A stretch of 64,000 bases of DNA from an uncultured Actinomycetes bacterium (GTDB taxonomy: Bacteria > Actinomycetota > CADDZG01 > WHSQ01), in assembly GCA_937863385.1 (NCBI GenBank), contig CALMBW010000019.1, positions 1-64,000 of the forward strand, written 5' to 3'. Below the pieces are notes generated by a model. That model made no database searches, had not been told where the DNA came from, and was given only the letters and a program-made list of their open reading frames with translations. Position 1 is the first letter of the stretch. The number at the start of each line of letters is the position of its first letter. Shown here piece after piece: positions 1 through 64,000 of the stretch. The position numbers and the translations under genes were made by a program.

Positions 1-88
1 TGTAATAAAGCCCCATGATCAATGCCGAGCTGGGCAGCTCATCGAGCCCGTGGCTGCTTGGTCTTTGCATGGTGGAGATGTCGCTCAA
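1..88 (-). CDS. 5'-end of an unidentified, probably SOS-controlled gene, cut by the window edge
   Basis: An open minus-strand frame runs from a TTG at 86-88 to the left edge without a stop (29 codons; an in-frame ATG follows at 68-70). A GAGG ribosome-binding sequence lies about 6 nt before the TTG. It is the first frame downstream of the LexA-box promoter at 133-161, so it would be DNA-damage inducible. I do not recognise the short peptide and propose no function. A second minus frame starting close to the -10 (about 32 codons) ends inside this region and is a weaker alternative. Confidence 0.35.
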   Translation of the reverse strand, partial: MSDISTMQRPSSHGLDELPSSALIMGLYY

Positions 89-132
89 TGTCCGCCTCGA
101 AGGATTTCCTGGTGGTCCGGTATGTCCCTCTA

Positions 133-161
133 ACCATACTCGAACAGACGTTCGATAGCAA
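133..161 (-). promoter_or_regulatory. LexA (SOS) box inside a sigma70-type promoter
   Basis: Reading the minus strand, TTGCTA (156-161) and TATGGT (133-138) are 17 bp apart. The spacer contains TCGAAC-AGAC-GTTCGA (140-155), a perfect match to the actinobacterial LexA consensus CGAAC-N4-GTTCG. LexA bound there would block RNA polymerase. The promoter points left, to the truncated frame at 1-88 and whatever follows outside the window. Confidence 0.75.
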
Positions 162-252
162 GCGGAAAGTCCATGTCTGGCGGGGTTTTTTCGGGGGTTT
201 TCCGGACGCTCGAGGGAGTACCTCTCGGAGGGGTGAAAAGGCTAGGAGACTG

Positions 253-1728
253 CTAGGGCGACATCTGGTTGTGGAGGTCGCGGCCTATCCGGAGGGTCAT
301 GTCGATGACTGCATCCATATGTTCGGCTTCGGTGCGGAAGTTGGTGATGCATGCGCGTTGACAGAAGGCGCCATCGAGGATGGCGTTGGAAAGATACACG
401 CGACCGTCTAGTTGACCGAGCGGCATGAGTCTCTCGTTCAACCGGTTGAGATACTCCTCGTCATCAGCTTTGCCTTGGGGAACGTAGCGGAAGCAGCAGA
501 TCGACAGCGAAGCAGGAGTCATCAGTTCCAGTTCGGGATGGGCTTCCACCTGGCTCGCAAGATACGAGGCGAGCTGTACGTCGTGCCCGATGCGCCTCGC
601 GTATGCGTCGGTTCCATGAGCGAGCAGGGACACCCAGATCTTCAATGCGTGGAACCCACGGCTGAACTGGGGGCTCAACTGGCCCATATCGACACCGCGC
701 TGAGTAAGCTCCTTGTCTTCATGGATGTATCCGGCCACGGCAGCGAACGAACGAGGCAGATCTGCGAAGTCCCGGAGGATCGCGCAGCCTCCGCTGTGGG
801 GCGTGTACAGCCACTTGTGAGGGTCGAAGGCGATCGAATCTGCTTGCTCGATGCCGGTGAAGAGCCCACGCAGCTCTTCTACGAGAACGGCGGCCCCGCC
901 ATAGGCACCGTCAACGTGGAACCACATGTCGTGGCGCTTGGCGAGAGCTGCAAGCTCTGCGAGTGGATCGATGGCTCCGGTCGCCGTGGTGCCTGCCGTC
1001 CCCGCGATGACCGCGGGGCGTATACCCGCCGCGATGTCGGCTTCGATCGCCTCCTCAAGTGCATCGACGCGCATAGCGAATCGCTCGTCCACTGGGATCT
1101 TGCGGACGTGATCGGCCCCAAGACCCAGGATGTCACCAGCCCTCGCTATAACGACGTGCGCTTCCTGTGAGCAATAGAACGCTAACTGCGGCCCTCCCCC
1201 GAGCCCCGTGGCGCGCACCTCGTAACCGGCGATGCGATCGCGCGCTGCCTTCAGACAGACGAGTGTCGCCATCGCACCACCTGATTGGACGATCCCGCCC
1301 GCCCCTTCAGGCAGCCCGAAGCACGAAGCCATCCACCGCATGAGGGCGAGCTCGATCTCGGTAGCCGCCGGGCCGAGGCGCCAACCACCGACGTTCTGGT
1401 TCAAGAACGAGGCCACCAGATCCGCTGCGGCACCGGGAACCGTCCCGGCCCCCGACACATACGCCATGAATCCTGGGTGCCCGGGATACATCGACGCCTC
1501 GAAAACGACGGTACGCAGGTAGGTCACTAGCTCGTCGTCCTCCATGCCCTGAGCAGGAACGTCCCGAAGGACCGCCTCACGCACGGTGGACTCGCGTAGC
1601 CCCCTGTCGACCGGCATCTCGGGCAACTTCTCGAGGAACTCCGCCCACATCTGCACGACGTCACGGCCTAGCTTCTCTGCTCTCTCGGAGCTCCAATCCA
1701 GGTCCCGGACAGGCTCGGGTCGATTCAT
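253..1728 (-). CDS. PLP-dependent group II amino-acid decarboxylase
   Basis: 491-residue fold-type I pyridoxal-phosphate decarboxylase of the aromatic-L-amino-acid/glutamate decarboxylase family. Visible elements are an S-G-G-A phosphate-binding turn near 149-152, His191 in the position that stacks on the PLP ring, H-V-D-G-A-Y-G-G at 271-278 with Asp273 for the pyridine nitrogen, and D-P-H-K-W at 302-306 with Lys305 as the Schiff-base lysine. Substrate (tryptophan, tyrosine, DOPA, glutamate or another) cannot be read from the sequence. It is the last gene of a four-gene minus-strand operon; its ATG overlaps the cyclase stop codon as ATGA (1725-1728), indicating translational coupling. Confidence 0.9.
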   Translation of the reverse strand: MNRPEPVRDLDWSSERAEKLGRDVVQMWAEFLEKLPEMPVDRGLRESTVREAVLRDVPAQGMEDDELVTYLRTVVFEASMYPGHPGFMAYVSGAGTVPGAAADLVASFLNQNVGGWRLGPAATEIELALMRWMASCFGLPEGAGGIVQSGGAMATLVCLKAARDRIAGYEVRATGLGGGPQLAFYCSQEAHVVIARAGDILGLGADHVRKIPVDERFAMRVDALEEAIEADIAAGIRPAVIAGTAGTTATGAIDPLAELAALAKRHDMWFHVDGAYGGAAVLVEELRGLFTGIEQADSIAFDPHKWLYTPHSGGCAILRDFADLPRSFAAVAGYIHEDKELTQRGVDMGQLSPQFSRGFHALKIWVSLLAHGTDAYARRIGHDVQLASYLASQVEAHPELELMTPASLSICCFRYVPQGKADDEEYLNRLNERLMPLGQLDGRVYLSNAILDGAFCQRACITNFRTEAEHMDAVIDMTLRIGRDLHNQMSP

Positions 1729-2546
1729 CTGGCGGGGGCGCTGCGGGCGAGGGTCACCCGATCCACTGGGTTCGCGTTGACGATGCCAACACGAGTGGCA
1801 AGTCCCCGGATCTTCACCTCGCGAGGGTGATCGAAGGAGATCTTCTTGAGACGTCGCTCGGCTAGCTCTCGCGCGGCCTCCGAAACGACGATCTCGTCGG
1901 GCTCGCAGTGATCGAGCAATCGCGCCGTGATGTTCACGTCGTGGCCGAGGAGGTCATCCTGCTCGATCAGCGGTTCGCCGGCATGAACGGCGATGCGCAG
2001 ATGGACGGGAAAACCGGGATCCTTACGCCTCAAGGCGAGCGATCCGTCACGCACCGATACCGCACCTCGGACGGCCTGAGACGCGGACGGGAAGGCCAAC
2101 AGGAATCCGTCACCAAGCGTCTTCACGATCTCCCCCTTTCCGGCTCGGGTACTTCGGGAGATAAGGGTCGAGAGCTTACCTAGGAGCTCGATAGCAGCGT
2201 CGTCTCCGTGGTCGGCGGTGTATTGAGTGAACCCCGCCACGTCGACGAAAACGATCCCAACGGTTTGATTCTGGGCGATCGCCGCCAGGCGCCCGTTGCT
2301 CACTTCGTCTTCGGCAGCGAGGCTCGCCAAGAGATGGGCGCTCTTCAAGCCAAAGACGCTCAAGCGGGATGGGTTGCGTTTCACTGCATTCGCGATGATG
2401 GGTTCGAGCGCTTCAGCCGCCGCGACCATCGTGGTCATCGGGCTTTCTTGGTTCTCGTCCATCCGCTTGCGAAGAGCGTTGGTGATCTGGGAACGAAGGT
2501 CTTCTTCTCCGCGGAGCGCCGCTAGGAGGGCTTTTCGCATATTCAT
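1725..2546 (-). CDS. class III adenylate/guanylate cyclase, soluble
   Basis: 273 residues with a C-terminal class III nucleotide cyclase domain (about 95-240) and an alpha-helical N-terminus without membrane segments. Catalytic positions appear complete: Asp102 and Asp146 for metals, Lys142 and Asp198 at base-recognition positions (an adenylate-type pair), and Asn205 and Arg209 in the V-N-x-x-A-R-L motif that stabilises the transition state. It should therefore be an active, probably cAMP-forming enzyme. The N-terminal 90 residues match no sensor domain I recognise. It lies 14 nt after the lipid-kinase gene and overlaps the decarboxylase by 4 nt. A TAACAT hexamer 11 nt before the ATG may be an internal promoter. 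Confidence 0.87.
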   Translation of the reverse strand: MNMRKALLAALRGEEDLRSQITNALRKRMDENQESPMTTMVAAAEALEPIIANAVKRNPSRLSVFGLKSAHLLASLAAEDEVSNGRLAAIAQNQTVGIVFVDVAGFTQYTADHGDDAAIELLGKLSTLISRSTRAGKGEIVKTLGDGFLLAFPSASQAVRGAVSVRDGSLALRRKDPGFPVHLRIAVHAGEPLIEQDDLLGHDVNITARLLDHCEPDEIVVSEAARELAERRLKKISFDHPREVKIRGLATRVGIVNANPVDRVTLARSAPAR

Positions 2547-2560
2547 GGCGTGATGCGATG

Positions 2561-3439
2561 TTAGGGGATGAGAAAGCGCGTGCGAGCCGCTACCTCAAAT
2601 GTGACGGGTGTCTTCAGGCCGATGATCTCTCCATCGACGTTGAACTCCATGGTGGGACTTGCTTCGACCCGGATGGAGGTGGCTCGTTCATAGACGACCC
2701 CGTCGATCTCGACGTGCTTTCCGCCCTTGACCTTGAGAGCCAACTGCAATGCAGACAAGATCGAAGGTGCCGGCATCGCGCAGCCATCCAGTAAACCGTC
2801 CGAAACGACTGCTTCGGGCCATACCTGCACCCCACCGCCACACGTTTTTCCGTTCCCGACCCCCGCAGCCACCGCGTCGCGAACCTCACGGCCCGCCAGG
2901 GCCACATCGTGTCGCTGAAGGTCACGGGCAGCGGACGCGCCCCCGTAGTAGAAGGCGAGAGGGCCAAGCCTCGACTTCGTGTCGTCGTCGATCGCCTCGT
3001 CCACCTGGACCGGAAAACCGCCCATGCAGGCATTCACGAAGTACCTCTCGGTAGCCCTTGATGAGGCGATCCCCACATCGAGGGGGCCTGGCTGGGCCCG
3101 CACCAGCGATCGGACGGCTTCGAGGGGGTCGTCAGAGACCCCCAGGGTCCTGGATAGATCGTTGCCCGTTCCCAGAGGGACAACCCCGAAAACAAGATCG
3201 TCATACGCGTGCGAGAGGGCGTTGACGGTGAGATTGACCGTGCCATCACCTGCTGCGATGACGACATAAGAGGCACCCTGGGCGGCCTTTCGCACCACCG
3301 CCGCGAAGGAGTCCCTATCGATCGGGGCAATGACTTCGACCGTTCCAAGGCCTTCTAGCTCGTTGGCCAACGCCTCGGGGGTCACTTCGCCGGAGCTCCC
3401 CGATGACTCGTTGTGGATGAGAAGGACCCTGTCCGTCAT
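2561..3439 (-). CDS. diacylglycerol kinase-type lipid kinase (DagK/YegS family)
   Basis: 292-residue ATP-dependent lipid kinase of the DAGK catalytic family. The nucleotide-binding motif A-G-D-G-T-V-N (about 68-74, with Ala where Gly is usual) and P-L-G-T-G-N-D-L (about 94-101) are present, followed by the beta-sandwich half of the fold. The frame is open further upstream, but the start M-T-D-R-V is chosen because its ATG overlaps the phosphodiesterase stop codon as ATGA (3436-3439) and the protein then has the usual family length. It would phosphorylate diacylglycerol or a related lipid at the inner membrane face; the substrate is not determinable here. Confidence 0.88.
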   Translation of the reverse strand: MTDRVLLIHNESSGSSGEVTPEALANELEGLGTVEVIAPIDRDSFAAVVRKAAQGASYVVIAAGDGTVNLTVNALSHAYDDLVFGVVPLGTGNDLSRTLGVSDDPLEAVRSLVRAQPGPLDVGIASSRATERYFVNACMGGFPVQVDEAIDDDTKSRLGPLAFYYGGASAARDLQRHDVALAGREVRDAVAAGVGNGKTCGGGVQVWPEAVVSDGLLDGCAMPAPSILSALQLALKVKGGKHVEIDGVVYERATSIRVEASPTMEFNVDGEIIGLKTPVTFEVAARTRFLIP

Positions 3440-4917
3440 GGCGTGAAGTGATCGAGGATGTGAGGGACTACATCGGTAGTGACTGGACGAAGTGGTGCGT
3501 TCCCGATCGTAGACATGAACGGGATGATCGAATCTTGGACATGGAGCGAGGCGTGGTCGCCGCCACCGCGGTGGTCGCCGCCACCGAGGTCCTTGCATTC
3601 GTAGGTCAGCGACATGGTGGCGACGATGTCGCCTACCCGGTTCAGATCGAGCGCGTGCTTGATCCGCCAGAAAGCCAACGGGTACTCCGGCGTTCGGATC
3701 GATCCACCCTCTGCAACTCCAGAGACGGCCCCGAGGTCACCCTGGAAACCCCATGAGTTCCCACGGTCATCGGTCACGTCACCTTCCTCCCAGAAACGCA
3801 GGCGTCCGCGTTGCGAGTCGACTACGTAGGTATCGCCGTCACGCCACATCGTTTGATCGACTCCTGGATGTTCAAACAAGGCTCTTGCCACCGGCTCCAC
3901 CAACGTCGCTCGGCGCTTGGGGTTCAGGTAGAAGAAGGCCACTCGCCCATTGCCGGCGATGGCCACATCGTTGCTCTTGAAACGTTCCTTGCCCCGCTGG
4001 TAAGGCACCTGCTTGAAATCATCCAGGATCTCGGGCAGATCCAAGATGTGATCTTCCTGATCCGAGATCGGGCTCTGCGAATGATCGGCGGTCACTACGA
4101 ACTCGACCCGGTCCAGGGTTTCCTCCCAGGACCCGAATGCTTCCAGCACGTAAGCGATGTGCGCATCAGCCGACGCCAGACTATCGACCTGCCCTTGGGG
4201 ACCTTGACGATGTGAGACATGGTCGTTCTCGTGAAGGTAGAACAAGATCAGGTCCACAGCCTCCTTCTCCAGTAAGCCGCGAGTGACACACGATGCATAT
4301 CCGTCGGTCGCAGAGATCCGCTTGTCCAGTCCACGTTTCGGAAGGTTCTTGTTGCATCCGTTCGAGGGACCCTTAACGACATCGGCGAAATAGTGCTCCT
4401 TAGGGCCGGGCAACGTCTTGGGCAACTGCCGGTGGAACATCAACTTCTCGACGATGTTGGGCTTCGTCCGATGGAGATACGGCCCGCGAAAGACCATGTA
4501 GTTGATCGAGGCAGAGACGCGTCCAAGGTCGTGTAACGACTCATGAAGGGTCCGCACATTCGGACTGAGGTGATGCCGGTTGAGGTTTCCAAGAGCATCC
4601 TCGACCACCTGTGACAGGCCTTCGACCACCGCAGCTCTCGGACTCTGCCCGTAGTTGACGAACCTCTCGGCGTCGCGGTCGTACCAACACATCCCTGGGA
4701 TGCCGTGCCGATCGGGCGTCTCACCCGTGACCAAGGAAGCGGTAGCCGCTGGAGTGATCGTAGGGAAGACGGCGACCCCGTCACGTGCATAGCTCGACCG
4801 AGACTTCAAGAACGCAAGGGCCGGCGCTTTCCCCCCGGCTATCGCTTGTTCCAGCGCTTCGACGCTCATCCCGTCGATCACGGTGTAAACGACGGGCTTC
4901 ACAGATTTTCCAAACAT
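3436..4917 (-). CDS. alkaline phosphatase superfamily phosphodiesterase (nucleotide pyrophosphatase type)
   Basis: 493 residues of the type I phosphodiesterase/nucleotide pyrophosphatase family. Metal and catalytic residues are visible: Asp15 in V-I-D-G-M, the likely nucleophile Thr55 in F-P-T-I-T-P, H-E-N-D-H-V-S-H mid-protein, T-A-D-H-S and a C-terminal G-G-G-D-H-x-S-L-H. There is no signal peptide, so it is probably cytoplasmic. It heads the operon with the lipid kinase, cyclase and decarboxylase, which suggests hydrolysis of a phosphodiester of a lipid head group or nucleotide; this is inference. A purine-rich GAGGAGGGG lies about 17 nt before the ATG, rather far for a ribosome-binding site, so the start is slightly uncertain. 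Confidence 0.85.
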   Translation of the reverse strand: MFGKSVKPVVYTVIDGMSVEALEQAIAGGKAPALAFLKSRSSYARDGVAVFPTITPAATASLVTGETPDRHGIPGMCWYDRDAERFVNYGQSPRAAVVEGLSQVVEDALGNLNRHHLSPNVRTLHESLHDLGRVSASINYMVFRGPYLHRTKPNIVEKLMFHRQLPKTLPGPKEHYFADVVKGPSNGCNKNLPKRGLDKRISATDGYASCVTRGLLEKEAVDLILFYLHENDHVSHRQGPQGQVDSLASADAHIAYVLEAFGSWEETLDRVEFVVTADHSQSPISDQEDHILDLPEILDDFKQVPYQRGKERFKSNDVAIAGNGRVAFFYLNPKRRATLVEPVARALFEHPGVDQTMWRDGDTYVVDSQRGRLRFWEEGDVTDDRGNSWGFQGDLGAVSGVAEGGSIRTPEYPLAFWRIKHALDLNRVGDIVATMSLTYECKDLGGGDHRGGGDHASLHVQDSIIPFMSTIGNAPLRPVTTDVVPHILDHFTP

Positions 4918-4976
4918 GAGCGCTAAGTTTCCCCCTCCTCACAGAAATCATGCGCCCGGATCACGCAGCACTCTCG

Positions 4977-4982
4977 TACCCT
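4977..4982 (+). promoter_or_regulatory. leaderless-type -10 element (TACCCT)
   Basis: TACCCT matches TANNNT and is followed by 6 nt and then the ATG at 4989, the spacing expected if transcription starts at the start codon. No convincing -35 is seen. It supports 4989 rather than the earlier in-frame ATG at 4950 as the start. Confidence 0.5.
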
Positions 4983-4988
4983 GGGGGC

Positions 4989-5564
4989 ATGGAGCAACCC
5001 TTGACTCGGCGCCGGAACCCGGTCTTCATATTCGGCACTGCGGTCCTCGCCATCACCACGCTTGCCTTGATGCGCCTGCCCGAAGCACTCGTCGAGCAGT
5101 TGCGTCGCGACCGCCCCTTCGATATCTCGCAGTCCGGCTGGATCTACAGAGGCATGGTCTTCGTCGCCGTGGCTCAGGCGGCTTACATCGGCTTCGTATT
5201 ACTGCGCGTCGAGAAGGTACAGACCGCACGATCACGTGATCCGAAGCTGGCTCAGATGGGCAAGCCAGAGTTGATGTCCTCGGTCGCCCGCAACGCCGTG
5301 GGAACGGCATTGCTAACCATCATCTACGGGGGGTCGGCTTTCGCATTGACCGGGGAGAGGGCCGGCTACTGGCTCTTCGCAACCCTGACGGCCGCCCAAC
5401 TGGCTTGGTACTTCATGCAGTGCGGACGGATCGCCGCATGGCTCGAGTTCCAGCCCGAATTCGTGGTCCAAGAAGGTACGCACGATCCGACACCCGCTCA
5501 AGACGACGAGCGCGACCACATGCCCCCACTCGCTCGCGGGGTAGTCACTTCGAACGAGCCTTAG
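4989..5564 (+). CDS. small integral membrane protein of unknown function
   Basis: 191 residues with a short basic N-terminus, then hydrophobic segments near residues 12-30, 53-70, 105-125 and 132-152, consistent with four transmembrane helices, and a hydrophilic acidic C-terminal tail. I recognise no family motif. Transcribed divergently from the phosphodiesterase operon, which might hint at a membrane-lipid context. The start at 4989 is preferred over 4950 because a -10 element lies 6 nt upstream of it. Confidence 0.65.
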   Translation: MEQPLTRRRNPVFIFGTAVLAITTLALMRLPEALVEQLRRDRPFDISQSGWIYRGMVFVAVAQAAYIGFVLLRVEKVQTARSRDPKLAQMGKPELMSSVARNAVGTALLTIIYGGSAFALTGERAGYWLFATLTAAQLAWYFMQCGRIAAWLEFQPEFVVQEGTHDPTPAQDDERDHMPPLARGVVTSNEP

Positions 5565-5913
5565 GAGTTCGTGGGAATCCATCCCCAGCCGGGGAACTCG
5601 TTCGAACTTCCATCGACTCTTGGGGGACGTAGATGATCATCGGATACTCGCATGGCCGAAACGTGAGTTCGCTCTGGTATGCGCGCAGGAGAGCCCGAGG
5701 AAAGCCGACGTCCTTTTTCAAGAGGCGATCGAGATCTAGTCCACAACCTCCGAGGTCATGGAACTGGCGCATGCCTACCGTCACTACGGCGACTTCCTGA
5801 TCGCCCAGGGACGGGAAAAAAGGCACGAGGCACCCGACGGGGACTCTTGGCGATGGGGCGCGGACTTTAGCCTCACCTGCGCCGCCGCGGATCATGAACT
5901 GACGATTCAACAC
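5545..5913 (-). CDS. doubtful ORF, unrecognised
   Basis: 122-codon minus-strand frame with no recognisable motif, no good ribosome-binding site at any start and a 20-nt tail-to-tail overlap with the preceding membrane gene. Its C-terminal 75 residues (from an internal Met) look more protein-like than the Gly/Pro-rich first part. It is listed because the stretch is otherwise empty; it may be a decayed gene. Confidence 0.2.
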   Translation of the reverse strand: MLNRQFMIRGGAGEAKVRAPSPRVPVGCLVPFFPSLGDQEVAVVTVGMRQFHDLGGCGLDLDRLLKKDVGFPRALLRAYQSELTFRPCEYPMIIYVPQESMEVRTSSPAGDGFPRTPKARSK

Positions 5914-6005
5914 ACTCTGGGAGAAGACAGTTCAGGCTGTTTCGGCACACCGCAGGATGCACTGCCCTCATCCCTAAACGATGACGGGGTGCCAACTGTT
6001 CCGGC
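5565..6005. other. poorly coding stretch of about 440 bp
   Basis: Between the membrane gene and the TolB-like lipoprotein no frame looks convincing. Short overlapping frames occur on both strands (for example 5758-6009 plus). I see no strong hairpin, tRNA or insertion-sequence end. With the transposase remnant at 7087-7290 it suggests a locally degraded region. Confidence 0.4.
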
Positions 6006-6929
6006 CTAACGTCTCCAAGCTGGGTAGAGATCAGAATCGCTACCTCGGGTCAAACGCCGCATCGAGCCACCTGAAGGGCTAATACTTGCGATATCGGCGT
6101 TCCCGCCGTAGGAGAACGCGATACTCCGCCCGTCTGGAGACCATGCAGGAAAGCGCGCCTCAAGATCTAGCCTGGTGATCCGGATCTCCTTACCGGGATC
6201 GGCCACGTTCACCTTGAATATCTCCGACCCACTGGTGTTTCGCGAATATGCGACCCACCTGCCGTTCGGAGACCAACTCGGTCGGTCACGGAATCCAGGG
6301 TGGTTGGTCAGGCGCTGGCGGGTGCCGCTCGCAGAATCAATTCGATAGATGTCACCATCTCCGCCCACGAACGCAATCCAACGTCCGTCCGGGGACCATG
6401 CGGGCGAGAATTCACGCATGCGGCTGTTGGTAAGTTGGCTCAAGGACCCGCCAGAAGTCGACACGACGTACAGGTCACTACCGTCCGCTCGGTTCTGGGA
6501 GAAAACAATCTTCTCCCCACTCGGATCGAATGAGGGGATCCCCTCTGCTCCGGGACTCGAGGCTAGCTCTCTAGATTCACCTGAGACTGTGTTCAATAGG
6601 CAGATGGAAGACTCGTAACTGTCGCCTGACCCGCACTCGTATGCGATGGCCTTTCCGTCAGGTGACCACGCTGGGGCAGACGAAAAGAAATGTGAGTCGG
6701 CCAACTGGCGGCTTCCCTTGTCTGTCGAAACCCAGATGTCTGATCCTTGTTCGCCATCCGGAGGCGTGCGAGCGAAGGCTAAAGCACCGGTAGGTCCGGG
6801 AGCGTTCAGGGAAGGCGCTTTAGCGGAGCGGGCGCCTGCCGGAGGCGCCTGGGTACGGTCTGCAGGTCCACATCCTCCACCGAGCAATACTGGAACCATC
6901 CCCGCAGCTATTAGCAATCTGAGACTCAC
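6006..6929 (-). CDS. TolB-like beta-propeller lipoprotein
   Basis: 307-residue predicted lipoprotein. The N-terminal hydrophobic stretch ends in L-L-G-G-G-C with the lipobox Cys at residue 20. The rest is a beta-propeller of repeated PD40/WD40-like blades, each with a W-S-P-D-G (or W-S-P-N-G, F-D-P-S-G) signature, five or six in all. The GTG at 6929 is chosen over an upstream ATG (6983) because AGGAGG sits 8 nt before it and it places the signal peptide at the N-terminus. It is presumably anchored on the outer face of the membrane; partner unknown. Confidence 0.8.
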   Translation of the reverse strand: MSLRLLIAAGMVPVLLGGGCGPADRTQAPPAGARSAKAPSLNAPGPTGALAFARTPPDGEQGSDIWVSTDKGSRQLADSHFFSSAPAWSPDGKAIAYECGSGDSYESSICLLNTVSGESRELASSPGAEGIPSFDPSGEKIVFSQNRADGSDLYVVSTSGGSLSQLTNSRMREFSPAWSPDGRWIAFVGGDGDIYRIDSASGTRQRLTNHPGFRDRPSWSPNGRWVAYSRNTSGSEIFKVNVADPGKEIRITRLDLEARFPAWSPDGRSIAFSYGGNADIASISPSGGSMRRLTRGSDSDLYPAWRR

Positions 6930-7086
6930 GCTCGTGCCCTCCTGCCGGTTCCTAGTCCTGAGTCGATTCCTAGTCCTGTCCATAGAGACGCACCGGCGGG
7001 GAGGGTAGTTCCATCGTCAGGATCTTGGATAGCAAGCGCTCGCGCAAATCACACAAGCACACCGAATCAATCTATGCGTTCAAACT

Positions 7087-7290
7087 TCAGGTTATCGAGG
7101 ACCACCGTTCCGAAGGAGCGAGTAGTCCGTCAGGGCCCTCGGCGCGAAACCAACTCAGCCACTTCGCCACAGTTCTCTCGGTTATTCCTGCGGCTGCCGC
7201 GGCATCCGATCGCAACCAGCCTTGATCGATGACCCACTGACACAACAAACGGCCGTTCGGCGTCGCCTTCGCGTTAGCGTGGACTCTCAC
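7087..7290 (-). pseudogene. IS481-family transposase, N-terminal fragment
   Basis: 67 codons matching the N-terminus of IS481-type transposases: an A-N-A-K-x-T-P-x-G-R-L-L opening, a helix-turn-helix with A-A-A-A-G-I-T-E-R-T-V-A-K-W-L and an R-A-E-G-P-x-G-L-L end. A full transposase is about 320 residues with a DDE integrase core; here the frame stops and no core follows before the lipoprotein gene. AAGGAGG precedes the GTG start, so the original translation signal survives. It is a relic of an insertion and cannot transpose. Confidence 0.75.
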
Positions 7291-7374
7291 CCGGTGTCCT
7301 CCTTGGGTCTGAAGGTTTCGACACCCTCAGTTCACCAAGAGGACCCGGGTGAACAACGTCTTTAGAAACTACAC

Positions 7375-7932
7375 CTAGCTACCCGGATGTTTGAAACAGG
7401 TGACCAGGTGGTCGTTGACCATCCCGGTGGCTTGCATAAACGCGTAGCAGATCGTCGGGCCCACGAAACGGAACCCGCGTTTCTTGAGGTCCTTGCTCAT
7501 GGCGACGGATCGCCCCGTTTCGGCCGGGACATCCTCCATCCGTTCGAAGTGGTTGACCACAGGTTCCCCCTCCACGAACCCCCAGAGATACGCGTCGAGG
7601 CTGCCGAACTCCTGCACCGCCGCGATGGCCGCCCGCGCGTTCGCTACGGTCGAAGCGACCTTTAGACGGTTCCTTACGATGCCTGGGTCGGCCAAGCGAC
7701 CGGCGATGTCTCGATCCGAGAACGCGGCGACCTTCTCCAGATCGAAGTTCTCGAAGGCGCGACGGTATCCATCTCGCTTGTTGAGGATCGTCGACCAACT
7801 GAGTCCGGCTTGAGCACCTTCTAGGGTTATGAACTCGAAGAGCAGCCGGTCGTCGTGCACCGGCTGCCCCCATTCATCATCGTGATAGGCGACCATGAGC
7901 GGGTCGTTGCCCGCCCACGGACAACGGATCAC
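7375..7932 (-). CDS. tag: DNA-3-methyladenine glycosylase I
   Basis: 185 residues, very close to the 187 of E. coli Tag. It excises 3-methyladenine from alkylated DNA. With the GTG start at 7932 the zinc ligands fall at Cys4 and His17, as in E. coli, and the C-terminal H-L-V-T-C-F motif supplies the second His/Cys pair. The A-Y-H-D-D-E-W-G signature is intact. A longer frame starts at 7956, but GTG is favoured by this numbering and by its GTGA overlap with the mdh stop codon, so it is coupled to mdh. Confidence 0.93.
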   Translation of the reverse strand: MIRCPWAGNDPLMVAYHDDEWGQPVHDDRLLFEFITLEGAQAGLSWSTILNKRDGYRRAFENFDLEKVAAFSDRDIAGRLADPGIVRNRLKVASTVANARAAIAAVQEFGSLDAYLWGFVEGEPVVNHFERMEDVPAETGRSVAMSKDLKKRGFRFVGPTICYAFMQATGMVNDHLVTCFKHPGS

Positions 7933-8861
7933 AGGACCGAGTCCAGCTCCTGGCACTTGGCCCTGATCGCCTCAGCAGCCTCAACCAGCTTGGCGGTCTC
8001 GTCGTCGTTCAGCGATAGCTCGACGATCTCCTGGACCCCCTTACGGCTCAGTTTCGCCGGGACCCCCAGGTACACGTCACTGACACCGTACTCACCGGTG
8101 GTCCAGGCGCACGTCGGATGGATATCGCCGGAATCCTTGAGGATGGACTCCACCATGGACGCCGAAGAAGACGAGGGTGCGTAGAAGGCACTCCCCTTCT
8201 TGAGGTAGCCCACGATCTCGGCCCCCGCATTCTTGGTGCGGTCGAACAACTCCTCGAGGTCTGATGCCGATAGAAGATCGGGAAGCGGCTTCCCGTCCAC
8301 CGTTGCGTGACGCGGCAATGCCACCATCTGGTCGCCATGGCTGCCCAACGTCATAGCGTCGACCTTCAGAGGAGAGACGCCAAGCTTCTCGGCGATGAAG
8401 AATCGCAAGCGCGACGAGTCAAGCACGCCTGCCATTCCCATCACCTTCTCTTTCGAGAAGCCCGACTTCACGGCAGCGAGGTAGGTCATCTCATCTAGTG
8501 GGTTGCTGACGACGATCAAGATGGCCTCGGGCGAATACTTGGCGACCTGCTCGGTAACGCCGCCGACGATCTTGGCGTTGTCTGCCAGGAGGTCCATGCG
8601 AGACATGCCGGGCGTGCGCGGCTTACCGGCCGTGATCACCACGACGTCAGAGTCGGCGGTATCCGCGTAGTCGTTGGTCCCAACCACAAAGGTATCGAAC
8701 CCTTCGGTCGGGGACGATTGGTTGATGTCAAGAGCGAGCCCTTGGGGAAGCCCTTCGACGATGTCGATCATCACAACGGTGTCTGCGATCCCACGCTCGG
8801 CGATCCTGCGAGCGGTGTTGGAACCGACATTGCCGGCCCCAACGACGGTTACCTTGGCCAT
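7929..8861 (-). CDS. mdh: malate dehydrogenase (LDH-like type)
   Basis: 310-residue NAD-dependent malate dehydrogenase of the lactate/malate family. It has the Rossmann G-A-G-N-V-G near residue 8, the mobile-loop G-K-P-R-T-P-G-M-S-R with arginines for the second carboxylate (specifying malate over lactate), and the catalytic L-G-S-H-G-D-Q-M around 175-180. It oxidises malate to oxaloacetate in the TCA cycle. AAGGAG precedes the ATG. It lies just downstream of the isocitrate dehydrogenase gene on the same strand. Confidence 0.95.
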   Translation of the reverse strand: MAKVTVVGAGNVGSNTARRIAERGIADTVVMIDIVEGLPQGLALDINQSSPTEGFDTFVVGTNDYADTADSDVVVITAGKPRTPGMSRMDLLADNAKIVGGVTEQVAKYSPEAILIVVSNPLDEMTYLAAVKSGFSKEKVMGMAGVLDSSRLRFFIAEKLGVSPLKVDAMTLGSHGDQMVALPRHATVDGKPLPDLLSASDLEELFDRTKNAGAEIVGYLKKGSAFYAPSSSSASMVESILKDSGDIHPTCAWTTGEYGVSDVYLGVPAKLSRKGVQEIVELSLNDDETAKLVEAAEAIRAKCQELDSVL

Positions 8862-8946
8862 CGATAGCTCCTTTACTGCCTAGCCTTCATACAAGTAGAA
8901 CGATCCGGTCGCGCACCAGCACACACCAGATACAAGGATGTTTCCG

Positions 8947-10044
8947 TTACGCCATCTTGGCGATGATCGCGTCTGCGACCTCTGAAGTGCCGACCGCGGT
9001 CGGGTCGTCTCGGTTGGGCTTCATGTCATAAGTGACGTCTTTACCCTCGGAGATGACAGCGGAGATCGCGTGCTCGAGGCGATCGGCCGCACCGAACTCC
9101 TCCAGGTAACGAAGCATCATCACGCCCGACAGCATCATCGCCATCGGGTTTACCTTGTTCTGACCCGCGTACTTGGGGGCCGAGCCGTGGGTCGGCTCGA
9201 ATACGGCAACGTCATCTCCGATGTTCCCACCCGGCGCGACCCCGAGGCCACCCACGAGGCCCGCGCCCAGGTCGCTGATGATGTCCCCGTAGAGGTTCGG
9301 AAGCACCAGCACGTCGTACAGCTCGGGCTTCTGGACGAGCTGCATGCACATGTTGTCCACGATGCGATCCTCGAACTCGACGCCACTGTCGGAGTACTCG
9401 TTCTCGGCCACCTCACGTGCCGTCTTCAAGAACAAACCGTCCGAGAACTTCATGATGTTTGCCTTGTGGACCGCGGTCACCTTCTTGCGATTGTTCTTGA
9501 TCGCGTAGTCGAAAGCAGCTCGGACGATGCGCTGGGTCCCGAACACGGAGATCGGTTTGATCGAGATACCGGAGTCTTCTCGGATACGGCGGGCACCAAG
9601 GTCGGCGATGAAATCGATCAGCTTGGATGCTTCCGGGCTCCCCTGCTCGAACTCGATGCCGGCGTAAAGATCCTCGTGGTTCTCACGGAACAACACGAGA
9701 TCGATGTTCTCGTAACGCGAACGGACCCCCGGATATGACTTGCAGGGACGCAGGCAGGCGAAGAGGTCGAGCTCCTTGCGTAGTGCGACGTTCACGCTGC
9801 GGAAACCGGTCCCGACGGGCGTGGTGATCGGTCCCTTGATGGCCACCTTGGTGTCACGGATGGAGGCTAGGACTTCCTCGGGAAGTGGTGTCCCTTTCTC
9901 TTCCATCACATCGACGCCCGCGTGCTGGACGTCCCACTCGAAGTTCACCCCGGTGCCTTCCAACACCCGGCGGGTAGCTTCTGCGATCTCAGGCCCGGTC
10001 CCATCTCCCGGGATGAGAGTCACTCGATGCGTTGTTGCCGACAT
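8947..10044 (-). CDS. NAD-type isocitrate dehydrogenase (isocitrate/isopropylmalate family)
   Basis: 365 residues of the beta-decarboxylating dehydrogenase family. The substrate loop [12 protein letters not shown] and the [10 protein letters not shown] motif resemble NAD-linked isocitrate dehydrogenases rather than LeuB. D[14 protein letters not shown] and E-P-T-H-G-S-A-P supply metal and cofactor contacts. Its position between mdh and gltA supports a TCA-cycle role (isocitrate to 2-oxoglutarate). Homoisocitrate dehydrogenase is a less likely alternative. Confidence 0.85.
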
Positions 10045-10193
10045 AGAGATCTGCTCCTCGACGAAGTAGAGAGTTGCGGTGGCAGAGGCCCTTCGGGCCC
10101 TGCTAGCGAACCGAGACTACCTGATAGCCTTGGAGCGAAAACAGAGACCCAGCAGCCCCAGGTGAGGGCGCCCGAGACAAAAAGTGAGGCAGG

Positions 10194-11318
10194 ATGGCTT
10201 CGAAAGCCGGTAAGGGACTGGAAGGTGTTGTAGCAGCCGAAACAGCCGTCAGTGATATCGACGGACTTCAAGGCATCCTCTTCTACGTCGGGTACGACAT
10301 CCACGACCTGGCACCGAACGCCAGCTTCGAAGAGGTCACCTACCTGCTTCACAACCTCGAGCTTCCGAACGCCTCGCAGCTGGACGAGATCAGCCAGGAG
10401 CTCGCGTCGGATCGGGAGCCGAACGATCTGGTCATCGAACTCCTCCCCCGTCTCGCAACCGACTCATCTCCGATGTCGATGCTTCGGACGGCAGTATCGG
10501 CTGCCTCCGTCCAGGACCCCGATGGATGGGACATGGGGGCCGAGGCCAACTACCGCAAGGCCATGCGCCTGATCGCCTTCTTCCCCACCCTGGTGGCCTA
10601 CTTCGACCACATCCGCAACGGGCGCGACACGATCCCTCCCGACGCCTCGCTAAGTCAGGCGGCGAACTTCCTCTACATGCTCAAGGGCGATAAGGCCGAC
10701 GATGAGTCGGCTCGCATCTTCGATATGTGTTTGGTACTCCACGCCGATCACACGATGAATGCTTCGACCTTCGCGGCCCGCGTGTGTGCTGCGACGCTCA
10801 GCGATATCCATTCCGCGATCACCGCCGGCATCGCGGCTCTCAAGGGGCCCCTTCACGGCGGTGCCAACGAAGCGGTCATGAAGATGCTCGAGGAGATCAA
10901 AGAGCCGTCAAAAGCAGGCGACTACATCAAGCAGAGGCTCGCCAACAAGGACAAGATCATGGGCTTCGGGCACCGTGTCTACAAGACCGAAGACCCCCGC
11001 GCGACGCACCTGCGCCGGATGGCGAAGGAGCTTGCAGAGAAGACGGGTGACGGGACCAACTACGAGATCTCAGAGATCATCGAAAAGACGGTCATGGACG
11101 AGAAGGGGCTGTATCCCAACGTCGACTTCTATGCCGCTTCGGTCTATGGATACCTGGGGATACCTACCGATCTCTTCACGCCGATCTTCGCTTGCTCTCG
11201 CGTTGCCGGTTGGACCGCTCACGTGCGGGAGCAGTATGCAGACAACCGCCTGATCCGTCCGGACTCGGAATACGTCGGACCCGACCCCAGGCCGTGGGTA
11301 TCGCTCAACGACCGCTAG
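10194..11318 (+). CDS. gltA: citrate synthase
   Basis: 374-residue type II-fold citrate synthase condensing oxaloacetate and acetyl-CoA. Catalytic residues are His221 (G-P-L-H-G-G), His260 (G-F-G-H-R-V-Y) and Asp311 (N-V-D-F-Y). The short length fits the Gram-positive/archaeal class; a 2-methylcitrate synthase activity cannot be excluded. Transcribed divergently from isocitrate dehydrogenase across a 149-bp intergenic region, with GAGG just upstream of the ATG. Confidence 0.93.
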   Translation: MASKAGKGLEGVVAAETAVSDIDGLQGILFYVGYDIHDLAPNASFEEVTYLLHNLELPNASQLDEISQELASDREPNDLVIELLPRLATDSSPMSMLRTAVSAASVQDPDGWDMGAEANYRKAMRLIAFFPTLVAYFDHIRNGRDTIPPDASLSQAANFLYMLKGDKADDESARIFDMCLVLHADHTMNASTFAARVCAATLSDIHSAITAGIAALKGPLHGGANEAVMKMLEEIKEPSKAGDYIKQRLANKDKIMGFGHRVYKTEDPRATHLRRMAKELAEKTGDGTNYEISEIIEKTVMDEKGLYPNVDFYAASVYGYLGIPTDLFTPIFACSRVAGWTAHVREQYADNRLIRPDSEYVGPDPRPWVSLNDR

Positions 11319-11324
11319 TGGCCC

Positions 11325-12182
11325 CTAGCCGAATCTTTCGGCCAGGGTGACGGTATTGCTCAGAAGCATGGCGATCGTCATGGGTCCTACACCGCCCGGG
11401 ACCGGAGTGATCGCCGACGCAACCTCCATCGCTGCCTCGGTGTCGACGTCACCTTTCAAACCATCCTCGGTGCGATTGATGCCAACGTCGATGACAACTG
11501 CCCCAGGCTTGAGCATGGGGGCAGTTATCGCCCCGGCTCTTCCGATAGCAGCGATGACGATGTCTGCCCGCTTGGTGTGCTCGGCGAGATCGCGTGTGGA
11601 CGTGTGACACACCGTGACGGTCGCGTTAGCCCCGGCTGCCTTCTGGAAGAGCATCGCTGCGATCGGCTTGCCGACGATGTTGGAGCGCCCGGCAACGACT
11701 ACCTCGGCCCCCGATGTCTCGATGTTCGCGCGGATCAGCAACTCCTGGATCCCCGCGGGGGTGGCGGGAGCCACGAGATGGGTTCCCTGCAGAACGCGCC
11801 CAAGGTTGCAAGGGTGGAATCCATCCGCATCCTTGTGAGGCGGCACCGCTTCTAGAACGAGTTCCTCATCGATGTGGGCGGGCAAAGGCAGTTGTACCAA
11901 GATGCCGTGTACGGCAGGGTCGGAACCGAGTTCCTCCAGTAGTTGAAGGAGTTGATCCTGAGGGGTAGATGCCTCCAGATCGTGATCCCATGCCTTGATC
12001 CCAACCTCAGCACACATCTTGCGCTTGGAGTTCACATATACACGCGACGCCGGGTCGTCTCCTACCAACACCGTAGCGAGACCGGGCGTGATGCCACGTT
12101 CCGATAGAGCGCCCACGCGTTTCGCAACCTCACCGCGGATCTCAGCCGCGATCTGCTTTCCGTCGATCAGCTTCGCCGTCAT
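11325..12182 (-). CDS. folD: methylenetetrahydrofolate dehydrogenase/cyclohydrolase
   Basis: 285-residue bifunctional FolD. The catalytic Y-V-x-S-K-x-K motif (Tyr49, Lys53), the V-V-x-G-R-S-x-I-V-G-K-P cofactor motif in the Rossmann half and the C-terminal T-P-V-P-G-G-V-G-P-M-T signature are present. It interconverts methylene-, methenyl- and formyl-tetrahydrofolate, supplying the formyl donor used by PurN and PurH nearby. Converges with gltA, leaving 6 nt between stop codons. Confidence 0.96.
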   Translation of the reverse strand: MTAKLIDGKQIAAEIRGEVAKRVGALSERGITPGLATVLVGDDPASRVYVNSKRKMCAEVGIKAWDHDLEASTPQDQLLQLLEELGSDPAVHGILVQLPLPAHIDEELVLEAVPPHKDADGFHPCNLGRVLQGTHLVAPATPAGIQELLIRANIETSGAEVVVAGRSNIVGKPIAAMLFQKAAGANATVTVCHTSTRDLAEHTKRADIVIAAIGRAGAITAPMLKPGAVVIDVGINRTEDGLKGDVDTEAAMEVASAITPVPGGVGPMTIAMLLSNTVTLAERFG

Positions 12183-12257
12183 CTCTCTCCCTGCTCCCGC
12201 TACACCGCCCGCGTTGATTCGTCACACCCATCCTACTTTCGTAGGCTCGCGCCCTAG

Positions 12258-12551
12258 ATGAACCAACGACCTGTCTCCGCGCGACCCCTGCTTGCAACGT
12301 TCTTCGTATACGTCCCTCTAACTCTCGTTTGGCTCGTATTCACGATGGCGATATCCCTCTCGAGCCAGGCGCAAGGGGCGGCGGGGTCGGGCCTGGTCGC
12401 CTACATGTGGTTGTTCTTCCCCTTGATGACGTGCTCGGCAGTCCTCACCAACAGGGCATATCGCAAGCAGCAACGCACGCGGGCCATCGTGTGCGCGTCA
12501 CTCCCGGCCATCTGGGCGATGCCGATGTTCGGGTATCTGTTGATCAGCTAG
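12258..12551 (+). CDS. small membrane protein, unknown function
   Basis: 97 residues with three hydrophobic helices (about 11-33, 44-62 and 77-96) and a basic loop between the last two. No family recognised. It sits alone on the plus strand between folD and purH. A TAGGCT hexamer at 12242-12247, with TTCGTC 18 bp upstream, would start transcription only a few nucleotides before the ATG. Its stop overlaps the purH stop within one palindromic CTAG (12548-12551). Confidence 0.65.
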   Translation: MNQRPVSARPLLATFFVYVPLTLVWLVFTMAISLSSQAQGAAGSGLVAYMWLFFPLMTCSAVLTNRAYRKQQRTRAIVCASLPAIWAMPMFGYLLIS

Positions 12552-14068
12552 TGGCGAAAGTGGCGGCGGCCCGTGAACACCATGGGGATGCCGTGTTCGT
12601 CGGCGGCTGCGATCACTTCGTCGTCACGCACCGATCCACCGGGCTGGATGATCGCCGTTGCCCCTGCCGCGACCGCAGCGTCCAGACCGTCGCGGAACGG
12701 AAAGAAAGCGTCTGACGCACATGCCGTTCCAGATGCCCGATCCCCCGCCCGCATCGCTGCTAGCTTCGTCGACTCGACCCGGCTCATCTGGCCCGCCCCA
12801 ACTCCCACCGCGATGCCATCCTTCGCAAGAACGATCGCATTTGACTTCACATGCTTGGCGACGGTCCAGGCGAACCTCAAGTCGCTCCACTGTTCCTCGG
12901 TTGGCTGCACCCTGGTGACAACTTTGGCGTCGCCGGCGTCGTCGGCAGGGTCCGAGCTCTGGATCAGCAGGCCGCCCGCCACGCTCCGCATGTCGATCCC
13001 GTGACTCACCACAGGTTCCGCCTGCAACAAGCGCAGGTTCTTCTTTCGTTTGAGGATCTCGAGTGCATCGGGTTCATAGGAGGGCGCGATGACGACCTCC
13101 AAGAAGATCTCTGCCATCGCCTCAGCCGCAGCGACGGTGACGGGAGCGTTGCAGGCCACGATCCCTCCGAATGCCGATGTGGTGTCGCATCTGTAGGCAC
13201 GTCGATAGGCGTCCTCGACCGAATCTGCGAGTGCGACGCCACAAGGATTGCTGTGTTTGATAATCGCAACAGCGGGTGGGACGAGTTCCAGAACCAACTT
13301 CCACGCAGCATCGGTGTCGAGGATGTTGTTGTAGCTGAGCTCCTTACCATGAAGCTGCTCGGCTGCGGCGAGCCCACGAGCCGCTCCAGGGCTCACGTAG
13401 AAGGCCGCGTGCTGATGAGGATTCTCGCCGTATCGCAGTTCTTGGCGGAGGTTGGCCGAGAACACGAGCTGCTGGGGCCAGCCTTGGCCTCGGCCCAACC
13501 AGTTCGAGATCGCGACGTCATAAGCAGCAGTGTGAGTGAACGCCTCCACGGCGAGTTCTCGCCTGGTCACGGGGTCCACCTCTCCGGTGGCCTTGATCTG
13601 TTCGAGAACCTCCTCGTACCGACTTGGATCCACGACCACAGCGACAGAAGCGTGATTCTTTGCTGCCGCCCGAACCATCGCCGGACCGCCGATGTCGATG
13701 TTCTCGACGGCATCGTCATCGCTGACATCGGTTTTGGCGATCGTCGCCTCGAACGGATAGAGATTGGTGACCACAAGGTCGATGCGGGAGATACCGCGTT
13801 CTCGTAGCTCGTTTAGGTGCTCCGGCTTGCGACGATCGGCGAGGATGCCGCCATGGATCGTCGGGTGGATCGTCTTGACGCGGCCCCCAAGGATCTCGGG
13901 CGCTCCCGTCACATCTGCGACCTTGCGGGCCGGGATGCCCGCCTCGATCAACAATGCTGCGGTTCCTCCAGAGGAGATGATCTCGATACCTAGATCGGCA
14001 AGACCTCGGGCGAAGTCAACGATCCCCCGCTTGTCGGAAACACTTATCAATGCCCGCTCGACTGCCAC
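12548..14068 (-). CDS. purH: bifunctional AICAR transformylase/IMP cyclohydrolase
   Basis: 506 residues. The N-terminal MGS-like cyclohydrolase domain carries G-G-R-V-K-T-x-H-P-x-I-H-G-G near 62-75; the C-terminal AICAR formyltransferase domain carries R-Y-G-E-N-P-H-Q and I-K-H-x-N-P-C-G. It performs the last two steps of IMP synthesis. It begins 13 nt after purN and ends the minus-strand operon that starts with the B12 subunit at 18288. Confidence 0.97.
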   Translation of the reverse strand: MAVERALISVSDKRGIVDFARGLADLGIEIISSGGTAALLIEAGIPARKVADVTGAPEILGGRVKTIHPTIHGGILADRRKPEHLNELRERGISRIDLVVTNLYPFEATIAKTDVSDDDAVENIDIGGPAMVRAAAKNHASVAVVVDPSRYEEVLEQIKATGEVDPVTRRELAVEAFTHTAAYDVAISNWLGRGQGWPQQLVFSANLRQELRYGENPHQHAAFYVSPGAARGLAAAEQLHGKELSYNNILDTDAAWKLVLELVPPAVAIIKHSNPCGVALADSVEDAYRRAYRCDTTSAFGGIVACNAPVTVAAAEAMAEIFLEVVIAPSYEPDALEILKRKKNLRLLQAEPVVSHGIDMRSVAGGLLIQSSDPADDAGDAKVVTRVQPTEEQWSDLRFAWTVAKHVKSNAIVLAKDGIAVGVGAGQMSRVESTKLAAMRAGDRASGTACASDAFFPFRDGLDAAVAAGATAIIQPGGSVRDDEVIAAADEHGIPMVFTGRRHFRH

Positions 14069-14081
14069 GACTCTCCTCTCG

Positions 14082-14693
14082 TTACCTTTCGATCAGGACG
14101 CGGCCTGCATCGAGGTGCACCCTGCCCTCGATGAACATCTTGCAGGCGTCCACCAACATCCTGTGTTCGGCTTCCTTGATCCTCTCGTGCAGCGTTTCCT
14201 CCGAGTCATCGGGCTCTACCGCCACCGGTACCTGCATGATGATGGGACCGTGGTCGACGAGATGGTCGACGAAATGCACGGTCGATCCCGTCACTCGGAC
14301 CCCGGCTGCTAGTGCATCGCGCACTGCGTGCGCGCCCGGGAATGCCGGGAGTAGTGCGGGATGAAGGTTGATCAGGCGTCCAGCGAACGCGTCAACGAAG
14401 ACAGGTGAAAGGATCCGCATGAATCCTGCCGAAACCACTAGATCCGGCTCATGGACCATGACGGCGTCCCGTAGCGCTTCGCTCCAAACTTCCCGAGACT
14501 CGAAGTGCTTGGGCTCCACCCTGCCAGTCGGGATAGCTCTAGCGGCGGCGAGCTCAAGGCCCGAGCAATCGCGATCCGCCAGCACTGCCACGACGGATGC
14601 CTGGATCTCACCACGTTCGCAGGCGACTGCCAGTGCCTCCATGTTCGAACCACTGCCTGATATCAGGGCGACGATCCTCTTGCGTCCGTTCAT
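14082..14693 (-). CDS. purN: phosphoribosylglycinamide formyltransferase
   Basis: 203-residue folate-dependent GAR transformylase. It shows the N-terminal S-G-S-G-S-N phosphate loop, the central H-P-A-L-L-P-A-F-P-G signature with the catalytic His, and G-x-T-V-H-x-V-D-x-x-x-D-x-G-P-I-I with the catalytic Asp. Its ATG overlaps the stop of the upstream esterase gene by 4 nt, and purH follows directly. Confidence 0.96.
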   Translation of the reverse strand: MNGRKRIVALISGSGSNMEALAVACERGEIQASVVAVLADRDCSGLELAAARAIPTGRVEPKHFESREVWSEALRDAVMVHEPDLVVSAGFMRILSPVFVDAFAGRLINLHPALLPAFPGAHAVRDALAAGVRVTGSTVHFVDHLVDHGPIIMQVPVAVEPDDSEETLHERIKEAEHRMLVDACKMFIEGRVHLDAGRVLIER

Positions 14694-15748
14694 CGCTCCT
14701 CCGCGATCGCGAGAAGCAACTCTCTGATGGCACCCGGGTACCGATAGGACAGGCCGAAGTGACCGCCATCGAACAGCTCGAGTGTGTGATCGACATCGAG
14801 CGCTTTCAACTCCGCCGAGAACGCCTGTGCACCCAGATCGAGGAAGAACTCGTCCCTGCGACCGGCGTCGAGATAGATGCGCCTCATCGATGCGAGCGCT
14901 TCACCGTGGGCGGGGGCCATCCTGACCGGATCCCACTCCAACCAGCGCTCCCACACATCGATGACGAGCTTTCCTGTCTCGATCTCGAACGGAAGGATCG
15001 CCTTTGGCGGATCGTCGGGATCGGGTGTGTAGCAAGCGGCCATCGCATAGACATCGAGCGGGTCGTGGAAACGTCCCTCGAAACGGTCTGCGGCCCTCAG
15101 CTCTGCGAAGAACTTCTCGTAGCTGCCTTCCCAATCGTCGCGCAACGCTCTTGCGGCACGCGGGAAGTCACGCAGATAGCAAGTCTCGAACAGAGCATCG
15201 CCGGCATGCGACGCGAGGGCACCGAAGGTATCCGGCCGCTTCATCGGCACCATCATCGCGCCGTAACCGCCGCTGCTCTTTCCGGCTATCGCACGGTGGT
15301 CGCGTGAAGGCAGCGTGCCGAAGCGCTCGTCGATGAATGGCACCACTTCGTCACAGAGGTAATCCATGTAGGGGCCGGTAGACGTCGAGTTGATGAACTG
15401 GGAGCCTCCGTAGGAAGTCCACGCATCCACGTAGACGATCACTCCGGGAGGGCAGTCCCCCGAGACGAACATCGCGTCCATCCGCTCGAAGATCGTCGGT
15501 TCGAACGCGTTGCGCGCCTTCCACATGTCGACCTGCCCGGTGAACCCCTGGATCACGAACACCGACGGGAGTCCCGTGCGCGATCCCTTCACCCCTGGTG
15601 GGAGGTAGACGTAGAGCGGACGACGAACAGGGTCCCCCAGCGGATTGCCCACAAGCAACTCGGATTCAACGGTCAACTCGATGATGCTGCCGGCAAGGTC
15701 GGGTGCCCACGGATAACCCGGGGCACCCGAAACCTCGGTTAATGCCAT
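14690..15748 (-). CDS. putative esterase (alpha/beta hydrolase, esterase D type)
   Basis: 352-residue alpha/beta hydrolase of the PF00756 putative-esterase type. The nucleophile elbow is G-K-S-S-G-G-Y-G near residue 155 and a C-terminal G-G-H-F with the candidate catalytic His lies near 336. There is no signal peptide. The physiological substrate is unknown. It lies inside the sucCD-purNH operon, 3 nt after sucD and overlapping purN by 4 nt; this looks like a co-transcribed guest rather than a metabolic partner. Confidence 0.78.
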   Translation of the reverse strand: MALTEVSGAPGYPWAPDLAGSIIELTVESELLVGNPLGDPVRRPLYVYLPPGVKGSRTGLPSVFVIQGFTGQVDMWKARNAFEPTIFERMDAMFVSGDCPPGVIVYVDAWTSYGGSQFINSTSTGPYMDYLCDEVVPFIDERFGTLPSRDHRAIAGKSSGGYGAMMVPMKRPDTFGALASHAGDALFETCYLRDFPRAARALRDDWEGSYEKFFAELRAADRFEGRFHDPLDVYAMAACYTPDPDDPPKAILPFEIETGKLVIDVWERWLEWDPVRMAPAHGEALASMRRIYLDAGRRDEFFLDLGAQAFSAELKALDVDHTLELFDGGHFGLSYRYPGAIRELLLAIAEER

Positions 15749-15751
15749 CGC

Positions 15752-16633
15752 CTACCCGCGAAGGCCGGCGACCAGCTGAGCGACCTCCGAAGGGTTCTTG
15801 GCTACCGGATAACCCGCCTCCCGGAACGCATCGGCTTTGGCTTGCCATGTGCCTTGGGAGCCGGAGACGATGGCTCCTGCGTGTCCCATACGCTTGCCGG
15901 GCGGAGCCTCGCGGCCGGCGAAATAGCCAACGAGCGGTTTGCCGAGATTCTCTTTCGCCCAGGCCGCCGCACGCTCTTCGGCGTCCCCGCCGATCTCCCC
16001 CACCAGCACGACGACCTCAGTCTCGGGATCGTCGCGGAACCTCGACAGCACGTCGATGAAGTCGCTGCCAGGGATCGGGTCACCACCGATGCCTACGCAG
16101 GTCGATTGACCGAGACCCAATTGGGTCAGTTCGTGAACGATCTGGTACACGAGCGTGCCCGAACGGGACACGAACCCAACCGGACCTGGCGCTTGACTGC
16201 ACACCTCACCAGGGATGATGCCGACGTTCGCGCGACCGGGCGAGATAACACCCGGGCAGTTAGGCCCGATCAAGGTCACATCTCGGTCGCTGCTCCGAAG
16301 GTAAGTGACCACACGAGCCATATCCATAGCGGGGATGTGCTCGGTTATCGCAACGATCGTGTCGATACCGGCCTCGAAAGACTCGAGGATCGCGTCGGCC
16401 GCGAAACGGGCCGGGACGAACACCATTGAAGTGTTCGCACCCGTGCCGTCTACCGCCGCAGCGACGGTGTCGAAGATCGGGACCCCTTCGTGCTGGATGC
16501 CACCCTTGCCGGGGGTCACACCGGCCACGAGGTCGGTCCCGTAGTCACGGTTGCGCAACGAATGGAAAGTGCCTTCGGCGCCGGTCAGACCCTGAACAAC
16601 CAATTTCGTTCTTTCGTCGACGATGACGGCCAT
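15752..16633 (-). CDS. sucD: succinyl-CoA synthetase alpha subunit
   Basis: 293 residues. It has the CoA-binding Rossmann domain with G-x-T-G-x-x-G near the N-terminus and the ligase domain with the phospho-histidine in K-R-M-G-H-A-G-A-I near residue 250. The alpha-beta enzyme interconverts succinyl-CoA and succinate with nucleotide triphosphate formation. The stop of sucC and the ATG of sucD share one base (TGATG at 16631-16635), consistent with equimolar synthesis. Confidence 0.97.
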
Positions 16634-17868
16634 CAGTTGCCTCCACCCTTATTAGCGAGCTTCACAGCCAGGTCAGCTGCCCCCAACATGGTCTCGGCCG
16701 TCTGAAGCATCTCGTTCGGATTGTCGGCAAGGATCTTCCTACCGAGCTCTGCGTTCGTTCCATCCAGCCGGACGACGATCGGAACGTTCACCGACAAGCG
16801 GTTGAGGGCATCGATGATGCCTTCCGCGACCAGGTCGCACCTGGTGATCCCGCCGAATATGTTGATGAAGATGCTACGAACCTCGGGGTTGCTGGTGATG
16901 ATCTCGAGCGCATTGGAAAGAACCTCGGCATTCGCGCCGCCGCCCACGTCCAGGAAGTTTGCAGCTTCCCCGCCGGCATCCTTGACCACATCGAGGGTCG
17001 ACATCACCAAGCCGGCACCGTTTCCGATGATGCCGACGTTCCCATCCAGCTTGATGAGGTTGAGCCCCTTCTCCTTAGCTGCACGCTCCTGTTCGGGAAC
17101 CTCATGTGCCGCCTTCAGCTCGTCGAAGAACGGCAACCTGAACGCTGCAGAGTCATCGATGATCACCTTGGCGTCCAAGGCGACGACCTTGTCGTCTGCC
17201 GTTAGCACCAAGGGGTTGATCTCGATCTGCGAAGCATCGAGCTCGACGAACGCCCTGAAGAGTTTCGGAAGTATCGCTAGGACGCCCTTGCGTGCCTCGG
17301 CGGGGATGTTCCCACCAAACGTCATCGCCCGGCCGTAGAAATCCGAGAATCCCAGGAGAGGATCGATCCCAACCTTGGCGATCTTCTCCGGCGTCCTCTC
17401 GTTGACCTCCTCAACATCCATGCCGCCCTCAGACGTCAGGATCCCCAAGAAACTCCGGTTCGTGCGGTCCACCAGGAAAGAGCAGTAGTACTCATCCTTC
17501 AGCTCGCCCGCCCGCTCTACCAAGACGCGTTTGGCCCGCATCGGTACGGTCCGCTCCAGCCGCTCGCGATCGGCATCACTGAGCGATGCCGGGTCGGCGG
17601 TCTTGAGCTTGTAGCCCTCCTGGTCGTAGAAGTCGATCGACATGATCTCTTCGGCAGCAGCCGCAGCAGCTTCCGGAGAATCGACAACCTTGACACCACC
17701 CTGCTTCCCACGGCCCCCAACCAGCACCTGGGCTTTCACGACGACCTTGCCACCGAGGAAGCGAGCAGCTTCGGCTGCTTCCTCGGGGCTCTGCGCGACG
17801 CGACCCTCTGGTACCGGGACCTCGAACCTCCGCAGGAGTTCCTTGCCCTGATACTCGAACAGATCCAC
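16633..17868 (-). CDS. sucC: succinyl-CoA synthetase beta subunit (ADP-forming type)
   Basis: 411-residue ATP-grasp subunit beginning [12 protein letters not shown], typical of SucC. It has the [14 protein letters not shown] loop near 45-58, the D-A-K-V metal-site segment and the C-terminal G-G-I-T-R-C-D-x-V-A-x-G-I flavodoxin-like signature. It is longer than the E. coli subunit (388), as is common in Actinobacteria. It starts 12 nt after the B12-binding mutase subunit gene. Confidence 0.96.
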
Positions 17869-17880
17869 CTGAGCCTCCCG

Positions 17881-18288
17881 TCAGGACTTTGCGGCCCCCA
17901 CGTGCTCTTGGACCCACGAGATGATCTCGGTGGTAGGTGCGCCTGGAGTGAAGATCTCCGCGATGCCCGCGTCCTTGAGCTGGGGGATATCGGTCTCCGG
18001 GATGATCCCTCCGCCGAACACCAAGATGTCCGATGCGCCTTGCTCTTCGAGCAACTGCACGACGCGGGGGAAAAGGGTCATGTGAGCTCCCGACAGGCAC
18101 GACAGACCGATGGCATCGACGTCTTCTTGAACCGCGGCTGCAGCGATCTGGTCGGGGGTTTGGTGCAGACCCGTGTAGATGACTTCCATTCCGGCGTCCC
18201 TTAGGGCGCGGGCAACCACCTTGATGCCTCGGTCATGGCCGTCGAGGCCTGGCTTGGCGACAAGGATGCGCGGCCGTCCAGATGGCAC
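17881..18288 (-). CDS. methylmalonyl-CoA mutase small (B12-binding) subunit
   Basis: 135-residue free-standing cobalamin-binding domain. It carries the base-off cobalamin signature D-G-H-D-R-G near residue 16-21 (His as lower axial ligand), S-x-L-S-G-A-H near 63-69 and G-G-G-I-I-P near 92-97. Such proteins pair with a separate catalytic subunit to make methylmalonyl-CoA (or isobutyryl-/ethylmalonyl-CoA) mutase; that partner is not in this window. GTG start preceded by GGAGGAGC. As the first gene before sucCD it points to the methylmalonyl-CoA to succinyl-CoA reaction. Confidence 0.9.
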
Positions 18289-18388
18289 GGAAAGGCTCCT
18301 CCATGGATCGTCCCGGATTGTTACGGTCTTGCCTGCGCCGGAAGGGCAGGCGACACCGAGATTAGCAGGTCAGAAGGGGGCTCCGGCT

Positions 18389-19825
18389 TTGAGCGAAGGC
18401 ATACTCGACCTGATCGACGAGGGTTCGTTCCTCCCGCGTAACGATCCGATCGGTACCTCGGATCGGCTCGGCTTCCCGGGCTACGCCCAGCAGCTGAGCG
18501 ACCTCGATGATGCCGACGGGGATGGGGCCGTCCAAACCGGCAGTGCGACGCTCGCGAGATTCGATATCGAGCTGGCTGCCTTCGATTTCACATTCTTCGG
18601 CGGAAGCATGGGAGAGATAGCAGGGGAACGCCTGGCGCGAGCGATGGAACGTGCGGCCGAGCGTGGCGTTCCCTTCGTGCTCCACACCAAGACAGGCGGT
18701 GCCCGGATGCAAGAGGGCATGCGCGCGTTGATCCAGATGCCCAAGGTAGTAGCAGCTCGGCTCACACTGGCGGCTGCCGGTCAACCGATGATCGGAGTGC
18801 TGGGACACCCAACGACGGGGGGCGTACTCGCCAGCCTTGCTGCGCTTTCGGACGTGACGGTGGCTGAAGCAGGAGCCACCATCGGATTCGCCGGCCCCCG
18901 CGTGGCTGAGAGCTTCATGGGGAAGTCGCTGTCGGACAACTCTCACCGAGCCGAGTCTGCATTGGCATTTGGCCTGGTCGACGAAGTGGTTGAGTCCGAC
19001 GAGCTGCAAGAGCATCTTGCGACCGTACTGATGACCCTTGCCAAAGACCAACCTCGGACCGTCGAGGACGTACCGGCTGCAGAAGGCCCGAAGTTCATCG
19101 ATGCATGGGAAGTGGTCACGGCCGCCCGGTCCTCGAAGCGGCCTTTGAATCATGAGCTCCTGCTCGAAGCCGTGGACACGATGGTCGTACTCCGAGGAGA
19201 CCGGGCGGGGCGTGAGGACCCTGCTCTGGATACCGCGATCGTGAGGATCGCAGGACGCAGGGCATGCGTGCTGGCCCTCGACCGCGAACGCGCCCCCGGG
19301 CCGGGTGCCTACCGCAAGGCCCAGCGGGTTCTAGACATCGCGGAGCGTCTGCGCATCCCGGTCGTGACACTCATCGATACCCGCGGAGCCGATCCCTCGG
19401 AAGACTCCGAGGCGGGTGGGATCGCGTGGGAGATCGCCCAGCTCTTCAGGGCGATGCTCGAGGCCCAGGTACCTACGCTTGCGATCCTTACCGGAGAAGG
19501 TGGAAGTGGTGGTGCCTTGGCGTTCGGGTGTACCGACGTGCTCCTCGCTTACGAACAATCATTCTTCTCCGTGATCGGGCCGGAGCTCGCGGCTGAGATC
19601 CTGTGGCGTGACAGTGAGCGAGCCCGGGAAGCTGCAAGGACCTTGTGTCTCACGGCTCATGATCTGTTGGATCTCGAGATCGCCGACGGACTACTTCCCG
19701 AACCATTGGATGCGGGGTCACTACGAGCAGCCATCGCGTATCATCTCGACCGCCTGCAACAGGATCCCGGCGACCGCGCCGCGACACGTCAACGGCGGTG
19801 GAGAAACACCTATGGCGACCGATAA
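18389..19825 (+). CDS. acetyl-CoA carboxylase carboxyltransferase, beta-alpha fusion
   Basis: 478 residues. The N-terminal half matches the AccD carboxyltransferase (F-x-G-G-S-M-G-E-I-A-G-E and T-K-T-G-G-A-R-M-Q-E-G); the C-terminal half matches AccA (D-T-R-G-A-D-P and G-E-G-G-S-G-G-A-L-A-F-G). One chain thus carries both crotonase-fold halves that transfer CO2 from carboxybiotin to acetyl-CoA. The four-Cys zinc ribbon of E. coli AccD is absent. The TTG at 18389 is chosen because GAAGGGGG lies about 8 nt upstream and the longer frame overlaps the divergent gene. An acyl-CoA substrate other than acetyl-CoA is possible. Confidence 0.85.
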   Translation: MSEGILDLIDEGSFLPRNDPIGTSDRLGFPGYAQQLSDLDDADGDGAVQTGSATLARFDIELAAFDFTFFGGSMGEIAGERLARAMERAAERGVPFVLHTKTGGARMQEGMRALIQMPKVVAARLTLAAAGQPMIGVLGHPTTGGVLASLAALSDVTVAEAGATIGFAGPRVAESFMGKSLSDNSHRAESALAFGLVDEVVESDELQEHLATVLMTLAKDQPRTVEDVPAAEGPKFIDAWEVVTAARSSKRPLNHELLLEAVDTMVVLRGDRAGREDPALDTAIVRIAGRRACVLALDRERAPGPGAYRKAQRVLDIAERLRIPVVTLIDTRGADPSEDSEAGGIAWEIAQLFRAMLEAQVPTLAILTGEGGSGGALAFGCTDVLLAYEQSFFSVIGPELAAEILWRDSERAREAARTLCLTAHDLLDLEIADGLLPEPLDAGSLRAAIAYHLDRLQQDPGDRAATRQRRWRNTYGDR

Positions 19826-20687
19826 GAGAGCCCGCAAGAAGCTCGCACGCGATGAAGCGGCGGCAGCGCGTAACGCCGCGCTCCAGCGAAGGCGGTTGAT
19901 CCGGATCGCGGTTGCGCTCGCGCTCACCGCTGGAGTTGTTGGTTTCGCTCTGCTCTCCGGGGGCGACGGTACGGGGAACGACAAAGCCGATGACCCGGTG
20001 GTCAGCGACGAATCTGCAGCTTTCTACGAGTCGATCGGGTGCGAGCCTGCGGAACAAGGCGACGAACCCGAACAGTTCGATTCCGAGCCGCCGGAGCTAA
20101 CCGCGGGAACCGACTACTCGGCCGTGGTACGCACGAACTGTGGTGACATCGAGATGGACCTGCTCGAGCAAGAAGCGCCCGCAACGGTCGCCAGCTTCGT
20201 GTATCTAGCCGAAGAGGGATTCTTCGACGGGCTCATCTGGCATCGTGTCGAACGCAACGCAGTACTGCAAACAGGAGATCCCAACGGTCTCAATGGGCAG
20301 GAACCCGACGGACCCGGTTACACGGTCCCGGACGAGTTCCCCGATGCCGCGAGCGCATATATCTACGGCACGGTTGGGGCGGCCAATGCCGGGCCGGGGA
20401 CCACGGGAAGCCAGTGGTTCATCGTCGTCCACGACCCCGACAAGTCGTGCCAAAGAAATGGCGAACTGCTCAAGGGAAACATCGAGGACACGCCAGAGGA
20501 AGAGCGCTTCCATTGTCCGGCTGGATACCAACCCCTCTACAACGTGTTCGCTCAGGTCGATCCGGGCAGCTACGAGACCCTGGAGAAGATCGGTAGCGCC
20601 GAGACCAGGGGCGGCAATGACCCCGTCGAAGCTGTGCGCCCCCTGTTCGACATCGTTATCACGTCGGTGGACATAGTCCGCAACTAG
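19812..20687 (+). CDS. membrane-anchored cyclophilin-type peptidyl-prolyl isomerase
   Basis: 291 residues: a highly basic cytoplasmic N-terminus (1-30), one transmembrane helix (about 31-50), an acidic linker and a cyclophilin domain from about 95 (F-D-G-L-I-W-H-R-V, Q-T-G-D-P, G-x-x-G-A-A-N-A-G-P-G-T-x-G-S-Q-W-F-I). The usual F-H-R-V is W-H-R-V, keeping the catalytic Arg. It would fold secreted proteins outside the membrane. The ATG at 19812 follows GGTGGAG and overlaps the carboxyltransferase gene by 14 nt; the longer frame is rejected. Two extra Cys flank a charged insertion in the domain. Confidence 0.88.
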   Translation: MATDKRARKKLARDEAAAARNAALQRRRLIRIAVALALTAGVVGFALLSGGDGTGNDKADDPVVSDESAAFYESIGCEPAEQGDEPEQFDSEPPELTAGTDYSAVVRTNCGDIEMDLLEQEAPATVASFVYLAEEGFFDGLIWHRVERNAVLQTGDPNGLNGQEPDGPGYTVPDEFPDAASAYIYGTVGAANAGPGTTGSQWFIVVHDPDKSCQRNGELLKGNIEDTPEEERFHCPAGYQPLYNVFAQVDPGSYETLEKIGSAETRGGNDPVEAVRPLFDIVITSVDIVRN

Positions 20688-22846
20688 ACCGGCTTCAAAG
20701 GGGCGATCGAGAGGTCGAGGCGCTTGAAACCTCCGGCCGATGGAAAGTTGATCGTCGCCTCGATCCCTACCGATGTCTGTGCGATCTCGACAATCGTCCC
20801 GCGGCCCCACTTCCCGTGCTCCACCTCTTGGCCAACCTTGAACGAGGAGGTGTCATTGGTTTCACGCGTCTGTGGCCGGCCGGTCCCGTGTGCTTCTCCG
20901 CTTCGTGAGGTCTTGGATGACTTCGTCAGATGCATCAGTTCGCTGGGGATCTCGTTCAAGAAGCGTGAGACAGGGTTGTAGCTCACACCCCCCCACAGAC
21001 TCCGTGACCATGCATTGATCAGATAGAGGCGCTCGCGGGCCCGGGTTATCGCGACGTAGGCAAGACGACGTTCTTCCTCCATCTGCTCGGTGTCTCCGAT
21101 CGATCTGATGTGAGGGAAGACCCCTTCCTCCATCCCCAGCACGAAGACCACCGGGAACTCGAGGCCCTTGGCATTGTGAACCGTCATCAAAGTGACCCCG
21201 GTCTCCTCGCCTTTCTGTTCGTCTGCGTCGTTAACGAGAGCGATCCGTTCCAAGAATCCATTGAAGGAAGGCTCATCGGTGAAGCCCTCGTACTCCGCCG
21301 CGACCCCGGCCAACTCCTTGAGGTTCTCCTGACGGGAAAGCGACTCGAAAGTGCGGTCGGCTTGAAGGTCGGCCATGTACCCGCTTACATCCCAAGCCAG
21401 CTCGACGATCTCCGACACAGGGCGCTCCATCGCTGCGGCGTCTCGGATCTGAGCTAGAGCGTCCGCCACCTCACGCATCCCGTTCAATGCCCGCTTCGAG
21501 ACACCTGGAGCCTCGTCGGCTCGTTCCAGAGCCATTCCTAGGTCGATCCGTTCCTTGCGGGCGAACTCGATCAGGCGGGCTATGGAGGCGTCGCCGATCC
21601 CCCGTTTGGGGGCTGAGGCCGCCCTGATCAAGCTGATCTCATCCGAAGGGTTGACCGCGGCCCTGAGCCAGGCGAAGAGATCCTTGATCTCCTTGCGTTC
21701 ATAGAAGCGCACGCCCCCGACGACGCGGTAAGGAACCTCCTCGCGAGCGAACATCTCTTCTAGGACCCGGGACTGCGCGTTGGTTCGATAGAAGATGGCG
21801 ATGTCGGAATACGGCCGCCCATCTCGGGCCAGTCGCTCGATCTCGCCGGCAGCCCACAGAGCCTCATCGTGCTCGTTCTGTGCGTGATAGCGAGTGATCA
21901 GTTCCCCTCCTGCCGATCGCGTCCACAGGGCTTTCGGGCGTCTCATGAGGTTGTTGCTGATCACAGCGTTCGCTGCATCGAGGATCGTCTGGGTCGAACG
22001 GTAGTTCTGCTCGAGAGTGATGACACGAGCATTGGGCCAATCGCGCTCGAAGTCCAGGAGGTTCTTGATCGTCGCTCCACGGAAGGCGTAGATGCCCTGG
22101 TCTGCATCTCCAACCACGAAGATGTTGCGCCACTTCTCCGCCAGCAAGGTCGCCATCCGCGCCTGCGCATGATTGGTGTCCTGGAACTCGTCCACCATCA
22201 CGTGCTGAAAACGGTTCTGGTAATAGCTACGCGCCTCCTCGAACCGGTCGAGCACCTCGACCACCCGCATGATCAGATCATCGAAGTCCATGGCCGAAGC
22301 GAGCGTCAGGCGGCGCTGGTACTCGGAGTAGATCTTCGCGATGGTTCGTTCCCAGGGGTTCGATGCGAAATCCGAGTAGATGCCTGCGTCCATCAACTTG
22401 TTCTTGGCGTCAGAGATCGACGCAGCAGCAGCCCTCGGCGGAACACGCTTTGGATCGACGCTGAGTTCCTTCATGACCGACTTGATCAATCGTTCGCTGT
22501 CCGACGAGTCGTAGATCGAGAACGAAGAGCGCAGATCCAGGCGCGGAGCCTCACGCCTGAGTATCCGAACACATGCGGAGTGAAACGTTGATACCCACAT
22601 CCCGTCCGCGATCGAACCCACGAGGTAGGCAACCCGCCGCTTCATCTCATCGGCAGCCTTGTTGGTGAAGGTGATCGCCACGATCGCCTGCGGGGATATC
22701 CCTTGCTGGATCAAGTAGGCGATGCGGTGAGTCAAGACTTTCGTCTTGCCTGAACCGGCCCCCGCCACCACGAGGACCGGTCCCTCGGTCGCTTCGACGG
22801 CCTCACGCTGAACCGGGTTCAGCTCGCTAAGAAGATCTCTGTCCAT
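20684..22846 (-). CDS. pcrA: ATP-dependent DNA helicase PcrA/UvrD
   Basis: 720-residue superfamily 1A helicase. Walker A G-A-G-S-G-K-T is at 29-35, the DEXX box is V-D-E-F-Q-D-T-N, motif III G-D-A-D-Q-G-I-Y, motif V T-V-H-N-A-K-G-L-E-F and motif VI V-A-I-T-R-A-R. The C-terminal V-x-H-x-x-W-G-x-G-x-I segment is the PcrA-type RNA-polymerase-binding Tudor-like tail. It unwinds DNA 3' to 5' in repair and replication. Its stop shares a palindromic CTAG with the convergent cyclophilin gene. Confidence 0.95.
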   Translation of the reverse strand: MDRDLLSELNPVQREAVEATEGPVLVVAGAGSGKTKVLTHRIAYLIQQGISPQAIVAITFTNKAADEMKRRVAYLVGSIADGMWVSTFHSACVRILRREAPRLDLRSSFSIYDSSDSERLIKSVMKELSVDPKRVPPRAAAASISDAKNKLMDAGIYSDFASNPWERTIAKIYSEYQRRLTLASAMDFDDLIMRVVEVLDRFEEARSYYQNRFQHVMVDEFQDTNHAQARMATLLAEKWRNIFVVGDADQGIYAFRGATIKNLLDFERDWPNARVITLEQNYRSTQTILDAANAVISNNLMRRPKALWTRSAGGELITRYHAQNEHDEALWAAGEIERLARDGRPYSDIAIFYRTNAQSRVLEEMFAREEVPYRVVGGVRFYERKEIKDLFAWLRAAVNPSDEISLIRAASAPKRGIGDASIARLIEFARKERIDLGMALERADEAPGVSKRALNGMREVADALAQIRDAAAMERPVSEIVELAWDVSGYMADLQADRTFESLSRQENLKELAGVAAEYEGFTDEPSFNGFLERIALVNDADEQKGEETGVTLMTVHNAKGLEFPVVFVLGMEEGVFPHIRSIGDTEQMEEERRLAYVAITRARERLYLINAWSRSLWGGVSYNPVSRFLNEIPSELMHLTKSSKTSRSGEAHGTGRPQTRETNDTSSFKVGQEVEHGKWGRGTIVEIAQTSVGIEATINFPSAGGFKRLDLSIAPLKPV

Positions 22847-24374
22847 CTCTGCCCTTGCCTAGTTTGGTCTTGAGGGAAGCGATGCCCTGGCGCTCGGCCG
22901 CCGTCAGGCCCACCGCAAGATAGGTCACTGCGTAGGCGGCCGCTCCAGCCGCCCCGGATAACAGCAGGTCAACCAGGGACCCTGAAGGGGCGACCTGGTG
23001 GACGGCCCACATGACCGCGGCCCCGATCAAGGTTGGCACCAAGAGCCTTCCGTACTGGCGATCGTACGGCTGGATAGCGACGAAACGGCGAACCAGTGCG
23101 AGGCGCGCCCACTTGGACAGTGCGAAAGTGACGGCGTTCGCGACCGCAGCCCCCTCCATCCCATAACGAGGACAGAGCCAGAAGGCAAGACCGAGATTGA
23201 GCACGAGTGAAGCCGCGTAGACGGCCAGGTCCCATCCCGTTCGGCCGACCATGATCAGCACGAAACCCACACTGCCTGTGGCTACGTTGACGAACTGTCC
23301 GGCGATCAGGATCAACAGCGCCGTCCGGCCGCCCGAGAATTCCGAGCCGAAGATCTTCAGTGCCTCGTCCGGCATCAACGCAAGGGCGAGGAACGCCGGG
23401 ATCGTTGCCGCAAGCGTCCACCGTGTGAGGTTCTTGAACAACCTGTCGAGCTTCGAGGTTTCCCCCCGGTTGTGCATATCGGCCACGTAGGGGCTGAACA
23501 TCAAGCTCACCGAAGTAAGGAACAGCACGATGATCTGTCCTGCCCTAAGCGCCGCCGAATAGGTGCCGATCTCGGGATCGGGAGCGTAGTTGGTAAGCAC
23601 GAACAGGTCGGTCCAGAACAACAATTGCGAAAACAGAGCAGCCGGGGCGCGGGGGCCGGCATACCGGAACAGCCTGCCCATAGCGCCCGGTTCCATAGGG
23701 GCGGTCTCCCACCCGCGGCTTTCCTTGCGCCATGCCATGAACGCGAGCCCCGACGCCGCCACCCACGACAGTGAATAGGAGAGCACGCTCATCCATGCCG
23801 TCTTGGAGAATTGCCAACCGATCAACATGATGGCGAGCCACAGCAGTGGCTGACCGGCCCAGAAGATGTACAGGGTGTATCGCATGATCTTCAGACCCCG
23901 AGTGGCCGACAGCCACACGTTCGCCAATGCGAGGAACGGAAGGCCAAGAACCGCTGCTTGAACGACGTTGCGTCCGAGGTCTGCCTCTATCGAAAACAGA
24001 TCGCGCACCGACCCCGCTCCGACAAGAGCGAGCAACCCGACGAGAGCGCTCACACCACACGCGATCGCAGTTGCTCTTGCCACCGGGACGCGGATCCGAT
24101 CCTGGCGACCGACCCCCGTCTCGATCGCCACGTCGCGCAGAACCGCCATGTCCATCCCAGCGCGGGTAGCGAACGACAACACGAACGCAGCCTGGGTCAT
24201 TACCGTTACCACTCCAAAGGCCGACTGACCGAGCGTGCGACTGATCAAGATGTTGGCGGTGAAGGTCGCCACCGCTGCGATGACGATCCCGATGACGTTC
24301 TGAGACGTGCCAGAAAGGATGTTGACTACATCTTTGGAAGGGCCGGACCCGGTGGGCTGCTCGGTCACTCCCAT
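22827..24374 (-). CDS. polysaccharide flippase (MATE/MurJ/Wzx-like)
   Basis: 515 residues dominated by about 12-14 hydrophobic helices, with the pattern of the oligosaccharide/polysaccharide biosynthesis flippase superfamily (for example an N-terminal N-I-L-I-S-R-T-L-G-x-S-A-F-G-V segment). It probably moves lipid-linked saccharides across the membrane; no glycosyltransferases flank it, so the cargo is unknown. It overlaps guaA by 10 nt upstream and pcrA by 20 nt downstream, forming a compact guaA-flippase-pcrA unit. Confidence 0.85.
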
Positions 24375-25918
24375 TCGATGGTGCCGGGGGGCTTCGATGT
24401 GATGTCGTAGACGACTCGGTTCACGCCGGGAACCTCGTTCACGACCCGGGTGGAGATCCGCTCGAGAAGGTCATACGGCAACCGAGCCCAGTCGGCGGTC
24501 ATGGCGTCCTCACTCGTGACAGCTCTTAGAACGATCGGATATCCGTAGGTACGCTCGTCGCCCATCACACCCACCGACCTCACGGCGGGCAGGACGGCGA
24601 AACTCTGCCAGATGTCTCTGAGCAGTCCCGCCTTGCGCATCTCGGATAAGACGACGGCATCGGCAGCCCGAAGCGTCTCGAGGCGGTCGGGCGTCACCTC
24701 CCCGATGATCCTGACCGCCAGGCCGGGGCCGGGGAACGGCTGGCGCCACACGATCTCTTCGGGCAGCCCGAGCTCTTCGCCCACCCGGCGCACCTCATCC
24801 TTGAAGAGATGACGAAGGGGCTCGACGAGCGTGAACTTCATGTCGTCGGGGAGTCCCCCAACGTTGTGGTGACTCTTGATCTTGGCTGCGTCTTTGGTTC
24901 CTGACTCGATCACGTCGGGATAGAGGGTCCCTTGCACCAGGAACCGAGCGTCTTCGAGCTCGTCGCGAGCGACTTCCTCGAACACTCGGATGAAGGTCTC
25001 GCCGATGATCTTGCGCTTGCGCTCGGGATCGCTCACCCCGGCGAGGCTCTCGAGGAACCGATCGGCGGCCTTAACGTGGATCAGGTCGATCCCCATGTGG
25101 CGGCGGAAGGTGTCCTCGACCTGCTCGGCCTCACCGGAACGCAGCAAACCATGATCGACGAACACGCACGTGAGCTGGTCCCCGACCGCTCGGTGCACTA
25201 GCGCAGCTGCGACCGATGAATCCACGCCTCCGGACAGCCCGCAAACGATGCGCTCCTTGCCGACCGCTTCCTTAACCTGTTCGACCGCGGTTTCAATGAT
25301 CGAAGTCATCGTCCAACTGGGAAGCAGATCGGCTCCGCGGTACAGGAAGTTCTTGAGGATCTCTGTCCCTCGTTCGGAGTGGACGACCTCGGGGTGGAAC
25401 TGCACACCATAGAAGCGGCGATCGTGGTCTTCGAAAGCAGCGACCGGTGACGAAGAGGTCGATGCAACTCCGACGAACCCGGACGGGGCTTTCACCACCG
25501 CGTCGTTGTGACTCATCCACACGATCTGTTCACCGGGGAGCTCCGAAAACAGCAACGATCCCGGAGCATCGACCGAGAGATCCGCCTTGCCGAACTCGGC
25601 CACCCCCGTGCGGGCGACCTCACCGCCCAGCGCGGTTGCCATGAGCTGCTGGCCGTAGCAGATCCCCAGCACGGGAACACCTAAGGTGAACACGGCAGGG
25701 TCTATCCCTGGAGCTCCAGGTTGATGGACGCTGCGCGGCCCCCCCGACAAGATGATGGCCGAGGGACGAAGGGCAGCAAGCTGCGGCGCGGTGAGCTCGT
25801 GGGGAACTATCTCGGAGTAAACGTGACATTCGCGCACGCGCCTAGCGATCAGTTGGGCGTATTGGGCCCCATAGTCGATGACCAGAACACGAGCTTCGAT
25901 CAGGGGGTCGGTCGGCAT
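24365..25918 (-). CDS. guaA: GMP synthase (glutamine-hydrolysing)
   Basis: 517 residues with three domains. The class I glutamine amidotransferase has nucleophile Cys87 in G-I-C-Y-G-Q-Q and the Q-F-H-P-E-V His/Glu pair; the ATP-pyrophosphatase has P-loop S-G-G-V-D-S-S near 230; the C-terminal dimerisation domain ends in the family-typical P-P-G-T-I-E-W-E. It aminates XMP to GMP. It follows the PrmC-like gene by only 8 nt. Confidence 0.97.
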
Positions 25919-25926
25919 AAGCCAGA

Positions 25927-26823
25927 CTACCGCGCCGGGGTCCGGCCCTTCGGTAAGCGACCCTCCACCACGACGCTCAGCTCGTCTTCATCAGAGCGGA
26001 CCTTCAGATCGGTGAACCCAGCCTTCTTGCACATCTTGAGCACCTTCTTGCTGAGGTCTTCGGCGAGTTCAAGCATCAGCCAGCCCCCGGGAGCGAGCCA
26101 GGGCACCGACTCATCGACGGCGCGGCGCATCAGGGTCAACCCGTCCACGCTTTCGTCGGACAGGGTGTAAAGCGGTTCGTACTCACGTACCTCAGCCGGG
26201 AGATCTTCGATCTCGTCCATCGGCACGTAAGGGACATGTCCCACGATCAGATCGACGTTTCCCTTCAAGCGTTTCGGAAGTGGCGCGTACATGTCGCCCG
26301 CAAGGAACTTGACGTTTCTGAGACCGAGTTCCTTGGCGTTGCGGCGCCCTTGCTCCAATCCCCCGGCGTCGATGTCACACCCGAAAACCTCCGCCTCGTC
26401 AAGCTCGTGAGCGATACATAGCGCGATGGGGCCCTGCCCCGCGCAAACGTCGACCACAATCGCCTTCTTCTTGCGTTTCAACTTCTTGACGGCAAGATCG
26501 ATCGTTAACTCCGATGAGGGCCGGGGTACAAAGGCACCGGGGCGCACCTTCAAGCTCAATCCGTAGATCTCGATGCGTCCGGTTAAGAAGGGGAATGGCT
26601 CGCCACCGGCGCGTCGAGCGATGAGAGCCAGGAAACGTTCGCGTTCACGCCTGCCGGGCACATGATCGTCGGGAACCTCGTCGAGATCGTCAACGTCGAG
26701 CACCATCGCGAGCAACTCTTGGGCTTCGTCATCGTGGTCATGATCATCGAACAGATGCGTGCTGTCGTCTAAGACGCGCACACCGATGGTTAGAAGTTGA
26801 TCGACCGTTTTAGGTTCGCTCAT
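25927..26823 (-). CDS. PrmC/HemK-like N5-glutamine methyltransferase paralogue
   Basis: 298 residues: an N-terminal helical region rich in Asp/His (about 20-60), then F-V-P-R-P-S-S-E at 99-106, equivalent to PrmC F-I-P-R-P-E-T-E, and a class I SAM-methyltransferase domain with motif I V-D-V-C-A-G-Q-G. The catalytic N-P-P-Y motif is replaced by G-H-V-P-Y (195-199), so release-factor glutamine methylation is doubtful and another substrate is likely. It may still bind SAM. A TAGCAT hexamer lies 9 nt before the ATG. Confidence 0.75.
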
Positions 26824-26879
26824 GGCCGGAAGATGCTAAGCCCTCAGCCGTCGGACTGTGACAGGTTCAAGAGGTCTGG

Positions 26880-27380
26880 CTAGACGTCGGCTACCGCTTC
26901 TAGATGACGATCTTCGACGGGGATCTCGATGGAAGGTTTCTCAAGTTCGGTCGAGAGAACCACCGTCGTCCGCGAGCGAGCGACGCCGGGTATCAACCTG
27001 ATGCGTCGCAATAGGTTCTCTAGCTCTTTGTTGGTTCCCGTACGGATCTTGATCAAGTAACAATCCTGACCGGCAACGCGGTGGAATTCGAGAACGTCCG
27101 GCTCGGCACATATCTGTCGAACCACTTCTTCGTCGTGAGCGAACTCGACGCCGTCTGCCGTCGTTACGAGCGTGAAGGCCGCGTGGAACTTACCGACGGC
27201 TTCGGGATCGATCACGGCCGAGTAGCCCTTGATGATGCCGCGTTGCTCGAGTTTCCGAACGCGATCGTGGATGGCGGGTCCGGAAAGGCCAACCTCTTTG
27301 GCGATGGCGGCGTGCGACATACGCCCATCCGCCACCAGCAGCGCCAGGATCTGGCGATCGATACGGTCGAGTCCTTCCAC
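26880..27380 (-). CDS. Lrp/AsnC-family transcriptional regulator
   Basis: 166 residues. The N-terminal winged helix-turn-helix begins L-D-R-I-D-R-Q-I-L-A-L-L and includes A-A-I-A-K-E-V-G-L-S-G-P-A-I-H-D-R-V-R-K-L; the C-terminal RAM domain (about 65-150) binds effector amino acids and mediates oligomers. The GTG start lies 2 nt after the stop of the 55-codon gene, so it appears to be the third cistron of a small operon. The A+T-rich promoter region upstream (27728-27830) is a plausible autoregulatory target. Confidence 0.88.
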   Translation of the reverse strand: MEGLDRIDRQILALLVADGRMSHAAIAKEVGLSGPAIHDRVRKLEQRGIIKGYSAVIDPEAVGKFHAAFTLVTTADGVEFAHDEEVVRQICAEPDVLEFHRVAGQDCYLIKIRTGTNKELENLLRRIRLIPGVARSRTTVVLSTELEKPSIEIPVEDRHLEAVADV

Positions 27381-27382
27381 TG

Positions 27383-27550
27383 CTAGCGCCCCCCGAAGCC
27401 TGAGGCTCGGCGCTTCACCTTGTTACTGCGACGGCGGGCACCGAGCCCCGGCTTCAGCTCGGCCCGGGCGGGTAGCCGGTACGCGGCCCGGGGGGGAGCC
27501 TGCGCCGGCGATAGTTCCGGGTCGAGGTCGTAGAAGAGAGCGACGCTCAC
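27383..27550 (-). CDS. 55-residue basic small protein, unknown
   Basis: A short frame starting GTG at 27550 that overlaps the stop of the preceding 44-codon frame (GTGA) and ends 2 nt before the Lrp start. It begins M-S-V-A-L-F-Y-D-L-D, has a Pro/Ala-rich middle and a strongly basic tail (R-R-R-S-N-K-V-K-R-R). The tight coupling on both sides is the main argument that it is real. A nucleic-acid-binding role is only a guess from the charge. Confidence 0.5.
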   Translation of the reverse strand: MSVALFYDLDPELSPAQAPPRAAYRLPARAELKPGLGARRRSNKVKRRASGFGGR

Positions 27551-27681
27551 GCGTTCACCTTGAGATGGGGACCATCGTTGTGCGAGATCCAGTCCTCGCC
27601 ATCTCTAGTGCTCTTGGCGAAACGCGCCGTGACGAACTCGAAACCGACGAGCCCGGCCAGTACGAACAAACCCTCAGCCAT
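27547..27681 (-). CDS. 44-residue small protein, unknown
   Basis: ATG at 27681 following a GGAAAGCAGG purine stretch; it encodes a hydrophobic N-terminus (about 3-18) and a polar C-terminus with W-I-S-H-N-D. It is the first frame after a well-formed promoter (27728-27756) and is translationally coupled to the 55-residue frame. The hydrophobic start could be a membrane anchor. No family recognised. Confidence 0.5.
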   Translation of the reverse strand: MAEGLFVLAGLVGFEFVTARFAKSTRDGEDWISHNDGPHLKVNA

Positions 27682-27892
27682 GTTCAACACCTGCTTTCCT
27701 GAAGCTAGCGGCCGAAGTTACATTGGAATCGTAGCATGTATCGGCATCTTTACCAAGATTCCTAAGCTCTACTAGATAGATTACAAGATATCTAAGGCTC
27801 TATGGCTCTCAAACCTTTGGATATTCAGTTAGAGAGGGCGCGCGTGGGCCCGGACCGAAGAGAGGAAAGTGACCCGAAACGGCGTGGAACGG
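27682..27892. other. A+T-rich regulatory gap before the Lrp operon
   Basis: 211 bp without a convincing gene. The part 27728-27830 is much richer in A+T than its surroundings and contains repeated AGATATCT/TAGATAG-like words, the type of DNA bound by Lrp proteins, next to the promoter at 27728-27756. Confidence 0.45.
27728..27756 (-). promoter_or_regulatory. sigma70-type promoter of the small-gene/Lrp operon
   Basis: On the minus strand TTGGTA (27751-27756) and TACGAT (27728-27733) are separated by exactly 17 bp. Transcription would start near 27721, about 40 nt before the 44-codon gene. Confidence 0.6.
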
Positions 27893-28663
27893 CTAGAAGG
27901 GGCAGCCGGCCCTCAGCCATCGCCGGGCGGCGTCCACATCGCCCTGCAGCGAGAGTTCCCCGGGATCCGCCCGGCCACTTAGAACACGACAGAGGTCTGC
28001 TCCCGACCCAGAGATCTCGCAGCGAGACCCTGTCGCCGCCCGGAAAACGCCCACCCCGGCGATCTCTATGGTCCCGTCAACCTTTCGCCGTTGGGACCAA
28101 TCCTTGACGACGTCGGCCAAGATCCACCCGTCTTCTTGGGCGAGCTCCACCGTTTTCCCCACTGCGACGGCAACGTCGATCCGATGCATGAAGGTGTCGC
28201 GAGTGAAGATCACGTTCGCGAAGAAACCAAGGTTCGTCACTCCCACAACAACGGGATCGTAGAGAGGGATCGCCCGCCCGACCTTGCCCATGCGAGCCCG
28301 ACGAGCAAGAAAACGCGGATACATCTCCTCGTAGCGAGCGATCAGCGCCGCGGGGTCGAGCTTGCTGCGGTCGTCAACCTGGACCTCGTTAACCGCATCC
28401 AAGATGTTCCCGAGCTCCTTGCGCCTGCCCCATCCGGCGCGCACCTGATGGCGCAACTCCTTGAGAGAGGTGAGCGCTTCCATCCACCCGACGAGATGAG
28501 CGACGACGGCATGCACATCCCAACGATCGCACTCGGTCTGACGCTGCCACTCATCGGCGTCGAGTTGCTTGAGCTCGGCACCTAGCGCCGCGTATTGGAA
28601 CGCCGCCGCTCGGCGCGCACGTTCGCCGTTGAGGCCGGCAACATCCGAGATGTGAGTCACCAT
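27893..28663 (-). CDS. maleylpyruvate isomerase family (MDMPI/DinB fold), mycothiol-dependent-type protein
   Basis: 256 residues. The N-terminal four-helix region with C-D-R-W-D-V-H-A-V-V-A-H-L-V-G-W-M matches the mycothiol-dependent maleylpyruvate isomerase/DinB-2 family, where His residues bind metal. A second segment, F-T-R-D-T-F-M-H-R-I-D-V, supplies the family's typical R-D-x-x-x-H-R. A C-terminal domain (about 190-256) resembles the SCP2-like extension of these proteins. Substrate unknown; it implies mycothiol as the cell thiol, which is inference. Confidence 0.78.
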   Translation of the reverse strand: MVTHISDVAGLNGERARRAAAFQYAALGAELKQLDADEWQRQTECDRWDVHAVVAHLVGWMEALTSLKELRHQVRAGWGRRKELGNILDAVNEVQVDDRSKLDPAALIARYEEMYPRFLARRARMGKVGRAIPLYDPVVVGVTNLGFFANVIFTRDTFMHRIDVAVAVGKTVELAQEDGWILADVVKDWSQRRKVDGTIEIAGVGVFRAATGSRCEISGSGADLCRVLSGRADPGELSLQGDVDAARRWLRAGCPF

Positions 28664-28729
28664 AGCAAGCCAAGTAGACCACGCTCAGAGGACAACAAGA
28701 GTCGTAACGCTGACGACCTTCAGAGTGTT

Positions 28730-29506
28730 TCAGACGAACTCTTCAAGGATCACCCCAGCCGGAACGAGAACCATCTCTCCCGCTGAGCGTCCTTTCTCGT
28801 CTATATACCGTTTCACCAGATCGAAGCCCAGGGAGTACCCAGCGTTAGGGGGAAGCTCCGCGGAGCCATAGAACCAACGCGCATGACCCGAGCGCCCATA
28901 GCGACGATCCACTTCTCGCCTGAACACACGGAAAACCTCGTCCAGCTCAGCACCAGAGAGATCGACCGCTACGGACAACGGACCTTCATCGGGGAATGCC
29001 TCCGTCACGAAGACGTCCGCCAAGCCTTCAGTTATCACTTCCTCCCCCACCGTCTTTCCGTACCCGGGGCCCTCGATGATCCGGAGCGCGTGATGGAGCT
29101 CATGGGCAAGCAGCCGGTCGAACAGCCCTTCGATAGAGGCTCCCAGGTCGCGGAAACCATCGTCGAGAGATATGTAGACCCGTCCGGCCTTTGGATCGGT
29201 GAATCCTCCGATCCCGTACTTTCCGACGGCATGTTCCGGGGCTACCTGAACGACGACCTCGGTTTCGGGAAGTGGAAGCAGGGATCTGACCGGCTCGACG
29301 ACATCCTCTAGCAACCGGTCGGGAGTTTCCCCCAGTTCCTCCAGCAGCCTCCACGCGTCGGCGTCGACGTAAGCAGTCACCGGGCCCAGAGAGACGGTCC
29401 CGATAGCCTTGGAACTTCGATCTGGCCCGGTTCCTCGGCTGGACCCGTCCCTTCCACATGCCACAAGAAGAGCGACCGCCAAGACGCTCATAGCCTTCCG
29501 TCCCAT
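28730..29506 (-). CDS. putative zinc-dependent peptidase lipoprotein
   Basis: 258 residues. A short signal sequence ends in L-L-V-A-C with the lipobox Cys at residue 17. The mid-protein has H-E-L-H-H at 135-139, an HExxH zinc site, with Glu160 in the downstream E-G-L-A-D as probable third ligand, resembling predicted zincins of the DUF2268 type. The start at 29506 is chosen because TATCCT lies 6 nt upstream (leaderless pattern) and it puts the lipobox in place; the frame extends 16 codons further. Substrate unknown. Confidence 0.7.
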   Translation of the reverse strand: MGRKAMSVLAVALLVACGRDGSSRGTGPDRSSKAIGTVSLGPVTAYVDADAWRLLEELGETPDRLLEDVVEPVRSLLPLPETEVVVQVAPEHAVGKYGIGGFTDPKAGRVYISLDDGFRDLGASIEGLFDRLLAHELHHALRIIEGPGYGKTVGEEVITEGLADVFVTEAFPDEGPLSVAVDLSGAELDEVFRVFRREVDRRYGRSGHARWFYGSAELPPNAGYSLGFDLVKRYIDEKGRSAGEMVLVPAGVILEEFV

Positions 29507-29512
29507 CCCAAG

Positions 29513-29518
29513 AGGATA
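29513..29518 (-). promoter_or_regulatory. leaderless-type -10 element (TATCCT)
   Basis: On the minus strand TATCCT is followed by 6 nt and the ATG of the zincin lipoprotein, placing the transcription start at or next to the start codon. Confidence 0.5.
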
Positions 29519-29559
29519 GGCATGAGTTGGGTGAATGAGGCTGGCGCCTCGCAACTTCA

Positions 29560-29586
29560 GAGGGCCCCGTCAATGACGGGGCCCTC
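29560..29586 (-). terminator. strong hairpin after guaB3
   Basis: A 13-base arm (29560-29572) is perfectly complementary to 29574-29586, giving a G+C-rich stem of about 11 bp with a small loop. It follows the guaB3 stop by about 20 nt and precedes the next gene. No U-run follows, so termination efficiency is uncertain. Confidence 0.6.
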
Positions 29587-29604
29587 GATCCTGAATAGAG
29601 AGAG

Positions 29605-30765
29605 CTAGTGGCCCATCCCTACTCGTTGAGCTTGCTGAAGCGCTTTGCCTTCGGTCTTGAGGGCGGGAGCGACCATCACTTCTGCCTTCTGGAACTCTTT
29701 GATGTTCGCGTATCCGCATGTCGCAAGGCTGGTACGAAGGGCTCCGAAGAGATTAAGGCGGCCATCGTTCTCGTGAGCGGGACCGACCAGGACCTCTTCC
29801 ATCGTCCCTAGCGTCTGGGTGCTGACTCGGGCGCCGCGGGGCAAGGTCGGGTGGAAGGTCGCCATGCCCCAGTGATGTCCACGTCCGGGAGCTTCAGCCG
29901 CCGTCGCTAAGGGCGAACCGATCATCACCGCGTCCGCGCCACATGCGATCGCTTTGGCGATGTCGCCGCCGGTTCGCATGCCGCCATCCGCGATCACGTG
30001 ACAGTAGCGACCAGTCTCGTCCAAATGCCGGATGCGAGCACCGGCAGCGTCGGCGATCGCCGTCGCCTGCGGAACTCCAACACCAAGCACCCCGCGCGTT
30101 GTGCACGCAGCCCCCGGGCCAACTCCAACGAGCACGCCGATCGCACCGGTTCGCATGAGGTGAAGCGCGGTGGAGTAGCTGGCGCAGCCACCAACTATCA
30201 CGGGGATGTCGTAGGTGGAGATGAATCGCTTGAGGTTCAGCGGTTCGGTCCTGGTCGATACGTGTTCGGCCGATACCACCGTCCCTTGGATCACCAAGAT
30301 GTCGAGCTCGGCTTCGAGTGCGATCTTGTTGTAAGACTCGACCCGCTGAGGGGTGAGCGAGGCAGCCGCCGTTACCCCTGCCTCCTTGATCTCGCGGATG
30401 CGCTTGAAGATCAGTTCTTCCTTGACGGGCTCCTGGTAGATCTCCTGCATGCGCCGGGTCGCTCGGTCGGTAGGCAGGTCTGCGATCTCGGCCAGGATCG
30501 ACTCCGGGTCTTCGTAGCGGGTCTGGATCCCCTCTAGGTTGAGCACGGCCAGGCCACCGAGGCGGCCGATCTCGATGGCACTCTGCACGGAGACGACCCC
30601 ATCCATCGCTGAGGCAAGGAGCGGCAGCTCGAACCGGTAGGCGTCGATCTCCCAAGAGATGTCTACGTCGTCCGGGTCTCGCGTGCGGCGGGACGGGACG
30701 ATCGCGATGTCATCGAAACCGTAAGCCCGGCGACCGGACTTACCCATGCCGATCTCAATCTCCAC
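29605..30765 (-). CDS. guaB3: GuaB3-type IMP dehydrogenase family protein
   Basis: 386 residues of the IMP dehydrogenase/GMP reductase TIM-barrel family without the CBS domains of GuaB. The catalytic loop G-P-G-A-A-C-T-T-R carries the Cys that attacks C2 of the purine, and D-G-G-M-R-T-G-G-D is the phosphate-binding region. Length and sequence fit the GuaB3 clade characteristic of Actinobacteria and Cyanobacteria; its exact reaction is less settled than that of GuaB. Lies downstream of gmd on the same strand. Confidence 0.88.
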
Positions 30766-30873
30766 CTACTGCCTCTCCCTTCCCTGCCTTACCAACAGAT
30801 CTCTACCTAAGATTCTCTCAGACAAGCAACCACCCCGGATGTCTTTCCCGATGCCAGGGTCCCGGCTGCTCCT

Positions 30874-31890
30874 TCAGCTATCACGGTCCTTGCCAACGAG
30901 GCGGCCCGCGAGTTCGTCCTCGAGCAACTTGATGTCCGCATCGACCATCAATCGGGCAAGGTCCTGGAACTTCGTTCTCGGCTCCCATCCAAGGACGGCA
31001 GCAGCTTTGGACGCATCACCTAGCAGGTGATCGACCTCGGCCGGACGGAAGTAGTTGGGGTCGATGTCGATATGCCGGTCGGGATCGAGCCCAGCATGGC
31101 TGAAGGCCACCTCGCAGAACTCGCGCACCGAATGGGCTTCACCGGTTGCGATCACGAAGTCCTGTGGTTCAGGATGCTGCAGCATCATCCACATCGCTTC
31201 GACGTACTCGGGTGCGTAACCCCAGTCTCGGCGTGCCTCGAGGTTGCCCAGGTAGACCTTTTCCTGTATCCCCGCCTTGATCCGGGCGATGGCCCGGGTG
31301 ATCTTGCGGGTGACGAAGGTCTCTCCGCGCCTAGGACTCTCGTGGTTGAAAAGGATGCCGTTGGTCGCGAAGAGCCCGTAAGCCTCGCGATAGTTGACCG
31401 TGATCCAGTGCGCCATCACTTTCGCCACCCCGTACGGACTGCGGGGATGGAACGGGGTCGATTCACTCTGTGGCGCCGGAGCCGCTCCGAACATCTCAGA
31501 TGAGCCCGCTTGGTAGAAGCGGGTCGGCACCCCCGAGGCCCGGATCGCCTCGAGCATCCGAACGGTTCCCATACCGGTCGCGTCGGCCGTGTACTCGGGG
31601 ATCTCGAACGAGACCTTCACGTGGCTCTGGGCCCCGAGGTGATAGACCTCGTCCGGTTCCAGATCGCGGATGAGATTCACCAACGATCCGGAGTCGGACA
31701 GGTCGCCGTAATGCATCCGGAAGTGCACACCGGTCTCGTGAGGGTCTCGATAGATCTGATCGAGGCGGTGGGTGTTGAAGGTGGAAGCCCGGCGGATGAG
31801 CCCATGCACCTCGTACCCCTTGGAAAGGAGCAATTCGGCGAGGTAAGAGCCGTCTTGCCCGGTGACCCCGGTGATGAGCGCGGTTGGCAT
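30874..31890 (-). CDS. gmd: GDP-mannose 4,6-dehydratase
   Basis: 338-residue extended short-chain dehydrogenase. It has the NADP motif G-V-T-G-Q-D-G near 8-14, S-S-E-M-F-G with the catalytic Ser/Glu, and Y-x-x-x-K in [15 protein letters not shown] and F-x-R-P-A-E-V-D are typical of GMD. The product GDP-4-keto-6-deoxymannose leads to fucose, rhamnose or perosamine sugars; the following enzyme is not in the window. The frame continues upstream, but the ATG at 31890 has TATCCT 7 nt before it (leaderless). Confidence 0.93.
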
Positions 31891-31897
31891 GGCGCAA

Positions 31898-31903
31898 AGG
31901 ATA
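31898..31903 (-). promoter_or_regulatory. leaderless-type -10 element (TATCCT) of gmd
   Basis: On the minus strand TATCCT is followed by 7 nt and the gmd ATG. It decides the start in favour of 31890 over longer alternatives. Confidence 0.5.
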
Positions 31904-32083
31904 AGCGCCTCGCTCGCTGGCGCACGTGCGCGCCCAGGGTCAGGAAAGCGGGTACGGTGCCTCCGGCTCACCCGGATAAACCGGGGCGTTGCTTGCAGGT
32001 GTCTTCCCCCCAAGGGCGAAACCTAGCCCGGCTGCACATCGTCTTCCCCACCTGCACGCCTTGCTGGGGTTGGGATGTGAGCT

Positions 32084-32099
32084 TGTGAACCACTTCACA
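32084..32099. promoter_or_regulatory. CRP-type operator TGTGA-N6-TCACA
   Basis: A perfect CRP-family palindrome 115 bp before the transglycosylase start. Overlapping -10-like words follow at 32100 (TATGCT), 32116 (TATGGG) and 32121 (GATGAT); depending on which is used, the operator would be a roadblock or an activator site near -41. CRP homologues regulate rpf genes in Mycobacterium and Corynebacterium through this consensus. Confidence 0.65.
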
Positions 32100-32213
32100 T
32101 ATGCTTGCAGATGTTTATGGGATGATGGGCGGGGTACCGAAGGACGAGGCCGGGTGGAATCGCGGGCTCGTGGGGCACAGGCGCCACACGAGGGACCTGA
32201 CCAAGGAGAGTAG

Positions 32214-32813
32214 ATGCACCATCTTTTTTTCAGCGAGCGAGCACGACGACGCGCTCGTCGCAGGACTCGGCTTCGCCGGGCAGCGCTCGTTTCGTGGCTG
32301 CTGACCCTGGCGGCGGCGGCCCTGGGCTTCACGATCCCCAACCCTACGACCGGTCTGCAGCTCGTCTCGGACCTGCTCAGCGACGCGCGCTACACGAGCT
32401 CGGCGGATACCGGCATCGAAACCACCGAGTCGGCTGCTTCGTCGATGCGCTTCAGGCAGAAGGTCTTCGACGAGCGCCCCACTCCATCACCCAGCCCCAG
32501 CGTGACTGCGGCGACCATTGCCGCCCCTGCCCCAGTCGCAGCGGCCCCCGCAGGCTCGATCGTCGAGATCATCCACGCGGCCGCGGCCGAATACGGCATC
32601 TCGGGTGACTGGATGGTGGCGATCGCCGAATGCGAATCGGGTCTCGACCCCAACGCCTACAACCCCGCCGGCTACCACGGCCTGTTCCAGTACGACCAGA
32701 CCACCTGGGCGGGCAACGGCTATGGGGACATCTACGACCCCGTGGCCCAATCTCGGACCACCGCCCGCCTGCTGGCCGCCGGCCAGTCGAGCCGCTGGCC
32801 CAACTGCGCCTAG
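32214..32813 (+). CDS. secreted transglycosylase, resuscitation-factor-like
   Basis: 199 residues. An arginine-rich N-terminus precedes a hydrophobic signal/anchor helix (about 23-40), then a Ser/Pro/Ala-rich linker (65-115) and a C-terminal lysozyme-like transglycosylase domain (about 118-199) with the A-x-C-E-S-G motif (probable catalytic Glu141), G-L-F-Q-Y and a final W-P-N-C. Cys140 and Cys198 may form a disulfide. It would cleave peptidoglycan in growth or resuscitation. AAGGAGA precedes the ATG; a CRP-type site lies upstream and a terminator follows. SLT versus Rpf subclass is uncertain. Confidence 0.83.
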   Translation: MHHLFFSERARRRARRRTRLRRAALVSWLLTLAAAALGFTIPNPTTGLQLVSDLLSDARYTSSADTGIETTESAASSMRFRQKVFDERPTPSPSPSVTAATIAAPAPVAAAPAGSIVEIIHAAAAEYGISGDWMVAIAECESGLDPNAYNPAGYHGLFQYDQTTWAGNGYGDIYDPVAQSRTTARLLAAGQSSRWPNCA

Positions 32814-32854
32814 GCGCGTCATCGCCTCGAGCGAGGCCCTAACCTGCACCGACG

Positions 32855-32878
32855 AAAGCCCGCCATGCGGCGGGCTTT
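32855..32878 (+). terminator. rho-independent terminator of the transglycosylase gene
   Basis: Perfect 10-bp stem (AAAGCCCGCC at 32855-32864 with GGCGGGCTTT at 32869-32878) and a 4-nt loop, followed by a T-rich GTCTTTG, about 40 nt after the stop codon. Confidence 0.85.
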
Positions 32879-32936
32879 GTCTTTGCGTACCGGATCGCCG
32901 GGCCACCCCGGGGGAGGTGGCCGGCGCTCCAGGTCT

Positions 32937-33140
32937 TCACACGATCCTGGGAAGCTCGGGCTGCAGACAGGGGTCGAGCCGGTCTGCGATCCCTCGCAGC
33001 GCTCGAGCAACCCCTCGTCCGGTGCGGCCGACGCTGGGCGATCCGATCGCGGCGAGGCGGGCGATGGCCGCCTGCTCGAGGAGATCTGCCCTGCGGAGGC
33101 CCGTCAGAGCGTCCTGGATGCTGGGATGCATCGGTCCCAT
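32937..33140 (-). CDS. 67-residue small protein with strong expression signals
   Basis: The frame starts ATG at 33140 with GGAAGGAGG about 8 nt upstream and an almost ideal promoter (TTGACA-N17-TATCTT, 33176-33204) behind it. The predicted protein has an amphipathic helical first half (S-I-Q-D-A-L-T-G-L-R-R, E-Q-A-A-I-A-R-L) and an Arg-rich second half. No family recognised. It is divergent from the MarR gene and its promoter overlaps the MarR promoter, so MarR control is likely. Confidence 0.65.
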   Translation of the reverse strand: MGPMHPSIQDALTGLRRADLLEQAAIARLAAIGSPSVGRTGRGVARALRGIADRLDPCLQPELPRIV

Positions 33141-33175
33141 CTGTGGTGCCTCCTTCCATCAGTTAGCTTGAGGTA

Positions 33176-33212
33176 AAGATACTTGCTAAAAAGCTTTATG
33201 TCAAGATACTTT
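33176..33212. promoter_or_regulatory. face-to-face overlapping promoters with repeated operator word
   Basis: Minus strand: TTGACA (33199-33204), 17-bp spacer, TATCTT (33176-33181), driving the 67-residue gene. Plus strand: TTGCTA (33183-33188), 18-bp spacer, TACTTT (33207-33212), driving marR. The word AAGATACTT occurs at 33176-33184 and 33204-33212, one copy over each -10, as expected for a shared MarR operator. Confidence 0.7.
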
Positions 33213-33224
33213 ATGCCGAGTAAG

Positions 33225-33827
33225 ATGAAGAAGATGCGAACACTCCCCGCCACCGTCGTTCACAGCCCGGGTCGCCCCGGCTCCGAAGAGCGACGCGACC
33301 TGGTGGACGTGGCACTCGAGACCTGGAAACGAGAGTTTCCGCTCATGGACGTCACCACCGAAGGCCTCGTCTCTCGCATCCACAAGATCTCGCGCTACAT
33401 AGACAAGGCGCTCAGTGAGACCGCCCAAGAGTTCGGGCTCACCGTGGGCGATTGGGAACTGCTCTCTTGCCTGAGGCGACAAGGCCCTCCTTACCGGTGC
33501 AGTCCCTCGGAGCTAAGCCGCGATCTGATGCTGTCCTCGGGTGCGATGACCAACCGCCTCGACAAGCTTGAAGAGCAAGGGCTGATCGCAAGGCACCCCG
33601 ACCCGAGCGACCGGCGTGGCGTCCAGGTGGAGCTGACCACCAAGGGCAAGGACACCTGGAGCGAAGCCGTCGCCATGCAAGCCGCCAAGGAGAAGTTCTT
33701 CGCCGACGCGTTGACCGGCGAGGAGAAAGACCTCACCAACGACCTTCTGCGCAAGATGCTTCTCGCCTTCCAGAGCAAAGGCCCGTACCCAAGGCGTGCC
33801 GAGTTAGCCAAGAAGTCCGACCGGTAA
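33225..33827 (+). CDS. MarR-family transcriptional regulator
   Basis: 200 residues. The winged helix-turn-helix lies around 95-150 (C-S-P-S-E-L-S-R-D-L-M-L-S-S-G-A-M-T-N-R-L-D-K-L-E, then the wing D-x-S-D-R-R-G-V-Q-V-E-L-T), with dimerisation helices on both sides. The frame opens upstream at 33183, but that TTG is inside the -35 of the gene's own promoter; the ATG at 33225 fits a start a few nt after the predicted transcription start. It probably represses itself and the divergent small gene; ligand unknown. Confidence 0.88.
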   Translation: MKKMRTLPATVVHSPGRPGSEERRDLVDVALETWKREFPLMDVTTEGLVSRIHKISRYIDKALSETAQEFGLTVGDWELLSCLRRQGPPYRCSPSELSRDLMLSSGAMTNRLDKLEEQGLIARHPDPSDRRGVQVELTTKGKDTWSEAVAMQAAKEKFFADALTGEEKDLTNDLLRKMLLAFQSKGPYPRRAELAKKSDR

Positions 33828-33845
33828 GACGCCGGCGCGCGGGGA

Positions 33846-34271
33846 TCAGCGAGCCGTGAGGAAATGGTGCTCGGGGTGTCCTTCGGGGGCCGGGTACTCC
33901 CCGGCCGCTACGAAATGCTCCATCACGGGTTCGGGTAGGGCATCGGGTGCGACCGGCTTGAAATCGAACTTCTCGTAGAAGCCCGCGGCGTCCGCGTGAC
34001 AGTAGAGGTAGAGGGTGCCGCCCTTGGCATTCATCGCAGCTTGCATCAACTGGCCTCCGATGCCTTCTCCGCGCCGCTGCGGATCGACCGCCATCTTGTC
34101 GATCACCACGGCGCCCGGGGCAACTTCCTTCAGGCGCAGGCACCCCACCAACTTCCCCGCTCGGGCGACGTAGACGGCCCCATCACGCGGGTTCGGAGCT
34201 TGTTGGCCGAGGGGGCCGAGGAGTCCCTCTAGATCAGCGACATCGTGACGCGTCGCCTTTGTGATGAACAC
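33846..34271 (-). CDS. GNAT-family N-acetyltransferase
   Basis: 141 residues with the GNAT acetyl-CoA loop Q-R-R-G-E-G-I-G-G-Q-L near 66-76 and the C-terminal G-F-Y-E-K-F-D-F-K-P segment typical of the fold. Acceptor unknown. The GTG start is preceded by AGGAGGAATC. It is 8 nt downstream of the PHP phosphoesterase gene, so probably co-transcribed. Confidence 0.85.
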   Translation of the reverse strand: MFITKATRHDVADLEGLLGPLGQQAPNPRDGAVYVARAGKLVGCLRLKEVAPGAVVIDKMAVDPQRRGEGIGGQLMQAAMNAKGGTLYLYCHADAAGFYEKFDFKPVAPDALPEPVMEHFVAAGEYPAPEGHPEHHFLTAR

Positions 34272-34279
34272 GATTCCTC

Positions 34280-35176
34280 CTACGGTAGCGAACCCAATCG
34301 GGAGTGGACCCGTTCAAGTTCATCGAGCACTGCACTCGGGACGATAACGCCGTGCTTTCCACCGGGCAGGAAACGATCCGGACGCATGTCACCGTGATAG
34401 TCACTTCCTCCACTGACGACGAGACCCTTGCGCGCCCCTAGCTCTCGATAGGACGCCTGCCCATCGAGCGACATGTCACCGTGGAAGCCTTCGATCCCCT
34501 GCAGTCCGGCTTGGCAGAGCTCGTCGACGAAACGCTCGGTGTCATCCGGGCCAAGATTCAATGTGAACGGATGTGCGAGCACCGGTACCACTTTGCTCTG
34601 CAACATCAGTTCGATCGCTTCGTCCGGCTTGTAGAGCTTGCGGCTGATGTAGGCCTTGGCCCCTTTCGCTAGGTACTCATCGAACGCAGCTTGATAGTCA
34701 CTCACTGCTCCATGCCGCACCAGAACCGCAGCGAAATGGGGCCTGCCGATCTGCGAGCCGGGCCCACCTGCTTCGTTCTCGACCTCTTCGAAGGTGACAG
34801 GTATCCCCAGTTCATTGAGTCGCTCCACGATGATCTGGTTCCGATTGGCCCGGTGATACTGAAGATCCGCCAGGGCCTCGGACAACGGGTTATGCGTCTC
34901 GGGGATGAAGTAGCCGAGCAGGTGCATCGTGGGTCGCCCACTCGGCTTATACCCACGATCGGCGAGGTCCTCAACATCGCAAGAGATCTCGACGCCTCTG
35001 ATAACACGGACACCCACCTCTAGACCACGGGCGACGGCTTCGTCGCACCCCGCGTCGTTGTCGTGGTCGGTTACCGCTATCACTTCCAGCCCGGCAGCAG
35101 CAGCCTTATCCACCAGCCCGCGCGGCGAATCGCCACCGTCGGACACCGTCGTGTGCGCATGTAGATCGATCGTCAT
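34280..35176 (-). CDS. PHP-domain phosphoesterase
   Basis: 298 residues of the polymerase-and-histidinol-phosphatase metal-dependent phosphoesterase family. It shows N-terminal D-L-H-A-H-T-x-x-S-D-G, A-V-T-D-H-D-N near 35-41, a central H-F-A-A-V-L-V and C-terminal S-G-G-S-D-Y-H-G, which together bind a trinuclear metal centre. Close relatives hydrolyse 3',5'-nucleoside bisphosphates or trim RNA 5' ends (YciV/RNase AM); either is plausible. Confidence 0.87.
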   Translation of the reverse strand: MTIDLHAHTTVSDGGDSPRGLVDKAAAAGLEVIAVTDHDNDAGCDEAVARGLEVGVRVIRGVEISCDVEDLADRGYKPSGRPTMHLLGYFIPETHNPLSEALADLQYHRANRNQIIVERLNELGIPVTFEEVENEAGGPGSQIGRPHFAAVLVRHGAVSDYQAAFDEYLAKGAKAYISRKLYKPDEAIELMLQSKVVPVLAHPFTLNLGPDDTERFVDELCQAGLQGIEGFHGDMSLDGQASYRELGARKGLVVSGGSDYHGDMRPDRFLPGGKHGVIVPSAVLDELERVHSRLGSLP

Positions 35177-35224
35177 GCCTCAACCCTAGAAGACGATGAG
35201 ATAAAGGTGCCCACTAGGATCCGT

Positions 35225-36076
35225 CTAGGTGGGTAGTTGGATCCGCTGTTCACCCGAATAAACGTTGAATCGATCGTCGCGAACGAACCCGACCAGCGTT
35301 AAGCCGAATGACAGGGCAACCTCGATCGCGAGGCTGCTCGGCGCCGACACCGAACAGAGGATCGGGATGCCTGCCGTCACAGCCTTCTGGGCGATCTCGT
35401 AACTCGACCGCCCGCTAACCATGAGGATGGCATCCCCGGCGGGCACTTTGTGGTCGAGAAGCATGCGACCCACGAGCTTGTCCACGGCATTGTGCCGCCC
35501 CACATCCTCTCTACTCAACAACAGCCTGCCTTGACTATCGAAGAGTGCAGCTGCGTGCAGCCCACCGGTCGTCGAGAAGAGCGACTGTCGCTCACTGAGC
35601 AACTGCGGCAAGGACTTCACCAAGCTTGCCGGCACGACGGGGCCACCAACCATCGGGCGAACCCCAGAGATCTGTATCGCTTCGATGCTGGCCTTACCGC
35701 ATACCCCGCAAGCGCTCGACATCTGGAAGTGTCTTTGAAGATGCGCCAGGTCGACGGTCCTTGGGTCCCGCAGATCGACGGTAACGATGTTGTAGAGCTG
35801 CTCGGCTGGGAAGTCATCGCTACGGCAATAGCCGATCGAGGCGATCTGGTCTGCATCGGTGAGGACGCCTTCACCGAAAAGGAACCCGGCCGCCAACTCG
35901 AAGTCGTTCCCAGGAGTCCGCATCGTCACTGCGACCGTCTGCGTTTGTCCGCCTGCAACGAGTCTGATCTCCATCGGCTCTTCGGTAACGACACGATCGT
36001 TGCGGCGTGTGACTGTGTCGCCTTGCACCTTGACGACCTTGGCGCGCCCCTCGCTCGCGGGCCGGGGGTTGCTCAT
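35225..36076 (-). CDS. fdhD: formate dehydrogenase sulfur-transfer protein FdhD
   Basis: 283 residues. The sulfur-carrying C-x-x-C loop is A-C-G-V-C-G-K mid-protein, and R-E-D-V-G-R-H-N-A-V-D-K and the S-G-R-x-S-x-E-x-x-x-K segment are family signatures. FdhD passes sulfur from a cysteine desulfurase to the molybdenum cofactor of formate dehydrogenase. The ATG at 36076 is chosen because it overlaps the stop of the molybdoenzyme gene as ATGA; the longer frame runs into that gene. Confidence 0.95.
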   Translation of the reverse strand: MSNPRPASEGRAKVVKVQGDTVTRRNDRVVTEEPMEIRLVAGGQTQTVAVTMRTPGNDFELAAGFLFGEGVLTDADQIASIGYCRSDDFPAEQLYNIVTVDLRDPRTVDLAHLQRHFQMSSACGVCGKASIEAIQISGVRPMVGGPVVPASLVKSLPQLLSERQSLFSTTGGLHAAALFDSQGRLLLSREDVGRHNAVDKLVGRMLLDHKVPAGDAILMVSGRSSYEIAQKAVTAGIPILCSVSAPSSLAIEVALSFGLTLVGFVRDDRFNVYSGEQRIQLPT

Positions 36077-38289
36077 GGTGTGGGGACCTCCAACTCGACG
36101 ATCGCGTTGTAGTCGGGTATCCCCGCCTCGGGCGACCGTCTGCCGCGGTCGATCAGTGGCTGGGCTTCGGGCCAATGGATCTGGAGGTTCCCGGGAGCCA
36201 CAGCGGCCAACGCCACCCTGCCTTCGAAGCGGCCAAGATCGTTCACGAGCACGACGTGGTCGCCGTCGGCCAACCCACGCTCGCGGGCATCGAGTTCGTT
36301 CATCAACACAGCATCGCGACCCAGGCGCGTGATCGGATCGATCTCTTTCTGGACCATGCTGTTGAACTGTTTGCCTCGCCGCGTCGTTACTACGTAACTA
36401 CCCTTCGGTACATCCCGTTGCGGTAGCGCGACCCGTGAGAAATGCGCCTTGCCATCCGGCGTCGGGAAGCTCCACCCGTCGCAGAGCATGGCTCCGCCAT
36501 ATTGGAACTGATCACCCTTGTTGGCCAGATGCTGGATGCCGTCGTAGAGGGGAACCTGCTCGGCGATCTCGTGACGGATCGCAGGTGTGTCCTTCCACCG
36601 AACCGCCTCGGAGTGCTCGGGCCGTGCCAGTTTGACGAGTTCGGAGAAGACCTCCCATTCCGGGCGAGCCTCACCGATCCTGCGTCCGGGGATCTCGGGG
36701 CTGAAGATGACCCGCCTCTCGGTGGACGTTTCGGTAACACCTCCCGGCGTCTCGTACCTGGTGGCGGCCGGCAACAGGATCACGGTCTCGCCAGGATCGA
36801 TGAGCATCTGACTCGACATGACAAGGTCCATGTGCACCCGCAGGGGAACGCGCGCCATGGCGGCTTCGACGGCATCGGGGTCGGGCATCACCTCTAAGAA
36901 GTTGCCGCCCACCGAGAACAGGACATCCAACTTGCCCTCGGCGGCAGCATCGAGCATCTGAGGGGCCGTGTACCCGGGCTCGGGGTCGAGGGGGAAACCC
37001 CATCTCTGCGAGAACTCCGCGGCACTGGTTCGGTCAAGGATCACAGGGCCGGGGAGCACCCCGGTGTAAGCCCCCATCTCCGCTCCCCCTTGAACTCCCG
37101 AGTGTCCGCGGATCGGCATCAGACCGCATCCCGGACGCCCAACGAATCCTTTGGAGAGGCCGAGATTGATGATCGCTCGAACGTTGTCTTCGCCGAACTG
37201 ATGCTGCGTTACGCCCATGCTCCAAACGAGAACCGCGGACCGTGCCGCGGCCAGCATCTCTGCGAAACCCAGCATCTCTTCTCGGGACGTCCCTGCTAGC
37301 CGTTCGAGTGCCTCCCAGGAGAAGCTCTCGATGTCGGCCTTGAGAGCTTGGAAGCCGGCGGTGTGTTGGGTGATGAAGGCGTCGTCGACCCATCCGTTGG
37401 CGATCATGTGCTTGAGGGTGCCGGAGAGAAAAGCGATGTCCCCTCCGACATTGACCAGGAAGAAACGATCGGTCATCCTCGTCCCGAACAGCGCGCTCTC
37501 GACGTTCGAAGGTACCCAGTATCGATCCATACCCGGCTCACGGTAGTTGTTGACCACCGCCACCTTGGTGCCCTCTTTGCGTGCGTGATACAGGTACTTC
37601 ATCGCAACAGGTTGGTTGTTCGCTACGTTCGAGCCGATGAACACGACCAGATCGCTTTCGATCCAGTCCTTGTACGAACAGGTAGTCGCATGCACACCCA
37701 GGGACTGCTTCAGTCCGAAGGTGCTCGGAGAGTGACAAACACGTGCGGCGTTATCGATCGAGTTGGTCCCAAGAGCACGCACGGATTTCTGCACCGCGTA
37801 GTAGTTCTCGTTGGTCATCCCCCGGCTGGTTAGATAGAAGGCGGAACGATCGGGCGATCCAGAGCGGATCTTCTCGGCGATCAACTCGAGAGCGTGGTCC
37901 CAACCGACCCGCTCGAACCCTGTCTGGCCGCGACGGCGCACCATCGGGTAGGGGATGCGCCCGAGGTCTCTGAGCTCCGAGCTCCTCAACCTCCGAAGAG
38001 CTTCCACATCGTGCAGGACCTGCGGATCCAGGGCCGGCATCGTGTTGAGTTTCAGCAGGCGCAAGCGAACGTTGCAGAGGTGGACCTCATCCAGGGTCCA
38101 ATCCTTCATCCCCGTCGTGCCCAGGGCGCAGCCATCGCACACGCCCTCGGTGAGGATGCGCCATGCGTAACGCCATTCGCCGCGCGTTTCCTTCAGCGCG
38201 TTCCACAACTCTGCGTAGTTGTTGGGTCGCTGCTCCCCGATCCCGAACGGCTTCTTGCTCGCCCACAGCGAGGGATCCCACCGGCTCAT
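36073..38289 (-). CDS. FdhF/YdeP-family molybdopterin oxidoreductase (formate dehydrogenase-like)
   Basis: 738 residues of the DMSO reductase superfamily. N-terminal Cys51, Cys54 and Cys72 resemble the modified metal-binding region of YdeP-type proteins and do not form a standard four-Cys FeS site. Cys185-His186 in R-V-C-H-S-P-S-T matches the Sec/Cys-His pair that ligates Mo in formate dehydrogenases. The coupled fdhD gene strongly supports a Mo-sulfido enzyme acting on formate or a similar small substrate. No membrane or hydrogenase partner is present, so the electron acceptor is unknown. Confidence 0.88.
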   Translation of the reverse strand: MSRWDPSLWASKKPFGIGEQRPNNYAELWNALKETRGEWRYAWRILTEGVCDGCALGTTGMKDWTLDEVHLCNVRLRLLKLNTMPALDPQVLHDVEALRRLRSSELRDLGRIPYPMVRRRGQTGFERVGWDHALELIAEKIRSGSPDRSAFYLTSRGMTNENYYAVQKSVRALGTNSIDNAARVCHSPSTFGLKQSLGVHATTCSYKDWIESDLVVFIGSNVANNQPVAMKYLYHARKEGTKVAVVNNYREPGMDRYWVPSNVESALFGTRMTDRFFLVNVGGDIAFLSGTLKHMIANGWVDDAFITQHTAGFQALKADIESFSWEALERLAGTSREEMLGFAEMLAAARSAVLVWSMGVTQHQFGEDNVRAIINLGLSKGFVGRPGCGLMPIRGHSGVQGGAEMGAYTGVLPGPVILDRTSAAEFSQRWGFPLDPEPGYTAPQMLDAAAEGKLDVLFSVGGNFLEVMPDPDAVEAAMARVPLRVHMDLVMSSQMLIDPGETVILLPAATRYETPGGVTETSTERRVIFSPEIPGRRIGEARPEWEVFSELVKLARPEHSEAVRWKDTPAIRHEIAEQVPLYDGIQHLANKGDQFQYGGAMLCDGWSFPTPDGKAHFSRVALPQRDVPKGSYVVTTRRGKQFNSMVQKEIDPITRLGRDAVLMNELDARERGLADGDHVVLVNDLGRFEGRVALAAVAPGNLQIHWPEAQPLIDRGRRSPEAGIPDYNAIVELEVPTP

Positions 38290-38295
38290 GCGCCT

Positions 38296-38301
38296 AACCT
38301 A
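38296..38301 (-). promoter_or_regulatory. leaderless-type -10 element (TAGGTT)
   Basis: On the minus strand TAGGTT is followed by 6 nt and the ATG of the molybdoenzyme gene, consistent with leaderless transcription of the fdhF-like/fdhD operon. Confidence 0.5.
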
Positions 38302-38321
38302 CGCCCGCCTTGACCACACGC

Positions 38322-38351
38322 GAAAGCGGCGCCCCTAAGAACGGGCGCCGC
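38322..38351 (-). terminator. hairpin terminator after the LVIVP gene
   Basis: GCGGCGCCC (38326-38334) pairs perfectly with GGGCGCCGC (38343-38351), loop 8 nt. Read on the minus strand it is followed by TTTCG, about 20 nt downstream of the LVIVP stop codon. Confidence 0.7.
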
Positions 38352-38371
38352 CGGAGAGATCTAGGATCGGT

Positions 38372-39547
38372 CTACAGGTCGCCGGTGTATTTGATGATGT
38401 CGAGGCCTCGGTTGTAGTCGAGCGAGTAGATGATCCGGTCAGTGACCCAGTAGGCAGCGCCCGACATCCCGCCCCAAGGCATGAAGTAGCCAACCTCGGA
38501 GATCTTGCCTTTGGAACTCACGTCCATGATGCGGACCCCGTGCTCGAAACGGCTGTGCGCAACCAGTCCGCCGTTGCGGAAGTTCGGGTGCAACTCTAGC
38601 CAGTGCGACGAGCAACCACCCTGGTTCGCGGCAGGCTTGCCATCGAGGTAAGTGCCGTTCGTCTCGTAGTGGCGATCAAGCACGGGCCCGAACTGACCCG
38701 TCTTGCGCCAGTTCGAGGCATCGATGGTCATCATGTGGCCGTTGGTTTCGGCACCGCAGCGTGCAACGAAGTTCTGCTCGCTGCCTGCGATGAAGAACTT
38801 GTCCATGCCGCCGTTGCCCCAGCGCGCTGAGTGCATCACGCTTACGTTCGAGATGATCTCGGATGTGGCGATCAATTTCGGCTTCGCAGGGTTCTTGCGC
38901 GCGTCAAGAAGCAGCATGGGGTTGCTCGAGGTGAGCACGATGCCCGGAGCGATCTCTTCGACGTCATGGCCAGACTGAGCTGGCTTGCCGTCACCCCATT
39001 TGGTCTTGAGAAGTTTGGGCTCTGCAGGCACTCGTATGTCGATGATCTGGCCGTTCGAGTTGTACACGTACTTGCAGTCGAGCACGCAGCTGGAGGTGTG
39101 CGAGCCAGCGCCGGGCAGCACTCCAACGATCACGGGGTTCGACTTGTCTTCGACGTCGATCACGTAGAGAGCGTTGGTCCCGCCGCGGACCTCTCCGTCG
39201 GCGGATGCCGTCACCTGGTTGGGGACCACGATGACCTTCTCATTGCCATCGAGGTCCTCACGCGAAAGCAGCCACTCCTGAGGCATCGGAACGAAGCCTG
39301 TCAGCGTCGGGTTCTCGGGGTCCTCCAGCGAGAAGATCATGACCTTGTTCTGGTCGTTCGCATAGAAGTAGTCGCCCACCACGCGGCCACCGACGCCGTC
39401 TTGAGCGATCGGCAGGTGACGGATGAACTCGACGTTGTCAGAGGTCACACCACCGGGGCCTGGACCCGCCTCGCCAGAGACACTCGGGGTCGTCGGCGCC
39501 ACGCCAACGAGCAGGCCCGCCACCAGCACCAAGATCGCCTTACGCAT
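38372..39547 (-). CDS. secreted LVIVP-repeat protein
   Basis: 391 residues with a signal peptide (about 1-25) and repeated strands such as L-Y-V-I-D-V-E-D-K-S-N-P-V-I-V-G, the LVIVP repeat that builds a beta-propeller-like surface. Four Cys (in V-L-D-C, R-C-G, G-G-C and nearby) could form disulfides outside the cell. No enzymatic motif recognised. AGGGGAG precedes the ATG. A hairpin terminator follows, so it is probably a single-gene unit. Confidence 0.8.
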   Translation of the reverse strand: MRKAILVLVAGLLVGVAPTTPSVSGEAGPGPGGVTSDNVEFIRHLPIAQDGVGGRVVGDYFYANDQNKVMIFSLEDPENPTLTGFVPMPQEWLLSREDLDGNEKVIVVPNQVTASADGEVRGGTNALYVIDVEDKSNPVIVGVLPGAGSHTSSCVLDCKYVYNSNGQIIDIRVPAEPKLLKTKWGDGKPAQSGHDVEEIAPGIVLTSSNPMLLLDARKNPAKPKLIATSEIISNVSVMHSARWGNGGMDKFFIAGSEQNFVARCGAETNGHMMTIDASNWRKTGQFGPVLDRHYETNGTYLDGKPAANQGGCSSHWLELHPNFRNGGLVAHSRFEHGVRIMDVSSKGKISEVGYFMPWGGMSGAAYWVTDRIIYSLDYNRGLDIIKYTGDL

Positions 39548-39636
39548 CGTTTCACTCCCCTGTTGGAAATCAGTCTTGGCGACAGGATTCGCCAGATCCG
39601 CAGGCTTCCCTCCCCCGTCTGGCGGCGACGCGAGAA

Positions 39637-39659
39637 CGCCCGCCTCGTGTGGGCGGGCG
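39637..39659 (-). terminator. hairpin terminator after cysC
   Basis: CGCCCGCC (39637-39644) pairs with GGCGGGCG (39652-39659) with a 7-nt loop, about 30 nt downstream of the cysC stop, followed on the minus strand by TTCTCG. It closes the sulfate-activation operon. Confidence 0.6.
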
Positions 39660-39686
39660 CTCCGAACGTCTAAGGACCGGTAAGGC

Positions 39687-40238
39687 CTAGGCCTCGGTGA
39701 GGAACTTCATCTCGATGAGCTTGTCGATCACCTTCTGAGCCGACTCCTCCACAGACTCCGAATCGGTCTTGCACGTCACTTCGGGGTTCTCAGGGGCCTC
39801 GTAGGGGTCGTCGATCCCGGTGAAGCCCTTGATCTCGCCCGCCCGTGCCTTGGCGTAGAGACCCTTGACGTCACGTCCTTCGCACACCTCGAGCGGCGCG
39901 TCGGCGTAGATCTCGACGAAGTCCTTGATCATGTCCCGAGCCTCGTCACGGATGGCCTTGTAAGGAGAGATCGCAGCCGTGATCACGAAGACACCGTTGC
40001 GCTGCAGCAGGTGTGCAACGAAAGCGATCCGGCGGATGTTGGTGTTGCGGTCCTCCTCGCTGAAGCCCAGGCCTTTGCTGAGGTTCTCTCGTACGACGTC
40101 ACCGTCGAGGATCTCGACCGGTACTCCGGCATCGAGAAGTTGCTCTTCAACCTGGTGGGCGATCGTGGTCTTGCCCGAACCCGAGAGGCCGGTGAACCAC
40201 AGAACCGCTCCTCTTTCTCTGTCTGCTTGCTTCAGCAT
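39687..40238 (-). CDS. cysC: adenylylsulfate (APS) kinase
   Basis: 183 residues. P-loop G-L-S-G-S-G-K-T at 17-24, D-G-D-x-V-R after it, R-R-I-A-F-V-A, and [10 protein letters not shown] with [11 protein letters not shown], all typical of CysC. It phosphorylates APS to PAPS. AGGAG sits before the ATG. It is the third gene after sat and an alkaline-phosphatase-superfamily gene; a 68-nt A+T-rich gap separates it from the latter and may hold an internal promoter. Confidence 0.95.
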
Positions 40239-40306
40239 CTTGGTCTCCTTTTCGTTTTTCGTGTAAAGAACGCGTTGGATAGGCGCGAGATTCTTCGGTA
40301 AAAACG

Positions 40307-41812
40307 CTATTTCTTTAGGGCGCTCGTGCCTAGGGCTTGGGGGGCCGGGTCGAGGCCGAACTGCTCCAGGATCGTGCAGTGAACGTCCCAGAGATGCAGC
40401 CCTTCCTTGCGGCCGGTGGGCTGCCCGGGGGCGTTGTTCATGATGAAGATCCCGTGCTCGGCGTGGTTGGCTTCGTCGGAACCCGTGTCGTTCTCGAAGG
40501 TGTAGATATCGCCGTAACCGACCGAGCCGACCGAGCGCCAGCGCAACTCGCCGAAGATCACGATGAGGTCCGGGGCAACACCGTTGGTGGTCGTGTAGAT
40601 CCCTTCGGGCTTATGAGCTTTGTTGCCCATCGGCTTGCCTTCGTGGTCGACCATCGCTTCGATCTTGGCGATCAACTCGTCCCGGACCGCTTCGTACTGA
40701 TCCTGCGGGATGATGCCGTTCGGCTCGCGGCCTTCGACGTTCAAGAACAAGCGGCCGTAGTAGCCGCCGTCGCCCCAGGCCTTGGTCTTGCTCCAATCGA
40801 TCGTGAGTTTGTTGAAAGGAGTGACCTCTGCCGGCATACCCTCTTCGAAGTTGAGGTACCCCTCGTTCACGAGCCATTCGTTGAAGCAGAGCCCGCCGTA
40901 CATGGGCTTGGCGCCGTGGTCCGAGACCACCAGAACAGTGGTGTTGTCGTCCGCGTACTTGTCGAGAAGCTCCCCGACCTTGCCGTCCAGGTAACGGTAG
41001 TAGTCGCGCAGGGCGTCCTTGTGGGGATTGTCCGGCTCGAAGCGCGGGTGGTTCGGGTCGATGTAGGACCAGATGCCGTGGTTAAGGCGGTCGGGACCCA
41101 TCTCGACCATCATGAAGAAGTCCCAAGGCTTGTTGGCCAGCAGATAATCGGCGGCCTTGAAGCGCTCCTCGGTCATCTTGTAGGACTCGTCGATGATGTA
41201 TTGCGTGTCGTCGGTGCGGAAGTTGCGGACGTCAAAGATGTAATTGATCCCGTTGCTCACCAACTCTTGCTTGAGCTCTTTCGGGTAGGTGTACTCGGCC
41301 TCGTCGTTCGGTGTAAGGAAGCAACCGATCTGCACGCCCTTCAAAGCCTTGGGCGGATAGCTCGGCGGCACCGACATGACGATGCAGTCCTTGCCTGCCT
41401 CGGAAAGGATGTCCCACACCGTCGGTTCCTTGATCGCCCACGAGGTTGCGAACGAAAGGCCGTCGTAAGTGTGGTCCTTACGATTGCGGAACCCGTAGAT
41501 ACCCAAGGTGCCGGGGTCCTTGGACGTCATCATGCACATCCAGGCCGGAACCGTGATCGGGGGCGTGATGGATTCGAGAGGTCCGAACATCCCGTTCTCG
41601 CGCAGCTTCGTGAGATTGGGGATCTCGTCGGTGTACTCGTCGAAGATGTGCTCGGGGGGAGCGCAGTCCAACCCGATCACCATCACCTTGCGACGGTTGG
41701 GATCCTTCTCGTTTTCGGCCTGCGCGCTTGAGGAATCGGCAGCGCGCGTTCCCTGCGGCCCCTCGCCCGCCCGCGAGTCGTCTTTCTTCTTCAGTCGATC
41801 TAAGAGACCCAT
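40307..41812 (-). CDS. alkaline phosphatase superfamily phosphodiesterase in the sulfate-activation operon
   Basis: 501 residues of the type I phosphodiesterase/nucleotide pyrophosphatase superfamily with a charged low-complexity N-terminus (1-40). The metal Asp49 is in V-I-G-L-D-C, the likely nucleophile Thr87 in P-P-I-T-V-P-A-W, with [15 protein letters not shown] and a C-terminal H-x-x-H-G completing the set. No signal peptide, so it acts in the cytoplasm. Lying between sat and cysC (9 nt after sat), it could hydrolyse APS, PAPS, PAP or a sulfated product; this is inference from position. Confidence 0.82.
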
Positions 41813-41821
41813 GCGTAACTC

Positions 41822-43003
41822 CTAAGCCTTGCCTTGAGCGTCCGCGATCAGGATGCGAGCGACCTCGGGACGCGAGAACTCTTGCGGTGGCTCGATGCCG
41901 TCCTGAAGCATCTGACGCACCTGGGTCCCCGACAGGAAGACCCGGTCTTCCTTGCCGTGAGGACAGGTCTTGTCAGAGCCCATCCCTTCACACTTGTTGC
42001 ACCAGAAAGAGTGCTCGAACTTCAGAGGCTCGATGCCGAGCTCGCCCGGCTCGAACTGATCGAACATCTCCTGCGCCTCGTAGGTCCCGTAGTAGTCACC
42101 GACACCTGCGTGGTCGCGCCCGACGATGAAGTGTGTGATCCCGTAGTTCTTGCGGAGAAGGGCGTGCCAGATCGCCTCACGGGGACCGGCATAGCGCATC
42201 GCGGCCGGGAAGACGGAGAGAACCACGCGGTTCTGCGGGTAGTAGTTCTCCATCAGGACCTCGTAACACTTCATGCGGGTCTCCGCAGGGATGTCGTCGC
42301 CCTTCGTGCCACCAACGAGTGGGTGGATGACCAGGCCTTCGGTGATCTCTAGAGCGCACTTGGTCAGGTACTCGTGAGCACGGTGGATCGGGTTACGGGT
42401 CTGGAAAGCGACGACGGTCTTCCAACCATTGTCCGCGATGTACTCACGAAGCTGCAGCGGGGTGCGGCGGTAGTTCTCGAACTCGTGCGAGAACACGTTG
42501 CGCAGAACCGTGACCTCGCCACCAACGTAGTTGGGGGCCTGGCTGTAGAGGTACGCGACGCCGGGGTGTTCCTTGTCATCAGTCTTGTAGGTCTTGAGTG
42601 CCTCGTTCGAGACGTCGTAGGTATAGACGTCTGCAACGTCGATGGTTGCGACGATCTCGCCTTCGTGCACGATCGCGGCCCGCTTTCCGGCCTCTAGGTT
42701 GGCGACCTCCTGGTCGGTTGCCGACAGAGTGATCGGCAAAGCCCAGGGAAGTCCGTTGGCCAAGCGCATCTCCTCAACGACCGACGTGTAGTCATCGTTG
42801 GTCATGAAGCCACGGTTCGGCGAGACTGCACCAACGGCGAGCAGCTCCAGATCGGAAAGAACACGACGGGACTTCGCCTCGATCGTGGGGTAGGACTCAG
42901 CTTCTTTGGTAAGAGCTGCGATCTCGTCTTGTCCTGCCATGCGGATCTCGAGGGCACCGCCATGGGGGGCGTTGCCTGGAACGTCCTTCTGGGTGAAGGG
43001 CAT
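41822..43003 (-). CDS. sat: sulfate adenylyltransferase (ATP sulfurylase)
   Basis: 393-residue monomeric-type ATP sulfurylase making APS from ATP and sulfate. The active-site motif [10 protein letters not shown] is at 201-210, V-G-R-D-H-A-G follows, and a C-terminal C-x-x-C...C-P-H-G cluster (probable zinc site) matches the bacterial/archaeal class. The start at 43003 is chosen for AAGGAGG 7 nt upstream and the family-typical N-terminus; the frame is open 12 codons further. First gene of sat-phosphodiesterase-cysC. Confidence 0.94.
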
Positions 43004-43099
43004 CGATAGCCTCCTTGCCTGTCTAGGGTCGCGCGACACAGACGGTAAGGGACCGGCCGTGCCTGTGGGATGTGGAGGCGCCGAAGGGACACTCCGGCT

Positions 43100-43132
43100 G
43101 CACTCTTATAGCACTCTAAGGGTACCAGATAA
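43100..43132 (-). promoter_or_regulatory. candidate sat promoter with direct repeats
   Basis: Minus strand: TTATCT (43127-43132), 16-bp spacer, TATAAG (43105-43110). On the plus strand GCACTCTTA (43100-43108) and GCACTCTAA (43111-43119) form near-identical direct repeats one helical turn apart over the -10, a likely regulator site. The start of sat is about 100 nt downstream. Confidence 0.45.
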
Positions 43133-43173
43133 GGCGGATCGAGGCGGGGCCGGGGGCGGCCGGAAAAGGGCAT

Positions 43174-43269
43174 AAAAAATGTACCCGTCGAGCCTTCGTC
43201 CCGGGCAAGCCCGGTTTACAACTCAACGGGTACGAGTAGGAATCTAGAGGCTGGCCGCAGCACTGGCAA
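43174..43269 (-). ncRNA. minimal promoter-hairpin-T6 unit (small RNA or attenuator)
   Basis: Minus strand: TTGCCA (43264-43269), 17 bp, TAGATT (43241-43246), predicted start near 43234. From there 43222-43233 pairs with 43181-43192 (11 of 12 positions), enclosing an inner CCGGGC/GCCCGG stem, and six T residues follow immediately (43174-43179). The transcript would be about 60 nt, almost entirely one long hairpin. It may instead be a terminator or riboswitch-like attenuator upstream of sat. Confidence 0.5.
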
Positions 43270-43450
43270 CCCCCACCGGCGTCATTTATTCGCGTTCTCG
43301 ACCTGATTTCTTCGCGGATCGGACATATCGGCGCCCCTGACGGGCTTTTCGCGCCGGTATCGAAAGGTTGGAGGCCCCGATTCTTCCGCGCGAACAAAGG
43401 AGGCTAAGGTTCCAGGTCGAACCCCCAGGCTTGGGATTTGATGGCGTCCG

Positions 43451-43499
43451 CTGTGGTGTGGCAGGATGCCTTCGGCCACTGGCCGGCTCTTCCCCACAG
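43451..43499 (+). promoter_or_regulatory. foldable leader of the M23 peptidase gene
   Basis: CTGTGG (43451-43456) can pair with CCACAG (43494-43499), enclosing two small hairpins (GGCA/TGCC and GGCC/GGCC). The element lies about 50 nt before the peptidase ATG and contains CTCTTCCCC, a word reminiscent of c-di-AMP riboswitches, whose other conserved blocks I do not find. Confidence 0.25.
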
Positions 43500-43550
43500 A
43501 TGTTTCGGAGTCCTCGCGGGCTCGATGGACCGACCGAGTAAAGGAGAACG

Positions 43551-44663
43551 ATGCGTCGAAGGTTCGACCGCGCGGTGCTTGCGGCCACCCTCGTCGGCAC
43601 TCTACTCATCCCCGTTATCGGGTCGATGGCCGGACCGAAGCAACAGTTGGAACAAACCGAGGATCGCCTCGAGGAGATCCGGAACAAGATCGAAGCCGAC
43701 AAGGCGAAGGCAACCACCCTTAAAGGCAAGATCCAGGTACTCAACAGATCTCTCACCGAGCTTCAGATCGAAGTAGCGAAGCTCGACAAGCAGGCCGAAG
43801 AGATCCGCTACCGCGTCCGAAACGCTCAAGCTCGCATCGATGCCACCCAGGTCGAGATAGATGCGATCCAACAAGAGGCGATCGCTCAAGCGTCCGAGCT
43901 CTACAAGTCGGGCGCGTTTGAGACCATCGATGCCCTGATGAACTCCGAATCCCTCGCAGAGCTCGACGAGCGGATCGAGATGCTCGGGGTCGCGGCGCAA
44001 CAGAACACCGGAGCTCTCGTGAAGTTCGGGCGGCTCCAGGTAAAGATCCGTGGCGAGAAGCTCGAGCTCTTCAAGATCCAAGAGGAGCTCAACTCCACGC
44101 TTCAGGTGCGCCGGACGATCCTTCAAGAGCAAACGAAACGCAAAGCGGAGCTGGACGTGGCACTGGCCCAACTACGCGCCGAGCTCGGAGCCAACAAGGA
44201 CAAAGAGCGACACCTCGAAGAAGAATCAGACCGCTTCGCCCAACTCCTGCTGGAGAACCAAGCCAAGGCCTCGGTGGCGGCGCTCGGTACTTCAGGCAAA
44301 GGATTCATCTGGCCGCTGAACGGACCGATCACCTCCTACTACGGCCCGCGCTGGGGTCGCATGCACACCGGCCTTGACATCGACGGGTACACCGGCCAAC
44401 CGATCGTCGCAGCCAAAGAGGGGGTTGTGGTGATGGCCAGCTACTACTCCGGATATGGGAACTGCGTCATCATCGACCACGGCGGAGGCTACGCAACCCT
44501 GTACGCGCACATGAACGAACTCCGCGTGTCACAGGGTGAGCGGGTGGAGCAGGGCGACGTGGTTGGCACCGTAGGCGCCACCGGGAACGTTACCGGCGAC
44601 CACTTGCATTTCGAGGTGCGGGTCAACGGTGACCCCGTCGACCCCATGCCCTACTTGCCGTAG
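43551..44663 (+). CDS. secreted M23 peptidase with coiled coil (EnvC/NlpD-like)
   Basis: 370 residues: signal peptide (1-28), a long coiled coil (about 30-235) with heptad-like K/E/L pattern, and a C-terminal lysostaphin-type M23 domain (about 255-370) with the zinc motifs H-T-G-L-D-I-D and H-L-H-F-E. It cleaves peptidoglycan cross-bridges or, as in EnvC, activates an amidase if the site is degenerate; here the metal ligands are intact. AAAGGAG precedes the ATG. The upstream leader is structured. Confidence 0.92.
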   Translation: MRRRFDRAVLAATLVGTLLIPVIGSMAGPKQQLEQTEDRLEEIRNKIEADKAKATTLKGKIQVLNRSLTELQIEVAKLDKQAEEIRYRVRNAQARIDATQVEIDAIQQEAIAQASELYKSGAFETIDALMNSESLAELDERIEMLGVAAQQNTGALVKFGRLQVKIRGEKLELFKIQEELNSTLQVRRTILQEQTKRKAELDVALAQLRAELGANKDKERHLEEESDRFAQLLLENQAKASVAALGTSGKGFIWPLNGPITSYYGPRWGRMHTGLDIDGYTGQPIVAAKEGVVVMASYYSGYGNCVIIDHGGGYATLYAHMNELRVSQGERVEQGDVVGTVGATGNVTGDHLHFEVRVNGDPVDPMPYLP

Positions 44664-44676
44664 TGGTGCACGAACG

Positions 44677-45492
44677 CTAAGGCGTTCTGAACAGCGCTAA
44701 CTGGCGCGATCGCGCCAACAAGCGTCCATCTTTCGACCACATCGATCCGTCTTCGATCAGCACGCCGTTGTCACCTACCGGCGCTTCGAACCTACACAGG
44801 ACCCAGTCATGGTGGCAGGGTGGCTCACCCAAGAAGTGCACGGTCAGGTCTACCGTCGGTGCATCGACCGGTTCCGAGATCCGGGTGAACAACGCCGGTG
44901 GGAACGCGTCCGAGTAGCACGCCAAAAGCACTTCATCGACCGGGCGTGCTTCGACAGGACGGATCCACCCTCCCAGCAAGGCGTTCGGGGATGAAGAGTA
45001 TGGGAGGTTGCCCAACGCGAAGCGATACTCGAAGTTGCGGGCGAAGACAGGAAGCATCTCGGGAGGTACCGGCATAACCGGCAGGTCGGCGGGGTCTGCA
45101 ACTTCGGGCATCCCGTACTCATCGTAGGAGGGCCCCCGCCCACGGAGCGAGAAAGAGCAGTTAGAGGTCGCACACAAGCGCTCCCCTTGGAACATCCGTG
45201 CGGTCGTCGATGCGAAAGAGCGCCCGATCCGCTCGACCGTCACATCGATCGTGAGCTCGCCCTCTAGCGCCCTGTCGACGAAATGCACGTTGAAAGCCCG
45301 CGGTGATCGTGAAGAGTCGGCCAGCTCGGAGATCTGCGCGTTCAGCACGATGGCCGCCAGGTAACCACCGTTGGGGCCCTTGTAGACCCTCCACGGCTCG
45401 AGGGCCTCTCCGGCCCACCGCCCCTGCTCCACCCGCTGCAGCGCAACTCCGCGGTCGAACGCAGAGCTTTGTGTCTGGATCTGTTCACTCAT
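44677..45492 (-). CDS. acyl-CoA thioesterase, double hot-dog (TesB-like)
   Basis: 271 residues with two hot-dog folds: the first (about 15-115) contains G-P-N-G-G-Y-L-A-A-I, the second (about 150-265) contains N-A-L-L-G-G-W-I-R and ends in a basic strand. It probably hydrolyses acyl-CoA thioesters. The start at 45492 (M-S-E-Q) is preferred over 45540 because the longer version would overlap the divergent gene's start and because TAGCGT lies 8 nt upstream. Confidence 0.8.
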   Translation of the reverse strand: MSEQIQTQSSAFDRGVALQRVEQGRWAGEALEPWRVYKGPNGGYLAAIVLNAQISELADSSRSPRAFNVHFVDRALEGELTIDVTVERIGRSFASTTARMFQGERLCATSNCSFSLRGRGPSYDEYGMPEVADPADLPVMPVPPEMLPVFARNFEYRFALGNLPYSSSPNALLGGWIRPVEARPVDEVLLACYSDAFPPALFTRISEPVDAPTVDLTVHFLGEPPCHHDWVLCRFEAPVGDNGVLIEDGSMWSKDGRLLARSRQLALFRTP

Positions 45493-45527
45493 GTCTGCGA
45501 ACGCTAACCGCACCCGCAGCCTTCCAC

Positions 45528-45533
45528 TAACCT
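45528..45533 (+). promoter_or_regulatory. leaderless-type -10 element (TAACCT) of the M15 gene
   Basis: TAACCT is followed by 7 nt and then the GTG start at 45541, giving a leaderless mRNA beginning with GTG. The divergent thioesterase start lies 48 bp away, so the two promoters share this short region. Confidence 0.55.
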
Positions 45534-45540
45534 TAGACAT

Positions 45541-46665
45541 GTGGGGTCACTCGTCCGCATCAGCTTGGCAGGACTCATCGTCACGGTGACGTTTGGCTTG
45601 ACGACTGCCGGCTCGCCCCCGGCCGCGGCCGGCGAAGGGCTGCGGCGCTACGTCATCTGGTCGCCGCAGGGGCTTCCGGCGAGGACCGGAAAAGAGATCG
45701 AGAAGATCGACGGGACCCGGGCAACACCGGTGATCATGGGCCTCGACTGGTTGATGCGGTCCTACGACCGGGCCGGTAACAAGATCGACGATCTCCCCGA
45801 AGGTTACGGGTACCCGTTCGAGATGACGGTGGTCAATCCGGCTGCTTACAAGCGGTTCGTGCCGGCCGACCAGGCAGAGGTAGTGGCAAGACTGGAACCG
45901 GGCCAAGCCTTGATCTCGCGTTCAGAAGCGAAGCTTCGCGATCACGACGGCCCGTTGCGTCTCGGGCTCCGCAGCGGGGGTGTCAACGCGGTCGCGGTGG
46001 TCTCCGACGCGGTGACCAACGGCTACGAGGCAATCATGGCCGCTCCTGCACCCGACTGGAAGTACCGCATGCGCTACTTCCTTGTTCAGACCCCCGCCAC
46101 CACATCGCGCGACGAGCTCCGAGAGGCCGTGGCAAGGGTAGCCGGGGACATCCCCTTAGGCCTTCGTTCGAACACGCAGGTCCCACATCTTCGCTATGCC
46201 CCCGGTGTCCGCCCACAGGTCGCTTTCAAGCGAGCCTTCGGCGAGTTCCCCGCGCGGCCCGCTTCCAGTGGCTCGCTTTCGATCCTCGGGCGCTGGGTTT
46301 CCAGGCACATCAGGACCGAGTCGGTTCCAGTGCTGGGACGCGTGACCTGTCACCGGAAGTTCTTCGCCCAGTTGCGTGAAGCCTTCGAGGAGCTGAACCG
46401 TCGCGGCCTGGGACATCTCGTGCGTGAGTACAGCGGGTGCTACAACGCACGCTTCGTCGCAACACCTGCAGGTATCCGGCTGTCCCGGCACACCTGGGGT
46501 ATCGCCTTCGACATCAACAGCTCCAACAATCAGTTCGGAGCCGAACCCCGTCAAGATCCCCGGCTCGTCAAGATCATGCGCGACCACGGGATGGTGTGGG
46601 GTGGGGATTGGGTCGTTCCCGACGGGATGCACTTCGAATGGGACCGGCTCCCTGAACCGCACTAA
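45541..46665 (+). CDS. secreted M15-type peptidoglycan peptidase
   Basis: 374 residues with a signal peptide (about 1-30), a long N-terminal region of unknown role (35-265) and a C-terminal D-Ala-D-Ala carboxypeptidase-like M15 domain (about 280-374). Zinc motifs are S-R-H-T-W-G-I-A-F-D (His and Asp) and G-M-H-F-E-W (His). It probably cuts stem peptides of the cell wall. It starts with GTG 7 nt after a -10 element (leaderless). Confidence 0.83.
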   Translation: MGSLVRISLAGLIVTVTFGLTTAGSPPAAAGEGLRRYVIWSPQGLPARTGKEIEKIDGTRATPVIMGLDWLMRSYDRAGNKIDDLPEGYGYPFEMTVVNPAAYKRFVPADQAEVVARLEPGQALISRSEAKLRDHDGPLRLGLRSGGVNAVAVVSDAVTNGYEAIMAAPAPDWKYRMRYFLVQTPATTSRDELREAVARVAGDIPLGLRSNTQVPHLRYAPGVRPQVAFKRAFGEFPARPASSGSLSILGRWVSRHIRTESVPVLGRVTCHRKFFAQLREAFEELNRRGLGHLVREYSGCYNARFVATPAGIRLSRHTWGIAFDINSSNNQFGAEPRQDPRLVKIMRDHGMVWGGDWVVPDGMHFEWDRLPEPH

Positions 46666-47025
46666 GGACCACGACCTCTTCATACGTCTGGGGGTATCGG
46701 GGCAGGCGCCGGACGACTAGTTTCGAGATGGCGTGCAACCTTGAGAGCGTTCGCGACGTCTATATAGCTAACGACGCAGCCACTTCATACGGCGAGCCCC
46801 GGACCCGCGACCGGCGGCTACCCGTTCCAGACGGCCCGGCCCCCCTAGGGGGGCCGGGCCGCTCTTCATGAGGGCTTCATTCTGACCGCCGAACATGACC
46901 TAGGCCAGCCCCAGACGGGCTCGCCATAGATCGATCTCCATACACCGTCGCTCGTCCGCCGGGCTGCTTGAGCTCGAACGCCACCCGATCGGGGTGTGGG
47001 CTGTTCCAGGTTGCCGGTTGAAACG
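46666..47025. other. 360-bp convergent intergenic region
   Basis: No protein gene seen. It contains a promoter-like TTGAGA (46741-46746) with ATAGCT 17 bp downstream (46764-46769) on the plus strand and the large palindrome at 46832-46861, so a short transcript of about 85 nt is conceivable. Confidence 0.4.
46832..46861. terminator. 14-bp perfect G+C palindrome, bidirectional terminator candidate
   Basis: 46832-46845 is perfectly complementary to 46848-46861 with only TA between them. It sits between the convergent M15 and ceramidase-like genes. No T-run follows on either side beyond CTCTTC, so it may pause rather than terminate polymerase. Confidence 0.55.
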
Positions 47026-50000
47026 TTAGATAGGTGGCACGGGGGGAGCACCGGTGCCCTCGATCTCGCTGCTGCGCTTCCCGTTGACGTTCCCGAACTC
47101 ATCGACGACGCCACCGCTATCAACGTAGGCCACATCGCCCGCGTACAAGGTGACGTTGGCGAACCACCGGCCGCCACGCTCGGACGCGACGACCTCTTCT
47201 GTCGCCCCGCCCGCTCTCCTGACCGTCACAAGTACCCTGTCGACACGAGCGGTGTCAGCCCACGGACGGAAACTGCAGAAAGAGCAATACGACTGCCATC
47301 GAGAAGCGTCATCGAGGTCGTACTTAAAGACCCTCCATTCGCACTTGATGTACCTGAATGGAGAATCGCTGTAACTATCGGGTAAGTCGATCGGACCGGG
47401 GTCCCCTAGTTCCGCCCGGCCTTGCTTGCCTGGACATGCGACACCCTTCGAACCGTTCTCGAACGCAGAGCCGACCTCGAAAGAGAGACCGTCGGTCTCC
47501 GCGCGCATGTCCTTCACCACGATCCCGTCCCACGGCTCAACGGTGAAGGTATGAGTCAGTTCGTAGGGTTCGGTGGCGCCTGCAAGGGTACGGCGCTCAC
47601 CTTCCACGACGAAGCGGTACTCCCCAGCAGGGGTTGCCCTCCTGCTCTCGCCGGACGCGTCCGGCCACGAGATATCGGATCCAAAGGCTTCGAAAGTGGC
47701 GGCCCATTCCCATTCGAACTCCCCGGCACGCCAGCTATCCAATTCGTCGAACCTGGGGAACCTAACCGTGAGTTGGATCTCGCCAGTGGTATCTGCGAAC
47801 GGTTCCCACCCGCTTTCCGTCCGGCGTTGAACCACGACCCGCGGCATCTCGGCGTAAGTGGAGCCACCGATCCATCTCAGGTTCGCACCGGAGAACCGTT
47901 GCACGGTTTCGGGTCCGCTGATCACCTGGGGCGAGCCACCGTCGGGCGGCAACTGAGTCACGTAGACCTTTTCGTAGGCCCCGGCAAGCTCGCCCAAACC
48001 ATCGGCAACTATCTGGGCGCGGGCAGACTCAGCCTGGAAGGCAAGGTCGATAGGCCGGAGCTCCGGCCCAGGAGCTCCGTTGAGTGACGCTGCCAGGCGA
48101 GACAGCCGAGTCGCAAGGAAGTCGGCGCCATGCGGACCAAGCCCGGAAAGTGCCTTGCGGTAGCTGTCGAACGCCCGGTATTCCCGGTACTCCGGTACGT
48201 AGCCCCAATAGTCGTTGGCCATCCCGACCGCGATCGGCAAGGCGAAGCCGTTCTCCGGGAACTCCTCGTGCGTGAAGTTGCCCTTGATCTCATCCGGTTC
48301 GTACGGCTCGGCTTCTGAGCCCAGAGTGGCGAGGTCGGTCTCCCAACCCGCAGCGTCGTTCTCTATCTGGGCGACCATACGCCGGTAAGCAAGATCCTCA
48401 ACCGGGGGCAGGTCCGTAGTTGGATCCTGAGGATTGGCGCAAGTCCAGGTCGAATCGGCGTTCCGTATGCACCAATCTCGTCCCGTAGGGGTCTGCTGGT
48501 CGGTCCAATCGAATCCCAGCCGAAGGTTATCCGGGGTCCGATCGATCCGCGATTCGATGTTCAGCGCCGTATCGGTGAACTGTTCGCAAGGACACGCGGT
48601 GACGCCGATGTCACCAAGCTTGATAGCCATGAGATGCACCGCAGCGGTCTCTTCGACCCCGGTTAGCTTCGTGGCACTGTAGCTCTCGGGGATCGGCACC
48701 CCGGCCTTCTTGAGTTCTTCGTACATCGTTCCACCGATCGGCCCGTAGGCATCTCCAACCGCGCTAACCGCGTCACCGATCGGCTGTCCCAAGGGTCCCG
48801 TTTCTCCCGGAGGGTTACGCGGCGAGGAGCAATCAGGCAACCCGAGAACTGGGATGGCCGGGTCGCCGTGCATCAGCGTCCTCGTGTTGCAGTTGGAGAT
48901 GCCGGGATAAGGGCGCGTGGACGGGGGGGCGAAGCGCTGGCTTGCCACCGCGACCTCGAAACCTTCCTGATAGGGCGAGAAGCGATCCGCCATCTCCGGA
49001 GTACCAGACGCTATGTCCGACCGTGTGTCTTCGATGGCGGTCGCGAGCAGGCGTGCAGCCCTGTCGACCTCGGCGAAACCGTTGTCCTGGTACTCGCGGC
49101 GCTCCTCAGGCTCATGCACCCGGGTGCCCTTGTGGGGGCCGGAAGTGCCCATCTCCCTGCCGGACCAGATGGTCACGCCCCCCACTTCTCGGTCGACGAT
49201 CCGAGTGGTCGCGGTTGCGATGTCTCCGTTCAGCAGGTCGTATCCCCACGTCCATTCGGGATGTACGCCGAAGACAACCCACGTCGCCAGCGGGGCTGTT
49301 CCCCCGTCTTCGAGTAGCTCATCGAAGGCAACCGTAGTGACCTGTCCCGTCGTGTAGTCGTAGGGCTGACCCGCCGGGGTGCCGTCGTCGGCAACCTTAG
49401 GACCATAGGTGTGTGTGGTGATCTCGTTGAAAGAGGAGGTGGACCCACCCATACGCACCGGCACCAGTCCAGCGTTGGCGTCGATGACCGCCTTTGAGGC
49501 GCGCTGCGCCATGTATTCGAAGAAGCGCAGGTCCATGACGTCCTGGAAGAGCCACGCGCCCCAGCTCGGGGTCGAGTAGTACGCCGAGTTGTGATTGTGC
49601 GACGCCGTGACCATGACGTTGCGCGCCGGGATGCCGGTGGCCTCCTCAACGAGGGTACCGATACGCCGCGTGAGTAAGTCTTGCGGAAGATAGAGATCGT
49701 GGCTGACGATGGCGACTTTCTCGCCATCGGAACCCTCCACCACGAGAGCCTTCACCTCGACGTCCGAGCCGAGACCGTAAGAGGGCCGCTTCTTCGTACT
49801 GTGTCCGTACGGATCCACTGAATCCTCGGAGACCGGGATCTCGGTGTCGGAGAACTGACCGCCCGAGGCCCCGATGTGCCACGGGGCTTTCACAACGGCC
49901 ACTCCTGCGCGCGACACACGACCGTCGTGGTCTTCAGGCTCCGACCCCTCGTCGTCGTCGTCGTCGTGGTCTTCAGGCTCCGACCCCTCGTCGTCGTCGT

Positions 50001-51723
50001 CGTCGTGGTCTTCAGGCTCCGACCCCTCGTCGTCACCGTCGTCGTGGTCTTCAGGCTCCGACCCCTCGTCACCGTCGTCGTGGTCTTCAGGCTCCGACCC
50101 CTCGTCGTCGTCGTCGTGGTCTTCAGACTCCGATCCCTCGTCACCGTCGTCGTGGTCTTCAGGCTCCGATCCCGATCCCTGGTCGCCGGCACGTTCCTTA
50201 GGTGCTCCCAGACCGTCTAGGGCCGTCAACGCCGCGCATCTCTCGTTACGCCTCGCGATCCCGAATCCGATGTTCTCGGCGGCGTTCTGAACCGTGCACA
50301 CCGCGTGGCGCCCGATCGTTGGTGACACCATGAGGGTCCAATGGCCCGGGCAAGCTCCGTCCTTTTTCCCGGGAAGCTGATGAGTGACTTCCTCTTCAGG
50401 ACATCCGGCGGCGAAAGTAGCTCCCTCTTCGAGCGTCTGGCGGTATTCGTCGTCACCGAGGGTCATGTAGCCGAGGAAATCATCGGCTGCCCCTAGCATG
50501 AAGTGTGCGGATGCTCCCGTGACGCTGTCTCGCAACGCCTCTTGTAGCTGGGGGAACGGCTCTCCGGGGATCGTCGAGATGAACACATCTCCGATCCGTA
50601 GCGCGCCCGCGTAGGTCCCGTACATGCCGCCGCTCAGCCACGGTGCCCTTGTGTCGCGGTCGATACCGAAACGGTCATCGCACGGATCCTGCGGAGAGGG
50701 GGGGCAGAGCGGCACCCCGCCCGGGACAACGTTCGTACCGAACACCGGCTGGGCTAGCTGCTCGCGGATGAAGATCCGGTCTGCGGCAACGGTGTTGCCT
50801 TCGACCGGGATCCGGTCGTTAGAAGCAGCTTCGAGCAATGCCCTTAGTCGCTGTCGCGCTTCTTCCTGATCCTTCTCCTGACCCTGAGGCCCCCAGTCGG
50901 CAGCGCCAACTGCTCCAACGAAACCGATGCCGACACCTAGTCCAAGAGCCTCGATCTCCTGTGCGGCCCACGCCGTCCAGTCACCAGTGGCCATGTCGTC
51001 GCATCTCCCGCAGACCGTGGCGTGGGGAGCGTAGTTGACCAACGTCGCGATCGGCTCGCCTTCGGGCGACCGGGCGAACAGGACGCGAAACTCCTCGTCC
51101 ATCGCTTCGCTGTTCGTGGGCCCCTGGCTGTAGGCGGACTCCAGGGCCGGCCCCGTCGCCGTGCCTACCGACAGCTCGGCCGGTCTGCGCGCCGCGTAGG
51201 CATCGGTGGCAGCCGAAACCATCGACTCCGCTAAGAGCTCCATGTACGACCTCTTCAAACCTCCCGAGATCCCGATCGTGTCGGGAGCCGCGTGAGAGTG
51301 ATCGCTCGTGACCACGATCTGACCGGCAGAGATTCCTGTCTTCGCCGCGATGCGCTGACGCACCTGATAGATGCCCGTCTCTCCTTGCTCGGGCTTGTAG
51401 GAGGCGAACAACCCGAACGCTGTCGTCTTCACGATGATGATGGTGTCCTCGAGCTCGTTTCCGCCCGTGACCGCGATCGCAGACGTCCTAAGAGGGTCCG
51501 CTATGCCCTTCATGGGCCGTTTGCAACCCAACGCGTAGCCGCCCAGACAGATGCGCTCGCCCGGGTCGGGGTCGGCCGAGACCGAGGCCGCGCCCACGAG
51601 GAAATCAGCAGCAGCATCCTGCTCCTCGGCGCCAACGGAAGCCGGAGGGATCACCAGGAGACTAGCAACGAGTCCAGCCGCGAGCAGAGCTGCAAGAAGA
51701 GGTAAACGAGACGGGTGGGCCAT
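47026..51723 (-). CDS. giant secreted protein with two neutral-ceramidase-like modules
   Basis: 1565 residues: signal peptide (1-32), a first neutral/alkaline-ceramidase-like module (about 38-500; V-T-S-D-H-S-H-A-A-P-D and F-V-G-A-V-G-A-A-D-W-G-P), an acidic repeat linker (about 515-600), a second ceramidase-like module (about 610-1200; V-T-A-S-H-N-H-N-S-A-Y) and C-terminal beta-sandwich regions (1280-1565). Ceramidases hydrolyse N-acyl-sphingosines; here the amidase fold is inferred and the substrate is open. The first module keeps His residues near the zinc site. AAGGAG precedes the ATG. Surface attachment is not evident. Confidence 0.8.
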   Translation of the reverse strand: MAHPSRLPLLAALLAAGLVASLLVIPPASVGAEEQDAAADFLVGAASVSADPDPGERICLGGYALGCKRPMKGIADPLRTSAIAVTGGNELEDTIIIVKTTAFGLFASYKPEQGETGIYQVRQRIAAKTGISAGQIVVTSDHSHAAPDTIGISGGLKRSYMELLAESMVSAATDAYAARRPAELSVGTATGPALESAYSQGPTNSEAMDEEFRVLFARSPEGEPIATLVNYAPHATVCGRCDDMATGDWTAWAAQEIEALGLGVGIGFVGAVGAADWGPQGQEKDQEEARQRLRALLEAASNDRIPVEGNTVAADRIFIREQLAQPVFGTNVVPGGVPLCPPSPQDPCDDRFGIDRDTRAPWLSGGMYGTYAGALRIGDVFISTIPGEPFPQLQEALRDSVTGASAHFMLGAADDFLGYMTLGDDEYRQTLEEGATFAAGCPEEEVTHQLPGKKDGACPGHWTLMVSPTIGRHAVCTVQNAAENIGFGIARRNERCAALTALDGLGAPKERAGDQGSGSEPEDHDDGDEGSESEDHDDDDEGSEPEDHDDGDEGSEPEDHDDGDDEGSEPEDHDDDDDEGSEPEDHDDDDDEGSEPEDHDGRVSRAGVAVVKAPWHIGASGGQFSDTEIPVSEDSVDPYGHSTKKRPSYGLGSDVEVKALVVEGSDGEKVAIVSHDLYLPQDLLTRRIGTLVEEATGIPARNVMVTASHNHNSAYYSTPSWGAWLFQDVMDLRFFEYMAQRASKAVIDANAGLVPVRMGGSTSSFNEITTHTYGPKVADDGTPAGQPYDYTTGQVTTVAFDELLEDGGTAPLATWVVFGVHPEWTWGYDLLNGDIATATTRIVDREVGGVTIWSGREMGTSGPHKGTRVHEPEERREYQDNGFAEVDRAARLLATAIEDTRSDIASGTPEMADRFSPYQEGFEVAVASQRFAPPSTRPYPGISNCNTRTLMHGDPAIPVLGLPDCSSPRNPPGETGPLGQPIGDAVSAVGDAYGPIGGTMYEELKKAGVPIPESYSATKLTGVEETAAVHLMAIKLGDIGVTACPCEQFTDTALNIESRIDRTPDNLRLGFDWTDQQTPTGRDWCIRNADSTWTCANPQDPTTDLPPVEDLAYRRMVAQIENDAAGWETDLATLGSEAEPYEPDEIKGNFTHEEFPENGFALPIAVGMANDYWGYVPEYREYRAFDSYRKALSGLGPHGADFLATRLSRLAASLNGAPGPELRPIDLAFQAESARAQIVADGLGELAGAYEKVYVTQLPPDGGSPQVISGPETVQRFSGANLRWIGGSTYAEMPRVVVQRRTESGWEPFADTTGEIQLTVRFPRFDELDSWRAGEFEWEWAATFEAFGSDISWPDASGESRRATPAGEYRFVVEGERRTLAGATEPYELTHTFTVEPWDGIVVKDMRAETDGLSFEVGSAFENGSKGVACPGKQGRAELGDPGPIDLPDSYSDSPFRYIKCEWRVFKYDLDDASRWQSYCSFCSFRPWADTARVDRVLVTVRRAGGATEEVVASERGGRWFANVTLYAGDVAYVDSGGVVDEFGNVNGKRSSEIEGTGAPPVPPI
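49921..50178 (-). repeat. in-frame tandem repeat encoding an acidic linker
   Basis: Seven copies of a 36-39 bp unit encode S-E-P-E-D-H-D-D-(G/D)-D-E-G, with length changes in whole codons (runs of GAC/GAT) and one S-E-S-E variant. The linker is extremely acidic and could bind calcium or act as a flexible spacer between the two enzyme-like modules. Near-identical DNA copies suggest recent expansion by slippage. Confidence 0.9.
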
Positions 51724-52015
51724 GGGGCTCCTTCAGGAAGTAGGTCGCCTTCGCACCTGTATTCGCCACCAGCCCCCGGCCCCCCTGCGCTGAGGGAGGA
51801 AGGAATTCCTCCTCTATCCCTTCGGGGCAAGGAAGGGGCCGGTGACACACGACACAGCGGCTTTTGAGCCACGCTTCGGTGTGGGGCGGGGATGGCATCT
51901 CCCCGCCGGATCGCAGGTCACCCGGTTGAAGGAGGCAACGGGGAACAACTGTTTCTCCGCATAGGTTTAGGCGGGTAGCTCACGAACACAGGACTCCGGA
52001 GGGGAACACTCCTAG
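51724..52015. other. 292-bp divergent region before the ceramidase-like and ABC genes
   Basis: G+C-rich, no gene. On the minus strand it can form CCCTTC/GAAGGG and GGAGG-AATT-CCTCC-like hairpins in the leader of the giant gene. On the plus side a TAGGTT word and CGGAGGGG lie before the ABC ATPase start. No riboswitch recognised. Confidence 0.4.
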
Positions 52016-52993
52016 ATGACGCTCACTCACATCAAGGCCACCGGGCTGGTGCGCCGGTTCGGCGAGATCGAAGCCGTCGCCGGGATCGACCTCGAGGTAG
52101 CGGCCGGGGAGGTGTTTGGATTCCTCGGGCCTAATGGCGCCGGCAAGTCAACCACCGTCCGGATGCTGACCACATTGCTCCGGCCTACTGAAGGCACGGC
52201 TCAAGTAGCCGGTCACGATGTCGTGCAGGATGCGGACGACGTACGCCGCAGTATCGGGGTCGCCCTCCAGGATGCCGCGATCGACCCGCTGATGACCGGC
52301 CGGGAGCTCCTTGCCCTTCAGGCCGTTCTGCACGGGATCGGCCGTCATCGGTCCGCCGAACGTAGCCAGCAGCTCCTACACACCGTAGGGCTGACAAAGG
52401 CAGCAGATCGCCGGGTCGGAACCTATTCCGGCGGGATGCGCCGGCGCCTCGATCTTGCGCTGGCGCTGGTTCACGAACCTATCGTCTTGTTCCTCGACGA
52501 ACCGACAACGGGGCTGGACCCGAACTCTCGCGTTGCTCTGTGGGAAGAGGTGCGCAAGCTGAACCGAGACTTCGGGACGACGGTCTTTCTAACCACCCAG
52601 TATCTCGAGGAAGCCGACCAGCTGGCGGGGCGTATCGCGATCATCGACGACGGCAAGATCGTGGCCGATGGCGCTCCGGCTCGGCTGAAAGCAGAGGTCG
52701 GCGAGCCTTCGCTGCGCGTCGCACTCCCACCCGGCGCCGACGAAGCAGCCGCAGAGGCCGTACTGCTCCCCTACGGTGACCGAGTGGCGGATGGGAAGGG
52801 GTACGTCACCATCCGCCTGGCGGGGGGAGCTTCCAAGGTGGGCATGGTGTCGAGAGCCTTAGACGATGCCGGCATCGAGATCGAAGGTCTCGAGCTTCAC
52901 GTCCCGACCCTCGACGACGTGTTCCAGAAGGCCACAGGACGGCGGCTCGAGGGCGCCGAAGAGGCACCGGCCGAGATGGAGGAAGTTGGTTGA
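52016..52993 (+). CDS. ABC transporter ATPase, DrrA-like (ABC-2 exporter)
   Basis: 325 residues: Walker A G-P-N-G-A-G-K-S-T near 41-49, signature Y-S-G-G-M-R-R-R-L-D, Walker B I-V-L-F-L-D-E-P-T-T-G-L-D-P, and a C-terminal extension typical of daunorubicin-resistance (DrrA) ATPases. It powers the two following permeases in export of a lipid, polyketide or drug-like compound. GGAGGGG lies upstream of the ATG; the stop overlaps the next TTG start. Confidence 0.93.
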   Translation: MTLTHIKATGLVRRFGEIEAVAGIDLEVAAGEVFGFLGPNGAGKSTTVRMLTTLLRPTEGTAQVAGHDVVQDADDVRRSIGVALQDAAIDPLMTGRELLALQAVLHGIGRHRSAERSQQLLHTVGLTKAADRRVGTYSGGMRRRLDLALALVHEPIVLFLDEPTTGLDPNSRVALWEEVRKLNRDFGTTVFLTTQYLEEADQLAGRIAIIDDGKIVADGAPARLKAEVGEPSLRVALPPGADEAAAEAVLLPYGDRVADGKGYVTIRLAGGASKVGMVSRALDDAGIEIEGLELHVPTLDDVFQKATGRRLEGAEEAPAEMEEVG

Positions 52994-53766
52994 ACCAACT
53001 CGAGCAGCTCGGTGCGCTCGCGCGCCGGGCGATAGTCAACACGTCCCGGCAACCTGCATCGGTCGTCCCCTCGATCCTTTTCCCATTGATCTTCATGTCC
53101 ATGAGCGCAGGGGCGTTGAACAAAGCCACCGAGCTGCCGGGGTTCCCGCAGGTCGACGGATTCATGCAGTTCGCCATCAGCGCCACGATCATCCAAGGGA
53201 TCCTCTTCGGTGCCATCGGCGCGGGCACCGACATGGCCCGGGACATCGAAGGGGGCTTCTTCGATCGCCTGATCGCATCCCCGGTGTCCAGGGCATCGAT
53301 CGTGATCGGACGCCTCGCCGGAGCCGCCACCCTCGGATTCGTCCAGGGCATCGTCTTTCTGCTGATCGTGATGCTGCTCGGAGTAACCGTTGAAGGTGGC
53401 GTTGCTGCGATCGCGATGATCGCCGTCGCTGCCGCCATCATCGCCGCCGGCGTAGGGGCCGTGACGGTCAGCATGGGGCTCAGGACGGGTTCGTCGGAGG
53501 CTGTGCAGGGCGCGTTCCCCTTGATCTTCGTCTTCCTGTTCTTCTCGAGCGCGTTCTTCCCCCGTGACCTCATGTCGGGGTGGTTCAAGACGGTGGCCTC
53601 GGTCAACCCGTTATCCCATCTGGTTGAGGGTCTTCGCACCCAGGTGATCACTGGGGTCGACATCGGTGCCTGGCTCACCTCGATAGGCATCGGTGCATCC
53701 ATCTTCGCTCTCGGGTTGGTCCTTGCGCTTGCGGCGCTCAACGGCAGACTGAAGGCCTCGCATTGA
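52990..53766 (+). CDS. ABC-2 type permease subunit 1
   Basis: 258 residues with six hydrophobic helices and the ABC-2 signature around 160-240 (F-L-F-F-S-S-A-F-F-P, then V-N-P-L-S-H-L-V-E-G-L-R). The TTG start overlaps the ATPase stop (TTGA) and GGAGGAAG precedes it. Forms the membrane channel with the next gene. Confidence 0.9.
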   Translation: MNQLEQLGALARRAIVNTSRQPASVVPSILFPLIFMSMSAGALNKATELPGFPQVDGFMQFAISATIIQGILFGAIGAGTDMARDIEGGFFDRLIASPVSRASIVIGRLAGAATLGFVQGIVFLLIVMLLGVTVEGGVAAIAMIAVAAAIIAAGVGAVTVSMGLRTGSSEAVQGAFPLIFVFLFFSSAFFPRDLMSGWFKTVASVNPLSHLVEGLRTQVITGVDIGAWLTSIGIGASIFALGLVLALAALNGRLKASH

Positions 53767-54548
53767 AGGCTCCTGCGTTGCCGGCCAACTCCTTACGGGT
53801 CGCGTGGGCCATGGCCGAGCGCAGCATCAAGCTGATCCCCCGGGTCCCTTCAACGTTCTTCCCGTCGCTGATCATGCCGATCTTTCTCGTGGTCTCGTTC
53901 GGTGGGCAGTTCGCCGGTCTGGCGCTGCTACCAGGATTCCCGACGGATCAGATCCTTAACTGGTTCATCCCCATGGCAACGCTTCAGGGCGCGGCCTTTG
54001 CAGGGATCACTACGGGCTTGGGGGTCGCTCGCGACTTAGAGAACGGCTTCTTCGATCGCTTCTTGTTGAGTCCGGCACGGCGGGGGGCTCTGGTTGCGGG
54101 CCCACTGATCGGCGGCGTACTGCGCGGCTTCCTTCCACTGATCTTGTTGACCTTCGTGACCATATTCAGCGCTGCAACGGTTTCTGGTGGCCTACTGGGG
54201 TGGATCACCTATTACGTGGCTGCCCTCGGCATGGCACTCGCAGCCGGAGCGTGGGCGTTCGGGCTTGCCATCCGTTTCAAGACGATGCAGGTCGCGCCTC
54301 TGATGCAGACCGGCCTTTTCTTGGCGGTCTTCCTTTCGACCGCGCAGATGCCACTAGAGCTGATCGGCGGGTGGCTCCATGACGTCGCTCGATTCAACCC
54401 CATGACCAACGTCCTTGCCCTCGCACGCGAAGGCTTTCTGGGTGAAGTCACTTGGGCCGACACCTGGCCGGGCCTGGTCTCGCTCGCCGGCATGGCAGCT
54501 TTCCTCATCGTCTTCGCTGCCCGAGGTATGCGAAAAATCATCCCTTAG
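53763..54548 (+). CDS. ABC-2 type permease subunit 2
   Basis: 261 residues, about six transmembrane helices, with a cytoplasmic E-N-G-F-F-D-R-F-L-L-S-P loop like that of subunit 1 (E-G-G-F-F-D-R-L-I-A-S-P), indicating an ancient duplication, and F-N-P-M-T-N-V-L-A-L-A-R near the end. It starts at a TTG overlapping the previous stop (TTGA). The same start architecture in both permeases implies strict coupling. Confidence 0.9.
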   Translation: MKAPALPANSLRVAWAMAERSIKLIPRVPSTFFPSLIMPIFLVVSFGGQFAGLALLPGFPTDQILNWFIPMATLQGAAFAGITTGLGVARDLENGFFDRFLLSPARRGALVAGPLIGGVLRGFLPLILLTFVTIFSAATVSGGLLGWITYYVAALGMALAAGAWAFGLAIRFKTMQVAPLMQTGLFLAVFLSTAQMPLELIGGWLHDVARFNPMTNVLALAREGFLGEVTWADTWPGLVSLAGMAAFLIVFAARGMRKIIP

Positions 54549-54637
54549 ACAGCTTCGGTAGCTGGATTCTCTGGCGGCTTCATGGTCCGATTCTCGTGGG
54601 CGCCCCAACGACAACTGAGTTTTCGGAGGATGCGGAC

Positions 54638-55903
54638 ATGATCAGAAGATCGATACTCGTGCTTGCTTTGGTCGGGCCGCTGCTCACGACCGGGCATTCG
54701 GCAGCAGGGCCCTCTGACGATGCGTTGATCGCTTTCGTGCGAGGAGAGTCGTTCTCTTCTGTCATCCACACCGTCTACCCCGACGGTTCCGGTGACCAGG
54801 AGCAGGATCCGGCGCCAGGGTTCGGCGGTTCTTTCATGCACTCGCCAGATTGGGATCCAACCGGCCGCTTGCTGGCGTTCGGCACCGCTTACAACAACGA
54901 CATCTACATCATGGACGTAAGTGGCGAGGAACCCACTCTCCTGCGACAACTCAACACCGGTGGGGACAACCCCAGGTGGTCATCCGATGCTTCTCTCATC
55001 ACCTTCGACAGACAGACGGAGAACACCGGCGGCGGCGGAACCGGATCACAGATCTTTGTGACCAACGCCGGCGATGGATCCGGGACGATGCAGCTCACCG
55101 CCGGCAGCGGGGCCAACTACGACGTCGTCGGAGCCGTTCACTCGCAGCAGGCGTATACACCCGACTTCTCGACCGACGGCAGCACGATCTTCTTCGGAAG
55201 ACAGTTCATCACAGTGGCATGTTGCACACCCACTGGATTGAATTACGGCGAAACCACCTACCAGCTCGCTGCCATTCCTGTCGGTGGAGGGGAACTTACG
55301 ATCTTGGAACAGAGCCCTGATGGGAACTTCTCGAATGCCGACGTTTCGGCCGACGGACGATCCCTCGCATACGACCACTTCGACGGGGAAACTCGGTGGA
55401 TCTATATCCGCGATCTAGTTTCGGGCGACGTCGAACGCTTGGTCCAAGGAACTGACCCCAGCTTCTCACCAGCCGGGAGCAGGATCGCATATACATCCGG
55501 GCTCGATGTGATGGCTATCGACCTGAGAGATGGGCAGATCGTCAACGTGACCGAACCCACCGGTCAATGCCGAGGGAACTTCTTCTGCGGTTCCGCCGCC
55601 TGGCAACCGCGCGATGTGCCGACGGAGTATGAAAGAAAGATATCCCTGGACGGTTCTGCGACAGGTGTCTCGGGCAAGGTCAACTCAGATGCCGGCAAGT
55701 GCATAAAGGCCGTTACGGTCAAGATCCAACGCAAGAAACCTTCAGGCTGGAGCAAGGTCTCCTCAACGGTCACCGACATCAAGGGCAGGTTCGAAGCCGC
55801 TATCGACCGGCCCGGCAAGTATCGAGCCGTGACCCCCGAGGTCACCAAGAGCTCAGACGTCTGCCTCAAGGCCGTCTCGAACATCAAGAAGCTGGCTACC
55901 TAG
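54638..55903 (+). CDS. secreted TolB-like propeller with C-terminal beta domain
   Basis: 421 residues: signal peptide (1-23), a PD40/TolB-like propeller (about 28-330; D-W-D-P-T-G-R-L-L-A-F-G, W-S-S-D-A-S-L-I-T-F, V-S-A-D-G-R-S-L-A-Y) and a C-terminal Lys-rich beta-sandwich (335-421). Function unknown. The ATG at 54638 is chosen because CGGAGGA lies upstream and it begins with a signal peptide; the frame is open further into the permease gene. A strong terminator follows. Confidence 0.78.
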   Translation: MIRRSILVLALVGPLLTTGHSAAGPSDDALIAFVRGESFSSVIHTVYPDGSGDQEQDPAPGFGGSFMHSPDWDPTGRLLAFGTAYNNDIYIMDVSGEEPTLLRQLNTGGDNPRWSSDASLITFDRQTENTGGGGTGSQIFVTNAGDGSGTMQLTAGSGANYDVVGAVHSQQAYTPDFSTDGSTIFFGRQFITVACCTPTGLNYGETTYQLAAIPVGGGELTILEQSPDGNFSNADVSADGRSLAYDHFDGETRWIYIRDLVSGDVERLVQGTDPSFSPAGSRIAYTSGLDVMAIDLRDGQIVNVTEPTGQCRGNFFCGSAAWQPRDVPTEYERKISLDGSATGVSGKVNSDAGKCIKAVTVKIQRKKPSGWSKVSSTVTDIKGRFEAAIDRPGKYRAVTPEVTKSSDVCLKAVSNIKKLAT

Positions 55904-55908
55904 AGCAG

Positions 55909-55940
55909 AGGAAGGGCCCGGATCCCTCCGGGCCCTTCCT
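55909..55940. terminator. bidirectional terminator between convergent genes
   Basis: A perfect 14-bp stem (55909-55922 with 55927-55940) and a 4-nt loop, followed on the plus side by TGTTTCTG. It lies 6 nt after the TolB-like gene and 25 nt after the groEL stop on the other strand, so it can serve both. Confidence 0.85.
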
Positions 55941-55964
55941 GTTTCTGCGCTTGGCGCTACGGGG

Positions 55965-57676
<1,712 letters not shown>

Positions 57677-57697
57677 GATGTGATCTGGGGGTGCTGC

Positions 57698-58000
57698 TTA
57701 ACCGACGATCGCGAGAACGTCGCGGGCCGAAAGGATCAGAAGCTCCTCGCCGTCGACCTTGATCTCGGTGCCGCCGTACTTGCTGTACATGACCTTGTCG
57801 CCCTCTTTGACGTCCATGGGGATCAGGTCACCGGTGTCGGAGCGCTTGCCCGGACCCACCGCGAGGACGGTGCCCTGCTGGGGCTTTTCCTTGGCGGTGT
57901 CGGGGATCACGATGCCCGAGATAGTGGTCTCTTCGCCTTCTTCCGGGCGGACCAAGATGCGGTCCTCCAGCGGCTTCAGCGACGTCTTCGTTACGGTCAT
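57698..58000 (-). CDS. groS: co-chaperonin GroES (Hsp10)
   Basis: 100 residues. It begins with [12 protein letters not shown], has the mobile loop with hydrophobic I-S-G-I-V-I-P (about 27-33) that docks onto Gro[14 protein letters not shown] and a final D-V-L-A-I-V. AGGAGG lies before the ATG. First gene of the CIRCE-controlled groESL operon. Confidence 0.97.
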
Positions 58001-58029
58001 CTCCTACCTCCTGGGGTGCGGTTCCTGCA

Positions 58030-58061
58030 TTAGCACTCTTGGCTTGCGAGTGCTAATAGTA
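58030..58061 (-). promoter_or_regulatory. CIRCE operator (HrcA) and groESL -10 element
   Basis: TTAGCACTC (58030-58038), 9-nt spacer, GAGTGCTAA (58048-58056): an exact CIRCE inverted repeat 30 nt upstream of groES. On the minus strand TACTAT (58056-58061) is a -10 whose start point would fall inside the operator, so HrcA binding blocks initiation and the RNA starts with the stem. Confidence 0.95.
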
Positions 58062-58080
58062 GGCCCGGCCGGGCCGGTGG

Positions 58081-59211
58081 TCAAACGCCCCGGGCCAGAG
58101 GCAGATTGGGATCCGGCCCTGCATCGAGGCTCATGTAGATGCCCCTTCGCAACATGGCGGTCCCACAGGCGGCGATCATGGCCGCGTTGTCGGTGCAGAG
58201 CTCCATAGGAGGAACGAACAGTTCGATACCGGCTTTAGAGCAGGCGCCGGCCAGACCGCTGCGGAGTCCGGAGTTGGCCGCCACCCCCCCACACAGCAGC
58301 ACCCTGGAAGCGGCGATATGGTCCGCTGCCGCCATCGTCTTAGCCACCTGGATGTCGACCACCGCGGCCTGGAACGAAGCGGCGATGTTCTCGATCGAGA
58401 TCTCCGAGCCGGCTGCTTCCAACTTGCGCACGTGGTTGATGACCGAGGTCTTAAGGCCCGAGTAAGAAACGTCAAAGCCCGCTTCATTGATCATCGAGCG
58501 AGGGAAAGAGACCGCAGTGGGATCGCCCAATAAAGACAATCGGTCGATCTCCGGACCGCCGGGATAATCCAGACCCAGGAAGCGCGCGACCTTGTCGAAG
58601 GCCTCCCCCGCAGCATCGTCGATCGTGCCACCGAGGATCTCGTACTCCCCATGCCCGCGACAGTCGATCAGCATCGTGTGACCGCCCGAGATGATCAGAG
58701 CAAGGGCTGGAAACACCGCTTTCTCGTCGGCAAGCATGTTCGAGTAGAGATGACCTTCAAGGTGATTGACGCCGACGAAGGGGATCTCGAGCACCGCTGC
58801 CATCGACTTCGCTTCGGCAACACCCACCAGCAATGAACCGATCAGTCCCGGACCAAGCGTTGCTGCGATAGCGTCGAGATCCCAGAAGGTCAGATCGGCA
58901 CGGAACAACGCCTCACCGATGGCGGGCGTGAGAGCCTCAACATGGGCTCGCGCTGCGATCTCGGGAACGATGCCGCCATACTCGCCGTGGAGCTCGGTCT
59001 GCGAAACGATCACGTTCGAGAGGATCTCGCGGCCGCCCCGAACCACCGAGGCAGAGGTTTCATCACACGAGGTTTCGATGCCGAGCACCAGAGATTCTTC
59101 GTCCCACTCCCCTAGCGGACGTTTCGTTGTGAGGGTTCCAGGGATCGTGAGTACTTCATCGGACCGGTCCGGGTCGGCGTGACCGAAGGTGAAGTCGCCG
59201 TGGTCGCTCAT
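58081..59211 (-). CDS. tsaD: tRNA threonylcarbamoyltransferase subunit TsaD
   Basis: 376 residues of the Kae1/Qri7/TsaD ASKHA family. It has E-T-S-C-D-E-T near 48-54, the metal motif H-L-E-G-H-L-Y, I-S-G-G-H-T and C-G-G-V-A-A-N-S. About 40 extra N-terminal residues precede the usual V-L-G-I-E-T-S-C-D start and are mostly acidic; a shorter start is possible. It transfers threonylcarbamoyl to A37 of ANN-decoding tRNAs with TsaB and TsaE. It overlaps rimI by 4 nt. Confidence 0.95.
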   Translation of the reverse strand: MSDHGDFTFGHADPDRSDEVLTIPGTLTTKRPLGEWDEESLVLGIETSCDETSASVVRGGREILSNVIVSQTELHGEYGGIVPEIAARAHVEALTPAIGEALFRADLTFWDLDAIAATLGPGLIGSLLVGVAEAKSMAAVLEIPFVGVNHLEGHLYSNMLADEKAVFPALALIISGGHTMLIDCRGHGEYEILGGTIDDAAGEAFDKVARFLGLDYPGGPEIDRLSLLGDPTAVSFPRSMINEAGFDVSYSGLKTSVINHVRKLEAAGSEISIENIAASFQAAVVDIQVAKTMAAADHIAASRVLLCGGVAANSGLRSGLAGACSKAGIELFVPPMELCTDNAAMIAACGTAMLRRGIYMSLDAGPDPNLPLARGV

Positions 59212-59765
59212 CGTTTCCTCCCGTCGAGCCGATCGAGCTCGGCACGGATCTGCTGGAGGCGCAGCCGGTACTCGGTGGAGTTCGCCCCGGACACTTCCAT
59301 CACATACGCATCTTCTTTCGTCTCGATGTAGTAGCCGCGCCGCGTTCCCGTAACGCTGAATCCAAACTTCACGTACATCGCCTGTGCAACCTTGTTCGTC
59401 ACGCGGACTTCAAGCGAGATGATCTCGCACCCCCGTGCGATGGCCTCGATGATGATGGTGAGCAGAAGCCTCGTGCCCAACTTGCGGCCGTGTACGTCGG
59501 GGTCCACCGCGATGTTGGTGACATGGCCTTCGAAACCCGTGTACATCATCCCGGCGTACCCCACCACGTTCCCATCGATGCGCGCTACCACATAGGTGCG
59601 GGTGGTCTTCTGCGAGATCTCCGACAGAAAGAGCGAAGCGCTCCAAGGACGGGGATAGACGCGGGCCTCGATGCCGAGCACCCTGCGAAGGTGCCGGCGC
59701 TTCATCGGGACGATGTCCAGACGGGGAAGGGGGATAGGTGCAGGCCGTTCCAGGACCGCACTCAC
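59208..59765 (-). CDS. rimI: ribosomal-protein-alanine acetyltransferase RimI-like
   Basis: 185-residue GNAT enzyme. It shows V-T-N-I-A-V-D-P-D-V-H-G-R-K-L-G-T-R-L-L near 85-104 (acetyl-CoA loop), L-E-V-R-V-T-N-K-V-A-Q-A-M-Y and F-G-F-x-x-x-G-x-R-x-x-Y-Y. The GTG at 59765 overlaps the tsaB stop as GTGA and is preferred to the longer frame. RimI acetylates the N-terminus of S18 in E. coli; substrates here may be broader. Confidence 0.92.
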   Translation of the reverse strand: MSAVLERPAPIPLPRLDIVPMKRRHLRRVLGIEARVYPRPWSASLFLSEISQKTTRTYVVARIDGNVVGYAGMMYTGFEGHVTNIAVDPDVHGRKLGTRLLLTIIIEAIARGCEIISLEVRVTNKVAQAMYVKFGFSVTGTRRGYYIETKEDAYVMEVSGANSTEYRLRLQQIRAELDRLDGRKR

Positions 59766-60475
59766 AGCGACGCCCTCCCACCCCTGATGCGGTCCCACTG
59801 GATCTTCTTCGCCGAACGGCGCAGGTAGAGGGGCCTCAGGTCGTACAAGGAATCGAACTCTTCGCGATACAGCCGTGGGAGTGCAAGTTCGACGACCGCG
59901 CGGGCGTTCGGGAAGGCGTGGCTCATCGTGGATATCTCGGCCACGGAACCGAGGTCTTGGAACATCTCTCGATAAAGCAGGGCGCCGTTACCGACCATCA
60001 GAACTTCCTCGGGGCGGGAAGCGATCCCGATCGCTAGGTTTTCGGGACGTTCAACCCGGTAGTCGGTCATACGCTGGATACCACCTGGTGAAGGCCGGTA
60101 GAAGGCGTGGAAGACCTCGTTGCGCCGGGCATCCAACACCGCGCAGATCGTCTTCTGGCTGTATCGAACCTCGAAAGCAAGGATGTCGAGGCTGGGAAGA
60201 CCGACGATCGGCACCGAGAGGGTCTGCGCAAGGGCTTTGGCGGTTGCGACACCCGTTCGCATCCCCGTGAATAGCCCCGGGCCGAGGCTAACCGCGATGC
60301 CACCGAGGTTCCGGTAGCCGAGTCCCGACTCTTCGAGACAGAACCTGATCGCCGGCAAGAGGAACTCGTTGTAGGTCGCACCCCGAGATACGAGCGCGCT
60401 GGCCACGACCCCCTGCTCGGATCCGATGGCAACACTTGCTTGTGGCGTCGAGGTTTCTATCCCCAGGACCAGCAT
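59762..60475 (-). CDS. tsaB: tRNA threonylcarbamoyladenosine biosynthesis protein TsaB
   Basis: 237 residues, starting M-L-V-L-G-I-E-T-S-T, with G-P-G-L-F-T-G-M-R-T-G near 64-74. It is an ASKHA relative of TsaD lacking the metal site and acts as its dimerisation partner. It is joined to tsaE by a one-base stop-start overlap and to rimI by a 4-nt overlap. Confidence 0.95.
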   Translation of the reverse strand: MLVLGIETSTPQASVAIGSEQGVVASALVSRGATYNEFLLPAIRFCLEESGLGYRNLGGIAVSLGPGLFTGMRTGVATAKALAQTLSVPIVGLPSLDILAFEVRYSQKTICAVLDARRNEVFHAFYRPSPGGIQRMTDYRVERPENLAIGIASRPEEVLMVGNGALLYREMFQDLGSVAEISTMSHAFPNARAVVELALPRLYREEFDSLYDLRPLYLRRSAKKIQWDRIRGGRASL

Positions 60476-61059
60476 CAGCTCTCTCCCGCTCGCGGGTCTC
60501 TATGCTCGCGTGATTGGCTTAGGTCCTCGAACCGGTTGCCTTCGGACTGCCCTTCCGACATAGCGTCCAGCAGGGTTTCGGCCGTTTCTCGCATCTCGAA
60601 CAGCTTGCGACTCCAATCCTCGCGCGTCACTCTGAAGGTGACGATCCGATCGTCATCGGCGTCAAGATCATCGCTGCGACGCAACTCGATCCGCATGTGC
60701 GATCTAGGAAGCAAGGGTTCGACGGCTTCGCCCCACTCCAGAACCACGATCGCCTTGGGGTCAAGGAACTCTTCGAAGCCAAGGTCGAGCAGTTCCTGGA
60801 ATGAATTGAGGCGATAGATGTCGAGATGGATGATCGGATAGCGGCCTTCGTACTCGTGAACGATCGTGAAGGCAGGGCTCGTCACCCGCGTTTGCACGCC
60901 AAGAGCCGTCGCCAGACCTTGGACGAAAACGGTTTTGCCCGCTCCGAGGTCGCCGCTAATCGCGATGACATCCCCCGGCAAGAGAGCGGGCGCGAGGGAT
61001 GCTCCAAGGATGCGCGTCTCCTCCGGGGAGTGCGTCACAACTCTTACGGAACGGATCAT
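60475..61059 (-). CDS. tsaE: tRNA threonylcarbamoyladenosine biosynthesis ATPase TsaE
   Basis: 194 residues. P-loop G-D-L-G-A-G-K-T at 36-43, the T-S-P-A-F-T-I switch and H-L-D-I-Y-R-L near 75-81, and L-E-W-G-E near 106-110 identify TsaE. The C-terminal 45 residues are longer than in the E. coli protein (153) and charged. First gene of the tsaE-tsaB-rimI-tsaD unit; its ATG lies 2 nt from the left end of the inverted-repeat element at 61061. Confidence 0.94.
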   Translation of the reverse strand: MIRSVRVVTHSPEETRILGASLAPALLPGDVIAISGDLGAGKTVFVQGLATALGVQTRVTSPAFTIVHEYEGRYPIIHLDIYRLNSFQELLDLGFEEFLDPKAIVVLEWGEAVEPLLPRSHMRIELRRSDDLDADDDRIVTFRVTREDWSRKLFEMRETAETLLDAMSEGQSEGNRFEDLSQSREHRDPRAGES

Positions 61060-61060
61060 C

Positions 61061-61226
61061 TAGTGTGCCGTCCCGTGAGTAGCGTCTTTGTCCAGAGCGG
61101 CGCTGCGCGGCGAGGGCAAGGCGCGACGAGTTGTGCGTACCGGGGAGTACGGGCGCGAGGAGCAACGCAGGCATCGTCGATGCAGAGCCGCTCTGGCATG
61201 GGGATTATTTGCGGGACGGCGCACTA
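61061..61226. mobile_element. 166-bp MITE-like element with nested inverted repeats and TA ends
   Basis: TAGTGTGCCGTCCCG (61061-61075) is repeated inverted at 61212-61226 with one mismatch in 15. A second perfect inverted repeat, CCAGAGCGGC (61092-61101) with GCCGCTCTGG (61187-61196), lies inside. Both ends are TA, as after insertion at a TA target, and there is no coding capacity. The core has two related GCGCGAsGAG words. The right end supplies the TAG stop of the glycosylase gene. Confidence 0.6.
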
Positions 61227-61847
61227 AAACAGGCCCATCTGTTCGGCCGTATCGGCGACCATCACGGAGCCACTCGGGGTGGGCTCGGAGCGCTCCAAGA
61301 CCGAACGAACCAACGCGAAGTCCTCTCTGATGGCATCGACAGGACTCATCCCGCCGAAACGCCCGCCTCGAAGTGCCGCAGCCGGGTGGAAGGTGGGGAT
61401 CACGACGGCTCCACGACGTTGGTACATCTGCCCTCGCGCTTTGGTGATCCCGATCTGCTCCTCGAGGATAAAGCGCGTGGCGAAATTGCCCAAGGTAACG
61501 ATCACCTTTGGGCGCATATGAGCGAGCTGAGCTTCGAGGTACGGGCGACAGCTTTCGATCTCGTCTGGAAGGGGGTCACGATTGTTAGGGGGGCGGCACT
61601 TGATCACGTTGACGATCGCGGCGCGGGATCGATCGAGTCCGATCTCGGCAAGCATCCGGTCCAACAACTGCCCTGCCGCTCCGACGAAAGGGATCCCCTG
61701 CTTGTCCTCGTGGAAGCCGGGTGCCTCTCCGATGAACATGAGGTCTGCATCGAGGTCGCCGTCGGCCCATACGACGTTCGTGCGCCCCTCGGCAAGGCGG
61801 CAACGGGTACACGAAAGGGCTTGGTCTCGGACCTCGGCGATCTGCAC
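61224..61847 (-). CDS. uracil-DNA glycosylase, family 4 (FeS type)
   Basis: 207 residues. Four Cys at 13, 16, 84 and 100 match the 4Fe-4S site of family 4 UDGs; motif A is G-E-A-P-G at 40-44 and the C-terminal motif is H-P-A-A. It removes uracil from deaminated DNA. The GTG start at 61847 has a weak ribosome-binding site. Its stop codon coincides with the terminal TAG of the inverted-repeat element, so the last codons may have been shaped by the insertion. Confidence 0.92.
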   Translation of the reverse strand: MQIAEVRDQALSCTRCRLAEGRTNVVWADGDLDADLMFIGEAPGFHEDKQGIPFVGAAGQLLDRMLAEIGLDRSRAAIVNVIKCRPPNNRDPLPDEIESCRPYLEAQLAHMRPKVIVTLGNFATRFILEEQIGITKARGQMYQRRGAVVIPTFHPAAALRGGRFGGMSPVDAIREDFALVRSVLERSEPTPSGSVMVADTAEQMGLF

Positions 61848-61898
61848 TTGGAAAAGGTACCTACTGCAGGGGGCCTGGTCGAGGACGTGAGATGGAGA

Positions 61899-63005
61899 TC
61901 ACGGGATGACGAACCGTCCGTCCTCCATGAACAGGTCTCCGTCGACGGTTATCCGGCCCCCCTTGCGGAGGTCACAAACCATGTCCCAATGGATCGCAGA
62001 CTCGTTGAGTCCACCGGTTTCGGGATAGGAGGCACCCAGAGCTAGGTGGATGGTTCCTCCGATCTTCTCGTCTAGAAGGATCTCCCCGCTGAATTCCGAG
62101 ATCCCATAATTCGTCCCGATCCCGAACTCGCCCAGCGTCCGCGCTCCCTTATCGGTGTCAAGCGTCTTGATCAGATAGTCCTCGTTCTGACGGGCGGTCG
62201 CGTTGACAACCCTGCCTTCCTCGAATTCGAGGCGGGCACCTTCCACGCCGACGCCTGCGTAGATGGCTGGATAGCTAAAGCTCACGTGGCCGTGCGTCCT
62301 CGTCTCGACAGGTCCCGTAAAGATCTCACCGTCGGGAAGGTTCTCCTTGCCTTCGGAAAGCTCCCAGGTTCTGCCCTCGGTGTAGAGATACAGATCGGTA
62401 CCCTCGCCTTCGATATGGACCTCGGTGCGAGGAGAGATCCAATCGATCAATCGCTGCTGCCGCTCCGCTTCCTGGCGCCACTCCGCCACCGGATCGTCGC
62501 GATCCAGCCAACAGGCCGCGTAGAAGAAATCCTCGTACTCGGCAAGGCTCATCTGGGCGTCCATCGCCAGCGCCTCCGTAGGGAACAGCGTGAGGTTCCA
62601 CCGCACCTCTCCGGCGGCAGCGCGATTGAAGAACGAATCGATTATGTCCCGCCGCGCTCGCCGGTTAACCGCCATGCGATCTGGATCGATCTTGCTCAAG
62701 GCTCGAGTGTTCGATTCGGCCGTGATGTAGATGTTCACATCGCAGTGGTCCCAGATCCATCTCTCAGACTCAGGGACGAATTCAAGTTGCTTATCCTTGG
62801 CGTAGCGATAGAACAGCGGCTCCAGCGCGGGGATGCTGGTTCGGAGATAGGGATCGGCCCCACGCTCCAGAACGCGCTGGTAGATCGCTGCGATCAGCGG
62901 CTCGGCCAGATACGAGCTGCGGATGAAGACGAGGTCGCCTTCCTTAACCTCTGTCGAGTAGTCGACGATGATGTCCGCCAATCTCTCGACCCTTTGATCC
63001 TTCAC
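61899..63005 (-). CDS. M29-family aminopeptidase (AmpS/AmpT-like)
   Basis: 368 residues of the thermophilic-aminopeptidase family. It contains E-V-H-I-E-G-E-G-T-D-L near 193-203, G-G-L-N-E-S-A-I-H-W-D-M-V near 334-346 and clusters of Glu/His/Asp that bind the two metals in this family (N-P-E-x-x...-E-G-G equivalents partly changed). A cytoplasmic exopeptidase is expected. The GTG start overlaps the hydrolase stop (GTGA). Confidence 0.85.
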   Translation of the reverse strand: MKDQRVERLADIIVDYSTEVKEGDLVFIRSSYLAEPLIAAIYQRVLERGADPYLRTSIPALEPLFYRYAKDKQLEFVPESERWIWDHCDVNIYITAESNTRALSKIDPDRMAVNRRARRDIIDSFFNRAAAGEVRWNLTLFPTEALAMDAQMSLAEYEDFFYAACWLDRDDPVAEWRQEAERQQRLIDWISPRTEVHIEGEGTDLYLYTEGRTWELSEGKENLPDGEIFTGPVETRTHGHVSFSYPAIYAGVGVEGARLEFEEGRVVNATARQNEDYLIKTLDTDKGARTLGEFGIGTNYGISEFSGEILLDEKIGGTIHLALGASYPETGGLNESAIHWDMVCDLRKGGRITVDGDLFMEDGRFVIP

Positions 63006-63994
63006 CTACGGTCTCCTTGTCCGGGACGGCCGAGTACGTCGTCGAAGAACCCTTCGAGTGACCGGCCAACCTCACGGTGTCTCTCGAGCATCGACATATG
63101 CCCGCACCCTTGCAGCATCTTCAGTTCGGCTTTCGGCAATCCTGCAGCGATCTCCTCGGATGCCTTGCCGATCGTTATCCGGTCGTGCGTCCCACCCAAG
63201 ACCAGCACTGGGAGGTTCACCCCTTCCAGATGATCGGTCACCTCGTAGTCACGATATGCCTTGAGAAGATCGAAGATCACGTCGGCTGAGGTCTCGGCAA
63301 GCATGTCGTACGTGAAGTCGATCTGCTTGGCCGATGCGCCCGGGCCGAAGGCAGCCAGTGACACCGCCATGAAGACGGTGTCCGTTGGTTTGAGGATCTG
63401 GCGGAGACGGTCGACATAGTCGGCCCGCGTTCCGATCGCGTCCAGTGGCCTTCGTACCATCCGTTCTATCCGGGCCAGCGGAGCTCCTCCGATAACCGTC
63501 TCTATCGCCGGGCGATGCGTGGTGTTCATCAGCACCAGCCCCTTCACGGGGGCTCCCACAAGCTCCGGATACAAACGGCAGAGGTCGAGAGCGATCATTC
63601 CGCCGACCGAATGACCGACGATCACAACCTCGCTCGCGCCGCTGTCGTTGATCACGAGCTTGAGATCGGCTGCGAGGCGCTCGATCGTGTAGGCATCATC
63701 ACCTTTCGGCTGGGACATGCCGTGACCCCGAAGGTCGTAGAAGACCAGCCGGTGGCCCCCGATCCCAGGGAGCTGGTAGTGCCACATGTCGGTCCGCATG
63801 CAAGAACCGTGGACGAAGATCGCGGCTGGGCCGCTTTCCGGGCCGGTTTCTTCAACGAATATCTTGGCTCCGTCCGGCAGTGAAAGCGTGCGGCTTCGCT
63901 CGCCTCTTCTTTCACCGAACCTTTCAGCGGCTTCCGGGTCATTGCGGCGGCGCCTATTGATGGCCGATCGTTGGGCGACAAGGCCCAACCCCAC
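63002..63994 (-). CDS. alpha/beta hydrolase, possibly 5'-truncated by the window
   Basis: At least 330 residues. After a basic N-terminus come F-V-H-G-S-C-M-R-T-D (oxyanion region), Y-D-L-R-G-H-G and the nucleophile elbow G-H-S-V-G-G near 126-131; the likely acid is in G-G-T-H-D-R and the catalytic His in G-C-G-H-M. Such enzymes are esterases, lipases or epoxide hydrolases. The candidate ATG is 6 nt from the window end, so the true start may lie outside. Confidence 0.85.
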   Translation of the reverse strand: MGLGLVAQRSAINRRRRNDPEAAERFGERRGERSRTLSLPDGAKIFVEETGPESGPAAIFVHGSCMRTDMWHYQLPGIGGHRLVFYDLRGHGMSQPKGDDAYTIERLAADLKLVINDSGASEVVIVGHSVGGMIALDLCRLYPELVGAPVKGLVLMNTTHRPAIETVIGGAPLARIERMVRRPLDAIGTRADYVDRLRQILKPTDTVFMAVSLAAFGPGASAKQIDFTYDMLAETSADVIFDLLKAYRDYEVTDHLEGVNLPVLVLGGTHDRITIGKASEEIAAGLPKAELKMLQGCGHMSMLERHREVGRSLEGFFDDVLGRPGQGDRR

Positions 63995-64000
63995 GCCGGC

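Follow-up and report, generated by a model that had tools for sequence, protein, structure and literature searches.

Two diverged ceramidase-like modules paired in one predicted protein of an uncultured Actinomycetes bacterium

Neutral ceramidases are enzymes that cut certain fats. Their zinc site is formed by residues 97, 204, 411 and 448 (PaCD numbering), with residue 99 as the second His of an H-x-H motif, and a Ser of these enzymes has been read as a nucleophile. Representatives with solved structures are the enzymes of Pseudomonas aeruginosa (2zws/2zxc) and human (ASAH2, 4wgk), in which the catalytic domain (PF04734) is accompanied by an Ig-like domain (PF17048). The pocket of human neutral ceramidase contains Arg257 and Ser354, and in one study the Ser is read as holding the pocket Arg (PMC6952831); three further papers form part of the same background (PMC5773612, PMC5915598, PMC13022665). 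Among the open-licence papers listed in a literature search, none dealt with tandem ceramidase proteins, which does not imply their absence from print.

The window, i.e., the whole stretch of 64,000 nucleotides analysed here, encodes a protein in which two such modules, M1 and M2, are separated by an acidic linker. Judging from its first residues, the protein is probably secreted. Its layout is as follows:

47026..51723, reverse strand: whole ORF, a single ATG ORF of 1565 amino acids plus stop
51628..51723, reverse strand: signal-peptide-like N-terminus (residues 1-32), putative, read by eye
50185..51627, reverse strand: module M1 (residues 33-513), a neutral-ceramidase-like catalytic domain without Ig-like domain
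49921..50184, reverse strand: acidic linker (residues 514-601); its seven tandem units begin at residue 518 (49921-50172)
47530..49920, reverse strand: module M2 (residues 602-1398), a neutral-ceramidase-like catalytic domain with a predicted Ig-like domain
47029..47529, reverse strand: extra C-terminal Ig-like domain of M2 (residues 1399-1565), in the predicted model beyond the ceramidase match

Standard profiles barely recognise this protein: the Pfam family Ceramidase_alk (PF04734) gives 19.1 bits for the whole chain, below its cut-off of 32.1, with the match on M2 and none for M1, NCBIfam yields chance-level matches only, and a phmmer search of the protein against solved structures finds no match. 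Family profiles alone reach the solved neutral ceramidases, both from an alignment of M1 with 19 relatives (A1; 2zws at 4.5e-16, 4wgk at 3e-11) and from one of M2 with 17 relatives (A2; 4wgk at 3.6e-9, 2zws at 1.7e-7). AlphaFold2 models of M1 (pLDDT 81, pTM 0.89) and M2 (pLDDT 77, pTM 0.80) superimpose on 2zws with Z 30.5 and rmsd 3.2 over 396 residues, and with Z 31.8 and rmsd 3.7 over 542 residues, respectively; among the matches listed for either model, no unrelated fold ranked better. As modelled, both modules have the neutral-ceramidase fold. The alignment to 2zws ends at PaCD residue 500 for M1 and at residue 644 for M2, which suggests that M2 possesses the Ig-like domain and that M1 lacks it; PF17048 itself matched one of the 18 A2 rows, which is not the M2 described here.

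The first-pass annotation had proposed two diverged ceramidase-like modules in one secreted chain, and this description holds for the predicted folds and the signal-like start. By sequence, M1 and M2 are distant homologues of one another (23% identity over 225 residues, E 2e-4; profile comparison probability 99%). An origin by recent internal duplication was rejected in view of this identity and of the stand-alone relatives that each module has of its own, and the same observations imply that two old families were joined.

The residues that define the zinc site, and those at the places of the pocket Arg and Ser, are located as follows:

51292..51300, reverse strand: M1 H142-x-H144 (HSH), aligned with PaCD 97 and 99, invariant in A1
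51130..51132, reverse strand: M1 Tyr198, in the place of the pocket Arg
51022..51024, reverse strand: M1 H234, aligned with PaCD 204
50896..50898, reverse strand: M1 Asp276, in the place of the pocket Ser
50560..50562, reverse strand: M1 E388, PaCD 411 position
50467..50469, reverse strand: M1 Y419, PaCD 448 position
49591..49599, reverse strand: M2 H709-x-H711 (HNH), PaCD 97 and 99 positions
49411..49413, reverse strand: M2 His771, which seems to stand where the pocket Arg would be, give or take one position
49261..49263, reverse strand: M2 H821, PaCD 204 position
49138..49140, reverse strand: M2 Gly862, which seems to stand where the pocket Ser would be
48583..48585, reverse strand: M2 E1047, PaCD 411 position
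48199..48201, reverse strand: M2 Y1175, PaCD 448 position

All five zinc-site positions (PaCD 97, 99, 204, 411, 448) are occupied in both modules. An H-x-H site with different surroundings in each module had been noticed before, and it is indeed present as HSH (142-144) and HNH (709-711); by structure prediction and comparison of zinc ligands, neither module has lost its metal ligands or its fold. The zinc-site residues are retained in 32/32 modules of a wider comparison, consisting of the 20 A1 rows and 12 further modules hand-picked from the listed relatives, and in all A2 rows that extend over the position concerned. Two incomplete rows were kept in the alignments and omitted from counts at places they do not cover: L034, cut by a contig end, and L028, which enters A2 and the M2 tree with its second frame only and without the H-x-H region.

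The pocket differs. All 20 Arg-bearing rows of the 32-module comparison also have the Ser, the M1 orthologues have Tyr and Asp instead (7/7; 11/11 in a wider M1 set), and the remaining five rows have neither Arg nor Ser. The M2 pair is apparently His771/Gly862 in 12/12 close-type A2 rows, with Asn or Met together with Glu in the other six, although the alignment is possibly off by one here. Near-copies occur among the compared modules (L030/L098; L024/L070), and the rows fall into few clades, so that the coupling of Arg and Ser rests on a handful of evolutionary events. The new feature is that this Arg and Ser are exchanged jointly, M1 having Tyr/Asp in their stead and M2, apparently, His/Gly. 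Such replacements predict a preference for head groups other than that of ceramide, and from sequence, either module should be called “ceramidase-like” rather than a ceramidase. Ser861 of M2 was considered as a shifted nucleophile and is not relied on, as it is Ala in L097. In the M2 of L093, the CPCE motif around the zinc-site Glu is SPSE; the loss of both Cys at once hints that the two function as a pair. A second, single-module relative in the actinobacterial genome itself (L013, G000:C18:91872-93062; 584 aa) carries the Arg/Ser pair.

The reading that we favour, at a probability of about 50%, is a secreted two-module zinc hydrolase, in which two members of the neutral ceramidase superfamily, long separate in descent, act as partners in one chain. 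Both modules are most likely secreted zinc amidases acting on N-acyl lipids. Each site would bind a zinc ion, whose bound water would hydrolyse an amide (or ester) bond of N-acyl lipids outside the cell, and the two sites might take related substrates or successive ones, or M1 and M2 might dock on each other. A serious rival, for which we nonetheless see rather poor odds, is that M2 alone hydrolyses and M1 is a non-catalytic partner that serves as a lid, as a chaperone or in substrate binding. Such a role would suit a module that has neither Arg nor Ser in its pocket, appears to be without the Ig-like domain, and is missing a second pocket Tyr, which is kept in M2 (Y1188; 17/17 covering rows) and absent from M1 in a profile alignment read by hand. 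However, the zinc-site residues of M1 are invariant, and so are the replacing Tyr and Asp (11/11), a pattern more suggestive of chemistry that was kept than of decay.

As assembled, the linker contains seven tandem acidic units (residues 518-601) of 12, 12, 12, 13, 13, 13 and 9 residues. They are near-identical in codons too, as the earlier description of seven near-identical acidic repeats implied, and differ mainly by GAC and GGT codons, which is the pattern that slippage would leave. Tandem Repeats Finder (TRF) places the array at 49923-50173 (~90% matches) and gives it a score of 390, the highest of the four TRF rows in the window; two of the four rows describe this array. Of residues 514-601, 60% are Asp or Glu, and the figure is 57% for the stretch compared with the linkers of other fusions. 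This composition, together with near-identical DNA copies that allow the number of units to change, might suggest that the repeat binds calcium and that its length sets how far apart the two active sites lie or how they respond, as had been proposed initially. The number of units may also differ between strains, as was likewise suggested; no second genome of the genus turned up among those surveyed. The proposal found no support and seems very improbable to us, since the linker shows no recognised calcium-binding domain, and since Asp plus Glu account for 8-16% of the linkers in the five other M1-M2 fusions, which are unrelated in sequence and devoid of any such repeat. The Pfam search of residues 514-601 gave no match at E up to 5 and none to EF-hand, RTX or TSP_3 domains, although profiles serve compositional acidic repeats poorly. 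Because sequence and charge of the linker differ between fusions, the pair probably does not owe its function to the acidic repeat. The repeat is a local feature and the M1-M2 pairing is the conserved one; the repeat is best read as a soluble tether, which would be flexible, grown by slippage and replaceable. A different acidic repeat (GGDGDS type) lies directly before M2 in a protein without M1 (L033, ORF 6546-10445, residues ~243-300).

An array of 250 near-identical bases exactly at the junction is also where short-read assemblies can err in copy number, and the fusion or the repeat could be an assembly artefact that joins two separate genes. We consider this the least probable of the explanations discussed here: a search of its own 2.77-Mb genome found the repeat in this ORF only (two matches, both within the ORF), so that a partner for mis-joining is lacking, the reading frame stays open across all seven units on a contig of 287 kb, and genomes of another phylum show the same domain order with unrelated linkers.

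M1 and M2 are mostly found as separate proteins, in ORFs of ~530-650 aa with M1 only and of ~920-1150 aa with M2 only. Fusions elsewhere comprise five genes in four genomes of one gammaproteobacterial order: L024 of Sinimarinibacterium (1910 aa, measured between stops), L093 and L094 of a single genome, G072 (2022 and 1890 aa), L065 of G067 (3285 aa, reaching the end of its contig), and L028 of Fontimonas thermophila, with a frame change inside M2. The survey of homologues thus returned both single and double modules; the architecture is not restricted to this gene, as the fusions in four other genomes show. The frame change in L028 (F. thermophila DSM 23609) lies at ~9572-10064, near the M2 H-x-H, and reflects either an error in sequencing or a gene that is broken. 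In L030 and L098, the modules are encoded by neighbouring genes in the order M2, M1.

Among 85 genomes of this gammaproteobacterial order, 29 have any match, 12 a close-type M2 and seven an M1, and all seven M1-bearing genomes also have a close-type M2 (hypergeometric 1.6e-7, kinship ignored); M2 is often present without M1. Wider surveys of the actinobacterial phylum, the gammaproteobacterial class and the class of G068 scored at most two candidates per genome, and their counts are lower bounds. Outside the order, the family is rare in these surveys. Strong matches to both M1 and M2 occur in at least 2 of 369 genomes of the gammaproteobacterial class, both of the same order. At least 17 of 249 genomes in the class of G068 have any match, with M1 in G068 alone among the matches listed. 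The phylum of the actinobacterium has any match in at least 18 of 296 genomes, and only the protein at 47026-51723 is fused among the matches listed; in G223 and G260 of this phylum, a close-type M2 forms a protein by itself, with a signal-like start. In its own class, any match is found in 5/24 genomes, one of them fused. Giant ORFs of 3087 to 6247 aa combine one or two ceramidase-like modules of the Arg/Ser type with a C-terminal M2 (L097 of G129, 3754-15936, reverse strand; L066 of G065, 2-13861, forward strand; L095/L096 of G126:C82; L031, 5191-14451, forward strand), and they also contain a stretch that resembles an alpha/beta hydrolase (GNSQGG, read by eye; in L097, Peptidase_S9).

The closest relatives of the M2 described here are stand-alone actinobacterial proteins without M1 in their chains (L025, L026 and L027, 47-53% in blastp; G260 and G223, 53-54%). 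In a tree of 24 M2 rows it likewise falls among stand-alone actinobacterial proteins (supports 82/75 and 88/88, neither of them starred) and not with the fused gammaproteobacterial M2s; the M1 tree gives its M1 no settled place. Holding the four close-type fused rows together, as a single common fusion would have it, changes the log-likelihood by -91 and is rejected by the AU test, with groups named after the tree was seen. At least three changes between the fused and the separate state are needed on the M2 tree, the groups again being named with the tree in view. Independent fusions would fit, as would one old fusion followed by several splits; gain and loss are indistinguishable here. L094 and L065 fall in a second, deep M2 branch and also in an M1 branch of their own, which means that paired divergence is seen twice.

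More ambitiously, M1 and M2 might represent two new catalytic subtypes within the neutral ceramidase superfamily, with Arg and Ser exchanged as one unit (for Tyr/Asp or His/Gly, and in a further set for Asn or Met with Glu), forming an obligate two-site enzyme for an extracellular N-acyl lipid that was fused at least three times or split repeatedly; this we regard as doubtful.

The Sinimarinibacterium (L024), Fontimonas (L028) and G072 (L093) proteins have the same modules in the same order as the protein at 47026-51723, but differ in their short, non-acidic linkers of ~70 residues and in a lipoprotein-like start (by eye), and L024 and L093 also in Big_2 Ig-like domains before M1. M1 and M2 share their predicted fold and all zinc-site positions with neutral ceramidase. 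The differences are the presence of two modules in a single chain, an identity of ~15% with the enzymes of solved structure, a PF04734 score below cut-off, and replacement of the pocket Arg and Ser in both modules.

The ten neighbouring ORFs of the window name no pathway and have no evident tie to the M1-M2 gene, and a plasmid search with the protein gave no match. The flanks (40310-46662 and 52016-57620) encode a type I phosphodiesterase, ATP sulfurylase, M23 and M15 peptidases, an acyl-CoA thioesterase, a DrrA-like ABC ATPase with two ABC-2 membrane proteins, and Cpn60.

The interpretation as a two-module zinc hydrolase rests on the predicted folds, the complete zinc sites, the pairing of the modules and the unrelated linkers. 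Against it stand the absence of the canonical Arg and Ser from both modules, the frequent occurrence of M2 without M1, and neighbours that name no pathway. The joint loss of Arg and Ser next to an intact zinc site provides direct material for the question whether the Ser acts as nucleophile or holds the Arg: if M1 or M2 hydrolyses amides, the Ser would not be needed as a nucleophile in the neutral-ceramidase fold. Moreover, the repeated pairing of M1 and M2 suggests that an extracellular system for degrading lipids has gone unrecognised in two phyla.

Follow-up and report, generated by a model that had tools for sequence, protein, structure and literature searches.

The closest described systems are small palindromic repeats and the insertion sequences that move them. 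RUP of Streptococcus pneumoniae is, like the element analysed here, non-coding, intergenic, multicopy and TA-ended, with IS630-like terminal repeats; it is 107 bp long and has been attributed to IS630-Spn1 (PMC2229807). Correia/NEMIS and ERIC likewise are TA-ended mini-elements with terminal repeats and strong folds (PMC2229807). The IS630 family/Tc1-mariner group (NF033545, PF13358) shares with our element the TA target, a preference for CTAG and ends of about 20 bp that read TAGTG...CACTA, and a CTAG target preference of IS630 is named in the title of Tenzen and Ohtsubo 1991, as cited in PMC2170065. GTAG and CGTC REPs are also palindromic and extragenic and occur in several phyla, the GTAG REPs having an IS200/IS605-type partner (PMC3733652).

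The window analysed here, a 64,000-nucleotide stretch of contig from an uncultured Actinomycetes bacterium (genome G000), contains at 61061-61226 a palindrome of 166 bp that carries TA at both ends, one of the two TAs being the target duplication, and that holds no plausible gene, as the first-pass annotation had also read it. Its outer arms are the terminal inverted repeat adjoining tsaE (61061-61075, + strand, TAGTGTGCCGTCCCG), which matches IS630 ends, and the one adjoining udg (61212-61226, - strand, TAGTGCGCCGTCCCG); they are 15 nt each and complementary at 14/15 positions. The inner arms, at 61092-61106 (CCAGAGCGGCGCTGC) and 61182-61196 on the + strand, were initially taken as 10-bp repeats; they too measure 15 nt each with 14/15 complementary, while the outer repeats and the spacers of 16 and 15 nt stand as first given. 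Folding of the + strand yielded a minimum free energy of -100.5 kcal/mol (z = -7.81) and of the - strand -71.8 kcal/mol (z = -4.78), with none of 200 shuffles as stable as the real sequence. The palindrome is real and far beyond chance.

The element fills nearly the entire gap between two genes read on the - strand. Upstream lies the gene for a family 4 uracil-DNA glycosylase (61224-61847, - strand, TIGR00758), which ends ...EQMGLF-TAG, its stop codon being the TAG read on the - strand at 61226-61224; downstream lies tsaE (60475-61059, - strand, TIGR00150), which starts 1 nt beyond the element, the single base 61060 separating the element end from the ATG. The target of the insertion was TTAG. 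The first-pass annotation had proposed that the element provides the glycosylase gene with its stop codon, and the terminal TAG is indeed that stop; the codon, however, was rebuilt from target TA plus element G rather than newly supplied. Placement between two co-directional genes and the strong fold would fit a terminator or regulatory hairpin that is native to the udg-tsaE operon and resembles a MITE only in appearance. This reading is highly improbable, since the element is missing from 14 of the 16 orthologous junctions between udg and tsaE, where the two genes nearly abut, copies occur at unrelated loci, and the only other orthologous copy, in G007, has the opposite orientation. A single copy kept in place across relatives, the pattern that the annotation had associated with an intergenic RNA, is thus contradicted. 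The insertions in G000 and G007 both lie in the udg stop codon, and the site is empty (ctcttcTGAtggcc) in G014, a congener of G007. Given the opposite orientations and this empty site, the two insertions are independent, so that the udg stop codon has been struck at least twice, in two genera.

Further copies and empty sites, both of which the annotation had suggested looking for, were found. G000 itself contains a second full-length copy (C3:48721-48884, 164 bp, 91% identical), as well as three divergent copies and some remnants that are solo ends or short derivatives. Among these small remnants are solo or nearly solo terminal repeats TAGTGCGCCGTCCCG and an internal-deletion derivative of about 49 bp (C3:29284-29298, L015; C20:121759-121778, L008; C1:896-910, L011; C24:26357-26405, L006), as if the middle had been lost from larger copies. 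The taxonomic family supplied six more genomes (G007, G010, G011, G012, G014 and G015) that each contain several 166-bp copies with TAGTG...CACTA ends. When the joined flanks of 14 insertions were sought in sister species, 8 of the 14 had a contiguous counterpart at 76-92% identity. The clearest case is the gapA end, where G015 reads aagctcTAG...CTAgtcacac and G011 reads aagctcTAgtcacac (aagctcTAgtcac with a shorter flank). Clean single-TA junctions were read at L091 and L051 and near-identical ones at L080 and udg-tsaE; at L085, L074 and L073 the element is absent from the sister, whose sequence differs at the junction and thus gives no clean single TA. Some copies carry additional sequence. 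Two related inserts of about 50 nt interrupt the core at a shared position (...CGCCGCAGCATCGCTTCGCCCGC...) in G014 and G007 (L077 696-915 and L081 about 645-863), G010 copies among L069, L097, L100, L101 and L104 have extra arm inserts containing GGCTCCGCCGAGGTCGGAATTGGGATTC, and a G015 copy at L097 has another insert in its core; the G010 arm inserts and the L097 core insert look like nested repeats.

Transposase genes of the IS630 type (PF13358) are present in G002, G004, G010, G011, G013, G014 and G015, and the PF13358 profile had no match at E<=0.001 in G000, G007 or G012. The matching IS630 that the annotation had called for thus exists in relatives, and the window genome yielded none. 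Several of these family genes sit in elements of 1.1-1.2 kb bounded by TAGTG...CACTA, and the transposases of L111, L112 and L113 match NF033545 (IS630 family) at 1e-76 to 1e-83. TAGTG ends were found on L111, L112, L113, L118, L269 and L279; the last two are gammaproteobacterial IS630 elements whose ends match those of the window element at 15-17/22 positions after the TA, with the exception of one end that matches at only 13-14/22. In nine other core-bearing genomes the IS630 ends match the genomes' own MITEs poorly, although those of G064 match the window element. The intact insertion sequences have only their ends in common with the MITE, its interior and core being missing from the ones tested. 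Most family copies have TA at both ends where the empty site holds one TA, and among intact copies a C precedes the terminal TA in 21/27 and a G follows it in 20/27, a CTAG preference.

Together, the multiple copies, the empty sites and the IS630 elements with TAGTG...CACTA ends in relatives bear out the initial IS630/mariner-type reading. We hold with high confidence that the window element is a non-autonomous IS630/Tc1-mariner-type element (MITE) that entered the udg stop codon at its TA, mobilised in trans through its TAGTG...CACTA ends. An IS630 transposase presumably acted on these ends; the insertion duplicated the TA, and the element's first base, G, rebuilt TAG, which left the glycosylase unchanged and increased only the spacing between udg and tsaE. 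As no IS630 transposase was detected in G000 by the profile search, the transposase source for the window copy presumably acted in trans, and the copy looks like a relic. By mechanism the element is an ordinary MITE of a known kind. A REP- or BIME-like palindrome, or one mobilised by an IS200/IS605-type enzyme (GTAG or CGTC REPs, RAYT), would share its palindromy, extragenic position and spread over many phyla; the length of 166 bp, the TA ends and the IS630-type terminal repeats leave that origin scarcely credible. Identity with GTAG or CGTC REPs themselves was ruled out, these being tagged repeats of 20-40 bp that lack such terminal repeats (PMC3733652).

Insertion into stop codons recurs across the family. 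Among the 51 family ends that could be tested, 24 close a frame of at least 100 codons in the TAG frame, the two remaining frames giving 9 and 7 (Fisher p = 5e-5), and the same test on 49 ends from other phyla gave 18 versus 6 and 6 (p = 7e-4). Genes that end at elements include gapA, sdhA, dnaN and rpsE, for which Pfam returned GAPDH, succinate dehydrogenase flavoprotein, DNA polymerase III beta and ribosomal protein S5; further such genes encode an AIR-synthase-type protein and ribonucleotide reductase small chain, among others. Coding sequence rich in GC should contain few TAs, whereas stop codons offer them, which would account for the position of the insertions, and because the element starts with G, target TA plus G always rebuilds TAG, as can be read directly from the sequence. 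We therefore favour target choice, combined with purging of gene-breaking insertions, as the source of the recurrence. It is also conceivable that host cells now use the MITE at gene ends to terminate transcription in both directions or, as a hairpin, to stabilise mRNA, and that its place at stop codons is selected rather than only a target effect, given that many copies lie flush with gene 3' ends and some lie between two convergent genes. We consider such co-option quite unlikely, as target choice and purging suffice and the copies have no orientation bias relative to the genes reading into them (10 sense and 14 antisense in the family; 6 and 10 elsewhere). This lack of bias and the opposite udg insertions make a role in host transcripts in one fixed orientation unlikely, and the lack of bias likewise speaks against the terminator or promoter suggested by the annotation, as far as it would need such an orientation. 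More broadly, the insertions illustrate clearly how elements that target TA can persist harmlessly where genes are dense and GC content is high, namely by entering stop codons and regenerating them.

The centre of the element, about 50 nt (GCAAGGCGCGASGAG...CGASGAGCAACGC), is better conserved than its ends, a feature absent from the first-pass annotation. In the window copy this core comprises, on the + strand, a 5' half at 61116-61130 (GCAAGGCGCGACGAG; canonical GCAAGGCGCGAGGAG), a variable, palindromic apical stem-loop at 61131-61155 (GCGTACC...AGTACG) and a 3' half at 61156-61168 (CGAGGAGCAACGC; canonical CGACGAGCAACGC), which forms the tandem G.A pairs with the 5' half. When GTDB genomes were scanned for the pattern GCGTTNCTCGTCGN{8,38}CTCCTCGCGCCTTGC, at least 119 stretches matched, the chance expectation being estimated at far below one; among the matches listed are Pseudomonadota (alpha, beta and gamma), Acidobacteriota, Verrucomicrobiota, Planctomycetota, Actinomycetota, Myxococcota (Kofleriaceae) and Omnitrophota. 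The elements that carry the core are palindromic and mostly end in TA; they come from at least seven phyla, and their arms are unrelated. TAG-starting terminal repeats (at least 17/24 identity) could be placed for 28 core-bearing elements among the matches listed. Most such elements are 160-170 or 230-277 bp in size, the longer ones folding as two hairpins on one terminal stem. With a relaxed pattern, random samples gave matches in 11/397 Actinomycetota genomes and in 21/399 Pseudomonadota genomes, the latter sample having been drawn around a known core carrier and at least two of its matches looking like chance; a reversed control pattern gave 0 and 1 matches, respectively.

Several further observations concern the distribution of these elements. 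In L193, L206, L208, L147, L217, L218 and L224 (269-277 bp) the second hairpin resembles a degenerate core on the opposite strand. The terminal repeat TAGGGCCTGTTMACA is very abundant, with 115 matches in G066, 39 in G817 and 64 in G818, and the listed places of five genomes showed no long partner for this TAGGGCCTGTTMACA-ended (TAGGGCCTGTT-ended) class. Three viral contigs in IMG/VR (L321-L324) bear the core motif and are the only viral matches found, and a search of a plasmid collection with a Polaromonas copy returned no match. Core-bearing elements also lie on contigs of a MAG labelled Klebsiella pneumoniae (L198 and L200), a label that may reflect binning or contamination.

The GCAAGG strand of the core reads GC-AAGGCG-C-GA-g1-GA-g2-apex-c2-GA-c1-GA-G-N-AAC-GC, so that two tandem G.A/A.G mismatch motifs alternate with Watson-Crick pairs, and all three of these interleaved pairs show compensatory changes. 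Among 41 genome-by-type combinations, C7:G was C:G or T:A in 34/41 (T:A in four genomes), a variation that comes from one relaxed scan alone, the other having fixed this pair in its pattern; g1:c1 was G:C, C:G or A:T in 34/41 and g2:c2 was G:C, C:G or A:T in 35/41. Both relaxed scans left most or all paired positions free. The observed pairing was reached by 0 (C7:G), 21 (g1:c1) and 13 (g2:c2) of 20,000 shuffles, values that are inflated by related sequences; the both-sided changes nonetheless occur in unrelated genomes (G000 and G295; G519; G711; G605; G530 and G558), and in the window copy g1:c1 is swapped to C:G. Relaxed-pattern matches in G508, G739 and G695 break one or more pairs and were all kept in the statistics, the first two looking like chance matches. 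The GA strand folds more stably in 27/27 family copies and in 30/39 from other phyla, and in the window element the strand on which the core folds is the antisense one relative to udg.

Since copies are oriented at random with respect to host genes, the core may serve the spread of the element itself, acting in folded, single-stranded form as ssDNA or RNA. Its retention across elements with different ends and its absence from the tested IS630 elements suggest a function for the mini-element itself. We tentatively propose, at slightly less than an even chance, that the core is a module not described before: a hairpin in which covarying pairs flank two tandem G.A motifs, with an internal loop AAGGCG/NAAC. 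Mini-elements from at least seven phyla, whose arms are unrelated and whose terminal repeats differ, would share this module, which as folded ssDNA or RNA would aid their spread independently of the transposase. The same sequence could instead bind a protein as duplex DNA through two direct CGASGAG half-sites, since tandem G.A mismatches within a palindrome amount formally to direct repeats when the DNA is double-stranded. Such repeats would need no covariation, whereas the bases between the GAs do covary and retain Watson-Crick pairing (G:C to C:G or A:T; C:G to T:A); this and the more stable GA strand make the protein site rather unlikely. A core that such elements conserve in sequence and structure across phyla implies a common mechanism of spread or a common host factor, for which apparently nobody has yet searched.

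Rfam gave no family for these elements, the best hit being E 0.42 for the window copy (20.9 bits against a gathering score of 137) and E 2.8 for a gammaproteobacterial copy. Core sequences had only chance matches in the text of open-access papers, and no description of bacterial MITEs with such a core was found in the open-access literature. IS630-type MITEs are already known; the shared folded core sets this group apart and makes it worth following up. Set against the known systems, the element shares with the IS630 family only its ends, the interior core being absent from the insertion sequences. GTAG and CGTC REPs are much shorter and tetranucleotide-tagged and have no described tandem G.A core. 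RUP differs in length and ends, and no conserved core has been described for it. The sequences of Correia/NEMIS and ERIC are unrelated as far as described, whereas the element described here rebuilds stop codons and has the G.A core at its centre.
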